Shown here piece after piece: positions 1 to 64,000 of a stretch of DNA of 64,000 nt. Positions within the stretch are counted from its first letter, which is position 1; every line of letters begins with the position of its first letter. The DNA lies in the NCBI GenBank assembly GCA_963422465.1, contig OY730169.1, positions 496,001 through 560,000 on the forward strand. Reading direction: 5' to 3'. A model generated the notes under the pieces. It searched no databases. It was not told the DNA's origin and was given only the letters and a program-made list of their open reading frames with translations. The translations under genes and the position numbers were made by a program. The stretch is from Lichina pygmaea (Eukaryota > Ascomycota > Lichinomycetes > Lichinales > Lichinaceae).

Positions 1-301
1 CCTCGCTATCTGCGAACTTCTGCTCGATATCCTCGATATCCTTTGCTCGTTTCTCCTCAAGCGTAGCCTTTTGCAGGTCATATCTCTCGTTGAGCTGATC
101 CAACTCGATGCAGTGCTCTTTCCTCAAATTTGCTTTCACCACGTCCTGATCAGCTCTGTGCGTTGCAAGCCTTTGCTGCGTCAGCTTGACCAAGGTGCCG
201 GCGGCCTCAACCTCTCTCTCGTAATCCTCTAGAGTCGGAGAATGAATGCCAGATCGTGGAGAGCAGGCCGTAGGCGGGTCTTCAGCTGCTGGGGGGTCCA
301 T
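1..301 (-). CDS. Coiled-coil protein, 5' part only (gene runs off the left edge)
   Basis: An open frame begins with an ATG at 301-299 on the minus strand and stays open to base 1, giving about 100 residues with no stop. After a Pro-rich start (MDPPAAEDPPTACSPRSG) the protein becomes strongly helical and charged, with Glu/Lys/Arg/Gln heptad-like spacing (for example LRKEHCIELDQLNERYDLQK), so a long coiled coil is likely. I do not recognise the family. A shorter ORF at 229-468 on the same strand is in another frame and is a shadow. The start is the first ATG compatible with the coiled-coil frame; an upstream intron cannot be excluded. The product could be a cytoskeletal, kinetochore or vesicle-tether protein, but nothing seen decides this. 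Confidence 0.6.
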   Translation of the reverse strand, partial: MDPPAAEDPPTACSPRSGIHSPTLEDYEREVEAAGTLVKLTQQRLATHRADQDVVKANLRKEHCIELDQLNERYDLQKATLEEKRAKDIEDIEQKFADSE

Positions 302-2012
302 GGCCAGTCGAAAACAAGCTGTTCGCCGACTGGCCCTCGAGACAAGTTGAACTTGTTATCCACTGCCACGTGCGACTGCTCCTCCGCCACGTGTATGTAG
401 GGAAGTTTCCGAACCCTGGTCAAATTCCTCTCAACAATAAAACCCCACCTTCTGCTGTGCCCCGTCAAATTCGATCAATGTCTAGTTTTAGGAGATGTAT
501 CTTGGCATTTAGGACTCGAGCGGCGGTGCTATGCTTGAAATACCCAATTAACATTGCGTAATATACAGAGACACAGCAAGCAGCTATTGAGCATGGTAGC
601 TTGAGGCACCTGGTAGTCTTCTCAGACTACGGTACATCAAGCCCTCTCAGGAAACCTCTTCTTCAGAATCAATGCCTGTATTCCGGCCGCAGGGCGAGCC
701 ACATCCGGGACCGGAGACGAGAGAGTACCGTATCTCGTACCGTAGCTTAGTCAGATAGATCGCGAGCATGCGTAGGTCTCGAGTCCTCGAGTGCAGCAAT
801 GATTAAAGCAGCTTCTTTTCTCTTGATTTCGCCGTTGCGTAAACTTAGCGGGGCTACCAATCTGTCGGCAGGTTGTTCATCACAGTCTACAGTATTTTTG
901 CTATACGGTACGTATAGTACGGACGTACATACTGTACGTACGTCATCATCTATTATCACTTGCACACTATTCGACTGCACTGCTGTCACCACCACAACGC
1001 AGAGTCACACCAGTCGGAACTTCCTATGAGATCCTCAGAGGGGCAGGTGCACCTACAGTATAGCCCTGTGAGTGCCCGGCGACGAACAAAGATGGTAGTA
1101 GCGTGGCAAATGCTCTAGATACACTATTCCAAAAGATAACCTTAGCCTTACAGTCCAACTGTTAACCATATTCAGTCCTCGAAGATCACGCCTGAATTCC
1201 TGTTGCTTTGCCCGGCCACGATAGCAATGCCGTCAACCACACGACAGTGACGGCTTAACCCGCACCTATCGGCCTGCACGACAGCCACCGTCTCATCGCT
1301 GGCTTTTCCTGTCTCCTTGACTGGACAACGCTAGGTTGACCATCGTGGGGATCGGATGGCCATTTTTTGCAAGCTTTTCAAACGCTAGAGGTTCGTCTGG
1401 GCTTCTTCACAATAGGATTGACTTGTTGGGAGGCACGGAGCCAAGATCTCGATAGTCACGTGCTAGCTGTATATGGGAGCTGCACTAGCGGCTCCACGTA
1501 CGAGGTACGTACATACAGTGTCATGACATAAGTCTGTGTACGCTCCTACGAGCCATGAATCGCATTGGTCATAAGTAATGTGACCGTATAGATATTTCTC
1601 CCGGGTACTCGTACTGGAGTAGACTTGCTAACAGCTACCTCGTAGATGAACGTTCCCAAGGTCGATTTCGTATGGGGCCGTACACAGACTTGTGTAGGGG
1701 CCTGTACGAGTATGTACTACCGGTACGTATTACGGTACCGGTGTACCGTAGGTGTGGCGCTCAGCCTCATGCATCACCAGCCACAGTCCATCGTTGCGTA
1801 TGGACACGATCACGACTGCTGACGCGTTGCACAACAATATTTTCTCAGAGGAAGCGACCAGCGCCAAGCTCACAATGGAATTTTGAGGAGTACCGGTATG
1901 TCCCAAGACGGCATGCAGACAATCAATATGTAAGGCTCACAGCAGAGCAGCCGAAGCCATACGGTACTGGTGAACAGTCTTGCGCCGGCTATCTCCAAAC
2001 CCCCATGCCACC
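302..2012. other. Intergenic region, no gene seen
   Basis: The two flanking genes diverge from this 1.7 kb stretch. Short open frames here have no spliced continuation or recognisable protein. It contains several clusters of palindromic GTAC-type words (around 905-950, 1495-1515 and 1675-1745), as in most other intergenic regions of the window. Promoters of both flanking genes should lie here, but no specific element was identified. Confidence 0.5.
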
Positions 2013-3068
2013 ATGGCGAGCTCGTCCAATCCTTACGAGCACTACGAGAGCAACAACATCGAGCAGGATCTCATTGATCCCGATAATGGTACGGTGACGT
2101 CTGTCTACCTGGTGCAGTTGTGACGTTGAGGCGTCTAACTCGCGTTCCTGCCAGCCAACCTCGACGACGCAGATCTACCGGGTGACAGCAGCGCCTCGCA
2201 GCGAGCTCCCTTGACGGGCAACATCCAGTCCCGGTCTTCCTCGGCCCCCTTCAACCAGTCATACCTAACTTCATCTATCCCTGGCGAAGACCGCCGAGCA
2301 TCTTCGTCGACCATCGACGAAAGCGTGTGGGATACGCTCTCTCGGGACCTGCTCGCAGTATGGGAGAAGATGCGACAAGTCTTGTGGCCCAAATACCTAC
2401 TCGGAGGCATCTTGCAGAGAGGTGCAGGAATTGGAGGTGCCGACCGAGAAGGCGTTGGCGGGCTCTGGCGCGTCGGGCGATGGCCCGACCCAGAGGTTGT
2501 CCTACAGGGGGGTATGAGCGAAGGGCTACGAGATTGGGACCTATGGTATGTGCATCCTTTCCTGCATCACCCATCCAGGTTACCGCTGATCGCATGCTGG
2601 TAGGGGTCCTCTGGTGTTCTGCTTGCTGCTGTCGGTGCTCCTGTCCATGTCAGCCAGGCCGGAACAGAAGTCTCTGGTTTTTTCTGGAGTCTTCACTATG
2701 GTGTGGGTTGGAGAGGCCGTTGTCACGCTCCAGCTCAGGTTGTTGGGGGGTAGCATGTAAGTCGAAGGATCTTCTCCACCAGATTCTGGTGGGAGCGAAT
2801 GGCTAACTGAGGCAAAAGCTCCTTCTTTCAGTCCGTGTGTATCATTGGCTACACACTGTTCCCTCTCGTCATCGCCGCTCTCCTGAGCGCATTGAATCTG
2901 CCGGCGGTAGCCAGAATACCGGTGTATATCGTGCTGGTCGCATGGTCTCTGGCAGCAGGCGTTAGCATCTTGGGAGGCTCGGGAGTGGTACGGAATCGAG
3001 TGGGCATCGCTGTCTATCCGTTGTTTGTCTTCTACGTCGGCTTGGGCTGCTTATGTTTCATCAGCTAG
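2013..3068 (+). CDS. YIP4: Yip1-domain Golgi membrane protein, Yip4/YIPF6-like
   Basis: Four exons join into a 289-residue protein: 2013-2088, 2155-2545, 2604-2756 and 2819-3068. Introns begin GTACGG, GTATGT and GTAAGT and end CAG, TAG and AAG, and the reading frame is continuous across all three. The N-terminal half is hydrophilic and cytosolic (MASSSNPYEHYESNNIEQDL, then a Ser-rich stretch). The third exon opens with DLWGPLVFCLLLSVLLS, the signature of the Yip4/YIPF6 branch. Several hydrophobic helices follow, including SFFQSVCIIGYTLFPLVIAA and VYIVLVAWSLAAGVSILGG, giving about five membrane segments. In this family the cytosolic part binds Rab GTPases and the protein cycles between ER and Golgi. 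The next gene downstream is on the same strand 1.4 kb away, with no sign of co-transcription. Confidence 0.88.
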
Positions 3069-4487
3069 ACTTTATCTGCACTCTTGGCCGATCTCCATGC
3101 CTAATTCCTTCCCACCCCTGCTTATGTTTTTAACAGTCTTGAGCGTCCGGATGAACCATTGACACTGATTGGCTGCACCACCTTACGTCTTCGGACCGAA
3201 GGACTTGTTCGACTGTAGACGCTACAGCGAGCAGCGGGAAGAAGAAGATGAGTGTCACGACTGATAGATTGATTAGGGAGAACTGGCTAATCATCTATAT
3301 GTAGACACAAAGCTGATGTTTGCCTTAGAGCAACAGAAGGCTCTAGAAGGCACGATGCAGCTCCATGCAGGATCGACGGGAGGCAGCGTTGACAGGAGAC
3401 AGCAGAGACGGCACTGGGCGGCTCCATGCCGGACCGGCTGCACTATGCGGCAGCGCTATGCGGCAGCAGCAGGATCAACATCAAACAGGACTGGCGTTGA
3501 CAGAATGAGCCGCATGCCGACTCATCCCAGGTCTCTTGAAAGTCGATGGAGGTTTTTGGCGGGAACTTTGGTGCCACTACAGATGAAAGCACGATGATGA
3601 AAGTACGCTTTTGAGATATCATAGCAAGTGTTTGTGGCGTTAATGTTAGCATATAGCTCCTGTTCACATCGGCCGCCAGTTTTGTGATCATAGCTACTGT
3701 ATCCTCTGGTGGGAGTGCGGCCCTGCAAATGCGAAGCTGCTGATAGGGCAGAACAGTCTTGAGCTGCAACGCGCTGGTATCTCGTACACCAAGACTGATT
3801 CGCTCTACCGCACTGGTAGGCTTCGGGGGCATGATGAGAGGGTGACCGACGCTTGTTCTTTCCGTCGTACGTACTCCGTTCATACTGCCGTGCGAGATGG
3901 TTGAGGAGATTTGCTTTCGCGTGACCTCGATACTCGAGACTCGCCTATGTCATAATTACTTCGACATTGGCGCCTGGCCGAGTTACCGTACCTCTTACCG
4001 TAACTTACTGTACTCACGTTCGTTCGTTGCCCATCATACATCCCCGCGGCCACTTCGTTCGGAACGTTACAGTGATTAATCGGTGATCAAGTTTCTGCAA
4101 CAACAAGCCGGGGAAGGTTACTGGTATTGCTGCGTCGTATTTGGCTCCTTCACGCCTCTTGAGGTTGCCACATTTCCTCCTCTGTCCTCACTCAAAGCCG
4201 GTGAGGAATCTACAGCTACGGTGGGTTTTATACCCTACGGTACGGTACGGTATCGTTGGCCCAACTGGATGTCCAAGGCCTGCCCATCACGTTGAACGGA
4301 CGTCCGCTGATGGCTGCACATTAGGAATCCGTTATACTCCATAATCGACCTAGGTCGGCGTGACGCGAGATCTTGAGACGTGGTCAAGGGCCAGGGTGGA
4401 GATCACTACGTCGCCTTCCCTCGCATCCTTCGCCGGCCCGTGAGTGTTTTATTCACGAACCGCGGGTCACCGACGGAGCTGGTAGCT
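3069..4487. other. Intergenic region, no convincing gene
   Basis: This stretch separates the Yip4-like gene from the Yrb2-like gene. A 146-codon minus-strand frame (3443-3883) and a few shorter frames are present, but they show no domain, signal peptide or spliced continuation. GTAC-type words and short GGTACGGTACGG runs occur around 3970-4015 and 4230-4250. Confidence 0.45.
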
Positions 4488-6626
4488 ATGGCCGCTCGGG
4501 CGGATGCCAAAACTGCGGTAGCGCCGCAGGACCATGTTCCTTCAGCTTCTCCCTCAGATGCCACCGGTCCGAAGCCTCCAGATCTGACCGTGCAATCCGA
4601 TCCGCCTACGCTGGAAGCTGGACTGCATACCGGGGAGTACAACCATAATGATCATGAACGTCCTGTTCGGGAAGCTCTCAAGAAGACCAGCATCGGTAAT
4701 TTCCCGAGGAACGACAATAGATCAGTACCTAAGAACGAGGAAGAAAACGACACAGGCATCCCAGGGGCTGGGCCTTCTCATTCTCGGACGGGGAATCAAG
4801 AAGACGCCAATCTCAGAGACTTGCACAAGACGGAAGTTCAAGATCGAGAGTCGAACAATAGATCGACTACGAGCGACGGACAGACGGAGACGATGCCTAC
4901 AGAAACCAGAGGTGAAGGTCGAGTGCCTGGGCAGTCTCGACCGGAAAGGGAGGGTCGCTTGTCAGGGAGCCGCCCCAGAACCCCGGAGAGCGGGTCGCAC
5001 GCGGAGGGGGGGGATGGACCGGCAGATATCGCATTGATGTCGCCTCGGCGGAAGAGAAGCAGGGATCAATTCGTCAAAGACTTGGACAAAGATGGCCAAG
5101 AGCCCGATATAGCGGAAGCAGATACCACAGCGCCAAAGAAGGAGGAACGCGAGGCCAATTTAGGCGCCGCCGCCAGAACGAGCAGGCATGAGCCTGAAAA
5201 GAAGAGGCATAGGGATATCTCTCAAGACTCTTCCAGCAACGCTGAAAGGCACCTCACTTCGGTCAGTAACTCGGACGAGAGATCTTGTCCCCCACCTCTC
5301 CTTTGAAACCCCTTGCCGATCCGTTCTAATCACTGATTTGCCTCGAAGGTACCTCCGGCAAGTGGCTTTGCCAACACGTCAGTGTTGTCACCCTTTGGCA
5401 GCCTTGGCACTGCCCCGAACACGAATCGAACCTCAGCTCCCGCATCCGTAGCAGGTAGAGCAGCAGGTGGCAAACAGCAGCAGACTTCCTCGTCGGCCTT
5501 TGCGGCGTCCGGTTTCGCCGCCCTCGCAAACTCGAGCACATCTCCTTTTGGCGCCTTGAACGCTTCGTCTGGTCTCTCGGGCTTTGGCAGGCTAGGTGGC
5601 TTGCCCAAGCCAGTAGATGCGAAGTCCGAACTCGCTAGCCCCAAGCCAGATCCACCTTCGGCTGCGGGCAACCCGTTCCATAAGCCGGCGCTCCCCGCCC
5701 TGTCGGGCCTGGGCCCCGGCGCTTCCCCGTTCGGAGCGCTCGGTGGCTCGCTCGGCGGAACTTTTGGCTCGGGTGGGAACATATTGGGCAGCTTTGGGTC
5801 AAAGGATCAGTCCGGCATCATTGGATCCAGCCAAGCGTCTACCACCTTTGGCGCGCCAGAAGCCGAGGGCGATGGAGATGAGGACGATGACGAAGACGGC
5901 GAAGACGACAGCACCGATAGACTTGCTCAGGAGAGGAAAGACGACCGCAGAGCTCACCAGCTGGAGAGTACGTACATTCCTTCGTAGCTCCTTCTGCCTC
6001 AAGAGGGCGCATCGGGCAGACACTGACATAAGCCCTTGATCAGCCGAGACAGGCGAAGAAGGAGAGGACACGCGATTTTCCTGTCGTGCCAAGCTGTTTC
6101 AGTTTGACACGCCTTCCAGTTCGTGGAAGGAACGCGGATCAGGTACTCTGAAGTTGAACGTGTCCGCCGTGCCATCCGAAACGGAGGCACCTCCGGATAC
6201 GGAGTCGACTTCGGGCTCAGAAACTGAGGAGGACATCGAAGCAGAGCCAGCCTCGGTCAAGATTCAAGCCAGGTTGCTGATGAGGTCGGAAGGAGTCTAT
6301 CGAGTGCTCCTCAACGCTCCAATCTACCGCGAAATCTCGGTGGGTGACAGAAACGGCGACTTACCGAAGGACCGGCTGCTCCTGTTTCCTGTCGTCCAGG
6401 ATGGAAAGCCACTCAACATGGCATTGAGGGTACGTCGTACGCCGATTTCTTTTGGCAATGTCCTTGCAACCCACGTTCATGGGCATACGGTGCAGCCTGA
6501 GACGCTGTCTTGCTCTCGCGCTATGCGTCGCACGCAGCTGATTCAGAATCGCGCCTACAGGTGGCCAACCATTCTCTCGCCTCGCAGTTGTGGCACCGCA
6601 TCGACGAGGTGAAGCAGGAGCTATAG
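4488..6626 (+). CDS. YRB2: Ran-binding protein, nuclear export cofactor (Yrb2/Hba1, RanBP3-like)
   Basis: Four exons (4488-5261, 5349-5967, 6044-6429, 6561-6626) give about 614 residues. Intron 1 uses an unusual GTCAGT donor; the others use GTACGT. The N-terminal 260 residues are acidic and disordered, with a basic SPRRKRSRDQF patch that looks like a nuclear localisation signal. The middle carries about eight FG dipeptides in Gly/Ser-rich sequence (SPFGSLG, FGRLGG, SPFGALGG), followed by an acidic run. The C-terminal Ran-binding domain starts at GEEGEDTRFSCRAKLFQFD and continues through GVYRVLLNAPIYREI to SLASQLWHRIDEVKQEL. FG repeats followed by one C-terminal RanBD is the Yrb2/RanBP3 layout. 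Those proteins bind RanGTP and Crm1 and speed nuclear export of NES cargo. Upstream in-frame sequence lacks an ATG, so 4488 is the best start. Nup2-type nucleoporins are the main alternative, but they are longer. Confidence 0.85.
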
Positions 6627-7308
6627 GTCGAGCGAAGCAAAGCCTCTTCACTTGTGGAGCGGACCGTCCCCGCCGGGCCTCTACATCTCAACGTACGAAT
6701 GACCTAGGGGTGATGACTCCTCATCCTTGATGTTCTGCGTTCTCGGAGAGCGGAGAAACCTTCGCTCCGAGGGTTCAGTCGAGCATATCTGTATCTTCCC
6801 AGGAGCTAAATGTAGGCCCTATATTGATCTTCCCACATGCGCGCGGCAGTCACAGAGCTCCCCTACAGACGACCTGCCTGCGCAGTTGCTGTTTTAGATT
6901 GGCGCTTCTGCGTGATGTGCATCAGAGCGCTGATAGTGACGATGTTTTATTCTGCAATCGGGTGGTTACTATACGGGAGTACGGGAGCAGACAGAATGCA
7001 GTCAGCTGTGGATGTACCCGTGCCATGGGGGGTATTTACCCCCCCCCCCCCCCCCCCCCCCCCCCATGGCACGGGTAGTGGAACTACTACTCGTAAGTTG
7101 TGGGCCTAGGAGCAATGGTACTAAAGGTCACGTGCTACCGCGCTACAGGACGCGCCCCTTGCGCAAGCTCCACAGTACCGTAGCGCGTCAGGCGCGTTAA
7201 ATGGACCTCGTACTCTCGCCACCTCCCTGCCAGTGCCTGTCGAGTGTCGACCCGTGACACCCTGTCTCGTGGTTGCATCAACAAAGTGAGACCAAGTTTT
7301 GGTTGCTC
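6627..7308. other. Intergenic region between Yrb2-like and Hrq1 genes
   Basis: The stretch holds the promoter of the helicase gene and the small foldback element listed at 7015-7077. Apparent proline-rich frames across 6824-7200 are produced by the poly-C tract of that element. No other feature was seen. Confidence 0.5.
7015..7077. mobile_element. TA-flanked foldback element (tiny MITE) with poly-C core
   Basis: TA at 7015-7016 and TA at 7076-7077 flank a 59-bp element. Its ends are perfect inverted repeats: CCCGTGCCATGGGGGG (7017-7032) and its complement (7060-7075). The centre is TATTTA followed by a run of 27 C. Duplication of TA on insertion is typical of Tc1/mariner-type elements. The terminal word CCCGTGCC[AT]TGG recurs at 33030-33126 and at 59713, so this is one member of a family. 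The 59713 copy has the same left end running through the same kind of poly-C, which suggests this copy is an extreme internal deletion of such a longer element. Confidence 0.6.
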
Positions 7309-10300
7309 ATGGCAGAATCGCAAGCTAATACCGCCTCAACCCATGTTGTCAACAAGAGGAAGAGGCAAGCAGCATCCGCGGAAGTCAATGACGAGTCGTC
7401 AGAGGCCCATGGTGCAGCGTCATCTTTGCGTTCGGAAGCTCATACCGCAACCGCTGTCCCTACGAAGACATCTGATGGCGGAAGAAAGGTGCAGCGGCTT
7501 AAAAAAGCCGGGTCAGACAAGCCACCCCTTGTCAGACGTAGCTCGTCGACAAGTAGCATTGTCGTCTCGGATATTCCATGGCCGGATCACTTCAAGGAGC
7601 TTTCAAAGGTCCATAGGGCTTTGAATCTTGTTTTCACCTTCTGCTGCACGCGGAAGCATCTTGCTACGACCTTTGACAACATCAAGGCAGCGGTCGAAGG
7701 GCATATTAAGAAGGAGTTAAAGATAGAAGACGTAGCGCGAATCAAAGCGTTGGTCCCTAGGACCATTCATTTTGGCTACGTGGATGAGGCAGCATTGCTG
7801 GTGCACACAGATGGAGAACAGAACGCCTCAAAGGTCAAGACTGCGAGAGCCTCCTATGATCTTGGACCACCAGAAGACCCTAGCGCAGCAGAAAGCGCCC
7901 TGGGACGTGAACTCTTGCTCTTTGAGTTTGTGGATGGCGATCTCAAGCGACAGGTTCAGCACACAAAGACCGGAGAGCCCACAAAGCCTGTCAGGCGGCT
8001 GAGGGAGGAGGATCTCAAGATGCCAGTGTACTCCCAGAAGCAGATGACGTCATTGATAAGCAAGAGAAACGCCAAGTTTGAGTCCGCCGTGAATGCATTC
8101 TTGAATCTATGCGCTGAGGATGGAGTGGACCCTGTTGAGAAGCTAGCAATCGCCGTGGAGCAGTTCGTCCCTGCGCCCACAGAGTCAAGAAGTGCGACAC
8201 CAGGGCCTACCCCAACGACGTCCTCCACTTTGCCACTTTCAATTCCCAAGGAGAGAAAGTCCATTGCAGACATCCTGCAGGAGATCAAGTCGACGGAATG
8301 GTACACCGGCCAGATCGTGCCTGACGGACACCGGGTGTTTGACCCGCAACCGTGCATATACGGAGAGCTCAGCTTTCAGCTATCGCAAAGTCTTGTGAAC
8401 GCGCTCTACAACAGCAGGAAGATAACGCAGCTATATGCGCACCAGGCCGAGGCGATCAACAACCTCCACGAAGGACATCACGTCATCATAGCCACCTCCA
8501 CCAGTTCCGGCAAGTCCTTGATCTACCAGGTTCCGGTTCTGCATGAACTCGAAAGGGACAGTAGCACGAGAGCAATGTACATTTTCCCCACCAAGGCTTT
8601 GGCACAGGACCAGCGAAGAAGTCTCAAAGAGCTCCTCGGCTACATGGACGGTCTAGAAAACACCATTGTCGAGACGTTTGACGGGGATACGCCCATGTCG
8701 GAGAGAGGCCTCATACGAGACGAGGCTCGAATCATTTTCACAAACCCTGACATGCTCCACGTGACCATCCTGCCGCAGGAGGATGGGTGGCGGAGTTTTC
8801 TTAAGCATCTGAAGTATGTCGTCGTTGACGGTGAGTCGGCCATCTGTCCGGATCTCACAGACGGACCAACCTGACGGAGCAGAGCTTCATGTCTACAATG
8901 GGCTGTTCGGGTCGCACGTCGCTTTCATCATGAGACGATTAAGGCGTATCTGCGCAGCTGTTGGAAACCGGCATGTGAAATTCATTTCTTGCTCGGCCAC
9001 GGTTGCCAACCCCGAGGCGGTAAGTGAAGGATCTCCAGTAGGGACTGACGCCAGCTGATGATGGAGAAAGCATATGAAAACCATCTTTGGCGTCGACGAG
9101 GTACGCCTTACAGATTTTGACGGATCGCCGTCCGGTCGGAAGGAGTTTGTCTGTTGGAACACGCCCTTCAAGGACCCGGATGACCCAAGCTCTGGGAGAG
9201 GCGACAGCATGGCAGAGACCGCAAAGCTCTTCTGCCAGCTGCTGCTTCGCGGCGTAAGAGTGATCGCTTTCTGTGTCGTCCGCAGGCAGTGCGAGATTCT
9301 CGTGAACGCCGTCAAGGCCGAGCTCGTGACCCTTGGTCGGACAGAGGTCATTCCCCGCGTCATGGGATATCGAGGTGGCTACACTCCTCAAGACCGACGG
9401 CGTATTGAGCGGGAGATGTTCGAAGGGAAACTGATGGGCATCGTCGCCACGAACGCGCTGGAGCTGGGGGTGGACATTGGCTCGTTGGACGCCGTCATCA
9501 CGGCTGGCTTTCCGTATTCGATCTCGAATCTCCGGCAGCAGAGCGGCCGAGCCGGACGACGCAACCAGGACTCGCTGTCCGTCCTCGTTGGGAGTTCGTT
9601 TCCCACCGACCAGTACTACATGGACAACCCGGACGAGATCTTCAGCAAGCCGAATTGCGAGCTCCAGGTCGACCTCGAGAACTTGCTCGCCCTGGAAGGG
9701 CACATCCAATGCGCCGCCTACGAGATGCCGATACGGCCAAAGGAAGACTCGGCCTACTTTGGCAAGATGCTCCCCGAGATTGCGCGCGAGCGTATGACCA
9801 GAGACCCGCAGGGTTTCTACCACTGCAACGACCGCTTCCGTCCTTATCCATCAAAGTTCGTAGCCATCCGTGACACCGAAGACGGTCACTTCGCGGTTGT
9901 CGACATTACCAACCGTCGCAATGTCGTGCTCGAGGAGGTCGAGCCGTCGCGGGCTCTCTTCACCATCTACGAGGGCGGCATCTTCTTGCACCAGGGCCAC
10001 ACATACCTTGTCCGAGAGTTCTCGCCCGAGAGGAAGATGGCCAAGGTCGAGCTGGTCAAAGTAGACTGGACCACTCAGCAGCGCGACTACACGGACATTG
10101 ACCCGATCGAGACGGAGTCGATCCGACGGATCCGGGGGTCCATGTCGCGGGCTTTCTTTGGCGCGATCCGGATCAGGGCGGTGGTGTTTGGCTTCTTCAA
10201 GATGGACAAGCGACGGCGGATCCTCGACGCCGTCGCGGTCGACAATCCGCCGATCGAGATCTTCTCCAAGGGCATGTGGCTCGACGTGCCGAAGCAGGCG

Positions 10301-10921
10301 CTCGAGATCCTCAACTCGCGACGGCTGAACGTGGCCGGCGCCATCCACGCCGCCGAGCACGCCATGCTCAGCCTGATGCCGAACTTTGTCATCTCGATGC
10401 CGGGGGACGTCCGCACCGAATGCAAGAACGCGACCAAGGAGCTGGCCAAGAAAGAGACGAGCCGCAAGCGCCCGGCGCGGCTGACGTTCTACGACGCCAA
10501 GGGCGGGCCGGCGGGCTCGGGCATCGCGGCCAAGGCGTTTGACTTTGTCGACCTGCTGCTGCGGCAGGCCTGCGCCCGCGTCGAAGCGTGCCACTGCCCC
10601 GACGGCTGCATCGAGTGCGTCTGCTCCGAGCGCTGCCACGAGCAGAACGTCGTCATGAGTAAGGCCGGCAGCGAGGTGATCCTCAAGACGCTCCTGAACC
10701 GGCCCATCGACGTCGACGCCCTACCCTGGGGGCCCGAGGAGTCCGTGCCCGCCGGCATCGAGACTGTCATTCTCGCGGAGGAAGTAGGGCCGCGAGGGGG
10801 CAGACGGCTGTTGGATCTCGAGGTGCCGGTTGCCGAAGAGGGAGATGTCGCGGTCGTCATCAAACTGGAGGAAAGTGGCGATGAAGACGAGACCTCGGCG
10901 GCCACGAACGATGGACGTTGA
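7309..10921 (+). CDS. HRQ1: RecQ4-family 3'-5' DNA helicase Hrq1
   Basis: Three exons (7309-8830, 8883-9019, 9071-10921) encode about 1,169 residues, close to the yeast protein. The N-terminal 380 residues are poorly conserved. The helicase core begins near KITQLYAHQAEAINNL. Walker A is ATSTSSGKSLIYQVP (about residue 395). The Walker B box reads DELH and is rebuilt exactly across intron 1 (G|AG). SCSATVANPEA is motif III, and QQSGRAGRRNQDS is the arginine-finger motif VI. The C-terminal DUF1998 region carries a cysteine cluster, CHCPDGCIECVCSERCHEQN, which binds zinc in this family. Known Hrq1 proteins unwind DNA during interstrand crosslink repair and influence telomerase. The start is the first ATG in frame. 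The gene converges on FOX2, with 615 bp between the two stop codons. Confidence 0.93.
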
Positions 10922-11536
10922 CCGTCACCGTCGTCTTCATCGTGAGCTTCACATCAACGAGGACATGATACGATGATGTACACAACAACGGTGTGCTGTA
11001 TGCCCTGAACTCACTTTACGCAGTACCATTTATTTTCCTTCAGCATCATCATGACCATTATCATCATCATCATCATCATCATCGCTCTATCTACAATACC
11101 AAATTCATCTCTACATACATGTACATAGTTCCCCTGCGCATCTCTCTCTGAGATAGGTGCTGCACAGAACAAGATCCATTACCGGTCCTCTAATTAATTC
11201 CTGTGGCTTCATCTCTTGGGTCTGTGATGCGTGAGAGAAATGGAACGGGTGAGGGATGTAAGGGCTCCCGGTCCGGTTTCGTAGATCGAATTCATGAACA
11301 TCTGCTGTACCAGGATGCTTCCGAGTGCCCTTTTCTCCCCCGTCCCGTTCTTGATCGTAACATGCTGCTGTCGCCGTCGCCTTGCAGTGTAACCTTCTCC
11401 TCCTTCTTGAGACCGCCTCCGCCGCCTTCCTCTCACAGCTCAGCTCGCCTCCCGGTTCCAGTCCACCTCCCCCAAAACAAAAACCAAACCCCCCCCCCCC
11501 CCGAACGTCAGACAAGAAAGCGGAAGATCACACGAT
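10922..11536. other. Convergent 3' intergenic region with ATC microsatellite
   Basis: This is the shared 3' region of HRQ1 (+) and FOX2 (-). It contains a CAT/ATC repeat at about 11042-11086, a run of C at about 11490-11503 and pyrimidine-rich sequence. No gene was seen. Confidence 0.55.
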
Positions 11537-14500
11537 TCATAGCTTCGCCGCCGCCGCTGATTGACCGTCGACACGGCCTCCCTGGTTCAACAACTCCACC
11601 GCGGCGTTTGCAATGCACAACTTGCCCGTCTCGAGGACTCTGGTCTGGAAAACGATCTTCGTGGTGCCGGTGCCGGTGCCGGCGCCGGCGCTTGCGCTGC
11701 CGGTACCGGAAGAACTAGAAGTAGAAGGAAGAGAAGAAGGAGGCGGAGAAGAAGAAGAGGATACGATCCACATTTCCGTGCGCAGAGTCTGACCCGGGAT
11801 GACCGTCCCCGCGAAGCGCGCCTTGATGTTCCGGAACGGGCCGTGCTGCTGGTACACGTGCTTGGCCGAGATGCCGAGGAAGCACAGGCCGTGCAGGATC
11901 GGCTCGGCGAAGCCGCCCACCTTACTGAAGGCCGGGTCGATGTGCAGCGGGTTGCGGTCGCCGCTGAGACGGTAGAGCGCCGCCTGTTCCTCCGTCGTCT
12001 TCTCGTCCACGCTCATGTCGGGCTTGTTCGGGTCCGGCGGGAGGTTCGACGCCGTGGCCGCGGCGGGCCGACGCGACGTCGCCTTGGACGGCCCGCCGAA
12101 GCCGCCGGAGCCGCGGATGAACACGGACGACTCGTTGTAGAAGACGTCCTCGCCCGTCGCCGCGTCCTTGGTCGTCGCCCCGGTCACGACGATGGCCGCG
12201 GTCCCTTTGTCGATGACGTCGACCAGGCGTGGATACGACACCAGCGTGCCGGACGTCGGGATCGGATGTTGCCGGATCTCCAGATATTGTTCGCCGTGGA
12301 GAAGCATCATCTGGAGCAGGGAGATGAGAACGCAGCCGTCACCGGGAGCAGAGGGCAGATGGAGCGGGCGGAGACAGAGGGGTACAGAGACGATGAGCGG
12401 AGAGGAGGCCACGTACAGGAGAGAAGTTGGCGACGATGTCCTCGTAAGTAAACGGAGTCTGGGCGCCGAAGAAGGGAACGACGCCTGGCGAACGTTGCCA
12501 TTGTCAGCATGTTGCCCATCGACCGCAGCGGGACACAGCCACCAAAGGAGCAGACTCACCGAATGAAGGAAGGGCCTGGAAGTTGTCATCGTGCTCGTAG
12601 ACCAGCGGTAGATCCCTCCGCCTGGCACCGACACCAAGATCTGTTGTACAGCCGGTCAGTCGAGGCGATGCACTCTTCCGAGAATGGCCTCGGAAGCAAT
12701 GATGAAGGACGACGACGACGACGGGAGGGAATATCGAACGGACGGGGGATGGCTGAGGGACGGGTACGAACTCACTGTAGAGAATGACGTCTCGGTCATC
12801 GTACGAGAATTTGGATCCTTCCGCCTTGGCTTCCTTCGCGCGCGCAATGTTGTCGAGGATGGTCTGGTCGACGGCGCCACGTCCTTTCTTCTGCGTGGCG
12901 GCTGCACCGGCACCGGCGCCGGCCTCGCTGCTACCGCTTCCCCGAGACCGGTTGGCCATGTTGCTCATGATGCTCTTGAGCCCGTCCTGCGCGTCCTCCG
13001 GGTGGTCGGCGCGACCGTCGTCAAAGTCGACAATCTTGTCCCAGACCTCGGCGACGGCCTCGGGCGTCAGTCGTCGGTCGACAGGGAAGCCGTGGCCGCC
13101 GCTGCGCTGCCATCGCGTGCGCGCGATCCAGCCGCTGCCGACCTCGTACAGGCCGCCCGTGCGCGGCTCGGGCATCTGGTCGCTGCAGAGCAGCGCCACC
13201 AGCGGCGCGACGTACTCCGGTTTGAACGCCCGCACCATCTCCTCGGGCATGATCGTCCGCGTCATGTTCGTGCCGGCGTTCGGCGCGATGGTGTTGACCA
13301 GGATGTTGTACTTTGCACCCTCACGCGCCAAGGCACGCGAGAAGCCAAGGATGGCGAGTTTCTGGACCCCGTTCGAATCAGCCCCAGTCCAGAGTCATAC
13401 AGAAAGCGAAGGAGCACATGGACGCCCTACCGCCGCTGCGTAGTTGGCCTGCCCAAAGTTCCCGTATACGCCGCTCGTGCTCGTGGTGTTGACGATGCGG
13501 CCAGACTTCTGTCTCAGGAAGTGCGGCCAGGCGGCCTTGGTGACCTTGTACGTGCCCCTCACGTGTACCGACATGACCTGGTCCCACAGTTGGTCGTCCA
13601 TGTTGGCAAAGGCCTTGTCTCGAAGGATGCCGGCGTTGTTGACGACAATGTCTATGCGGCCAAAGGCGTCCACGGCGGCCTTGACGACGACGTCGCCGTC
13701 CTCGGCCGAGGCCTTGATGGCAACAGCCGCGCCGCCCATCCGTCGAATCTCCTCGACGACCGAATCGGGGTTGACGAGATCGTTGACGACGACGGCAGCG
13801 CCGAGCTTCGCGAACAACAGCGCATATGCGCGACCGAGGCTGTCAAAGCATGAGCACGTGCTGAATTGTGACTTCGGGCGACTTACCCGCTGCCGGCTCC
13901 AGTGATGACGACGACCCTGCCACGGAAATCAACGGTCTCACCAGACGGATTGCCCTCCAGACTCAAGGCCTCCTCGAGCAGGTTCATGAAATCGGCAGGT
14001 CCATCCGGATGGCTGGGGCGCGAAAAGTCATTGACATCGCTCCATTTGCGAGCAACGGCACCCGGGGTGAAGGAAGAGTCGGTCTTCAGAAGAGCACCCT
14101 TGGCACGCTCCCAACGTAGTTTGGCGATGTGGCCTCCTCCAACCTCGAAGATGGACCCCGTCTCGGTCTCGTTTGACGGATGGACAAGCACGGCGACGAG
14201 CGGGACCACCCAGTCGGGCTTCAGGTTCTCCAGCATGTGAGGTGGCATGACGGTCTCCGTCATGCGGCTGGCCGCTTGAAGCCTGTCAGCCATCGCTCTC
14301 ACCTCGACCAAGCAGCCCGTTGCGCCACCGTACCTATTGGCGCGATGACGTTTGCGAGGATGTTGTACTTGAGCCCCTCCTTGGCGAGGGTCTCGGTAAA
14401 GCCCACTTGCGCCAGCTTGGCCGCTGCATCGATGTCAGCTTGTGTGTCGGCCAGCGCCGGGTAAAGAGCCATACCCGAGTAGTTCGCCTGGCCAAAGCTT

Positions 14501-15025
14501 CCAAAAAGCCCCGCCGCCGACGCCGTGTTGATGACGCGTCCGTATCTCTGCTTCCTAAAGTACGGCCACGCTGCTCTCGCGCACTTGTACGCCCCCTTGA
14601 CGTGCACCCCCATGACCAGATCCCAGTCGTCGTCGGCCATGTTCTTGAAGCTGACATCCCGTAGGATGCCGGCGTTGTTGGCGAGCACGTCGATCCTGCC
14701 AAAGGCTGTGACAGCCGCTTCGATGATCCTATCACCGTGCTCTACACTGTCGTAGTTTGCAATGGCCTTGCCGCCAGCGGCCTGGATCTGCTTGACCACA
14801 ACATCCGCGGCCTGTGCGCCACGGTCGGTCAGCATCGGCCTTGGACGTCGGTGGAGGACGAGTAGCTACCTTTGTCGAGGTTCCTTCGCCCTTGAAAGAG
14901 CCTCCCAGGTCATTGACGACGACACTGGCGCCTCGAGAACCGAAGAAGGTGGCGTAGGCCTTACCCAAGCCGCCGCCGGCCCCCGTCACAACGACGGTCT
15001 GGTTGTCGAAGCGGAGCTCCCCCAT
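11537..15025 (-). CDS. FOX2: Peroxisomal multifunctional beta-oxidation enzyme (hydratase-dehydrogenase)
   Basis: Nine exons on the minus strand (15025-14870, 14811-14475, 14423-14334, 14274-13887, 13839-13431, 13361-12776, 12640-12560, 12484-12417, 12310-11537) join in frame to about 962 residues. Two tandem short-chain dehydrogenase domains follow one another. Each has the Rossmann turn TGAG[GS]GLGxAYA, the NNAGILRD motif and a catalytic QANY[SA]AAK box; in the second domain Ser is replaced (QANYAAAK). A C-terminal MaoC-like hotdog hydratase-2 domain has [20 protein letters not shown] with the catalytic Asp and His. The last residues are AKL, a peroxisomal PTS1-type signal. The protein converts trans-2-enoyl-CoA to 3-ketoacyl-CoA through the D-isomer. 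Odd points are a Ser/Pro/Gly-rich insertion inside the hydratase domain and a Gly/Ala linker ([20 protein letters not shown]) before it, which together make it longer than usual. Confidence 0.95.
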
Positions 15026-15220
15026 GCTGTTGCGACGGCAGACGGAGAAGGTGGAAGCGGTTCTAGTTCGGAGCGGTGCGCAGTGATGGAAAGAGCAAGG
15101 CAGGGCCTGTGAGACGCGCTGCTGATCGCTGTGAGGGATCCTGAGTAGAGCTCGAAAGACGGATGGTAGCTGAGCAGGGCAGCCGTAAGAGGGGATCATC
15201 GAGTCGCGACCTGCTAGAAG

Positions 15221-15226
15221 CCTCGG
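15221..15226. promoter_or_regulatory. Candidate FarA/FarB (fatty-acid response) site upstream of FOX2
   Basis: CCTCGG lies about 196 bp upstream of the FOX2 start codon. This hexamer is the known core of the FarA/FarB oleate-response element that activates peroxisomal beta-oxidation genes in filamentous ascomycetes. A single hexamer occurs often by chance in GC-rich DNA, so the call rests on position and on the identity of the gene. Confidence 0.35.
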
Positions 15227-15925
15227 CACATGCTCGGCCTTGCGAACCGTTGCTCGGTCGGATTCAAGTTTCTCCGAAGTTCCGAGATCCGAGAACGATC
15301 ACATGGAAACCGGATACGGCTATGCTTAGGTAAGGTATCAGCATCTGATCAGCCCTATGGCTGGCGAAAGCTCCAGGAATACGCCACGTAAGTTTACGTT
15401 ACCACGGTTACGTACAGGTACGTTACGTAGAGACCAAGGGAAATCAATCCATCGACATGCAGCTGAAACCACTTTAGGAGACGGTCTCCTTCAAAGATGA
15501 TACCTTTCGTCCTGCAGCACAGGTATCGGGCCCAGCATTCCGTGTTCTCTGCAGAGCGCAACAGCCCACCACTCTTTGTCTGTACGGGGTACATACGCAC
15601 GAGGGGCTGGAAAGACCACTTTGGTGGTGGGTCGAGGTTTCCTAGCCAACGTGCGTACTCGTATGGCGTAGCCTCCTGACAGAACATCGCACAAAATGGA
15701 ATCAGGTAGCATCACTGCTACTCGTACAGACCCTCTCTTCTCCACCACACTCGATCCCTACAGTCATTATCTCCATCGATGATCTCTACATACGTACCTC
15801 CCTTGTTGCCAGCAGCTGGCTCTTGCCACAGCCTACCCCGTAACTGGCTCGTCTATCGTCGACGCCAGCGGATCACGTGTTGTCATCGTGAGTGCAGTTC
15901 GTAATGAATCTCGGCCGGATATGTT

Positions 15926-16401
15926 CGGACAATTGATACGATGCCCACCTCTATGCAACTTTTCACTTACAGTACCAGCCCCCCTTTGTACGGAGTACGA
16001 GTACTTCCATGCCCCCTCGCTTAGTGGTACGTACCCGGGAACCTCGAAATTAGTGAAGATCCCTGAGGAAAAGAAGTACTTCAGAACTATTGACATGTCA
16101 GCCTTCCATGCCCCGGCCTCCCGACTCCACACAGCTGACAGAGTCTCCATACCCCCAAAAGTACCAGGGATGACACCAAAATCAAGGTCGGACTATAGTA
16201 ACGTAGAGCTAGGCATTGGATGCGACTAGGAAAAAAAAATGCGACCGAGACCTGTGCACTGCGTGATGTCTCCAAGAGTTATGACACTTGCATCCTGGTC
16301 AACTTTGAAAAGTACTTAGGTTTAGGTGGCCCGGCTGGGTGCGGTGTATGTATCCAGGTACGTACCCTTAGCCGAGGGGCATAGAAGTAAGAAGTTGTCC
16401 G
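15926..16401. mobile_element. MULE-like non-autonomous DNA element, copy A (476 bp)
   Basis: The element starts CGGACAATTGATACGATGCC and ends with a matching GTTGTCCG. Its last 250 bp (about 16130-16300) are clearly related to 32430-32600 of the nested elements: both contain CC(A/C)ACCCCCAAAA-like and GTAGAGCTA[AG]GCATT[AG]GAT words followed by an A-run. At 476 bp it matches the 475 bp of the outer element at 32261-33334 once later insertions are subtracted. The flanks share only ATGTT, so the 9-bp target duplication seen in the other copies is not preserved here, consistent with an older copy. It has no coding capacity. Confidence 0.55.
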
Positions 16402-16966
16402 ATGTTTAGTACGAGTACGGAGTACTCCGTACGTTTACGTACTTGTCCGACCCGAGGAGCCTCGAAGCTGAAATCTTCATTCGTCTTGCAAACAAGGCCG
16501 TCCGAGGCCTACGTATCGTACCCATACGTACGGAAGTAGCTCGTACGGAAGTACACACGCATGCGTGTCCGGGCCTCCTCGGAAGGCCTCGCTTCATTCG
16601 CGCTTAAGTAGCGACTCTTGCACGAGGGTCCGTACGTTTCGTACGTACAGTACGTATGTACGTACGAGATCGGACGGCAATATTCTCAGAGGGTACTGGA
16701 CTGGCGCACCGCCCAGTACATGTTGCTGGAGAGAACTTTCCTTCAACATTAGGATTGACCGGTGATACTACAAAAGAGGTATAATTCGCTCGAGTAGTCG
16801 CCGGTGCAGCATGTACGAGGCCTCTCTGAAAATCTTGCGGGCCAGGAACTTGGATGCTGGTCCTCTGGAGATATAAGATCGCCGTGAATTTCGTCGCGGC
16901 TCATTGTGGCATCACACAGCAAGCGAGTCAAGGAGAAGAACGACTGCCAACCAAAGGGCCGAGACT

Positions 16967-18049
16967 ATGCATCTGTTCCCGCTTCTGTCTGCGACCATTG
17001 CTCTTTGTTTAACGCAATTGGCCGTGGGCCTTCCACAACAAAAACAGCAACAACAACAACAACGACAAGAAGAGGAACAACAACTGCTGCCTTCACACAC
17101 AAGAGATAGAATTCTTCTCGATGCTCTGAAAATTGCGGGCGCGGTAGGCGCTATTCCTGTACTACACAGCTTGAGAGCGTACCTCCTTCGAGGTCGTCAA
17201 GGCAACCTCCAGAATGGCCAAGAACAGAATGGCCAGAACCAAAAATTGGCAGGCTTGGCGAGAGCCAAAAGGATCGTGCTTGAAAACTCGGAATTGAGGC
17301 GGTGCATGTATAAAGTTTTTGACAAACATGTCGTTGTAAGCCTCTGTGTTGTTCCCCACCTGATCTTTCTGGTTTCAGGAATATCTTGAATGAACTGGCT
17401 AACACTGTTCAAGACAGCTGCCGGCAAATACACCGAAGAAGTGCAAGTCTCGGTAGACGAATGGAACACTGCCGCCGACAAGTGTAGACATATCCCAGGC
17501 TGGTCCGCAGAGATTATGTTGTTGGATCCGAGTCGGAAAGTAAGATTTGATATGAGGGACGAGCCCTCGACGCCCCCGCGCGACGAAGGCCCCCAGCAGC
17601 CACTGCAGTTCCGCGTGAACAACCTTGGGGGGGTGGGTTCGAAGGTACGCAGCGGTATCGGCTCTGCCTTCAGGTTGTCGCCAGCTGTGGGTCCTGTGGG
17701 TGCAGGTATGCGTCAGGGCGCGCTGCTTCGAGGAGCCCCTATCGGGGGGTGAAGTATGTAGGCAGCTTCACGAGGTCGACGCTACCTCTCGCCCACGAAC
17801 ATCCTCCCACAGCCTGCACCCAATGGCCCAGCCTTGCCTTTGAATCAGTTATCATGTCACAATCATGGATCCGAGCAGCATCCAGCACTCCTGTCCCCTC
17901 CCCTCTCTATACCCTTCAGGCAGGAGCCTTACCCCAAGTCACGCTCTACTCCTTGGCACTCCTCATATTTACCCGAGCCACAGCCAAAAATGGTCCTTTC
18001 AAGCAGGCCAAGACGGAACCCGGGAAGTCCGGCTGTAGGGAAATGTTGA
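16967..18049 (+). CDS. Small secreted protein, uncharacterised (family with 30249-31204)
   Basis: The model is three exons: 16967-17335, 17414-17705 and 17766-18049, giving about 314 residues. Exon 1 begins with a signal peptide (MHLFPLLSATIALCLTQLAV), then a Gln-rich run, a hydrophobic helix (LLDALKIAGAVGAIPVL) and a basic helical part. Intron 1 is GTAAGC..AAG, phase 0, with a CTAAC branch word 16 bases before the acceptor. Exon 2 contains VSVDEWNTAADKCRHIPGWS and a Pro-rich tail. Intron 2 (GTATGC..CAG) removes two in-frame stops and continues the same frame into a Pro/Ser-rich C terminus; without it the protein ends at 17752 (235 residues). Beyond 18049 the frame reopens to about 18242, so a further exon is possible. 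No family is recognised. The motif [DE][FW]xxAA[DE][RK]C is shared with the secreted protein at 30249-31204. Confidence 0.5.
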
Positions 18050-18563
18050 CAAGGTGTTTCGTGTTGTCCACCAGTGACGCTCAAAGTCTACACAGTGTCT
18101 ACCGACGGCGGCTGGAGCGAGAAGCCCGACCGCGCGTCTCTCGAGGCGTGGGCACGACAGACAAAGAAGCGACTGCGTCTGTGGATAGCTGTAACTCGAC
18201 CAACAGCGTCTTCTCGCCGAAGACGAGAAAGGAGAGGAATAGACTAAGATCCGAGCTCGTGTGCTCCGTACGGTACTGCACAGCAGCATTCTATGTCCAC
18301 CGCCCCTTCTCTCCCAACGTCTCCCCCCTCACCAGTCTCTCTAGACCACATGGCTGTTCGCACAGACCGAATTCTTTTCATGTACCGTAGACTAGAACTT
18401 TCGCGACGACTCGAAGAGACATCGTGAACGGACGTGCCAGCGTACGAGCGGTACGGTACCTGCCCTCGTCGCGCCTTGGCAGGTCTTGGCGGTCTTGACA
18501 GCCTTGACGGTGTCGACGGTCTCAATGTCGATATGGATCCTCCTGCCCACGCCAATGCGTCTT

Positions 18564-18647
18564 GCTCACGCCCATGCTCACGCCCATGCTCACGCCCATG
18601 CTCACGCCCATGCTCACGCCCATGCTCACGCCCATGCTCACGCCCAT
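18564..18647. repeat. Perfect 12-bp minisatellite, 7 copies
   Basis: GCTCACGCCCAT repeats seven times without a mismatch. Because the unit is a multiple of three, it creates open frames such as (CSRP)n and (REHG)n on either strand. No gene context supports translation. Confidence 0.9.
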
Positions 18648-18892
18648 GTTTCTGAAACAGAGCCGTTGATATTATCGATGGCCGAGACCTTGGCCTTGAG
18701 ACCGTGTCCTTGACCGAGGCGGAGACCTTGACCGAGGCGGATAGACAAAGATCGGGACCCGAACCCACATCTTAGACCGAGCCCGAGACCGAGACAAAAA
18801 CAGTCGAGAAACGACCGACGCTGAGCCTCCTCGTTGGACGGGAGAGACGACTTGTTCGAGTACGGTAGCATCGAGACAGTGATATCATGCGA

Positions 18893-18959
18893 GCACCATC
18901 GAGCAATTACCATCGAGCAAGTACCATCGAGCAAGCACCATCGAGCAAGCACCATCGAC
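18893..18959. repeat. 14-bp tandem repeat, about 4.7 copies
   Basis: The unit GCACCATCGAGCAA is repeated with one- to two-base differences in each copy. It lies in the same repeat-rich intergenic stretch as the 12-bp minisatellite. Confidence 0.8.
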
Positions 18960-19600
18960 CGACCAAGCATCCAGCAAACTCGCATCGAGCGTAGAGAGTG
19001 GCATTCAATCACCTTGTGCGACCCAGACTCCTTGAACCGCCGAGACCTCTTCGACGCCCGAGATCACTTGGAAGAGGAACGTCGTGGAAGTCTTTCTTGT
19101 CGTGATCGAGCTCGTGAAGACGGTTTGCCTGGCTGGACAGGATGTAGATCGGCGGGACATCGGTGGGGATTGGGGCAGGTCAGTGGGGGTCGGTGGAGAT
19201 CACTCAGGGCGGACAGTGTCGCGACGGTTTCACGTCACACATATCGTATCATGTTGACGTTGTCGACAATGGAATCTAGATTGTGCGGCCGATGGGTGCT
19301 TGGTCTCGATGATGATGATGGTCGGGTGGTCAAGTGGATTTGTTCAATGGATGCTTTGGTGTGTCGTCTTTGAATGTAGAATGCCATTGTGAAATAGCAT
19401 GTATGTGTACGGTCGACATGCAAAAAGCTGTGTACAGGGTGTATGCAAGAAGCCAAGGACAGTACGTAAAAAGCGCTAGCAGTTACGACGACTCTCATCG
19501 CCGTAGGAAAGATCGACGATTGCTCCATGTGTACGAGGGGTACCTGTAGTGCAGTAAAAACTCCGGATAGCATCGTGTTTGCTGATGAGGAGGGAGAGCA

Positions 19601-19625
19601 GAGAGAGAGAGAGAGAGAGAGAGAG
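19601..19625. repeat. GA dinucleotide microsatellite
   Basis: A GA run of about 12 units lies in a purine-rich region downstream of LEU1. It has no coding role. Confidence 0.85.
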
Positions 19626-20264
19626 ATTCCCCTCATCCGGTATCTCCGGAGACAAGGGAGAAAGATCGGGATGAGAAAAGAAGTGAAAGCAGTAGCGGAA
19701 GGAGAGGAAGAAGAAAAATAAAGCAGAGAAAACCAGAAGACCAGGACAAGGACAAGGACAAAGCCAAGACCGAGACAACAGAAAAGAAAAGAAAAAAGTC
19801 AAGACCAAAAAGAAAGCTGCAAGAACACCAAGCATGTGCACTAGCCAAGAGGCTCTCTGGCCCAGGGACTCACTAGCTAAGAGACTGACCGAACTGACGT
19901 GTGCGTGCAATCAAGATGTGCGAAACAAAGATGTACGGAGGATGGAGGTGGGCGGGGAAAGGAGGAGAGGGAGAGCCAGGACAGCTGACAGCAGATGGCA
20001 GACAGCAGACAGACAAGACGAACACAACGGTAGCACGGAAAGGATACGGACAGTAGCGTAAGAGGGACCCATTACGAATGGAGAGACGATGATGATGATG
20101 ACGATGATATCCAACAGAAGGTCCCGTTCAAAGGGGAAACCAAACATTTGGCCAAGGGCCTGGAGAGATGAGGGGAATATGATGTTCTGTAATGCACTGT
20201 AGGATACTGTGATGTACTGCGCTGCAACACGATGTGCTGTAGAGCGCGCGTGCAACGACCGTCT

Positions 20265-22886
20265 CTACCACTCCAGCGGTTCGCTCTTGATTTCGCCCCT
20301 GTTCGTCTTGGGCAGCGGCGCGGCCTCGACTTTGACCGGGCCCGCAGTGGCGGCGGCGGTCGTTGTAGACGAGGACGACGAGGACGACGATGATGACGAC
20401 GGCATCGTCGTCGTCGTGCCTCCCCTCGCAGGACTCCGTCGCAGGTAGCCCGTGCCGTCGAGCCACGGCGTCTTCTGCGAGCGCTGCCTCTCAAAGGCGC
20501 CGATCTGGGCCTCCATCTGCATCGTCAGGCCAATGTCGTCGAGGCCGTTGACGAGGCAGTGCTTGCGGAAATCCTCGACCTGGAAGCGCGCGAGCTCGGC
20601 CTCGCTCTCGCCCGCGGACGCGTCCCGGATCGTCTGGGCCACGAGATCGACCTCGAGCTCGTGCCCGGCCCTGGCCGCGGCCGCGATGCCCGAGAGGTCG
20701 TCGGCCGACTCGATCGCGACGGGCAACATGCCGTTCTTGAACGTGTTGTTGTAGAAGATGTCGGCGAACGACGGCGCGACGATGCAGCGGATGCCAAAGT
20801 CCAGCAGCGCCCACGGCGCGTGCTCGCGCGAGCTGCCGCAGCCGAAGTTGGGCCCCGTCACCACCAGGATCTTGGCCCGGCCGTAGGGGTCGCGGTTCAG
20901 GACAAAGTCCGGGTTCGGCGACCGGTCGTCGCGGTAGCGCAGGTCGTGGAAGAGCGCGCCGCCGAGCCCCGTCCGCTTGATCGTCTTGAGGAACTGCTTC
21001 GGGATGATGGCGTCCGTGTCGACGTTCGACCGGTCGAGAGGGGCCGCGATCCCCCTCAGCGTCGTGAACGGCGGTAGACCGGTGCCGGCCGCGCCGACCG
21101 CCGCCGTGTTGGCGTGCGGCTGGGCGTCCTCGGGCACGTCGAAGACGCGATCGAGCTCGTCGTCGTCGTCGTCAATGTCGTCGACCCCCTCGACCTCGGC
21201 CGCCACCTCGACCTTGCTCGGCCATCGGTCGACGGGCCGGCCGAGCTTCCGGACGTCGGCCAGCCGTCCGGCGACGGCGGCGGCGGCGGCCATGACCGGA
21301 GACACGAGGTGCGTCCTGCCGCCGGCGCCCTGACGACCTTCAAAGTTCCGGTTGCTCGTGCTGGCGCAGCGTTCCTTGGGCGCCAAGATGTCCGGGTTCA
21401 TGCCGAGGCACATGCTGCAGCCGGCCTCCCTCCACTCGAAGCCGGCGTCGACGAAGACGCGGTCCAGACCCTCGGCCTCGGCCTGCTCCTTGACGAGGCC
21501 GGACCCGGGAACGACCATGGCGCGCTTGAGGTTCGGCGCTATGCGCTTGCCCTCGACGACGCGGGCGGCGGCCCGAAGGTCCTCGATCCGAGAGTTTGTG
21601 CAGGAGCCGATGAAGATCTTGTCGAGCTCGATCTCCTGCATGGGCGTGCCGGGTACGAGACCCATGTACTCGAGCGCCCGTCGCGCACTCTCCCGCTTGG
21701 CTTCGTCTGGCAGGTCTCGCGGGTCGGGAACGACGCCGGTGATGGCGACGACGTCCTGCGGACTCGTGCCCCACGTGACCGTGGGCACGATATCCTTGGC
21801 GTCGATGAGGACGTCGGCCTCGTAGGTTGCGCCCGGGTCCGAGCGCAGGCCGGACCAGAACTTGACGGCGCGCTTCCACATCGGCGAGTCCGGCTTCGGT
21901 GCCAAGGGCCGGTTCTTGAGGTACTCGAACGTGGTCTCGTCCGGGGCGACCATGCCGGCGCGCGCACCGGCCTCGATGGACATGTTACATATCGACATCC
22001 TCGCCTCCATGCTCAGGCTTCGGATGACCGAGCCGCAGAACTCGATGACGGCGCCGTTGCCACCGGCCGTCCCGATGACGCCGATCGCATGCAGGACGAC
22101 GTCCTTGGAGCTGACGCCAGAGGCCAGCGTCCCCTCGACCCGGATCCGCATGTTCTTGCTCCGCTTCGTGATGAGCGTCTGCGTGGCCAGGACATGCTCG
22201 ACCTCGCTCGTGCCGATCCCAAACGCCAGCGCCCCGAAGGCGCCGTGGGTCGACGTATGGCTGTCTCCGCAGACGACGGTGGTGCCGGGCAGCGTAAAGC
22301 CTTGTTCGGGCCCGATGATGTGCACGATCCCCTGTCGCTTGTCGCCTAGGCCAAAGTACGTCAGGCCGAAGTCCTGGACGTTCTTCTCGAGCGTGGCGCA
22401 TTGCGTCCGCGAGTCTGGCTCGGCAATGAACGATCTGACATCCTTGAAGTCGCGTCTCGAGCTGGTGGGAACATTCTAGCGACGGCCAGTCAGCCGAGAT
22501 GGCAGTCTCCTCCCGAGGGCAGCTGCACCATACGTGATCTGTCGTGGCCAGAGTGCAGTCCGGCCGCCGGACCTTCCGTCCTGCGTTTCTTAGGCCTTCA
22601 AACGCTTGCTGTCACCCCCGTCAGCCCGACGAGCGACGCGTGCTGCGCGCTGCGCGCTGCGTGCCGCACGGCCGAAGACTCACCGGCGAAGTGACCTCGT
22701 GGACGAGGTGGCGATCTACATGGTACCAGATGCGTCAGTCATGCCTCAACAGCGACTACAGACGAGCGGAGATATAGACGACGGACCGATATACAGCAAG
22801 ATGGTGCCATCGGGTCTCTCGTCGACGATGTGCGCTTCAGAGACCTTGTCGTAGAGGGTCTTGGGCTTCCTCTCGGCGGACGGCAT
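20265..22886 (-). CDS. LEU1: 3-isopropylmalate dehydratase (fused LeuC-LeuD), leucine biosynthesis
   Basis: Four exons (22886-22787, 22715-22684, 22608-22534, 22475-20265) give about 805 residues, starting [20 protein letters not shown]. Conserved landmarks follow in order: [44 protein letters not shown] and [10 protein letters not shown]. The cysteines of the last two bind the [4Fe-4S] cluster. The C-terminal LeuD swivel domain has [16 protein letters not shown] and [20 protein letters not shown]. The enzyme isomerises 2- to 3-isopropylmalate in the second step of leucine synthesis. Intron 1 uses a rare GTCCGT donor but must be spliced to keep LLYIDRHLVHE. The tail after the LeuD domain is a Ser/Thr-rich extension of about 50 residues (a run of Ser, then [14 protein letters not shown]), which is unusual. 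No perfect Leu3 site (CCGGNNCCGG) was found upstream. Confidence 0.96.
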
Positions 22887-23833
22887 CTCGAATCACAGGA
22901 GACGGTAGCACGGCAGAGCCGGAGTAAGGATGCTGATGAGCCAGGAGCGATACTGAGATTCTAGTGATACTGAGACGGCCTTTATAGCTGCTTCCCCGCC
23001 GCCGGCATTGCACAGCTATACCAAGAATGATGTACGTACGTACGTACGTTACGTAGATGCGCAGACCTCCGGCGTCACAACTTCGAGGCCGACATCGGAG
23101 GTCAGGAAGTTTGGAGCGGTCACGATTGGTCAGATTTTACGTACGAGTTAGTGCGTCGGCTCCGGGCCGTGGGGCCGCAGAGGGCTGAGGTCATGTGATT
23201 GACGCCGGCCTTCTCGCGCCAGAGGTGTGCTGACTAAGACGGCCAGACAGCGACGAGAGAGGCTTAGTCACGTCGCTGAGTCAGCCAGCGTGGTCAGCAG
23301 GTACTGTACCTCGTACTTCGTACTTCGTACCTGACCCCCATCCCTTCCAGTACAGGCCTCAGGTTTCTTCACTCCCCACAAGGGACATCTCTAGACCCTC
23401 CGATGATTGCGCTTCCAGCAGGGCTACAGTGGTCGATCCCTACTGCTTAGGCAGCTCTGCAAGCATCTACGGGAGTAGCGGTAATGTAAGTGCGGGGCTG
23501 AAGTGCTTCCGGACGGTCAGTCTGCATCGGCTCCGACGAGGCCATGATGATATCAAGTTCATTAGGTCAGGCGTCGCCGACGTCATCCGCCTCATGACGG
23601 AGCGAAAAACTAGACTTACGATACGGTCCTCACCTTTTTTCAGGCGCCAGCTCGAACGATCAGGACAGATTGGTCGTCGTATCTCATGGGAATACATTTA
23701 CGCCTGTGCGGCGACAAAGGCTAAAGGTGTGACAAGTATGTACACAAAGCTGAAAAGCGCCAGTCTTCTCCCACGACGGGTCCATCGAGGAGCGGTGGTG
23801 CTGATGGTGATACAGGAGAAGAAACCACAGCTG
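22887..23833. other. Intergenic region upstream of LEU1
   Basis: This is the promoter region of LEU1 and the 3' flank of the SET-domain gene. It contains a CGTACGTACGTACGTTACG run at about 23035-23055 and CGTACTTCGTAC repeats near 23310-23330. No gene was seen. Confidence 0.45.
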
Positions 23834-26800
23834 CTACCTTTGCTGCCGCGGCGTGACGCCCACATCCGTCGGCGAGCTGGCCGCCGCTGAGCTTTCCACC
23901 TGTCGGGCCGGAGGTTCGACCGTCCCCGGCTGCTCGGCCGCAGCATCGGGCACTCGCGCGTCGCCGCCGAGCGAAGACGATGCCATCTTGGCCGGTAGTG
24001 CCGATGCCGGTGCAGAGGTCGCCCCGATCGAGCCCCTGTCGTTGTGAGGGGCCTCGGCCTCCTTTCGTCGGCTCACGTAGTCGCTGAGGCTCATCTTCTT
24101 CTTGACGGGGCTAGCCTGCGTAAGACTGGCCGAGGGCGAGAAGGGCATCGTGGTGTGAATATAAGTCTGCGGCGACTGGGCAGTGGACGCGGCCATGGAC
24201 GACGCTGTCGACGGCGACGGACAGCCGAAGTTGGGTGTGGGCGGGAGCTGAACGCGGAGGCCGACCGAGCGCGGACCGTTGGCCTGGATTGTGTTGTCGA
24301 CCCTCGCGCCCGTCGCAGCCTGCGCAGCCAATGGCGGTGGCGGAAGCGGCGGTGGAGCATCGAGCGGAGCAACCTTTACGTCGGTCGAGGTCGCTGTGGG
24401 GGTGACGGGGACATCTGGCGGCCGAGGCGGTTCGGGGTCGGGTTTCGAGGATCGTGTGGGTGATGCTGGGTCGGACGGCCCGCCGGGACCGTCGTCGTTT
24501 CTAGGCCCGTCCTCCTCCGGAGGAACGCCGTCCGTGAGATGTGAAGGGGACGGCATGCTGGGACGTGCTCCGTCGAGGGCGTCCTCAGATGGGTCGCCGA
24601 CGCCGGCCGTCGGCATCGACGAGGGCTCTGGGTCCGGATTCGCCGACCGCCTGCCGTCGCGCACGGTATCGAGATGGGCGCGGCCGGTGTGACATCGCAC
24701 CAGAAGCCTTCTGCTCAGCGACCAGAAGCCCCGCCGGACGGACCGCATCACGGCCTCCTGATGCCAGGGCCGGCCGACGGCGTCGGTCTGAGCGTCGGAA
24801 CAGACGTACGACGATGGCTGTGGTGGTGGTTCCGCCGGTGACGGCGCGATCGGAGCGGGCGTCGCTGGTGGTCCCGCTTCTCCGTCCGCGGTGGAGTCGC
24901 CTTCCGGTCCGGCAAGAGGGATGGCTTCGGCGTGCTCGGTCTTCACGGTTGCCGACGGCGTCGTCGGTTGTGACGTAGATTCGGAGCGGAAGCCTGGACG
25001 CTTCTGGGGGCCCACGTCAGGCGATGGCACGCTCGTCGCTGTCGCCGCCGTCGCCGCCGTCGCCGCCGCCATCACCATCGCGCCGCCGGGAGGGACGGCC
25101 TGGCTGTTGTTCCGCTTCCTCCGTCGCGGCCCCTGATGCTGATGCTGTTCTTGCTGCTCGAGCTGCTCAAAGGTGCGCTCGACGGCGGCGATCTTCCGCT
25201 TCTCTCGATCCGACAGCTCCGACCCCGGCGTCGCCAGGGGAGGATCGGTCGAAACGTGGGTCAAGGGCGTGATGTCGCGGCTCTGAGGCTTGCTCGGGAA
25301 CGAGCCCGAGGTCGACCGGCTCTCGTCGTGGTGTTGGTGTTGGTGTTGGTGGTGGTGGTGGTGGTGATGGTGATTGTGGTGGTGATGGTGGTGCTGGTGC
25401 TGGTGCTGGTTCTGGTGCTGGTGCTGGTGCTGGCTGTCCTCGTCGTGTTCGTGAGGAACGCGCAACTCGCTCCCCGATCGACTTGCGCCCGCAGCACCGC
25501 CTCCCGGGGGCGTCCGCCGCGACCGGCCGCTCCTGACCTTCCGGTGTCTGGCGCCGTCCAGCCACGGGTGGGCCGCGTCGAAGGTCGCTCGCGTCCTCCA
25601 ACGATCGAGCGGCGCGAGGGTGCAACGGCCCGTCTCGTCGCAGGCGCAACCGCCCTGGGTGGCCAGGATGGACTCGAGGTAGCGCTCGACCTCTTCCTGC
25701 TCGCGCGCCGTCAGCATCTCGGGCTTTACGGGCGTCGACGCGGCGACGGTCTGCCTCGCGGCCTGGTCGAGCAAGGCCTTCATCGCGCCGTCGTGGTCCC
25801 ACCGGAGCGTGATCTCCTTGCCGGGGTCGAGATGCTCGGTCGCGCTGAAGCAGAAGTGGTAGTCGGTGCCGTCGGAGATGAGCGTGCTCATCCGGACGTT
25901 GGGGCGGCAGCTGCGGCGGACGTAGCGACATCGGCTGCCGTCGCGCCGCGTGTCGATGTAGATGGGGAGGTGCGGATGCAAGAAGACGAAGCGCTCGGGA
26001 TGGTGCAAGGTCAGGCCTCGATCGCACGCGCTCCGGTAGTACTCTCGGCTGTCGCCGACCTCACCCTTGAGCTCACCGACCAGACCTCCGGCGGGCACGG
26101 CCGACTCGACGGTCAGGTACGGCCACGCGGCGCCGGCGCCGGCGCCGGCGCCGGCGTCGTGGTCGGGCCGGTCGGGCCGAGATGCGTCCTTGGCGCGTCT
26201 CGCGAGCTCAGGCAGCCGTAAGGACTCGAACGCGCCGTCGAAACGTTGGAAGACCTCGGCCGAGGTGCGGCCGTCGGCGACCTGGGCCAGCGCATCCGGG
26301 TCGTGGATCCACGACGATAGGCTGTCGATGAGGCCGATGTCGCGGAGAACGTTCGCCCTCGACGGCGACGGCTCCCGATCGAGGCGCCTGCCTGCGTCGA
26401 CGCCGAAGTACTCGGGGCGCTGACCGAGGTGGGGCGAGTACGCATCCGAGTTCGACTCCGGCGGACTGATGGCCAAGGCCGAGGCCGGGGCCGGGGCCGG
26501 GGCCGGGACCGGGACCGGGACCGGGACCGGGACCGTCACCTGGGCGTACAGCGTCTCGGGGCCGAGAGCGGCCGACTGGCCCCTCTTCAGGTCGGACTGG
26601 GACGCGATCGAGTTCGAGTTGCGATGGGTCGTCTTGTGCTTCTTGGCCGGCGGCGGTTGATCGCGAACCGGTCCGCTCCTCCGATCGGGAGCCACGGGCA
26701 CGGCGGCGGCGGCGGCGGCGGCGGCGGTGGCAGCCGCCGCCACCGTGGACGAAGCCTTGGTCGAGGCCGGACATCCGTTGACGTGCACCGCGACGGCCGC

Positions 26801-27148
26801 ACCGGCATCCCTGGGCTTTCTCTTGGCCACCTTGCCCAGCGGTCGCCGCGCCTTGCGCTCGGGGCCATTCTCCTGCTCTCGCCGCCGTCGCTGCTGGCGC
26901 TCGAGGGCGCGCTTGCCATCCAAGGGCCGTGGCTCGCACTCGACGCAGGTGTGCACGTCGGGAACCTTCCTCGCCGGGTAGTAGTAGCAGTCGATATGCT
27001 GCCACGTCTCGCACCGCTCGCAGAAGACGGTAGAGCCGTCGTCGTCGTCGAAGCCACAGATGCACCTTATCGTGTACGGCTCCTCCTCGGGGAGGAGGTC
27101 CTCCCGCGCCGGCACGTCCGGAGCAAGCCCAGCGGCAACATGACTCAT
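23834..27148 (-). CDS. SET3: PHD-finger and SET-domain chromatin protein, Set3-like
   Basis: One uninterrupted exon encodes 1,104 residues. An N-terminal PHD finger (about residues 29-72) reads CICGFDDDDGSTVFCERCE, then WQHIDCYYYP and CVECEP, giving the C4HC3 zinc ligands. A basic, low-complexity linker follows. A SET domain lies around residues 345-455 (GLVGELKGEV, YIDTRRDGSRCRYVRRSCRP, DYHFCFSATEHLDPGKEI); the order PHD then SET is that of yeast Set3. The classic catalytic NHSC motif appears as RRSCRPN, as in Set3-type domains thought to lack methyltransferase activity. Known Set3 is the scaffold of the Set3C histone deacetylase complex and reads H3K4me2. The C-terminal 500 residues are disordered, with a His/Gln-rich tract of about 40 residues near 25325-25440 and Pro/Ser-rich stretches. 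The start is the ATG giving MSHVAAGLAP. Confidence 0.9.
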   Translation of the reverse strand: MSHVAAGLAPDVPAREDLLPEEEPYTIRCICGFDDDDGSTVFCERCETWQHIDCYYYPARKVPDVHTCVECEPRPLDGKRALERQQRRRREQENGPERKARRPLGKVAKRKPRDAGAAVAVHVNGCPASTKASSTVAAAATAAAAAAAAVPVAPDRRSGPVRDQPPPAKKHKTTHRNSNSIASQSDLKRGQSAALGPETLYAQVTVPVPVPVPVPAPAPAPASALAISPPESNSDAYSPHLGQRPEYFGVDAGRRLDREPSPSRANVLRDIGLIDSLSSWIHDPDALAQVADGRTSAEVFQRFDGAFESLRLPELARRAKDASRPDRPDHDAGAGAGAGAAWPYLTVESAVPAGGLVGELKGEVGDSREYYRSACDRGLTLHHPERFVFLHPHLPIYIDTRRDGSRCRYVRRSCRPNVRMSTLISDGTDYHFCFSATEHLDPGKEITLRWDHDGAMKALLDQAARQTVAASTPVKPEMLTAREQEEVERYLESILATQGGCACDETGRCTLAPLDRWRTRATFDAAHPWLDGARHRKVRSGRSRRTPPGGGAAGASRSGSELRVPHEHDEDSQHQHQHQNQHQHQHHHHHHNHHHHHHHHQHQHQHHDESRSTSGSFPSKPQSRDITPLTHVSTDPPLATPGSELSDREKRKIAAVERTFEQLEQQEQHQHQGPRRRKRNNSQAVPPGGAMVMAAATAATAATATSVPSPDVGPQKRPGFRSESTSQPTTPSATVKTEHAEAIPLAGPEGDSTADGEAGPPATPAPIAPSPAEPPPQPSSYVCSDAQTDAVGRPWHQEAVMRSVRRGFWSLSRRLLVRCHTGRAHLDTVRDGRRSANPDPEPSSMPTAGVGDPSEDALDGARPSMPSPSHLTDGVPPEEDGPRNDDGPGGPSDPASPTRSSKPDPEPPRPPDVPVTPTATSTDVKVAPLDAPPPLPPPPLAAQAATGARVDNTIQANGPRSVGLRVQLPPTPNFGCPSPSTASSMAASTAQSPQTYIHTTMPFSPSASLTQASPVKKKMSLSDYVSRRKEAEAPHNDRGSIGATSAPASALPAKMASSSLGGDARVPDAAAEQPGTVEPPARQVESSAAASSPTDVGVTPRQQR

Positions 27149-30100
27149 GACATGTGGAGGGCGATGTCGTCCAAACGCAGCAGACGCGAGCCTGTACAGG
27201 AACGGGACGCCGGCGGCCGTCCGCGGCGAAGACGGTCGAGACGAGCGGTAATCCGAGGTCGGGTCGTGGTCGACGATGCGGAGAAAGCGTCGTTGAGTCC
27301 GGTGCGAAAGGCGGAGGGTTTGAGTCAGCCGCTCATTCTCGTGGCCGAGTGCATCTCATGGTCGCGACAGAAGGGGAGGCCGAGGGGGGAGTAGAAGGGG
27401 GCGAGGAGAGCGTCGGTGCTGGAGTCGGTCCGGGTCGTCGGCGACGTCGTGGACGTCGTTGTTGTTGGGAAAGGCGAAGGGAGGGAACGAGGGCGGCCAG
27501 GCGCGGGTGGTGAGAGGGAAGAAGAGGAAGAGCTGGACACAGGATTCCTCTCGTCCTCATTCCCGCTGAGCTGCCATCGTACGAAGTACCCGGATACTGT
27601 ACGGACACGTACAGTACGATCAGGCGTCCTCGGGCAATGGCGCGTAAGTACGATCCACATGTACATACCAACGGGGTATCGAATACGCGCGTGCGAAAGT
27701 ACTTCCGTATTCCGCACCAGGCACGACGTCGAGTCGACCAGAAACCTTGAAAAAAAGAAAACGAAATGCAGTGTGGAAAGAAAGTCCGTCGGATTTCACG
27801 CTCCGGAGCTGCAACAAAGCAGAGGCGACGAATGAGAAATCAGGAATTGGTGGAATGGTCGGTCTTCAGCAAGGGGAGGAATCGAGCCGTAGGAGGACAA
27901 CTGCGAGCCAGAGAGCGGGCAAGACCTCCGTCTCGCTTGAGGAACAGGCGGGTTATGGGGCCGGACGGACGATTTGTCAGCACATCGGAAAATGGAAATG
28001 CGAGCAGGACGTGCTCCGTAAAATGCATGGCTTTTAAATTCGGCTGATTTGTTCTCGTTGGCCCGTTGCCGTACGTAGTACTTCCGTACTGCCCTCCGTA
28101 CACAGTACGTACCGCAAGCCATAGACTGAGCGATAGCCCGGCACGGACCCGGTAGAAGTCACCGCAAGGCATGTGGGATATCGGAGGAGCCGATGCCCTT
28201 CCGATCCAGGCCGATCTACGTGACGGATGCCTTGAAGAGACTAGCCGTCAGTTCGACCGAGTCGGCACTAGTCCGAGATGGGCTAAAGCCGTCTTGCGCT
28301 TCTAACCACCGCACCTGCTTTCCCCCGCCCGCTGCGGAAAGAGCCTTTCGTAAACGACGGCCGAGGCTCGTGAAACCGTTGGCTTATGTAAGCGTTGCGG
28401 ACGGCGATCTCCGACGAGTCGGCATTGGGGCTAGTTGGAACCGATCGTTTCGAGCTGGAAAAAGCTGAGGACGAGGGTGAGGGTGGGGGTGAGATTCAGG
28501 ACGACGATGCAAATGGAGACTGCAATGAGGACGTGTGCGACGTCAGGTAGAGTCGTTCGCATGCGGTCGTCGCCCGAGATGTCCTCGACGCCGCGCGTCA
28601 GGGTTGTCCCTTCTGCTCTCTGCTGTCAAGGGTGGCCAGCGGCTTCGTCACCGAATGCTGCTTCGACGACGAAGGAGTCGAGCTTGCGATCCACCATGGG
28701 AGTGCCACATGTCTACGGGAGGACCCATCGAACTGAATGCGGACGGATTGATCCCAGAACTGCCTAATATGGCTCTCAGCCACGGCCCTCGTCAACATGC
28801 AGGCAGGGATGACTGCCCTTGGGAGATGCTCACTCTCCAGCTGTCCGTGCTCGACGCGAGACGATGGCAAGCCAGCAGTCCAGCCTAGGACCGCTGTCGG
28901 GCCGAACGTGGGCATGGCAGGAGTGGTCTCTCTCGACGCGAACGATCGTCTGTACCCCACAACCGATCTTATGGGAGTGCAGGTCGGAGGAGCGTCCAGA
29001 GTCGATATCCTACTCTGGTCACGACCACGCCTTCCGGGGCCGACAGACGTCCTGCCATGAGCAGAGTCGCGGCGACAGGCCGTCGGCCCCTCGGGTTTGG
29101 ACATCTGGCAAGCGGATGGGAAGAGAGAATCCTAGATGCATTATTTCTTTTTGGAGCACCAGCATCAAACGCGGTACACGACTTCCAGGAACCTCTGTTG
29201 CGCCGTTCCGGTCCCGGGCATCTGTCAGAGGAGATACCATGTCGTCGTCCGCGACTCATACCTGTGGCCCGACGTCTTCGTCGGAGCCTGTCAGAAGTGA
29301 CCTGATCGCCTCCTACGTCTTCTTGGTCGAGGCGCGCTGTGTGCTTGCTGAGCGCAACCCTTTCCGGGAGGTCGTGGACGGTGCTACTGTGCTTACCGGA
29401 CCCCTATCACCCGTCTGTCTTGCTCGATCGACGCTAAGACGGTTGGAAACCACATGCGATCACCTTCAAGCAAGTCGTCGTTTCTACCTCGTGGAGAAAT
29501 CGCCAGGGACACTGTCGCTGAGGAAGGAAGAGATGCCGCAACGAGCTCGAGCCCGGAACGCACCGTTCGGAGCTCGCGAGACCGAGTACCCCCGGGTTCG
29601 CAGAAGCACCTGGTTCGATCCTCGGGATCCGGCTCGAACGCGGTGTGCCGGCTACGACAGCGCAGACCACAGAGCATGGACGGAGACGTGCGATCTACGA
29701 ACAGGAAGCTGGATCGCTTGATGCCTACGCCGATCGACCCTCCTACGTACTCTGCATACGTAGAGGGTTCCCAGCGCGTCGGGCAGAAGAGCTGGCGTCA
29801 ACACCAACGCTGACTCGAGCATCAGGGCCGCAGGTCCCCAACCGGCCGCGAGTCAGTCGCACCCAGAGCTCCTGCTGGTCCAGCCGGAGAACAGTCCTGA
29901 AACCAGGGCAAGCTAAGCACAGGGTAAATGGAATCGAAGACCGATTGAGATCTCAGTTTGGTGGTTTGAAGAAGAGAGATGGGCATGGAATGACGACACG
30001 GGCGCTGGTAGGCAAGTCAACATGGAGCATAGAATTACATGGCCATCGACTCCGCTTCCGTCATCCACCGCTGAGGAAACATGGCCGAAAAACGACAAGA

Positions 30101-30248
30101 AGAACCACGTCGGCAGACTGGTGGTCACTGCGCCTCCTTTCCAGGCTCGGAGGCATTTCTGCAAGAACGCTATACAAAGGGGCTGGTATCCACCAAAGGA
30201 CGTAACAAATGGCTTTCCATTCGTCAATGGCGGCGGTCCTTTACTCAT
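27149..30248. other. Long intergenic stretch with weak coding-like islands
   Basis: This is 3.1 kb between SET3 and the second secreted-protein gene. The first kilobase carries the SET3 promoter and GTAC-type words (27590-27665, 28068-28110). From about 28190 to 30200 the plus strand has several overlapping open frames of 80-300 codons (for example 28797-29060 and 29454-29813) with fungal-looking composition, but no domain, no clean splice chain and no family match. It could be a decayed gene or unrecognised exons; I do not call a gene. Confidence 0.35.
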
Positions 30249-31204
30249 TCAGGGGATGCCCGGCACCGGCCTCGCGAGCGGGGCGCCCCTCCAGCCTCGT
30301 CCAGCAGGAACATCCGGGCCCTTGAACGCTCTCCCGAAAGACTTCCTGACCCGATTGAACACGTTGCCGGGCGAGAGCGTGAACTTTGACGGCTGCGCTC
30401 CGGGCTTTTGTTCGCCAGGTCCTTCCCCTGACCGCGGTGGTTGTGCAACAGGCTGCATGCCTTTTGGCACGGCAAGCCTGATCGGAACGTACCTGGCCTT
30501 CCATTTCACGGAGAGCCCGCATCGCTCCGCAGCTCGGACAAAGTCGTCGCCGTTCACCCAGCGTATCCGGTCAGGCTGCACGAGAAGAGGGATCAGCATC
30601 GGCCTTCATCTTCTCGTCTCTCTTTCCCGCCCCCTTTCTCTTTCCGCGCGCACATGCACCAGGTCAGTGTGGGGAAGGGAGGTGTAGGGCGTACCACGTC
30701 AAAGACACCGAGCACTGTCAATATGCAGGCCTCGGCTTTGCGGTATTCACGACTGAACTCGGCGAAGTCCGTCGTGAGAAGAGCGCGGTTGATTTCACCC
30801 AGGTCGGCCTGCACGTTGCCGACCATGTCGTAGGCGTCTCTCCTTTCCTCGTCCAATCTTGCCAACTCGTCTCCCCTGGCCTCGTCCATCTTCCTGAGGT
30901 CCTCTCTGAACTTCTGCATATCAGCCTCGGTCTCCTTGCGCAACTTGGCCACGCGGTGGTTCGATATCACGTAGCTGCCGCCGATGCTCAGGACGGCGAC
31001 GCCCAGAGGTCCCCAGACCCGCCAGTCGACCAGACTGAGCCCTTGGCCGCGTGCGCGCGATCCTGTGGCGCTGCTGTCCTCGGGCGCCTGGACGCCCCGC
31101 CGAGGGGGTGAAGGCCCGTCCGCATCCTGAGGCCTGGCCACCACCACCGCAGGATCCAGCAGTGTCCACAGCGCAGGGACGAGCAGGAGGTCGGCAAAGC
31201 GCAT
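30249..31204 (-). CDS. Small secreted or membrane-anchored protein, uncharacterised
   Basis: Two exons (31204-30695 and 30575-30249) give about 278 residues. The intron is GTACGC..CAG, 119 bp, phase 0. The N terminus is a signal peptide (MRFADLLLVPALWTLLDPAV VVA), then a Pro-rich spacer and a hydrophobic segment (WGPLGVAVLSIGGSYVI). A highly charged helix follows (about residues 85-140: KLRKETEADMQKFREDLRKM and similar), probably a coiled coil, then a conserved-looking EACILTVLGVFDV end. Exon 2 holds WVNGDDFVRAAERCGLSVKW and a basic, Pro-rich tail. The organisation (signal peptide, one hydrophobic helix, phase-0 intron, then [DE][FW]xxAA[DE][RK]C) matches the gene at 16967-18049, so the two are probably distant paralogues. 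No known domain is recognised; a secreted effector or wall-associated role is only a guess. Confidence 0.6.
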
Positions 31205-32251
31205 GGCCGGGACAATCTGTGGCGCGTCGAACGATCACTCGCAGCGTCGAAGGAAATTCCAGCTCTCTCTCTCACACACACACACAGAGAGAGACTCGTA
31301 GATCAGCACATCGACGTGGGAGGGAGAAAGAGGGAGAGAGAGAAAGGGAACAGCAATGGCTGATATATGTGTGTGTGCTACAGTACGGGAAGTACGGGGG
31401 CTTCGAAAGCCGGGCGAAGGACGAACACGAAAAGAAAATAAATAGAGTAGGGACGTCGTGGACGTCGAGGTTACGGTCGTATCACTCCACGTGCTCGTGG
31501 TGCTCGATCTTTGTAGATATCTACAGTACCTCCGTGGACCTCGTACAGTATGTTCTACGTTTTTTTATGTTTCACGTTTTACGTTTTACGTTTTACGCAC
31601 CCGGTGGCACCTCACCCACCATCGTACTGTGCTGTACTGTACTTCTGTACTTCCGTACTGTACTGTAACTGTTACCCGTACCGTCATCCCCCGGAAGATA
31701 CCCAGCACACGTCTCAGAGCTGGGATACGTACTGTACGTATGCTGCCACACCTGTCATGTTCCCGCCACAGCTTGCCACGGCTGGCCCACGTGGGGCCGC
31801 AAAGTGCGTTGCAATTGCACGATGAAGACAAATGATGATGAGGGTTTTCGCTTCATCATCATTCTTAAAATTACGGAAGTAACGGTACGAGTTTGTACTC
31901 CGTACACTGTAGCTATACGGAAACATGGGAAGTACGTATTACAGTATGTATTTTCGTAGGGATGCTGTTGTGGACGCTCTGGGGTGCCCCGGATGCCACG
32001 GATGCCACGGATGCCACGGACGGCCAGGACGGCCAAGATGCCCAGGATGCCCAGGACAACTGAGGGACGACATACAAGTACGTACGTACGTGTGTTACGG
32101 TGTCATAGGTCGACTTCCGCCCGAGCTTGATGGAAGCACGTATTCTACGTCCTGTACGGAGGTCATGTGAGTTGATCATTGTTCGTCCAGCACGGTAGTG
32201 AAGTCATGTGATACGATTTAGCATGTGACATTGTAAGGAGTGGCAGGGGTT
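31205..32251. other. Intergenic region with minisatellite and A/T-rich tract
   Basis: The stretch holds the promoter of the secreted-protein gene, a CA/GA microsatellite near 31270-31292, a TTTTACG heptamer repeated about three times at 31575-31600, many GTAC-type words, and the 9-bp minisatellite listed at 31991-32056. No gene was seen. Confidence 0.45.
31991..32056. repeat. 9-bp minisatellite (GGATGCCAC and variants)
   Basis: About seven tandem 9-mers are present: three GGATGCCAC, two GGACGGCCA and two [AG]GATGCCCA. In-frame translation gives (G/A-W-P/S)-type repeats on the minus strand, a repeat artefact. Confidence 0.8.
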
Positions 32252-32677
32252 CTTTATATCGGACAATTGCTCCGGTACCCCCCATTATGCACGATTCTAC
32301 CTTCCATGCCCCCCATCTTTCTTCCATACCCCCCTCGCTTATAGCGATACCTCTCAATTGGTGGTAGTCACACCTCAGATTAAGTACTCCCAAATTTTTG
32401 CAGCATCGGCCCCCAACCGCCCAACTCCATACTGCCGATGAAGTCTCCACACCCCCAAAATGCGATACATGACATCAAAATTGAGATACAACTTGTAGGA
32501 CGTAGAGCTAAGCATTAGATACGACCAGGAAAAAAATCTGACCGAGCAATGAGTGCTGTGTAATTTTTCCAAGACTTATGAAGTGCATACCTTGCTTGAC
32601 TTGGACAGATACCCTACTTTATATGGGGTGGCTTGGCAAAGTGTATGTACTGACTTATGCGAGGGGGTACGGAAGAA

Positions 32678-33267
32678 CGGACAATTACTGCGGTACCCCC
32701 CACTATGCAGATTTCTTACTCCAGTGCCCCCCTATAACTTCGATGCCCCCTCGCATAAGTCGGTACATGTATTTTCGCGAGCCCCTCCATATAAAGCTAG
32801 GTATCTCTTCAACCCACACAGCCCATGGCTGTCATAAGTCTTCAAGGTATCACGCACTACGTAATATTGAGTCAAATTTTTCTCTCAGTCACATCAAATG
32901 CTTAGCCCTATGCTCATCAAGTCAGAACTCATCTTTGAAGTCATAAGTGGTATTTTTGGGGGTGTGGGGGCTTGTCAGTGGTGTAAGGTTGCTCGGTCGG
33001 GTGGCTGATGCCTCAAAAGTTTAGGAGTACCCGTGCCTTGGAGGTACTTCGTACCTCCCCGGAGTAAGGGTGTCCCGACCGAGCTAGCGACGGAGTGGGA
33101 GGTACGAAGTACCTCCAAGGCACGGGTACTTAACATTACAATGGACTGCCACAAACTTATAAGTACCTTGCTAAGCAAGGGGGGCATTGAAGTACAGTAA
33201 GAGGGGGGGCACCGAAGTAAGGAATCTGCATACTGGGGGGTAAAAAACTTACGGCAGTGATTGTCCG
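32678..33267. mobile_element. Inner MULE-like element inserted in the outer one
   Basis: The ends are CGGACAATTACTGCGGTACC and the inverse (ending AGTGATTGTCCG), with homology running about 100 bp inwards from each side, interrupted by small differences. A perfect 9-bp duplication, ACGGAAGAA, flanks it at 32669-32677 and 33268-33276. The insertion point lies inside the right inverted repeat of the outer element, so this copy is younger than the outer one. After subtracting the foldback element at 33030-33126 it is about 490 bp. Its inner right part is related, in inverse orientation, to 32380-32450 of the outer copy. Confidence 0.75.
33028..33128. mobile_element. TA-flanked foldback MITE (97 bp) inside the inner MULE-like element
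   Basis: TA at 33028-33029 and 33127-33128 flank 33030-33126. The arms (33030-33057 and 33098-33126) are inverted repeats starting CCCGTGCCTTGGAGGTACTT; each arm is also a small palindrome (GGAGGTAC-TTC-GTACCTCC). An empty site exists in the window: the homologous part of the outer element reads GGGAGTACTTAA on the minus strand at about 32378-32389, against GGAGTA[insert]TACTTAA here. This shows directly that TA was duplicated on insertion. Confidence 0.75.
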
Positions 33268-33369
33268 ACGGAAGAAAGATGGGGGCATGGAAGATAGAAT
33301 CGTGCATAACGGGGGGCACCGGAGCAATTGTCCGTCTTTATATATTCCTTTCCATTGATTTGCATTTCA

Positions 33370-33554
33370 GGACGATTGGCCTAGGGGTTCAGGGCACTCG
33401 TGGGAGTCTCGGTTCCCAGTCTGAATATTCATGGATGTGGATCGAGTTAGTGTCCTATGCGAACACGGTATGGCAGTGGATATCTGGGCGCTCAGACAGC
33501 CGGCTTGTCCGGGGTCTGAAAAGGGGGGCGCGGGTTCGAATCCCGCATCGTCTA
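33370..33554 (+). tRNA. tRNA-like RNA polymerase III unit, isotype not resolved
   Basis: GGACGAT at 33370-33376 pairs with ATCGTCT at 33547-33553 as a seven-pair acceptor stem. TGGCCTAGGGG just inside matches the Pol III A box, and GCCT..GGGC can form a D stem. GGTTCGAATCC at about 33533 is a perfect B box within a five-pair T stem (GCGGG/CCCGC). A TTTTTT terminator follows at about 33568. The A-to-B distance of roughly 155 bp is too long for a plain tRNA, so either the anticodon arm holds an intron of about 100 nt or this is a tRNA-derived Pol III gene. I could not place the anticodon with confidence. Confidence 0.4.
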
Positions 33555-33740
33555 CTCGTTATTTCTGTTTTTTGCCAATTTCACAGGGCTCGTACGTACA
33601 GTTTACTCCACAACAGAATTCCGGTCGGTGAAACTGTTGCGTCGCCACTTCATCCCCTATACGTACGTACGTGTCAGCAATACCCAAACTGAGAGCGACT
33701 ACTCCTTCCTTCGCGAACGCACTGCCGAACGAACAAGATC

Positions 33741-34956
33741 ATGGACACCGGTGACTTTGTCGACTTCGAAGGTGAAGATGATGTGGAAGACCATGCTGAA
33801 CCTGTTGAGCGGTATCGCCAGGGTTTATACTATCCGGTCTGCATTGGAGAAACGCTTGATCGCAAATACTGTGTAGAGCATAAGCTTGGTCATGGTGGCT
33901 TCTCAACTGTCTGGTTGGCCCACGAGATGGAAAAGAATAAGGATGTCGCTCTTAAAATTGTGGTCCCAGGGGAAGCTGGAGAGCGTGAGCTCTACATGCA
34001 AAACAAGATCCTTCGCCTCGTACCGAACACATCCAATCTTCTCACGTACGAGGCAACCTTCATCCTTAGTGGCCACCATGGGGATCACCGAGTTCTTGTG
34101 TTTCCCGTGTGAGGGCAGAATCTGGGCTCTCGTCTGAGACAAGCATCGATGGCTAGCCGCATGTCCGCTGCCTATCGGTTGTTGAACACTTTGGCGTCCC
34201 TACACCGCAGTCAGATAGTACATCGTGGTGAGTTGGCATTGGTCTTCTCACTTGAGCCGGATGCTAATACATTCCATAGACCTGAACCAAGGGTGTGTCC
34301 TATGGGGTATGAAGCCCCTCAACCATCACGACACAGACACCCAATATGAACTCCTTGGTCGGCCGCAGAAGATCCTTTTGAGGACGTGGAAAGAGGGAGA
34401 GCTCGTCAGGCCAGTCAAGGTCCCCGAAAGTCTGGTCACGGACAAAATCTATCTCGGCGACTTTGGCCATTCGATCATGGCTGGCACTTCTGTGAAGTGC
34501 CAGGTACAGTCCCCTGCTGGCTACTGTGCCCCTGAGCGATTCCACAACGTGGATCCAAGTTATGCCAGTGACATGTGGAGCTACATGTGCCTCTTCGTGG
34601 AGCTATATCTTGAATACCCTCTTTTCATTAGTAGCGGGTCAGTCTCGCAGGTGTCAGACCTAGTCCGTGTTCTAGGTCCTCTGCCTGAGCATTGGAAGGG
34701 GTCATTCACTTTTGCTGATGCAAGCCTTGACTGGTGGTATGATCTGAGCAGGGGACCGGACCCTGTGATCAGTCTTCCGGCGATAATCACACACAGACGT
34801 CCCAAGATGGGTCAAACTGAGCAGAACTATTTGCTATCTGTCATGGCCAAGGGATTCTGCTACGACTACAACCAGCGTATCACTGCCGATGAGCTTCTGC
34901 AAGACGCTTCCTTCAAATTTCTCCTGAAGATGCACTGGACTTCTGGTTCTGATTAA
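33741..34956 (+). pseudogene. SRPK-like serine/threonine kinase gene with an in-frame stop
   Basis: Exon 1 runs 33741-34227 and exon 2 34280-34956, joined by a 52-bp GTGAGT..TAG intron that restores HRDLNQG. The start MDTGDFVDFEGEDDVEDHAE is followed by the Gly-rich loop LGHGGFSTVW, the VALKIV lysine, HRD, DFG (LGDFGHSI) and CAPERF. These are all landmarks of the fungal SRPK-related kinases that target SR-type proteins. Two defects are seen. A TGA at 34110-34112 interrupts the frame after VLVFPV, while the kinase frame continues unchanged beyond it; CGA to TGA is the simplest origin. The Mg-binding Asn of the catalytic loop is replaced by Cys (HRDLNQGCV for the usual N at that place). No splice signals remove the TGA in a credible way. 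The gene lies between transposons and is probably an inactive paralogue. Confidence 0.7.
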
Positions 34957-35889
34957 TAGCCTACATCCTCGTGGTGGAATGATAGTCACTGGCTAGCAAG
35001 CAGGAGACAGAACAGCTCACCAATCACAAGCTTTCTTGATCTCCATCAAAATCTGCAATCATAGCATGTTCCGTGTGCAGTTGGTAGAGTTCATCATGAC
35101 CAATGAATATTGGCTTGACTGATCACGTGGCTGGGGCTGGGAATTCAACACCTGGAGGCCCGACTCTAGCCAGAGACAGAGCATAAAAACCACTGATAAG
35201 GACTGTTTACTGTGCTTTACACATCTACTGTGCTGCCTTTGACTTAAGAGAAGTCATTATCCTGGGCTTTACTTGTAGTCAAGTCTGGGTGGGATGCCCT
35301 TAGTCAACACCAAGCTTGTATCTTATTATTACTGCCCATCAGTACCTTGCTTGTAGTAATGTTGAGTACATCACACTTCTTGAGACACAGTAGACTTGAC
35401 TCCTGACGTTCCTCGCCTTCCACTGTCATCCTAGACGTCATCGTGCACTTGGGCGGCTCGCAGTGTCCCATTGAGTACGGTACCGGTCGGGTAGTGGTCG
35501 CTGATGAGTGACAGCCACGTACGGCATCCATCTTCATTTGGACCCTTTGTCCAGCTGTTCACCTCCGATCACCAGCTTGGATAGATGCTCAGTGGTGTGC
35601 CGTCGTGGCCGTGCCCAGTCGAAGCTGCAGCAGCGATGTTTCGCTCCCACCCTACAGTCCGGCACGTGTGCCGGTACGGTACGCAAGTGTTGGGATTTCA
35701 ACACTGCCGAGGTCCAATCTCGGGAAGGACTACTGCGGGCTGCAGAGCAGAGACCGAACAGGTGTTGAATTCGTGTATATAGCGAGTTCTTCTTCCTAGA
35801 GAAATTGATAACGGCTCTTCCCTGCCTCCCAGCTCCAACAGCAAGATCGCGGGCGGGCTGGTCACGTGATCTGTCCACGTAGAAAAGAA
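34957..35889. other. Intergenic region, nothing recognised
   Basis: This is the 3' flank of the kinase gene up to the Copia element. Short frames lack support. An ACATAAAAA-like TATA word (about 35181) and scattered ACTTG repeats were noted but have no gene attached. Confidence 0.4.
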
Positions 35890-36081
35890 TGTTGGGATAA
35901 TCGGTGTCGGTGACACTTCAGAATGACGAGGCACTTGGAAGACAATAGGATCTTGTATTCAATAGGATGTACTAAGACATTCGTCTACAATGAAAAATGA
36001 GAAAACCCTTCTTCCCAATCTAGGGTTAGCGCCCTTCTGTAAGTCACGTGGTATGACGTTGCAGATCGCCCAACTTCAACA
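35890..36081 (-). repeat. 3' LTR of the Copia element
   Basis: The LTR begins TGTTGGGATAATCGG and ends CTTCAACA on the plus strand and is nearly identical to 39151-39343. AAGAA precedes it as the target duplication. Confidence 0.9.
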
Positions 36082-39000
36082 CCCCCCCTCGAGCTGCACC
36101 TCCACTTTGCAATTTAGCTCTCCAAGGTGAGTATGTAGGCCCACCGTCCTCTGCTGCTTCCGTTAGCTGACATCTCGTCTACTGTGTCAGACCAAGTCCC
36201 TGCAGCTTCTCCTTCCGTGCCTGAGTGCTGAGTGGCTCGTCCGCGAGCATTTCCGCAGAAGGCACGTATCCGACCTCGGAATCGTCGGTACGGACACCGA
36301 TTCTTCTGTTGCGAAGGCACCTTCCTTTGCCTTCCCTGTTGCCTTGCGGATCCGCGTACTCCGCCTCGCTGGCTCTGTTTCCTGTGCCCTTTCGGACCCT
36401 TCCTTCGTGGCCTTGCCTGTGGCCCTGTTCTCTTGTGGACCTCTTTCAGGCTCCACACGACCCCTTCCTTCGGACTCGTTCGACTCCTGAGCTCCTTCCT
36501 CAGGTGCTTCAGCTGGTCCTTCAGCCACTCCTTGTCGGGGCTGCCAAGGTGAGTCTTCCGTCCCTTCCGCGTCGTATCTTACTGACTCTTCGTCACTGTC
36601 TTCTTCGTCCGGTTCGTCCGACCGATCAGGTACGCCTTGCACCTGTCTCTCTCTCCTTTGCTCGGGCACTGAGGTGACCTGTGGCCACCCCCCCTCAATG
36701 CTGTGCTCGGGCCCTGAGGTGACCCGTGGCCACCCCCCCCCCTCAATGCTGACCTTCTCCTTAGGTCGCACCTGCGCTCGTTGTCCCACGATCTCTTCCA
36801 TGAATCGTACGGACGCTGCAGCCGCAATCTTCTTCGTCTCCGGGTTCCATACCAGGTAAATGTGATTACCCCGGTACCCCACCATTACTCCTTTCCAGGC
36901 CAGTTGATCTAACTTCTTCCTCTTCTCCTTCGGTATATGCACGTATGCGACACACCCAAAGGCTCTCAGATGGCCTGCGTTGACGGTCCGTCCCGTCCAT
37001 TCTCCTTCCGGCAAGTCCTTCCTGTCCCCGTGTGGCAGCTTGTTGTCCAGGTACGCTGACGTCTGGGCTGCTACGGGCCACAGCTGCATCGGCAGCTCCG
37101 CGTCCGCCAACATCGCTTTCACCCGACCGATAATCGTTCGGTTATACCGCTCGGCAACCCCGTTTTGCTGTGGGTTGTACGGCACGGTGGGTTCTTCTCT
37201 TACTCCCTCTGGCTTCAGACGCTTCAAGTACTGACTGATGTATTCTTTGGCGTCGTCACACCGTATCCTGCACAGCTTCTCGCCGGATTCCCGTTCCACC
37301 ATGGCTTTCCAGCTGCCAAAAGCGACGGGTAGCTCACTCCTGAGCTTCATGGGATACACCCACGTCATCCGGGTCCAGTCATCAATCATCGTCAGCAGGT
37401 ACCGTGATCCGTCGTACCCTTCATCTTGCAGAGGTCCGCACACATCGGTGTGCACCAGTTCGAGCTTTCTTGTCGTTGTTGCTTCAGCCTTCTTCCGGAG
37501 AGTCTTCTGCATTTTGGCTAATATGCAGTCCTCACAGTTCTCGACTTCCTCCTCATCGTACTCGAACCCTTCGAGTTTGCCGGTGAGTGCTGCCCTCTTC
37601 ATGACAGCCTTGCTTGCATGCCCTAGCCTCCGGTGCCAGGTCTTCTTCTTCGCGTCTGCAGGACTCTCCTGTCCTGCCCCGCCGGTCGGGCTCTCCTGTC
37701 CCGTCGCGAGGACTACCTCGCCATTTGCCTTCAAGTGGTACGTGCCCTTTTCTCTTCTGGCCGTTACCCTTCTTCTGCCATTCTTTATTATGGCCATCTC
37801 CCCATTCTTTGTTGTTGTCTCGAACCCCTTCTTGTCCAGATCTGAAACTGACATCAAGTTGGCAGTCAATCCAGGTACGTACAGCACTCCTGTGACTGTC
37901 GCAACACCGCTCTGCTGGTTGAACCGGGTCCGTACAGTTCCTACACCTTTGATCGCAAGCCTGTCTCCGTTGGCTACTGACAGGTGGCCTCCCATGGGTT
38001 TCAACTCAACGAATAGTCCGAGATCCCAGCTCATGTGTCGGGTCGCACCGCTGTCAACGATCCAATCGCTCGTCCGTGGTTCCCTGATCATCAGCTCCGG
38101 TACAAGGCAAGTGAGGTAGGTCTTCTCTCCTTCCTCATCCTCCCGGTACGTTGCCGCTCTTGCCTTTTCCCCTCTCTTCCTGGGTTTCACCGGGGGTTCG
38201 TCCTCCAATGGGGTTCCGTCTGCTGACCGTGTCGCGAAACATTCAGACTTCCTGTGCCCTGTCCGGTCACACCGGAAGCACTTCATGTCCTTTCCGTCTC
38301 GTCGGCCCTTGCTCCGTCCTTTGCCCTCTTTACGGACAGCCAGTGCCTGCTCCGCTTCTCCCTTGACGATCCGTGCCTCTTCTCCTGCTAACTTCTGCAG
38401 GACCTTGTCCAGTTCGTCGATCTGATCCGTCGTTATGAGGATCTTCTTCATGGTGTCGTATTCTGGCGTCAACGACTCTAGGAGCAGGATCACTAATGTC
38501 TTTTCCGGCAGTTTCAGCGTCGAGTCGTAGCTCTCTATTTCAGCATTGAGCACACGGATCCTCGACCCTCTCTCTTCGATCGTTCGGCCGAGGTCCTTCG
38601 AAAACAGCTGTACCATCGCGTTGTGCAGCTTCTCGTTGTTCGGCCGTTCGTGGATCCCTTTCAGGGTCTTCCAGATGTGGTAGGGGTGCTCGATCCGTCT
38701 GACGTGCTTTTGCTGCTCTTCACTAATTGACGACAGTATGATGTCTGCTGCCTTTCCTTCTTCTGCCTTGCTATCCTGCCACTCCTTTGTGGCCTCGATC
38801 CGTTGACCTTTGGATCCTGTTGCTGACGTTTGGGCAGGCTTCATCTCTGACTCTTCTGGCTCTACAAGGACGGTGTGCCAGACTCTTGCGGCCAATAGCC
38901 GCATCCTGATAACTTGTGCCCAGTCTTCATAGTTCTCTGGGCCCCGGAGCAGGACCTTCCTGCCCCGTTCCTTCTTGTCTTCCATCCTATTGGCTTGCCT

Positions 39001-39150
39001 TCTGCTAACGTCGTGGCTAGCCCTTCCTTACGGCCTTTTCCTCTAGGCCCTTCTTTGCAGCCTTTTCCTCTAGGCTCTTCTTCTCCTCTTCTTCTTCGAC
39101 TTCTTCACAGTCGATTCAACCTCGTCAGCGGGATTCCCGGGCTCATAACC

Positions 39151-39343
39151 TGTTGGGATAATCGGTGTCGGTGACACTTCAGAATGACGAGGCACTTAGA
39201 AGACAATAGGATCTTGTATTCAATAGGATGTACTAAGACATTCGTCTACAAATGAAAAATGAGAAAACCCTTCTTCCCAATCTAGGGTTAGCGCCCTTCT
39301 GTAAGTCACGTGGTATGACGTTGCAGATCGCCCAACTTCAACA
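39151..39343 (-). repeat. 5' LTR of the Copia element
   Basis: This is the partner of the LTR at 35890-36081. It is followed on the plus strand by AAGAA, the second copy of the target duplication. Confidence 0.9.
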
Positions 39344-41577
39344 AAGAAAAATATCATAGCCAAACTGGGTAAAAGAGGGTTGGAGGAAATGACATATCCA
39401 AACAAGTCCGACAATCGTGGCGTTGGAAGGACGGAATCGTGGAGTGAGGAGAAGGACGTCCGGAGAGTTGGTGTGCTGTGGCTCAGCTCGTTGTGCCTGA
39501 ATGTTAGCACCACTACGCGCCAAACCTCGACTCCCTCACGTACCTACATACGTACTGTATTGGTATGGAGATGAGATTGCATTGACCACATCCCCTCCTT
39601 CCAAGGGCTCCAACAGCTTTGAAGGCTTTCATCTCATCATGAGAATGATGAAAAGGCACATCTACTTTGCTTCGCCGATAAGCTCCAGCAACTCTGGAAC
39701 CCATCCGTTATCTACTGCACCTCACTTCTCCTTCATTGTTCAGCTTCGAGAACCAAACCGTAGCCGGTTCCGCAGGCTTCGTGTCGGGAGCAAGTTGTAT
39801 CCGCCTTCCCCCTTGCTTCTCAGGCCAGCGGGCTTCGCCGGGCCCTACAAGCTCCACTGTCTCGAAAGCCTGGAAGAGCCTACGGTACATGTCAATACTC
39901 TGTGAGGCTCCATACACGCTGGAGAACCGTGGTTAAAGCCAGGAAGTCCCGGGTTTCAGGATTCCAGCGCTCCCAACAATATAGACCGAACGTCTCAGCT
40001 GTGGGCTCGAGGAGGTGGTTCCACCGTTGAGTACCTATATACGAAAGCGCTGTCTCACGAGGTCAGCATTATCCGCACCAAAAGACCGAGCGCACGCGCA
40101 TACCAACATGCTGACCCTGCGGAATGACGACGGGCTATCCTCCGTCAGCACCGCCGGCCTCGGGAAAGGGACTGTCGCTGAGAGCGGTACAAGTGCTCTA
40201 ATCCACTGTCCGGTGTCAGCATTTCCTTTCGAGCAAGTAACGAACAAGCCGCAAATGGGCTTGTTGATTCAGAAGTGCGTTGTCGGTACTGAAATGGGGC
40301 AAGCACACGGAGGGTTTTTCTGATTATGTTCCGAGGCAAGGTCATCCTTTGCAGGTGCGGTTCCATTGATGGCCTCGAAAACCCAGTGCTTCATGTCAGT
40401 GGCCAACAGTTAGCCTATTCTCACTTGTTGTCCGGGCGGCACAGGCCTGCCCCTGGGAACATTCCCCTCCAAATCAAGTTCATAGGTGGTATCGAGGAGC
40501 ACCCCTCGACCCGGGCTAGGAAGAGGCTTGGAGGGATACCTTTCCTGGAAGTCAGCCACGGACGGCTCGTGCAGCAAGAGCCTTGGCCTCAAGATGAGAA
40601 GAGATGTGCTGGGGCAGGGTCTCACGTTCGATGGGCTCTAATCCACTGGCGGGAGCTGGGGATCCGGGGCAGAGTCCTCTTGCGACCCATCACCAGGATG
40701 GCCGCGGCACTCCCATCTGTCCAGCCGTATGAGGGTTTTCCGTCAGAGAGCACCCTCGAGCAATAGTGGACTCGCCAAGGTGGATGGGGCCCCGACAATG
40801 GTGACACAGAGCTCTAAGACGCAAGATGATGATAATAAACATATCTCAAGAAAACGATCAACCAGATCTTTCTGGAAGGATGTTTGCAACGGTCGACGGG
40901 GAAGGCGTCGAAAAGTGGGACAACGAGGATACAGCGAGGGAACGCCATCCTATCAGCATCTTTTCTACATCCGTAGCAAAGATCAATGTCTGCAACTGAC
41001 TGTTTCTGTAGCTCCAAACCCGTCAGTTTCGGTCGGCACGTCGTACGAACCGTACGACGTTGACGGCTGAACAGGTTTCGATGGCTCCCACCCTGTTCTT
41101 GCTCAAGGACACACTCTTGACATAATCGACCCGACTCCCACCCTCCGCCGCCTCTCCATGTGATCGTCCCCGAAATGCAGGTGGGAATGGACAGCAGGGC
41201 TGGATGATGTTCTGCTTAGTCAGCGTAAATTCAGCACGTGAGCCGAACGGTGAATATCAGGGGGCGGGGGGGCAAATTTCTTTCCTGGTTTATGCACCAG
41301 AAGAATCAAGTTCGATCTGACCCCTCTTCGGTCGATTTTTTGTCTATCCGTGGGATTCATAGTCGTGGAAGCCTCTTCAAACTTTCTGGACATCTTTCTC
41401 TGGCGGAACGCCCCGTGACGTCTCCGTCTCCTTTGCAGAGGAGCCCAAGGGCAGCAGTGGACTGACCGTCGACGTCCTTCACGAGTGAGCGAGCAGGAGG
41501 TGGACGAGTCCTTGTCACGGTGACGGAAGACGAGAAGCAACCCGAGGAGCCAGCAGAGCAGGAAGCACACATCAGCA
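39344..41577. other. Intergenic region, no convincing gene
   Basis: Frames such as 40015-40323 and 40326-40766 (+) are open for 100-146 codons but show no domain, signal or spliced continuation. No repeat of the families found elsewhere in the window was seen. Confidence 0.4.
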
Positions 41578-42459
41578 ATGGCTACCACCGTCCCCTTCTG
41601 TGAGGACCTCGAATTGTTCAAAGGGGAGCCCAACCAGAACGCTGTGGGATGGCTGCGCCGTTTCGAGTCAGAGCGCGGAACCGATATCACGGGCAAGAAG
41701 ATCTCGCCGACGGCGTGGCTGTGCGAGTTTGATAGCTACATCGCCGACGAAGCGGCCACGTGGGCCGACAAGACCCCGGCCATCAGGGAGATGCTTGCGG
41801 AGGGGCACATCCACTGGGCGACGGCCGAAGACGTTGTCAAGCTCAAGAGGATGTTTCGAGAGAGGTTTCAGCCACCGGAAACGACTGGCACCGGGGAGGC
41901 AATGCAGCCCCTGCTCAACTTGAAGCAAGGAGACACCGAAAGCCTGGGGGCATATTACACAAGGACCCTGTCCTTGCTCCTGGAGGCCGGCGGACGCGAT
42001 GATCCGGAGGTCGAGGGGCCTCATCATCGCACCGACACCGTCCTACCGGTGGCTATCGAGAGATTCATCAGCGGTCTCCGGGACGAGATGCTTAGTCTGA
42101 AGATGGAATACCAGTGCCCAGTCACCGACCACTCCTTGCGCGAGGTGTACGAAAAGACGATCGAGAAGGCCAAGCACCTGGAGGCGAAGTCCAAGGCCGA
42201 GGCCAAGACCAAGGAAGAAAATCGGAAGCATCAAGAGCTGGAAAGCCTCAAAGACGCAGTCCGATCCGTCGTCAAGAAGGGGTACGGCCAACTTATTGCA
42301 CCAGCCGTGAGACCGATTCTCGTGGGAATGCAAGACTTGGGCATCGTGGAGGACGACTTCAAGTCGCAGATTCCTGCAAAGGCACCTAGCGCACGCAGCC
42401 CACCCCGGCCGCATCAGACCGCCTCGATGCAGACACGACGCCCTGTGCGGTACGCATGA
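41578..42459 (+). mobile_element. Lone gag-like ORF (Ty3/Gypsy-type capsid), no pol nearby
   Basis: An uninterrupted 293-residue frame starts MATTVPFCEDLELFKGEPNQ. Its centre has the features of a retrotransposon gag/capsid domain: WLRRFESE, ATWADKTPAIREM, KRMFRERFQPPE, LNLKQGDTESLGAYYTR and AIERFISGLRDEM. A long charged helix (KTIEKAKHLEAKSKAEAKTK) and a basic Pro-rich tail follow. There is no zinc knuckle, protease or pol sequence in either flank, and no LTR was found. The frame looks whole. It is either a surviving gag piece of a lost element or a retained (domesticated) gag; the sequence alone does not decide. Confidence 0.6.
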
Positions 42460-44743
42460 TGACAAAGGTCGTCGACGAGTCCGAGCAGCACCGCCGTCGC
42501 CGGGTCGAGGACTCTATCCACGACATCTCAACAATCGCCATCATACTTGCTGGAGCGCTCCTCGACGAATCTCACAAGCCGCATGACGGGAATGTTGTTG
42601 CTGGAGGAGAACGGCGTTGCAGCAGCGGGGCATTGGTCAGAGCCGTGGGCTAAGCAACTCCCACCGTACGGAGCCTGGGATACGGTCGCCCGCTTACCTT
42701 TTGGCTGCCGCCCGAGCCCGATCTGCGTTTCTGATGGTGTTGCTCGCCATGGCTCTCTCCGCCACGGTCTTCGCTGTTGGCACCCTCTTCTGCCTCGCCG
42801 CAACCTAGCTAGGGTCCATCTCTTCGCCGCCACGACAATCGAAACATTCGAAGAGCTCGTCGAAACATGTGGTGACCGAGATAACCGATGTTCAATTTGG
42901 TATGACGTACGCTCCGTATTACCGATAGATATCGACGGCATATCGTGATCCAGTAGAGCCTTTGCCCGGATGAGCTAGCTGTCGATGGACGATATCTCTC
43001 GAAGTCGACGGCGCCAGAAGACCTATCGTCGCGGCCTTGCTGTCGCACCTCGTAGGACACGCACCACGTTCCGCACAAGCACATTCTCGCCATCTCCAAT
43101 GCTTCACGGGGTGGCATCGGTAGGGCTGTTTGGACATAGCAAAGGCACTCATCTGCTTATACCTCTCCAAGTAGAAACGATGCGGCGAGACACGTGTCAG
43201 CCCTAAGCGAACCCAAACAAGCCCCTTGGTGGCATTGACATCAAGGGAGCCTGCGCTTGTGTCTGTGTCTGTTTCTGTTCGTGTGCCTGTGCCGCCTCGG
43301 ATTCAAGGCCGTGGCAAAGGGTACACCGGACGTGTTTCCGAGAGAGAGAGAGGGAGAGAGAGAGCGACGTACGAGGTTCGGACGGATGAGCGCGACTCCA
43401 GCATCATCACCTGCGAGAGCGCAAGAGCAAAGCCAGTGCCTAATCAATCAGCATGAACGAAGATCGCTCTGGATCAACTGTGATGATTGTATCAATGCTC
43501 TTTCCAAAACCGGGCACGCCGGCCACCCCGACCACCCCCGGGGCTGCATCTGGTGCCTTTTGAAGGAACGTACCGAGCGGTACCTCGTACCGTGGAATCT
43601 GTGGGGTTTCTTGGGGGTGGAAAAAGCTGCTGGCGGCAAAGGGGAAAGGGTTGGTGTTGAGTGAGGGCTGGTTCGGTTCGTCTTGGGGAACTCGTTCCGT
43701 GCTTTCGTTGACGATGTGCGGAAGGACTGTGGTGCGCTGTGCTGTGCTGTGTTTAGGTTAGGTTAGGTTCGGGTCGTTTTTTTTCTGTCGGTTCATTCGC
43801 TTGCTGCTCCGTCTTGCAAGGCTAGCCTTGCCTTGATCGATGTTGCCGATCGGGATGTGGAGTGGTAGCCGGAAGCGATAGAGTCCGGTATTGCCAGAAC
43901 GTGTAAGCGCTGAGGTGGGGCCGTCGAGGCAATCTAGGGGATACGATGGGGGGGGGGGATGTCAGGGCAAAGTGCAGCACGTCCGTGGCGTGGTCGTAAC
44001 AACTTGATATGGCATTCCGTAAGTCGGTACTGTAGAAAGAGGATATAGAACGCATTGGCCTATAGCCACGAAAGTTCCCAAGCACAGGTCCGGGGTATCC
44101 CCTCGAGTTCCGCGGGAGATGTTGGAAAGCGCAACCCAAGAAGGAAACGATCCAAGATTTCGCAAACAGATAGGAATCGTGACGCAAGGAACCGAGAGGG
44201 CTTGCCAGGAGTTCGTCAGCGGGGGGGGGGTTAGTCAAGATCAGATAGCTCAAGTAAATCATATGAGAGAACAGGGGGGGAGCAAAAAGAAAGAGATAAC
44301 AGGTACAGAGAATATGTGCGGGAGAATACAAAAAGCGGGTTGGCCACGATACGGGTGTGGCAAAAGGTCCAGGAGGTTTTCTCTTGACGGTCCTTCATCG
44401 CAAAGGACGCAATCTCGTCTGTGGGGATGACGCGAGAGTGCGCAGATGAGGTGAAGTCGCGCGGCGACGACCGAAGGAAGGTGACGGGGTTGGAGGAGCA
44501 CAAGCATCGTCTCTTGCGGTGAGGAATCGACGGAAGTGGAGCTCTCCGTCAGAGCAAGGGCCGGCGGGGAGGTGACGCCAAATTGGTGATGGTAGCTTTG
44601 AAAGACAATCGACGATACGTCTCGCCCCGTTCGTTAGATGAGCACAGGCCCAAGACCCGAGATACTGCGCAACGTCGGTCGATGCTTCAATGTCGACGAG
44701 GACGAGGCGCCGCGCGCCGGGACAGAGGCGGCGGCAGCACGCG
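42460..44743. other. Intergenic region with purine tracts, no gene seen
   Basis: The region holds a GA-rich tract near 43340-43365, runs of G near 43950 and 44220, and a TTTAGGTTAGGTTAGG word at about 43751. The last is too short and too far inside for a telomere. ORFs are short and unsupported. Confidence 0.45.
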
Positions 44744-46328
44744 CTATCCGGACCCTGTGGTGGCCTGCATCGACATCGTCGACGGCTGGTGGCTGAGATG
44801 GCTTCCGTTGACGCCGCTGTTGGTGCGTTTCTTTTCTTTCTTGGCCCAGCGGACTGTGCGGAGCCATCTTAGCGAAACGGCGGCCAGAATGATCTTGAGT
44901 CACGGATTCTGTTCGGAACGATGAAAAGGAGGAGAAGAATCGATGACGTACGGCCACATGCGTTGCAGAGCGTCTTCGGGCCGGAAGGGCCTTTCCGCCA
45001 TTCAGGCGAATCGAGCGTGCCTATCTCGGACGGATCAGCGTGAGGTGTTACGAGAGCGCGAGGGACGACGAGAACAAGAGGAGCGCCGCACCGCAATCCG
45101 TACAGACGTATTCGTCCGCGGCCTTGAGCTTCTTGACCTTGTTGGCCGCGCCGCGCCCATCTCGGTCCGCGGGGATGGCGATGCCGGCGTCGCCGCGGAT
45201 GAGTGCCGGGCTGTGGTGGCCCGTGCTGATGCCGTGGGCGCGTTCGCCGTCGCGGTAACGCAGCCCCGTCAACATCTCGATGGTCTCGATGTGCGTGGCA
45301 CCCTCGTACCGAGCCATCTTGTCGTTGATCGTGTCCGGGTTGCAGTTGGCATTGGCCTCGTCCAGGTTCTGCGTCGTGAGCGCCAGGTTCGAACCGGGAC
45401 GGGCCGGCGGCGCCATGTTGCCGTACCCGCCGGCCGGCGGCGAGATCATGGTCGACGAGCCGGCGCCGGCTTCGCTGTCGGTGTGCAGCGTCTCGGACGG
45501 GGTCAGGTCGCTGGCGCCCTCTTGCTTCTTGATCAGGTGGCGCTGCTGCTGCTCGGCCTCCTCCTGCTCCTCGCGCTTCAGCTCGGCGATGCGCTTCGTG
45601 AGCCGTTCGTTCTCGATCTTCTGCTCGAGGAAAGAGTCCAGGAGCGCCGGCTTCTTGATCGGGTACGGCCGCGCCATCATGAAGAAGCCGCGGCAGAAGC
45701 CGGCGGCGCTGTTGGGGCCGTACGCCGCCGCCTCGGACGTCAGGTGCGGGTGGCCGTGGGACTCGAAGATGGTGTAGGATCCGTCGCTCTGGCGGAAGCG
45801 GTAGAAGAACCTCAGCGAGTTGCCCGTCGCGATCGACTCGTTGAACTCGCGCAGGAAGATGCCGCTGTCGTCCGGGTGGATGTAGTCCACGAGGAACCTG
45901 TTCACCAGCTCCTCGCTCGTGTAGCCCGTCAAGGACTTGCTCGAAGGTGAGACGTAGAGGATGCGTCCGTCGGGGGTCAGGATGTGGAGAAAGTCTCTCA
46001 GTTCCTCCAGCACCCGCTGCGACCAGTTGCGCCTCTTGGTGAACTCGGTGAGGGTGCTGCCACCGCTGAAGCCGGACTGCGCACCGTAGCCTGTCGGCAG
46101 CGGGCCGGCACCGGCGCCGCTCATCTGCGGCCCCGCCCCGCCGTTCGTCATCGGGTCGGCCGATTCGCTATGCGGTTGAGCCTGCATGCTCGCCGACTGA
46201 GGCATCATCGAGGGCACCGTCTGGTGGTCCATCGGATCGACATCCAGGTTCATCGCCATGAGATCCACCCCGCCCAGCTGCTGGTCCAACATGCCCGTCA
46301 TCGACGTATCCGCTCCAAGGCCCGACAT
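44744..46328 (-). CDS. wc-2: White collar 2 blue-light regulator: PAS domain plus GATA zinc finger
   Basis: Three exons (46328-45092, 45020-44952, 44853-44744) give about 471 residues. The N-terminal 100 residues are Met/Gln/Gly-rich. A PAS domain follows from about residue 110 ([64 protein letters not shown]). A helical stretch and a basic [11 protein letters not shown] segment lead into the GATA finger. The finger is rebuilt across both introns: [20 protein letters not shown], then TLCNACG and [10 protein letters not shown], with C-x2-C-x18-C-x2-C spacing. WC-2 pairs with WC-1 through PAS to form the light-responsive, clock-driving transcription factor. The gene is divergent to RAD50, with about 1 kb between them. 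The first intron has a GTGCGG donor. Confidence 0.95.
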
Positions 46329-47315
46329 CTAGTACAAGAGCGCCCTCATCCAGATCAGTTCCGCAGTCTCCACCTCATCGCGAGGCACAACAAGCTGCCG
46401 TACGGACTGAGCAGGAGGATGCCTACGTCTGTCGCGAGGCCTGACGCCAGACCTTCGGCGTTCCCAGCACCAAACATGGCCACGCAGGGAGCGCCGGCGC
46501 CGCGCGTGTCAGGAATCGATGCCGCTCCGGGAACACCGGCCATGCGCAAGCGGTGGCGGCTCGCATTCAACAATGGACCGATGGACGGCTGTGAACATCA
46601 CCTGCGCGCGATCGACGGCCTCCTGTGCTCGCGGCTTGAATTGCGGTCATTGATCCGAAAGTGAGGCGACGGCTACTGCTGCTGCTGCTGCTGCTGCTGC
46701 TACTTCTGCTGCGATGGAAATGGCTGTACCATGCGCGAGCAGCTGTGGAGGCAATGCGGGCCCTCTCCGACAGCACGGTGCCCTTGCAGGAACGCCAGGG
46801 AAGGCTTTGGCGAGCGTGGCGAGTAGAGGCGAGGCGCTGCGCACGTGATCTCGCGGCAGCCCCTCGCGTAAAGCTGACGGCTCGCGTCCCATGACTTTCG
46901 AAGCTGTCACGCGATTGACCAGTGACTACTGAAGTACGTACAAACTGTACGTACGTACTCGTATCACAGAGCACTACTCTCAAAAGTATCAGTATGATTG
47001 TCTATCTTACAGCCTGAAACCACCCCACCTTATCAGCTACGCAGGCTTTGGTTAGGGACGTGAACGAGTCTTGAGCCCAGCTAGCGGTCTCATTACTTTT
47101 CATAACAGCCCAGAGCCACTGCCTCGAGGGGCCCGGCTCTTTATCGCGTGGCTGTCTAGGCAGCCGTCGATGATGAAGAGGGCTTGCACTCACCGATAGG
47201 AAACACAGCTCCGCTACCTGATCCGCAGGCAAGGCGACGTTGGCAAATCTCGTCATAGGTCAATATAGCCACCATGTAAGCTACACGAGTCGGCGATGGA
47301 CGAGATGTAGCGGCC
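46329..47315. other. Divergent promoter region of wc-2 and RAD50
   Basis: This 1 kb stretch lies between the two divergent start codons. It contains a CTG trinucleotide repeat at about 46676-46703 and GTACGTAC words at about 46933-46962. No gene was recognised; short ORFs on both strands are unsupported. Confidence 0.5.
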
Positions 47316-50300
47316 ATGCTGACTCTCTTACAGGTGTACGTGCGCCAATGTCTGACCGGCGTGCGTGTGAGAGCCCACTGACGGGGCATCGTGGCAGCCA
47401 AGATCGATAAATTGTCAATCCTGGGGTAATTCGGCCTCCATATAGCCTTGGATGAGGTGAAGGAGGTCCCTGCTCATAAGTGCGCCACCAGGGTCCGATC
47501 CTTCGACAATACACGCAGCGAGACCATCCAGTTTCATACCCCGCTTACGCTCATCGTGGGCTACAATGGCTCTGGAAAGACGGTAAGGGGCGCCGATGCG
47601 CCGCATGGGTTCCGGTCTGACGCGTCTCTAGACGATTATCGAATGTCTCAAGTATGTCACGACTGGTGACTTACCACCAAACAGCAGGCTAGGCGGTGCT
47701 TTTATACACGATCCAAAGGTAGCTCAACATGCTGGAGGCCGTCGCGGCAGAGAACGGGGCTCACACATACTACAGCTATGCGGCGAGAAGGAGGTCCTGG
47801 CACAAGTCAAGCTGTCCTTCAAGGCGTCCACCGGGGCGAAGATGGTGGCGACGCGAAGCCTGCAATTGACGGTGCTGAAGGCGACAAGGAAGCAAAAGAC
47901 GCTGGAGGGCCAACTGCTCATGATCAAAGACGGCGAGCGGACGGCAATCTCGTCTCGCGTGGCCGAGCTGGATCAGATCTTGCCCCAGTACCTGGGCGTG
48001 TCGAGGGCCATCTTGGACTGGGTCATATTCTGCCATCAGGACGATGGTCTGTGGCCGATGAGCGAGCCGATGGCCCTGAAGAAGAGATTTGACGCCATAT
48101 TCGAGGCCGTGAAGTACAGCAAGGCCATCGACAACATCAAGGTGCTGCGGAAGGCACAGGTCGAAGGCCTGGGAAAGTACCGGTTGCTGGAACAGCAATA
48201 CAAGATCGACAAGGACCGAGCGGACCGGGTACGCAGGGACCTGCTGGTGTTTCCCTGTCCCAGTGAGCGGTCACTGATCGCGTCGTAGGCCGAGAAGCAT
48301 TCCCGCGAGCTGGCTGCCGAGATCGAGGTCTTGCGAGGGGAATGTCAAGGACTGAAGGAGGAAATCGAGCGCACGACGAGGGAAACGGAGCGGTTGTGGA
48401 GTCAGGCTGCTGTATTTGAACAGATCGTGGGGACCCTGAAGGGCAAGCGGATCGAAGCCCAGACGAAGCAGGAGAGCATCAACGACCTCGCCAAATACGT
48501 GACGATGAGGAAGGAGAGCGACGAGTGGCTGGCCTCGGAGCTCGAGAAGTACGAGGAGCGGATGCCTCTGCTCGCCGCCGAGATCGACGCGCAGCTGCAG
48601 CGACACGAGAGCCTCAAGGTCGACATGGAGCGATCCCGCCAACGGCTCGGGGCGAAGATGACCGAGCTCGGCAAGTACGAAGCGGAGAAGGCCCAGTACG
48701 AACGACAGCTGGCTCGGCGGGAGAGCCTGGTCAAGGACGCCGCTCGTCGTCACGGCATACGGGGCTTCGACACCGAGCTCGACGACGGCCTGACCCAGGA
48801 GTTCATGGTCCGGCTCGGACGCATGTCGAGAGATCAGAACGCGAACCTGGACCGGACGAAGCGCGAGACCCGGGACGAGCTCCAGAGGGCGCAGGCCAAG
48901 CTCAACGAGCTCGGCGAGCGACGATCGGCGCTGCAGCAGCGAAAAGAGCACTCGAGGCAGGAGATCGGGTCGAGCGAGCGGAAAGCAACGGCCTTCCTGG
49001 CCGAGCTGAACGCGATCGCGGCGAACGAAGGCGAGAAGGCCGTCATCGAGTCGGCCGTCGAGGACACCCAGGCCAAGCTGCGGAAGGCTCGAGCCGACTA
49101 CGAGGCCGCCGCCTGGGACGACCGGGTGCGGACCACGAACGAGCAGCTACGGGCCGTCGAGGTCCGGAGCGAGACGCTCAACGGGGAGCTCGTGCAGCGG
49201 ACGCGACAGGCCGGAGACCTGGCCCGGCTGGACTTCCTCCGGAGAGAAGTGCGGGACCGAGAGAAGAGCCTGACGACGCTCTCGGACGCCTTTGGCGACA
49301 AGCTCGCTCGCGTCGTCGGGCCCGCGTGGGAGCCGTCGACGGTCGAACGAGACTTTCAGGCGGTCCTCGACGAGGTCGACGCCGGCTCGAAGGAGGCCGA
49401 GCGGCGCAGGGACGGCGTCAGCCGCGAGCTAGAGCAGGTCGACTTTGCCCTCCACAAGGGCCGCGAGACGTCGAAGCGGAAGACGGAGGAGCTTCGCCGA
49501 TGCCGTGAGCGAGTGCGGGAGGCGATCGCCGACGAGCCCGAGGAGTACCCGGAGGTCGTCTCCCAGCTGGAGCAAGACCGAGACATCAGGAAGGGCGACG
49601 TCGACAACTTCACCCACCTGCGCAAGTACTACGAGGACTGCGTCAAGGCCGCCAAGGAGCAGAGCGTCTGTCGGCTCTGCCGGCGCCACTTCGACCACCA
49701 ACGTGAATTCTCTCAGTTCGTCGAGAGGCTCGAGAGCCTCATCTCCAAGGCCGGACCGCAATCCCTGACGGACGAGCTCAGGGAGATCGAGCAGGACCTC
49801 AGGCGGGCGCGAGAGGCGGGTCCGAGCTACGACACCTTCAAGCGTCTCACCGACGCCGAGATGCCCGCTCTCGAGGCCGAGCTCGAGACGTTGGAGGAGC
49901 GACGCGAGTCACTGCTCGACCAGGTCGACGAGCACGACGTCCGGGTCACCCAGAAGCAGATGGAGAGGAAGGACGTCGAGGCCTTGACCAAGACCGTCCA
50001 GAACATCGGCAAGCACGACGGCGAGATCCGACAGCTGACGCGCCAGGCCGAGGAGCTCGCGGCCCAGCAGGAGCAGGACCACCGTCCGTCGCGGAGCGTC
50101 GAGGCGATCCAGGCCGAGCTGACGGCCTCGAGCGACGAGGCGCGATCGCTGAAGCACGCCGCCTCAGACATCGTCGGCGGCAAGGAGCGCGGGCGAAGCC
50201 AGATCAACGCGTACGAGCTGGAACTGAGAGACCTCAGAGGCAAGCTCGCGCACGCGTCGCATCAGCTCGAGAAGCGGGCCACGCTCGCAGGCCGGGTCGA

Positions 50301-51911
50301 GGAATGCCGCACCTCGGCGCAGACGCAGCAGCAGGCCATCGAGCAGGCGGACAAAGAGACGCGGGATCTCGAGCCGGCCTTCGCCAAGGCGCGCGCCCAG
50401 CACGACGACGTCAGCAGCCGCGGCGCCGACCGCGAGCGGGACCTGCAGCAGGACGCGTCGCGGCTCTCCGACAGCGTGCGGCAGCTGCTCGTGGCCGACC
50501 AGGAGATCGGCGCCTACGTCGACAAGGCCGGACCGGACCAGCTCAGCCGGTGCCAGGGCGAGGTCGAGGGCGTCCAGGCGGAGATCCAGCGGCGCGAGGA
50601 CGAGCAGAGGCAGGTCACGGTCTCGATCAACGAGGCGCGCAAGCGGCTCGACCAGCAGGACGAGACGAAGCGCACCGTCTCGGACAACCTGCGCTACCGT
50701 CGCGACGAGCGCGCGCTCGAGGCGGTCCAGGCCGAGATCGCCGAGCTCGAGGCGAAGAACGCCGAGGTGGACCGGGACCGGTTCGTGCAGGAGGCGGACC
50801 GCACCGGGCTGCGGCACCGGAAGCTGACGGCCGAGGAGGCGGCCAAGATGGGGGCGATGAAGTCCAAGGACGACCAGCTGCTGAAGCTCCTCGAGGACTG
50901 GAACACGGACTACAAGGACGCGGCCAAGAACTTCAAAGAGGCGCACATCAAGGTCGAGGCGACCACGGCCGCGGTCGAGGATCTGGGTCGATACGCCTCG
51001 GCGTTGGACAAGTAAGTTCCGTCCTGGCCCGTCGTGTCCGATCTTGTCCCGTCACGTCTGCTTTTGACTTGCGCAACTCGCGCCTCTGCACGTTCCCTCA
51101 TTCCTTCTTCCTGGGCTGTCTCCTCCCGCTCACGCGGTGGGCCTGCGTCGGGCCGGGACCATCGCAGGGCCATCATGAAGTACCACGGCATCAAGATGGA
51201 CGAGATCAATCAGATCCTGGAGGAGCTCTGGAAGAAGACCTACCAGGGCACCGATGTCGACACCGTCCTGATCCGGTCCGACATCGAGGGCGGCAAGGGC
51301 AACAAGTCCTACAACTACAGGGTACGACCACGTCTCTCGACCCTCTTCACCGTGGCCTGCCCTACCCTACGACCTGCCGTCCGCCGCTCGTCGCTGACGT
51401 CAAACCCCTTCGCATGTGTCGCAGGTCTGCATGGTGAAGCAGGACGTCGAGATGGACATGCGCGGGCGCTGCAGCGCCGGGCAGAAGGTGCTCGCATGCA
51501 TCCTCATTCGACTGGCGCTGGCCGAGTGCTTCGGCGTCAGCTGCGGCGTACGTCACCTATCTCTTGCCACGACCCTTCCCCTTTTACCTTCCCCGCCCCG
51601 GTCTGCTCGACCGAGCCCCGTCGACTGACGTCCGCATCATGCGTGGCGGGCGACCACAGCTCATCGCGCTCGACGAACCGACGACGAACCTCGACCGCGA
51701 CAACATCCGGTCGCTGGCCGAGTCGCTGCACGACATCATCCGGTCGCGGCAGCAGCAGTCCAACTTCCAGCTCATCGTCATCACGCACGACGAGGAATTC
51801 TTGCGCTTCATGAAGGTGGCCGATTTCTGCGACCATTACTACCGCGTCTCGCGCAACGAACGACAAAAGTCCATCATCGAGCGAAACTCAGTGAGCCAGA
51901 TTGCGGGCTGA
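47316..51911 (+). CDS. RAD50: DNA double-strand-break repair ATPase Rad50
   Basis: Exons with protein continuity are 47403-47425, 47492-47582, 47632-47718, 47776-48238, 48289-51011, 51168-51321, 51425-51547 and 51660-51911, giving about 1,300 residues. The N-terminal ATPase half has [13 protein letters not shown] (Walker A). A coiled coil of about 900 residues carries the zinc hook CRLC near residue 690. The C-terminal half has [20 protein letters not shown] (signature motif) and [12 protein letters not shown] (Walker B). Rad50 dimerises through the hook and works with Mre11-Nbs1 to tether and process DNA ends. The first exon is uncertain: the frame before IDKLSILG holds no ATG. The listed start joins an ATG at 47316-47333 to 47403 (GTGTAC..AAG intron with an ACTGAC branch word). 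The alternative acceptor at 47397 would give KIDKLSILG. Confidence 0.92.
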
Positions 51912-52866
51912 TGGGGAGAGTCAAGGGGGTGGTCGTAGGTGTTTCTATCAGCCCCTTGTCTTCATACTGTTACTCCTCTTCTCTCCCCCCCCCCCCCTCC
52001 TTCTCCCTTCTCTCGACCTGCTCTGGTCTCTTCGTCTCTCCTCTACTTTTCTATCTCCATCTGTCTCTGTCTGGCTGAATTTCCGCCTGCCGTTGCACCG
52101 TTGCGTTCGTGTCGCGGCATGGAGCTCCCCCCCGGCAGTAAACCCTGCAGTGGCCACATCTAGCCAAACAATCCGCATCCCGACGATTACGGTGCAGGCA
52201 GGATTCTCAGACAGGCTTACATCGTCATGCTGCTCAGCGCATCCTCCGCACCGCCTGCATGAAATATCAAATGGAGTTGAGAGCCTGGCGTGCATATCAC
52301 CCCCGCCGACGCACCTGACCTTAAATCCGAGGCAACACAGGCACTTAAAGGGGTCTAGACCTGACGAATACTACCGAGGAAGCCCCGAGACGCTAAGACC
52401 CGAGAAAAGTACCGAGCACGGCTCGAGACACCGAGACCTGCCGAAAGGAGCACGGAGAGCTGCGGTTGTGCATCTACAGCACACAACGTACTGCACGTAA
52501 TGACGATCAACATGCAGCACTAGAAATAGACACGGCTCTGCGTACAGTACCCCATACGTAGCAGGAGGCACAGCGCTAGGAAGAGGACCGCGGCTGCACT
52601 AGCGTCCGGAGCAGCAGCAGTACCTCGGTACGGAGGTAGTACGGTATGCCACAAGCACCGCGGCGGACTGTATCGTCATCTTCCAGAACTTCTAGCCTAG
52701 GCTAACATGGGACTAGATCGTGGTAGACGTCTACTCCTGGACGGTATCTCGGCCAAGAATACTGAGCCCAGAAGGAGCCCCGCATTTTAGGAATTCCGTG
52801 GTCGGCACCGCGAAACCAGCAGTCGTCGTGACAACCGGTGTCGTCTAAGCTCCTAACAAACGACGA
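51912..52866. other. Intergenic region between RAD50 and the LINE
   Basis: The stretch holds a run of C in pyrimidine-rich sequence (51985-52035) and GTAC words near 52545-52650. The last bases, AACAAACGACGA at 52855-52866, are the left target-site duplication of the LINE. No gene was seen. Confidence 0.5.
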
Positions 52867-53460
52867 ACAACTACGCCCAAGGACCATCACTTCTGACAAT
52901 CACCGCATTTTGTCAGAAGTCCTGGAAACCAGCCGAGTTCCACCCTCAAACCACCAAAACCTTAAGGTGAAACCCCATCACTTTGGAAAACTCAACCTGT
53001 TTGTCAAAAGTTGTGATCCCAGACTCTACGATCTTCAACTTCAACAAGCAACAGACTACCAATAACAAGAGAGAGAGAGTGGCCAGTGGTTTTCCGGAGA
53101 ACTGGGGACAGGCCCCAATTACCTAGGAACACTCAGTCTTGGGGTGTGGTCCCAGGATTGAGTAAGTACTCCCAGTTCAAGAGGAAAACAGAGAGTGGAA
53201 AAGTGGAATGACTTGAGCTCTACTCTTGGCTGGCAGAATCTAAGAATTCAAGGAAAGTCTAGATAGGGGGTCTGGTCCCTAGTCTAGGTGAATACTCCCA
53301 GACCTAACCCAGAGCTTAGAAGGAAGAAGCTGCCCAGGAAAGTCTAGCTCTGAGGTCTGGACTCAGGGCTAGATCACTACTGCTGGGAAGTCAGGGTACT
53401 CTTCTCTTTCCCTCAACTCTCTCAACTCTCTAAAGGTATCACTACTGGAAACCCAGAGCT

Positions 53461-54915
53461 ATGGCCTCAAAAAAGAAAAAACCCAGTCATCCCCAATACA
53501 GCTCTAGAGTACCAACCTCTATACTGGCTCCCAGATCCCCCAACATCCAATCCAGCTCTTCTTCTTTATCTATTCCCCCAGAGCCAAGCCAACAAGATAC
53601 CTCTCTGGCAACACCAGACCAACAAGCTGGAGAAAACACACTGCCAGTATCCCAGATTGTTGAAGTCTGGCTAAACCAGTCTAAAGCTCCCCCAAAGGTA
53701 CAGGCAGCATGGAAGAAAATCACCACCCAGCTAGCAAGCCATATAGCTACACCTTCCACCACTGGACAAGAGATCCAGAAAGTTCTCCAGAGACTGGACA
53801 GAATTGAGAAAAATATGCAAACACCAGCATCTAATCTCTCCTATGCCCAAGCAGTCCAGAAAGCTACAGTTCAGGAAATTCCAGTTCCCCAGAGAATCTT
53901 CAGTGAGATTACTATCAGACCTGGAGTCCAAATAGCACAGACAGGAAACAGAACACCCTCCCAGCTTGTGCAGGCTATCAAGAACAAAGTCCCTACATCT
54001 TGCCAGAAAGATATCAGAGCAGTCAGAAAGCTTCCTTCTGGTGATATTATCATCTCTCTGGAATCTCCCTCAGCCAAGACCCAACTAGAACAGAACAAAG
54101 ACTGGATCTCTGCAGTGTTCTCTGAAGAAGCTAAGATCTCTTCCAGAATCTTCCCAGTCATGGTTCATGGAGTTCAAATAAAGGACTTTAACCCAGATAA
54201 CCTGGAAGAGACAACTAAGACTATCTTCAGACAAAACCCTGGTATGGAAAACCAGGTCAAAATCCTGAGAACCTACTGGACCAGAAAGTCCAAACTTCTT
54301 AAGAAATCTGTGACATCTCTGCACATAGATCTTGCAACACCTGAGCAAGCTAATCTACTAATCAAGAGAGGAGTTGTACTTGGCCACATGATCCATGAAG
54401 TAGAACCAGCACTTCTGGATACATCAGTGGTCCAATACTACAAATGCTCAAAGTTTGGACACCAGGCAAGAACCTGCCAAGCTCAAGCACAGTGCCTGGC
54501 ATGTGGAGGAAAACATGCCAGAAGAGATTGCCCAATTCCTCAAGAAAAGCTAGTTCCCAAATGTGCTAACTGTGGAGGGAAGCACTCTGCTTGGGAAAAA
54601 GCCTGCCCTAAAAAGCAGGAAGCTACACAGAAAGCTAGAGAATCCTGGCTCACCAGACCTGGAAGATACACCACTCCAGAAAACATCTCTTCCACTTTTA
54701 TCTTCTCTCCAAGCCAGACCACTAATACTGGAAGTGGCCCTAATCTATCTGATAGAGAGGATGGGAAGAAAAGAAAACAGGGAGAGCTGGTGAGAACTAG
54801 ATCAAGTGCAAGACTTAGCTCTCAAGCAACCTCTCTGCAAAACCTGAAGACTACCACTAATCTTCCAAAACAAAACTCTTTTGAGATACTTGTGGATTCT
54901 AACCCAGAGGTTTGA
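53461..54915 (+). CDS. LINE ORF1, zinc-knuckle nucleic-acid-binding protein
   Basis: The product is 484 residues, starting MASKKKKPSHPQYSSRVPTS. The N-terminal third is Ser/Pro/Gln-rich; the middle resembles the RNA-binding part of LINE ORF1 proteins. Three zinc knuckles lie near residues 325-380: YYKCSKFGHQARTC, CLACGGKHARRDC and CANCGGKHSAWEKAC. In the first knuckle the expected first Cys is Tyr, so it may not bind zinc normally. The protein should coat element RNA during retrotransposition. The stop TGA overlaps the ORF2 start (TGATG), an arrangement that suggests termination-reinitiation. Confidence 0.9.
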   Translation: MASKKKKPSHPQYSSRVPTSILAPRSPNIQSSSSSLSIPPEPSQQDTSLATPDQQAGENTLPVSQIVEVWLNQSKAPPKVQAAWKKITTQLASHIATPSTTGQEIQKVLQRLDRIEKNMQTPASNLSYAQAVQKATVQEIPVPQRIFSEITIRPGVQIAQTGNRTPSQLVQAIKNKVPTSCQKDIRAVRKLPSGDIIISLESPSAKTQLEQNKDWISAVFSEEAKISSRIFPVMVHGVQIKDFNPDNLEETTKTIFRQNPGMENQVKILRTYWTRKSKLLKKSVTSLHIDLATPEQANLLIKRGVVLGHMIHEVEPALLDTSVVQYYKCSKFGHQARTCQAQAQCLACGGKHARRDCPIPQEKLVPKCANCGGKHSAWEKACPKKQEATQKARESWLTRPGRYTTPENISSTFIFSPSQTTNTGSGPNLSDREDGKKRKQGELVRTRSSARLSSQATSLQNLKTTTNLPKQNSFEILVDSNPEV

Positions 54916-57900
54916 TGAGTACACCAACTCTCAACCTTCTCCAGTATAATGTGCAGAAAAGCCAGACATGCCAAGATCTTCTACTAGCTAACCCCAGACT
55001 CCAGGAAGTGGATCTGATTGCACTTCAAGAACCTTGGAGAAATCTATACCAGGAAACAAGTACCTCAACAGTCTTCTCAGCCTTCTACCCTCTTCAAGAC
55101 CAAGTGTTAGGGAGAACTCTGGTTCTAATCAACAGAAGAATACAGAGGTCAGCTATAACCCCTGTGTTCTGGAGCAAGGATTTAACATCACTGGAGATAA
55201 GAGTGCAAGCAAAAGTGTTCTGGGTACATAACCTGTACTTCACACCCACAAGCCAGGAAAACTACAGAGTATTAGCAGAAGCTCTACTGGATGTACTGGC
55301 CCAGGCACTGGAGAAAGAAGGAGAACATATTCTTCTGACTGACTCAAACCTCCACCACCCATCCTGGTCAAAATCCTCCCAACTCTACTCTGAACTAGCT
55401 ACTAAGTTCAAAGAAATCACAGATGATCAAGGACTAGAGCTGGCAATAGCACCTTTCACACCAACAAGAGCAAGAACACTGGCAGAGCCTCCCTCCTCTG
55501 CTATTGACTTATCTTTTATTTCTATATCACTTCTTAATTCCTTTATTTCTTCCCAGATTAACCTAGACTTCCACACAGGTTCAGACCATAGACCAGTTCA
55601 GACAATTCTAAGTCTGGAAACACCAAAGAAAGCCAGAACCCACCAAAGAAACTGGAGAACACTAGATCTGGACCAAGTCAAGAAAGAAGCTAAGAATCTT
55701 CCCCCTATTCCACTACTACTTAACAGAGAGGAAGTGGACAACTATCTGGAGAATCTAGACAAAGCTCTTCAAGAACTGGCTGACAAGACAACAAGACCTC
55801 TGAGAGACTCAAAGTACACTGTTCCCTGGTGGAACCAAGAGATTAAAGAGAAAATTAAAGAGGAAAGAAAACTAAGAAGAAAAGTCTTCCAAAACCAAGA
55901 ACCAGTCTACAAACTTGAAAAGGTAATAAAGGAAAAGAAACACCTGATCAAGAATGCTAAAAGAAAGACATTCAGAGAACAACTCCAGAACCTGGCTGAA
56001 ACACAAAAGCACTGGAAAATAGCCAAGTGGGGTAAAGAAAAAGCTGGCAAACCACCAGAACTTCCAATTATTCCAGAGCTCACAAAGGAAGATGGAGAAA
56101 CTGCCAGAACTTTCACAGAAAAGGTAGAAGTATTCAAAACCCAGTTCTTCCCTCTACCTCTCCAGCCAGTACCAGAATCCCAGGACCAGCCAGCCAACCA
56201 CCAACAACACCAGCTATCTCAGGAAATCTCCAAAGAAGATATCCACAATATTCTGAAAAAGAAAAAACCTTTTACAGCTCCTGGGAAAGACACTCTACCC
56301 AATGGATTTCTAAAGGTATTAGGAGACTCTTTCAATGAAAAGATAGCCAAAGTTCTGGAGGCCTGCTGGAAGCTAGAATATTTCCCTGACAGATACAAAG
56401 CAGCCAGAACAATATGCTTGAGAAAGCCTAGCAAAGGATCCTATTGCTATGCCAAAGCTTGGAGGCCAATAGCACTTCTCAACACAATTGGGAAGCTGAT
56501 GGAAGCTCTGGCAGCCACAAAGCTAAGTGAACTGGCTGAGAAAGAAAACCTACTACCAGAAATCCAGATGGGCTTTAGAAAAGGAAGATCAACTGAGTCT
56601 GCACTATTTCTACTCACTTCCCAAGTTGAAAAAGTCTGGAAGAAAGGAATGGTAGCAAATCTTCTTTCTCTGGATATCTCAGGAGCTTATGATAGAGTTC
56701 TGCCAGAAATTCTCAAGAAAATCCTGGAGAGAAAAGGAATCCCCAGCTGGTTTGTTAACTGGATCTTTTCTTTCACTACCCAAAGAAAAACCTCTCTTGT
56801 CTTTGATAATTCAGAGTCTTCTTTTTTTCCAGTACACTGTGGAGTCCCTCAAGGTTCACCTCTCTCTCCTATTTTATTTCTTTTCTATATTTCAGATCTT
56901 CATAATACTGTTCATACACCAGAGAAAGGTGTATCAGCTCTGGGCTTTGCAGATGACACAAACCTTCTGGCATTTTCCCCTTCTCTTAAAAGCAATCTCC
57001 TGAAGCTAAAGTCTACTCACTCCAAGTGTTTAGACTGGGCAAGAAAACATGGAATGAAGTTTGCACCTGAAAAGTATGAACTTCTCCATTTTTCTAGAAG
57101 AAGAACAGATAATCTTCAGCTCAGTCTAAGACTTGGAGAAGTGGTACTACAGCCTAAGGAAGAAGTGCGTATTCTGGGACTACACTATGATTCCAAGCTT
57201 CTCTGGAAAAAACACCAGAAAATCATGTTACAGAAAGCTTCCAAGTTTTTCTCAGCACTTTCCAGAACTACTTTTTCTACATGGGGTCTACCTGTTCTCT
57301 CTGCTAGACTTGTCTACACTGCAATACTGAGATCACTTCTCAGCTATGCAGTAGGAGTCTGGTTCAATCCCCACAAAAAACCTTCTAATATTTCTTCTCT
57401 AAATCTTTTCCAGACTAAGTGTCTAAAAACTATAGGAGGTGTCTTCAAAGCTACTCCTACATTTCTTATTGAAGGAGAACTATTCCTACCACCTCTTGAT
57501 CTTTATTTCAAATTTAGAACAGCAACTTTCCTACAATCTTTCTATTTTTCCAATACTTCTTCTAATCCTCTCTCCTCACTTCTCTATAAGCTCTTTTCCC
57601 AGATCACTGTTTTTGTTTCTACTCTGAGAACACCTCCAAAGTCTCTGTCTACTATCACACCTAACTGGAAAGCAAGATGGCTAGAAGAACTAACCACTAA
57701 CCAAGATTACTCTAAGAAACAATTTCAAGAAGTGTTTCAGAAAGAGTGGGAAGCCAGATGGCAGGCAAACAGACAGAAATGTTCTTCAGTCTGGGAGCTA
57801 TTTTGCAGACTACCCCAAAAGAAAAATCTCAAAGTTTTCAAAGACTTGAGAAAAGCTGAAGCTAGTCTTTACTTGCAGATTCTATCAGCAAGGATAGGAC

Positions 57901-58175
57901 TAGCCAGCTTTCTTTTCAGAGCAAATGTTCCTGACTTCCAATCCCCTCTATGTTCCTGTGGTTTTGGAGAAGAGACTGCTCAACATATTACTTTCTCTTG
58001 TAACAAGTTTCTTACTCAAAGACAGCAAGCCACTTTTCTTTCCTACAATTTCTCTACTTTACTTCAAAAGCCTAAAGTGCTTAAAGAATTTCTTCTCTGG
58101 TTTATGTCTTTGAAAAGACTAGACCAGTTTAACTTAGCACACCAACTCTTACCAGAAAACCTATCATCTCTGTGA
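54915..58175 (+). CDS. LINE ORF2, APE endonuclease and reverse transcriptase
   Basis: The product is 1,086 residues from the ATG at 54915 (MSTPTLNLLQYNVQKSQTCQ). The endonuclease domain (1-230) keeps the N of LLQYN, the E of ALQEPW, the TDSNLHHPSWS motif and SDHRPV, all expected for activity. The reverse transcriptase (about 430-700) has APGKDTLPNGFLK, MGFRKGRSTESALF, SLDISGAYDRV, GVPQGSPLSPILF and the catalytic FADD in LGFADDTNLL. The C terminus has the LINE zinc motif CSCGFGEETAQHITFSC. No RNase H domain is seen between RT and the zinc motif. The enzyme nicks target DNA and primes cDNA synthesis on the nick. Confidence 0.93.
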   Translation: MSTPTLNLLQYNVQKSQTCQDLLLANPRLQEVDLIALQEPWRNLYQETSTSTVFSAFYPLQDQVLGRTLVLINRRIQRSAITPVFWSKDLTSLEIRVQAKVFWVHNLYFTPTSQENYRVLAEALLDVLAQALEKEGEHILLTDSNLHHPSWSKSSQLYSELATKFKEITDDQGLELAIAPFTPTRARTLAEPPSSAIDLSFISISLLNSFISSQINLDFHTGSDHRPVQTILSLETPKKARTHQRNWRTLDLDQVKKEAKNLPPIPLLLNREEVDNYLENLDKALQELADKTTRPLRDSKYTVPWWNQEIKEKIKEERKLRRKVFQNQEPVYKLEKVIKEKKHLIKNAKRKTFREQLQNLAETQKHWKIAKWGKEKAGKPPELPIIPELTKEDGETARTFTEKVEVFKTQFFPLPLQPVPESQDQPANHQQHQLSQEISKEDIHNILKKKKPFTAPGKDTLPNGFLKVLGDSFNEKIAKVLEACWKLEYFPDRYKAARTICLRKPSKGSYCYAKAWRPIALLNTIGKLMEALAATKLSELAEKENLLPEIQMGFRKGRSTESALFLLTSQVEKVWKKGMVANLLSLDISGAYDRVLPEILKKILERKGIPSWFVNWIFSFTTQRKTSLVFDNSESSFFPVHCGVPQGSPLSPILFLFYISDLHNTVHTPEKGVSALGFADDTNLLAFSPSLKSNLLKLKSTHSKCLDWARKHGMKFAPEKYELLHFSRRRTDNLQLSLRLGEVVLQPKEEVRILGLHYDSKLLWKKHQKIMLQKASKFFSALSRTTFSTWGLPVLSARLVYTAILRSLLSYAVGVWFNPHKKPSNISSLNLFQTKCLKTIGGVFKATPTFLIEGELFLPPLDLYFKFRTATFLQSFYFSNTSSNPLSSLLYKLFSQITVFVSTLRTPPKSLSTITPNWKARWLEELTTNQDYSKKQFQEVFQKEWEARWQANRQKCSSVWELFCRLPQKKNLKVFKDLRKAEASLYLQILSARIGLASFLFRANVPDFQSPLCSCGFGEETAQHITFSCNKFLTQRQQATFLSYNFSTLLQKPKVLKEFLLWFMSLKRLDQFNLAHQLLPENLSSL

Positions 58176-58355
58176 TTTTATTTTCTCCAGACACTGCATA
58201 TTCTTCCAGATAATTCCCTAGTCTTACCCAAGTCTCAGTTTTTATTCCTTCAAAGGTTTTCTGGGAAAAAAAAGCATGTATCTAGAAGTTCTGCATGGCT
58301 CACCAGCCAAATCAGAGTAAGAATAAAATAAAATAAAAAAAATAACAAACGACGA

Positions 58356-58834
58356 GAAGGAAAGCTCTGCTAAGACAATCTGGCGTGGCTCGTGGTGGGG
58401 CTGCTTCTGCCACACCCCTCCTCGGCCGACGCACGGCCAAGTCATAAAGCACTCGCGATGTCAGAACGTCCTTTTTGGGCCGATAACAACTCATGGCCCC
58501 CCGGCAAAATTGCTCCCCCAAACATGTAGAGATCATCAGCCTTGAGCTCTTTCAAGCAAGTTGGCGCCCGGATTAAGATTTCACCGTGATTACATCTCAC
58601 CGATGTTCAGCCACTGGGCCTTCTACCACCACCACTTGGCATCAGCCTCGGCCCGACTGCCCAGACAACAGTGCTAAACGATGTGGGAAGTATTGTAGCT
58701 TCGATAGTGGCATTTTCAGTGGCAACATCTTCGAAGGAGCTGGGTTTTTACTCCTAGCATTGTCACGCACAGGCACAATGACCAGTGTATACCAGCACTG
58801 TCACAATCTGACAGCAGCCGGTCTGGGATAGATG
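58356..58834. other. Right flank of the LINE, no feature recognised
   Basis: This sequence was contiguous with 52866 before the LINE inserted. It is GC-rich, with no supported gene; part of it may belong to the adjoining Gypsy fossil. Confidence 0.4.
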
Positions 58835-59420
58835 TGACGTGGACACGATCGCCAGCTGGCCAGAACCTAGAGCTGTCCGGGAAGTCCAAGAGCTCCTAGG
58901 ATTCTGCAACTTCTACCGACGCCTTGTCTACAGCTACAGCCACATCGCTGCCACGCTTATAACTTTCACCGAATTGCACCTGGCTCCAAGTGGTGGGAGC
59001 CCCTAAACAAAGGCAAACTGTGTATGTATGAAGGATATTTTCAAGATCACAACAGCAACCCCCACCCCCATCGCCTTCCACAGCTGCAAGCGAGTGGATG
59101 CTGAAAGCCGCTACACCACAAGGGATCAAGAGCCACTGGTGGCAACAGATGGGTTCAAGACGTGGAGGTATATGTTCGGAGGAGCAGCCCACAAGGTGCT
59201 TGTGCTCTCAGACCATCTGAACGTCCGCCAGTTCCTGCCGACAAAAGCCCTCAAACAGGGGCAGGCCTGACTGGCCGAGCACCTTTCAGGATTTGATGTT
59301 GAAATCAAACACCGTCCCGGGCGGCCAAACACATGGGACGGACCATCCAGGGCCCCCGCTGAGCTGTATCTGGGTCCTCGTCACAACAGACGTCTATCGA
59401 AATACAGTATTCTTCTGACA
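58835..59420 (+). mobile_element. Ty3/Gypsy retrotransposon fossil (RT end and RNase H region)
   Basis: Translated pieces resemble the end of a Gypsy reverse transcriptase (WPEPRAVREVQELLGFCNFY) followed by the RNase H/tether region (CKRVDAESRYTTRDQEPLVA, VLVLSDHLNVRQFLPTKAL, HLSGFDVEIKHRPGRPNTWD). The relic may extend to about 59620, where weaker integrase-like sequence may follow. The element is old and broken, with several breaks. No LTRs were found on either side. Confidence 0.7.
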
Positions 59421-59710
59421 TGTTTCCATGAAAAGCTTCTAAAGAAGGCCTGCCATGTCATGAAAGTTCAAATTACTATTTATCATGCCGGACCTGCCTC
59501 GGTGGGCCACCTAATCACTCTGATTCACCAACATGGCTGGTGCCGCTATCAATAAGACCGAGAGAGAACGTGCCAGGCAGCTTTGATCGAAGAAGGCAGC
59601 GACAAACAACAGCGACGTCTCTTCCTAGGATGACCACACATCAATGAACACAGCCTTCCAAGGCATTGACAAGTGCTTCCACTGCTGAGTCCTGTGGACT
59701 GGGTACTCAG

Positions 59711-60460
59711 TACCCGTGCCATGGCGGGGTATTACCCCCCCCCCCCCTCCCGTCCCTTCGGTACGACCCCTCCATCCGGAGAGGTGTCGGACAGCTGAAC
59801 GGTCCGGACATCTGAACGGTCCTTTCTTACCGGAATGAATTGCAATGATTATAACTTCACAACGCAATGACTAGATCAAAAAGTAAGTGGCTTGTTTGAT
59901 TCCTCTACTTCTTTCCTATAGACCCTGAAGTTGAGGACTTCTCTTAATTCTTGTGGTGTTGCTGAGAAATTGCGATAGTTGTCGCTCAAGAACAGACTTT
60001 CAACAACATCCATTTTACAACTCTTAGAACTCTACAACTAGATAAACAAATAGCAATTTCTTATGTGCTTATCCGATTCTTCTGCTCTTCTTCTATCATC
60101 CTCCAAGTTACGAGGCCTCTCCTGATGATGTTGTTACTTTTGGGTAGCTGTTGCAGCCTAAGTCGCCTGAGTGGTGGCCCAGTGCGGCCTCGTCACGAGA
60201 GCTCGCTTGTCTTACGAATACACCTATTTTCTCCTCTCAAAAGTCGTTGTGCTAGGACATCAACAACCTTAGCTAGCTTTGAGATGGTAGCTTTATTATG
60301 GCTAGAGATGGATGCGAGCCTTAGCTTCCTTGCGGTGGAATGGTGGTGGTTTGAAATTGATGGCTATTGACAGATTTGTCGGGGATCGTTCAGCTGTCCG
60401 ACACCCCTCCGGATGGAGGGGTGCCCCGGACGTACCGAAGGGACGGGAAGAGGGGGGGAG
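59711..60460. mobile_element. Inverted-repeat DNA element related to the TA-foldback family
   Basis: The left end after TA (59711-59712) is CCCGTGCCATGGCGGGGTAT followed by a run of C, as in the small element at 7015-7077. The next stretch (59749-59800, CCCGTCCCTTCGGTACG and so on) recurs inverted at 60387-60447, with AGCTGTCCGACACCCCTCC in the right arm. These 50-60 bp arms enclose about 580 bp with no ORF, so the element is non-autonomous. The outermost right end with CACGGGTA was not found, so that side is truncated or rearranged. A 17-bp duplication (GGACA[GT]CTGAACGGTCC) is present inside the left arm. Confidence 0.55.
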
Positions 60461-60630
60461 ACACTGGAAGTACTTACGTACTTCGTCGGAACTCGCTCGA
60501 GAGGGAGGCTAACTCCGGCCGAAACCACGTGACCAGAAATGCTCTCGCGGTTAAGGTACGCCTATACTTGTGCCAATATGCATACGGTACGTACTGGTAT
60601 TAAGGGTGCGAAGGTGACTTCATACGGAAG

Positions 60631-61720
60631 ATGATGCTGGGTGGTACTGAAAAAATACCAACTATACCTATCGAGATTATCGGAGACGCCCTCGAGCAGC
60701 AACAACAACGCTGCCTGCGGTCAGTTACTGGCGGCTTCAGGGCCACCAGCCGGAAGCAGCTTGAGAGCGAGGCCGCTGTCCCACCCCTCCGGGCGCACAT
60801 GGCACGACTGCAGCTACAGGCGCGTGTCAGGATGGAAGCCTCCGGGGTCCGGACAGAGATTCAAGAGGCCTGCGAACGACTCAAGCGTCAGCTGGCCCGA
60901 CGACCGGGCCGACGTCGCCGCGCCTACATCTCACCAGGCCAGGCGCGACACCGCTGGGCAGAGTCAATCCTCTGGCCTCAGCGGCCACTGGAATCCACCA
61001 AGGGGTCTCTGGGCCTGCCCCCGTGGGCCGACAGCCGCTCCGCAGACACTCCACCCCTAGGCACCCCCCCCCACGAACAGTCTTGCAGGCCCGCCTGCTA
61101 TCGGAGCAATGGTGCTGGGAGAGATGGCACGAGCTCCACGGTGGGCCCCCACCTCAAATCCAGCTGCTGGACCCAGATCCTGGAGGGGGAGACAACCGGA
61201 AGCCGGACAGGATGCCGTACCGGGCGTCTCTCCGGCTTCGCGCCGGCCTATCCAAGGCCCAAAGCAGCATCTTAACGCAGATGCGCACAGGTAAGATTAG
61301 GCTGGCAGCCTTCCTCTGCAGGCGACAAGTCCCCGGCTTCCCGACGCCGGCTTGTTGCTGCGGAGCGCAGTGGGAGACTGCCAAGCATGTTGTTCTAGAG
61401 TGCCCACGCCTGCAGCGAGTACGCCGCAGTCTTTACACCGCGACTGCTACTACTGACTACCAGGTGATGATCTCGCGCCCGCGGCCCGCCGCCGCCATCA
61501 CCTCGTGCATCCTACGCCACGGAGTTCTCCCCCAGTTCTCCTGGGCTCAGGAGCAGCTGGATACTGGTTACTAACCAGTCACGCCCCACGTTCTGTAGAT
61601 TACTCGAGAGCGCTGCAGGGAGAGGTTTTTTACTCGGTTGAGTTTTCCTAGCCTAATTCTATAGTTAGCGTAGCCTAGATACACTAGCGCTAGAATGGTG
61701 TAGGAATTCAATCAATCAAT
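60631..61720 (+). mobile_element. 5'-truncated LINE fragment, GC-rich lineage (ORF2 C-terminal part)
   Basis: The sequence corresponds to the region after the reverse transcriptase of a LINE ORF2. It reads LEQQQQRCLRSVTGGFRATS and VPPLRAHMARLQLQARV in one frame up to about 61065. After a single frameshift near a poly-C tract it continues as RASLRLRAGLSKAQSSILTQ and ends with the zinc motif CCCGAQWETAKHVVLECP and a stop at about 61574. A 3' UTR follows, ending in a CAAT repeat (TCAATCAATCAATCAAAC, about 61708-61725), a common LINE 3' tail. It is GC-rich like the host, unlike the intact LINE at 52867, so it represents a separate lineage. The 5' end shows truncation at or before 60631. Confidence 0.7.
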
Positions 61721-63410
61721 CAAACGTATCGAGATGACCACCACGAGTATGTATACCTCATTGTATGTACGCAAAGTACATACGTACTATACATACGAAA
61801 GTACGTACGTGCATACGTACGATATCGTACCACTGGATACACTCCCTTTGAGCTCCGTACTGTACTCCGTACATACGTACGGAAGTACGTGTGTACGGAG
61901 GTACGTATGTACGGAAGTACGAGTACGTACTATATCATACTTCGTAATATAGAGTTTGCGGGGGCAACCGCGACCCTTCCTGAGGGCAGTCTCCCCCTTG
62001 CAGAAGCCGGAGCAGAAGGACGACATGCTTCTCTAATTAATTAGACTGGACGGCCCTTTCCCTGTTTGCCAGCGACGCCAGCGCATTCCAGGTGCTCGAG
62101 ACCGTCGGCTTCCGGCCATACCAAGCTTGAGACGTCGCGATTCGGGTCAAGACTGCCCGTTGTGGCAGGTCCAGTCTGGGGATTGTGGGGATCGCGAACG
62201 TTGTCGGGCGTCACCGTCGTCCAACCCACCGGGCCTGGAAATGCCGATGACGTTGACGAGAACGAGGAGATCGATGCCGGCTGGACGGAGATCCCACGAC
62301 CTAGACGGTCCTTGTTTCGGAACTCGGCCGACGAGCAACAAGGAATGTCCTTCGACGGCTATTCGACCAGCAGGGCCACGCCACCCTAACACTTGGCGGC
62401 GGCCACCAATGGGGGGGGGGGGGGGGGGGCGCGTGGGGGGAGACGACGATTCGGTATGGCCGCAATTGCCGCACCGGGCAAGAAGAAGCAAGGGCAGGGA
62501 GGGAGAGCGACGGTGATGATGCGAGGAGAGCGGCGCGAGCGAAGCAATCTACTGTACGGCACGTATGATCCCGACAGCAGGAGGAAGAGCTGCCGGCCAT
62601 CATGGATCGGAAGACGTACGAGCCGCGACGTGGATCCGGGCATAAGGTGGTATATCAAGGCAGCAACGTCCCCGGATGCAGACATGCCAGGCTCGACAGG
62701 CTAGCACAGCAAGAGGTCGACCCGGATCGAAGGAGCAAGGAGGTGCAGAAGCAGAAGCAGCAGCAACAGGAAGGAGCGATCGCGAAAGGTGAGACGATTC
62801 CCGTCGTCGCGGTCGATGCAGCCGGTCGACGTCATCGACCGGGCCCCAGGCACGCGCATTCGTTCTGCCCTCTTCTCCATAATTAGCACTAGTGCCCTGC
62901 GCCCCTTCTCGCGTTGAGCTCGTTCCCTCGTACGGCGCCCTTTCCCATGTCCGGCGTCGAGGTGCGGTTTCAGGAGCGGGGGAGGGGCTGGCAGGTTGGC
63001 TCGACATAAGGCGTCGTCTCCTTGCTTGGCGGGCCGGTCCTCGCTCCTACCATCCTCGCTTGGTCGGTCGATTGGTCGATTGATGATCCCCCCCCCCCCG
63101 GAGAGCAGCCATGTGTCGCTACCGATGTCGTGCCGGGGCCGCGTACTCGTACGCGCCCGGTCGATTATATCCACCCCTGCCCACCGTCCCCTCTTTTCGT
63201 TGCTTCTCCGCTCTGCCCTGGGAGACGAGCTGGCTCCAGATCCGAACTGACCGACTTCAGGCTCCGTCTCGACCGAGACAACCCAGGGGTCTAAGCCTGT
63301 CGCGGCCGTGAGATCGTTGATCGTCTCGAACGCTGTCCGGCGACGGTGGTCGGCCTCGTTTGTCTCGCCGTCCTCGTTCCTCGTCCCCGCGTGCCTGGGC
63401 GTTGTCGAGA
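61721..63410. other. Intergenic region with dense GTAC words and promoter of the glucanase gene
   Basis: 61741-61945 is packed with GTACGTAC and GTACGGAAGTAC/GTACTCCGTAC words. 62411-62429 is a run of 19 G. A frame at 62066-62389 has coding-like composition (VWGLWGSRTLSGVTVVQPTG) but no ATG and no splice partner. The minus-strand ORF at 62701-63720 is antisense to the glucanase exons and is not called. A C-run lies at about 63090. Confidence 0.45.
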
Positions 63411-63653
63411 ATGAGATTGCTACCGTTGCTGGCGGCGCTCGCTGCCGCTCGAGCAGCTGTCGCCTCGCCGTCGTACGTCGTCCGGCCCGTGCCCATGTCG
63501 GATTGCGCCGGTGCCAGATGCTGACGCAATCGTTCGATAGGAGCCGGATTCCGAAGAGGAGTTTAGGCTTCAACTTCAACGAGGATACCGTCCGCGGTGT
63601 CAGCATCGGGGGCTGGCTGTTGCTCGAACCGTGCGCTCCACTCCTTCGTCTCC

Positions 63654-63699
<46 letters not shown>

Positions 63700-64000
63700 G
63701 CAAGAACGTCCGTGCCGCACGTCGAGGACCGAGCCGAGCTGACGGTCCGCATCCCCTCAGATGGATCACGCCGTCGATCTTTCGGGACCTCGATGCGACC
63801 CGCGACGGCATCGTCGACGAGTTCACCCTGACGACCCAGCTCGGCCCTGACGCGGCGCTGGCGGTGCTGAGACCGCACTGGGACTCGTGGGCCACGTGGC
63901 AGGACTTCAAGAAGATCGCCGATGCCGGCATGAACACGGTGCGCATCCCGATCGGGTACTGGGCCTACGAGAAGTACGGCGAGGATCCGTACGTCCAGGG
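63411..64000 (+). CDS. Secreted exo-1,3-beta-glucanase (GH5), 5' part
   Basis: Exons 63411-63472, 63541-63630 and 63761-64000 (window edge) give the first 130 residues. A signal peptide (MRLLPLLAALAAARAAVAS) is followed by SRIPKR, a Kex2-type site, and the mature start SLGFNFNEDTVRGVSIGGWL. Across intron 2 the frame gives LLLEPWITPSIFRDLDATRD, then VLRPHWDSWATWQDFKKIAD and NTVRIPIGYWAYEKYGEDPY. This is the pattern of fungal exo-1,3-beta-glucanases of the GH5 family, which trim wall beta-glucan; the catalytic Glu residues lie beyond the window. Intron 1 is GTACGT..TAG (68 bp). Intron 2 (130 bp) contains a 41-bp CT microsatellite. Whether it is the Exg1 orthologue or a paralogue cannot be decided from this part. 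Confidence 0.88.
63657..63697. repeat. CT microsatellite inside a glucanase intron
   Basis: About 20 CT units lie in intron 2 of the GH5 gene, between the GTGCGC donor and the CCCCTCAG acceptor. They extend the polypyrimidine character of the intron, and their length is likely to vary between strains. Confidence 0.85.

Follow-up and report, generated by a model that had tools for sequence, protein, structure and literature searches.

A LINE of Lichina pygmaea almost free of CpG past its first 230 nt, a loss for which C-to-T decay alone does not account

A stretch of 64,000 nt of Lichina pygmaea DNA (contig OY730169.1, positions 496,001 to 560,000; hereafter the window) contains a LINE whose 5.2 kb between 53096 and 58342 hold a single CpG where base composition predicts 229.5. 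C-to-T transition cannot be responsible for a large part of this deficit. The explanation that we place first, at slightly under an even chance, is that the element may belong to a LINE lineage kept free of CpG, past its first ~230 nt, by strong counter-selection. We give somewhat less credence to the fuller reading in which a fungal retrotransposon would have escaped CpG-directed genome defence by ridding itself completely of the target dinucleotide, even at silent sites and in the UTRs.

The LINE spans 52867-58342, with ends uncertain by about 1 nt, and all its parts lie on the forward strand. It is flanked by a left target-site duplication, TAACAAACGACGA, at 52854-52866, which contains 2 CpGs, and a right one at 58343-58355 (13 of 13 positions identical; neither is assigned a strand). 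The element 5′ end (52867-53095) is followed by the remaining 365 nt of the 5′ UTR (53096-53460), ORF1 (53461-54915, 484 aa), ORF2 (54915-58175, 1086 aa), whose ATG lies within TGATG, and a 3′ UTR with an A-rich tail, AATAAAATAAAATAAAAAAAA, at 58176-58342. Neither ORF has internal stops. ORF1 carries CCHC zinc-knuckle-like motifs recognised by eye (Pfam zf-CCHC is weak, E 7.2), and ORF2 matches the Pfam families Exo_endo_phos_2 (E 4.6e-14, residues 104-228) and RVT_1 (E 5.3e-35, residues 506-757) and shows, again by eye, a C-terminal Cys/His motif. The open frames, the endonuclease and RT landmarks and the perfect target duplications noted in the first-pass annotation were all recovered, and the copy is apparently structurally intact and recently mobilised. 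Among the direct repeats of at least 40 nt reported for 30-64 kb of the window, none flanks the LINE as LTRs would.

By its domains, the element is a LINE of the endonuclease-RT type, and it is probably Tad-like. Like the Tad-like fungal LINEs (Tad1 of Neurospora crassa), it combines an ORF1 with putative zinc knuckles and an ORF2 bearing an AP-type endonuclease and an RT; unlike them, it has a CpG observed/expected ratio (o/e) of about 0.00 and no match to RNase H, a Pfam search of the last 341 aa of ORF2 giving none even at E 10. RNase H after the RT is present in many Tad members, though not universal. In a scan of genome contigs the best 80 of 152 loci were kept, and 83 loci in all were compared with the full ORF2, of which 25 reached E 1e-4. 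The leading match of the 83 was a full LINE, L005 (29% identity over 900 aa, E 1e-105), which does carry RNase H (PF00075, E 1.7e-12) and whose homology extends to ORF1 (tblastn, E 1e-14). It was followed by L004 (391 aa, E 2e-37) and L015 (174 aa, E 2e-9). A CpG o/e of 0.67 was measured in one distant relative, whose contig is probably mis-binned. Searches of viral contigs with ORF2, with the RT piece of L005 and with the two-row alignment A2 gave no match; a 58-aa RT core gave three weak loci there, of which only L001 matched the full ORF2 (E 1e-4 over 60 aa).

The six CpGs of the whole LINE lie at 52874, 52904, 52934, 53029, 53095 and 57168. That is, five are in the first 230 nt, the sole part with several CpGs (11.4 expected), and the sixth, an Arg CGT codon, is the only one in ORF2, for which 132 are expected. 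ORF1 has none (72 expected), nor has the remaining 5′ UTR (22 expected) or the 3′ UTR. The lack affects all three codon junctions as well as the UTRs past nt 230; at the C3|G1 junction 0 CpGs are found against 79 expected. The longest run without CpG is 4073 bp within the LINE and 246 bp elsewhere in the window, and the CpG o/e of four host ORFs is 1.21-1.31. The first-pass annotation had described the element as nearly free of CpG relative to host genes; past 53095 the effect is stronger than it stated, but it is not uniform, given the CpGs of the 5′ end. Synonymous draws with the third-base frequencies of the element (1000 per ORF) gave means of 61 CpGs in ORF1 and 118 in ORF2 (minima 44 and 94), and shuffling of the LINE's own CpG-poor codons (2000 per ORF) still gave 22 and 35 (minima 11 and 21). 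The preference for AGA and AGG claimed at the outset was likewise found, AGR making up 76 of the 77 Arg codons (AGA 73, AGG 3, CGN 1). Such a shift from CGN to AGR is also expected from decay combined with selection on the protein.

Three causes were rejected. Codon usage cannot be the whole cause, as CpG is also missing from the UTRs beyond nt 230 and from the C3|G1 junction. CpA-directed RIP, already set aside in the first-pass annotation on the ground that CpA is abundant, does not agree with the lack of CpA loss (CpA 1.0-1.1 of expectation) and of TpA gain (TpA 0.65). Finally, an assembly or conversion artefact does not agree with the CpGs kept in the flanking duplications.

Transitions cannot alter the purine/pyrimidine pattern of a sequence, yet pyrimidine-to-purine (YR) steps are short in the LINE, and therefore C-to-T transition cannot explain all of the CpG loss. 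Against a protein-matched null of 300 synonymous draws with the element's base frequencies, the two ORFs together have 874 YR steps instead of 993 (sd about 11), a shortfall of about 119, with 282 against 320 in ORF1 (sd 7) and 592 against 673 in ORF2 (sd 9). The YR ratios of the two ORFs are 0.71 and 0.77 at codon junction 2-3 (null 0.85 in both), and 0.83 and 0.74 at junction 3|1 (null 0.90 and 0.87, respectively). The protein itself lowers YR, the null ratio being 0.88 for ORF1 and 0.83 for ORF2, so that the raw LINE values of 0.71-0.78 overstate the effect. In the controls (four host ORFs, the ORF of a copia-like element in the window and two pieces of L005) total YR o/e lay within 0.06 of the null. 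The 365 nt of non-coding 5′ UTR have 59 YR steps against 90.5 expected, a value as low as which was reached in 0 of 5000 base shuffles, and a TG+CA ratio of 0.86.

Third codon bases in the LINE change from pyrimidine to purine or the reverse in a way that keeps CpG from forming. The pyrimidine share of fourfold NTN codons is 0.194 before G and 0.565 otherwise (p 3e-7), and that of NCN codons 0.404 and 0.699 (p 5e-7); in the same test host genes are biased the opposite way and the copia ORF has no significant bias. The share of NCA among NCN codons not before G is 0.301, where purging predicts 0.329 and deamination 0.435. TpG+CpA in the ORFs amounts to 628 against 542 in the null, and this excess of 86 equals about half of the 178 CpGs that are present in the null and missing from the LINE; an excess of this kind is also expected from decay. 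The signature of 5mC deamination or CpG-directed RIP was thus not found, since the YR pattern is changed and the TG+CA gain is mixed, up in the ORFs and below expectation in the 5′ UTR. Decay of CpG to TpG/CpA fails as the only cause, although it may have contributed. Of the two processes left side by side by the first-pass annotation, CpG-directed mutation or selection, it is selection or another CpG-eliminating process that is supported, and C-to-T mutation at CpG is not the whole story.

Simulations of the two processes (12 runs per model) were rough and were used for direction only. The purge model ended with 13 CpGs and the deamination model with 108, its Arg CGN codons being kept by construction and its hits sparse. 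TG+CA did not separate them (628 under purging, 615 under deamination, 628 observed). Purging left 938 YR steps in total against 874 observed and 363 at junction 3|1 (neutral 356, observed 326), with pyrimidine shares before G of 0.428 (sd 0.081) for NTN and 0.514 for NCN, against 0.194 and 0.404 observed. The purge simulation therefore falls short of the observed values, and something beyond simple purging acts.

Elsewhere in the window, the young copia-like element (LTRs identical at 191 of 193 positions) has a CpG o/e of 0.87. The second LINE, at 60631-61720, said in the first-pass annotation to be rich in CG, is a C-terminal relic (28% identity over 117 aa, E 7e-14) with a CpG o/e of 0.81. 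Both keep near-normal CpG. Other elements thus persist, or once persisted, in this genome with CpG, which speaks against counter-selection. Two stretches, chosen for their low CpG and neither shown by search to be a repeat, look decayed: 34451-35450 (CpG 0.43, TG+CA 1.38, YR 0.98) and 58851-59300 (CpG 0.46, TG+CA 1.33, YR 0.93). CpG-specific decay thus seems to exist in this genome.

Under counter-selection, a host defence directed at CpG in repeats would have silenced or destroyed the copies carrying it, possibly by means of 5mC silencing or of a RIP-like process aimed at CpG. The surviving lineage would be CpG-free and hence invisible to that defence, which may have operated in the present fungus or in a previous one of its hosts. 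For the narrower reading of escape, the defence could be 5mC silencing, CpG-directed RIP or an undescribed fungal CpG-RNA sensor, and it would have to penalise single CpGs. A single LINE copy is the whole sample, which counts against counter-selection.

Because CpG is its own complement, composition does not separate action on DNA from action on RNA. It may be the transcript or RNP that is sensed or degraded, by way of its CpGs in the cytoplasm, as by ZAP in vertebrates or by a fungal analogue, and LINE RNAs free of CpG would then prevail. The lack common to UTRs and ORFs would fit, and CpG suppression through RNA sensing is established in vertebrate viruses. Selection at the RNA level nevertheless seems unlikely to us, as UpA in the LINE (0.64) is not below that of host ORFs (0.28-0.41) and the 5′ 230 nt, presumably transcribed, retain CpG; moreover, we know of no fungal CpG-RNA sensor. 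Rather improbable, too, is the third possibility of the first-pass annotation, a horizontal arrival from a CpG-poor host, the composition being the donor's and the present host uninvolved. It would agree with the CpG-rich LINE relic and with a third-base GC, in NTN codons not before G, where CpG is impossible, of 0.41 in the LINE against 0.88 in the four host ORFs and 0.77 in the copia ORF. However, a genome made CpG-poor by deamination would not have reduced YR steps, a donor alone supplies no mechanism, no donor was found (the viral-contig scans gave no confirmed LINE relative), and a CpG o/e near 0.00 is, to our knowledge, below any genome-wide value.

Long-term 5mC deamination or CpG-biased RIP with the frames kept by selection, whether by itself or as the main component of a mixed process, has little probability in our judgement. 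The two decayed stretches in the window and the TG+CA excess in the ORFs speak for it, and a study of the rust fungus Austropuccinia psidii (PMC12774611) reports similar CpG loss in transposable elements, driven by 5mC deamination. In that fungus, however, younger elements are richer in CpG sites, the opposite of the young, intact copy described here (PMC12774611), and the YR shortfall in the ORFs, NCA without enrichment, the depletion of T|G and the low TG+CA and YR of the 5′ UTR all argue against it. A CpG-specific transversion process, e.g. CpG to CpT/ApG, could explain why ApG and CpT reach about 1.6 of expectation in the ORFs, why NCG sites have turned into NCT in 8 of 11 cases relative to L005, and why the T share of NCN codons not before G (0.426) lies between the purge (0.374) and G-to-T (0.473) predictions. 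Yet the ApG/CpT excess follows arithmetically from the missing YR steps too, and the NTN excess before G is G (0.53), not A. As we know of no CpG-specific transversion process, this appears very unlikely.

CpG-suppressed vertebrate RNA viruses (ZAP/KHNYN) are another case of a parasite whose genome is under selection against CpG; the sensor there is a vertebrate RNA sensor. CpG depletion in those viruses is partial. Among fungi, two reports describe RIP hits at CpA and CpT in Neurospora Tad1 (PMC2621366) and, in the basidiomycete Microbotryum, RIP-like TpCpG hits that reduce the fitness of Gypsy elements (PMC5381629), a published parallel in favour of counter-selection. CpG is likewise the vulnerable site in this hypermutation, but the Microbotryum copies bear C-to-T scars, whereas in the LINE such scars explain at most a part of the loss. 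The titles and abstract beginnings searched, with most subscription papers falling outside the search, describe no CpG-free or CpG-purged fungal transposon. As a rule, genome defences in fungi are traced through the damage they have done. If counter-selection is correct, a mobile element lacking the target would provide the other side of that record, with CpG itself penalised and the end point of an arms race preserved in sequence. One could then estimate how strong the penalty is and use the element, naturally CpG-free, as a control when asking whether a methyltransferase, a RIP factor or an RNA sensor is the fungal machinery that reads CpG. The YR step test with a protein-matched null helps to tell decay from purging in one sequence and is applicable to any transposon library.

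The 5′ end has some further peculiarities. It is the expected place of an internal promoter, and its retention of CpG is awkward for promoter methylation. Rfam gave no match reaching the gathering score in the whole window; for the LINE up to E 10 it gave 10 matches, all far under that score and none (0 of 10) a ribozyme. Three diverged 46-nt repeats start at 53125, 53251 and 53336 in the 5′ UTR. Upstream of them, a hairpin is formed by arms at 52884-52899 and 52910-52925, and the 5′ 254 nt of the LINE fold somewhat better than their shuffles (z -2.37; 3 of 200 were equally good).

The LINE at 52867-58342 is flanked by a perfect 13-bp duplication, and its two reading frames, ORF1 (53461-54915) and ORF2 (ATG at 54915), are both open and overlap as TGATG. 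The perfect duplications and intact frames point to a recent insertion, which bears out the first-pass annotation in describing a recent intact copy. Over 53096-58342 a single CpG was observed against 229.5 expected from base composition, and the near-total CpG absence that was claimed earlier for the coding sequence holds in this range for ORFs and UTRs alike. At codon positions 1-2, 2-3 and 3|1, CpG counts were 0/17, 0/25 and 0/29 (observed/expected) in ORF1 and 1/35, 0/43 and 0/50 in ORF2, with 0/22 over 365 nt of 5′ UTR and 0/4.8 over 145 nt of 3′ UTR. CpG absence thus reaches into the non-coding DNA of the element. The reported use of AGA/AGG for Arg was likewise confirmed, 76 of the 77 Arg codons being AGR. 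The longest CpG-free gaps within the element measure 4073 and 1182 bp, versus 246 bp in the rest of the window.

Deamination and RIP are transitions, converting CpG to TpG or CpA while keeping the purine/pyrimidine pattern, so that decay of this kind leaves the count of pyrimidine-to-purine (YR) steps unaltered. Relative to base composition, 53096-58300 contains 958 of 1300 expected YR steps (0.74), with a TpG+CpA ratio of 1.05. The YR ratio was 0.96 for Rad50, 1.03 for the Leu1-like gene, 1.02 for the SET-domain ORF and 0.96 for the Hrq1-like gene, and 0.95, 0.96 and 0.98 for the copia ORF, the LINE relic and the flank, respectively. In 1-kb tiles, all five element tiles lay at 0.705-0.781 versus 0.861-1.094 for 57 background tiles (including tile 63001, with 2 edge tiles omitted). 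This contrast is due in part to the encoded protein: when synonymous sequences were drawn for the element's own proteins with element base frequencies and no CpG rule, the null YR was already low (ORF1 0.88, ORF2 0.83). The proteins of 53461-58175 favour purine-run and pyrimidine-run codons, the null YR being 0.83-0.88 versus 0.93-1.01 in seven controls.

Against this protein-matched null, YR steps numbered 282 vs 320 (sd 7) in ORF1 and 592 vs 673 (sd 9) in ORF2, whereas none of the seven controls (four host ORFs, the copia ORF and two pieces of L005, a distant LINE relative) differed by more than 0.06 from its respective null in total observed/expected ratio. At codon junction 2-3, YR was 0.71 vs 0.85 (sd 0.04) in ORF1 and 0.77 vs 0.85 (sd 0.02) in ORF2; at 3|1 it was 0.83 vs 0.90 (sd 0.03) and 0.74 vs 0.87 (sd 0.02). 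Part of the YR deficit at positions 1-2 comes from the Arg change from CGN to AGR, which decay combined with protein selection should bring about too. Both ORFs together had 1 CpG vs 179. CpG-directed mutation, as proposed in the first-pass annotation, fails as the whole cause, since the ORFs are 119 YR steps short, but may form part of it, TpG+CpA being in excess (628 vs 542); from shortfall and excess, at most about half of the missing CpGs can have been converted to TpG/CpA, and the remainder cannot. In the non-coding 5′ UTR, there were 59 YR steps where shuffling gave 90.5, none of 5000 shuffles falling that low, and TpG+CpA was 0.86, a comparison free of any protein effect but made on sites that are not fully independent, owing to three diverged repeats. 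C-to-T decay alone is thus unable to yield the CpG absence of the element.

Third bases of NCN codons not before G were A 0.301, C 0.274 and T 0.426 (n 329). Predictions from the preferences of NTN codons not before G (n 184) were 0.329/0.297/0.374 if CpG was purged and 0.435/0.250/0.315 under deamination. Before G, T is avoided like C (NTN|G T 0.194, versus 0.42 under purge and 0.57 under deamination; n 62). Deamination therefore fails both tests, and purge fits the NCN codons and matches NTN|G in direction only. Simulations of neutral evolution, deamination and purge gave 990, 993 and 938 total YR steps (observed 874), pyrimidine shares of 0.571, 0.561 and 0.678 at NCN not before G (observed 0.699), and 356, 357 and 363 YR steps at 3|1 (observed 326). 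They side with purge in direction for the first two measures but not for YR at 3|1, and simulated TpG+CpA (purge 628, deamination 615) did not tell the models apart. An additional purine preference before G goes beyond the purge account.

As an illustration only, the pair being distant (29% identity), codons were compared with L005 at 294 identical ORF2 residues, of which 22 have an internal CpG in L005 and none in the element. All 11 CGN sites of L005 are AGR in the element, the 11 NCG sites of L005 are NCT (8) or NCA (3) there, and the four comparable C|G junctions are AG (2), TG (1) and GG (1). L005 itself has CpG 0.67, TpG+CpA 1.22 and YR 0.96.

Elsewhere in the window, two stretches picked from windows with CpG <0.45 look decayed: 34451-35450 (CpG 0.43, TpG+CpA 1.38, YR 0.98) and 58851-59300 (0.46, 1.33 and 0.93); four further such windows (starts 2551, 17801, 19601 and 19701) are left out of this YR comparison. 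A protein-kinase-like coding stretch split over frames occupies 33693-35400 (Pkinase E 6e-11 at 34225-34956); in ten 300-bp windows (starts 34451-35151) CpG falls to 0.13-0.44 while TpG and CpA are raised, which looks like CpG-specific decay. By eye, 58851-59650 resembles a Gypsy RT/RNase H relic, with 14 in-frame stops over 58360-59620.

Judging from one copy in one window, copies carrying CpG would fail to propagate. CpG-directed repeat silencing or hypermutation would be the most economical agent in fungi. Such processes are documented there: RIP-like mutation with CpG bias is described for MATE of Aspergillus nidulans and for elements of Microbotryum (PMC2621366), a fitness cost of TpCpG hits for Microbotryum (PMC5381629), hypermethylated TEs for a rust (PMC12774611) and CpG-biased hypermutation for Rhizoctonia solani AG8 (PMC4014442). 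Silencing is a likelier agent than RIP acting by itself, since RIP would have left synonymous transitions behind. Selection against CpG at the RNA level appears rather unlikely. Arrival from a CpG-poor host, also raised earlier, gains from a low GC3 at CpG-neutral codons (0.41 in the element versus 0.88 in host ORFs), and is still judged quite improbable. Promoter methylation as the only selective agent is argued against by the CpGs kept at the 5′ end, where the first 230 nt hold five of the six element CpGs (binomial P 1.4e-6 given expected shares, a flattering value since the boundary was placed at the fifth CpG). Observed and expected counts there are 5/11.4 for CpG, 11/8.1 for TG and 26/22.1 for CA. 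The 5′ end (52867-53110) forms a predicted hairpin (z -2.37 for a 254-nt stretch), and imperfect, partial copies of both arms lie 91 nt downstream. These 230 nt may represent a younger or differently constrained module.

The element's surroundings look fungal from their sequence matches, e.g. the Rad50-like ORF at 48331-51015, which matches 7zr1 (E 2.6e-105), an entry whose deposited name is uninformative but which is presumably Chaetomium Rad50. The same ORF also matches the DNA repair protein RAD50 of entry 9bi4 (E 7e-15). A young copia-like element on the minus strand (35890-39343; LTRs 35890-36081 and 39151-39343, ~193 bp, 191/193 identical) has a single ORF of 932 aa, in which gag and integrase were matched but RT was not, and is probably non-autonomous. 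As it keeps a CpG of 0.87, CpG loss is not automatic with recent insertion in this genome. The second LINE, a relic at 60631-61720, is indeed CpG-rich (0.81), unlike the element.

ORF2 has endonuclease and RT domains. Among solved structures, its sequence was best matched by a chain of an RNA-directed DNA polymerase and by LINE-1 ORF2p, at E about 1e-13. The element is probably Tad-like. ORF2 gave no RNase H match; the domain is present in L005, and ORF2 residues 891-933, at the corresponding place, were unmatched in tblastn pieces, which suggests loss of RNase H from ORF2. L005 (1-4879; VBAU01000016.1, titled Bacteroidetes MAG) is a LINE that carries RNase H besides ORF1, endonuclease and RT, its contig probably being eukaryotic contamination of a bacterial MAG. 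A LINE RT fragment (28% over 391 aa) at 1-1701 of JALVNE010000109.1 (L004, titled Sedimenticola MAG and binned as a bacterium) is probably also eukaryotic contamination. Finally, two pairs of inverted-repeat-like terminal arms, at 59766-60422 (40 nt, 95%) and 32260-33334 (54 nt, 94%), possibly mark MITEs or small DNA transposons.
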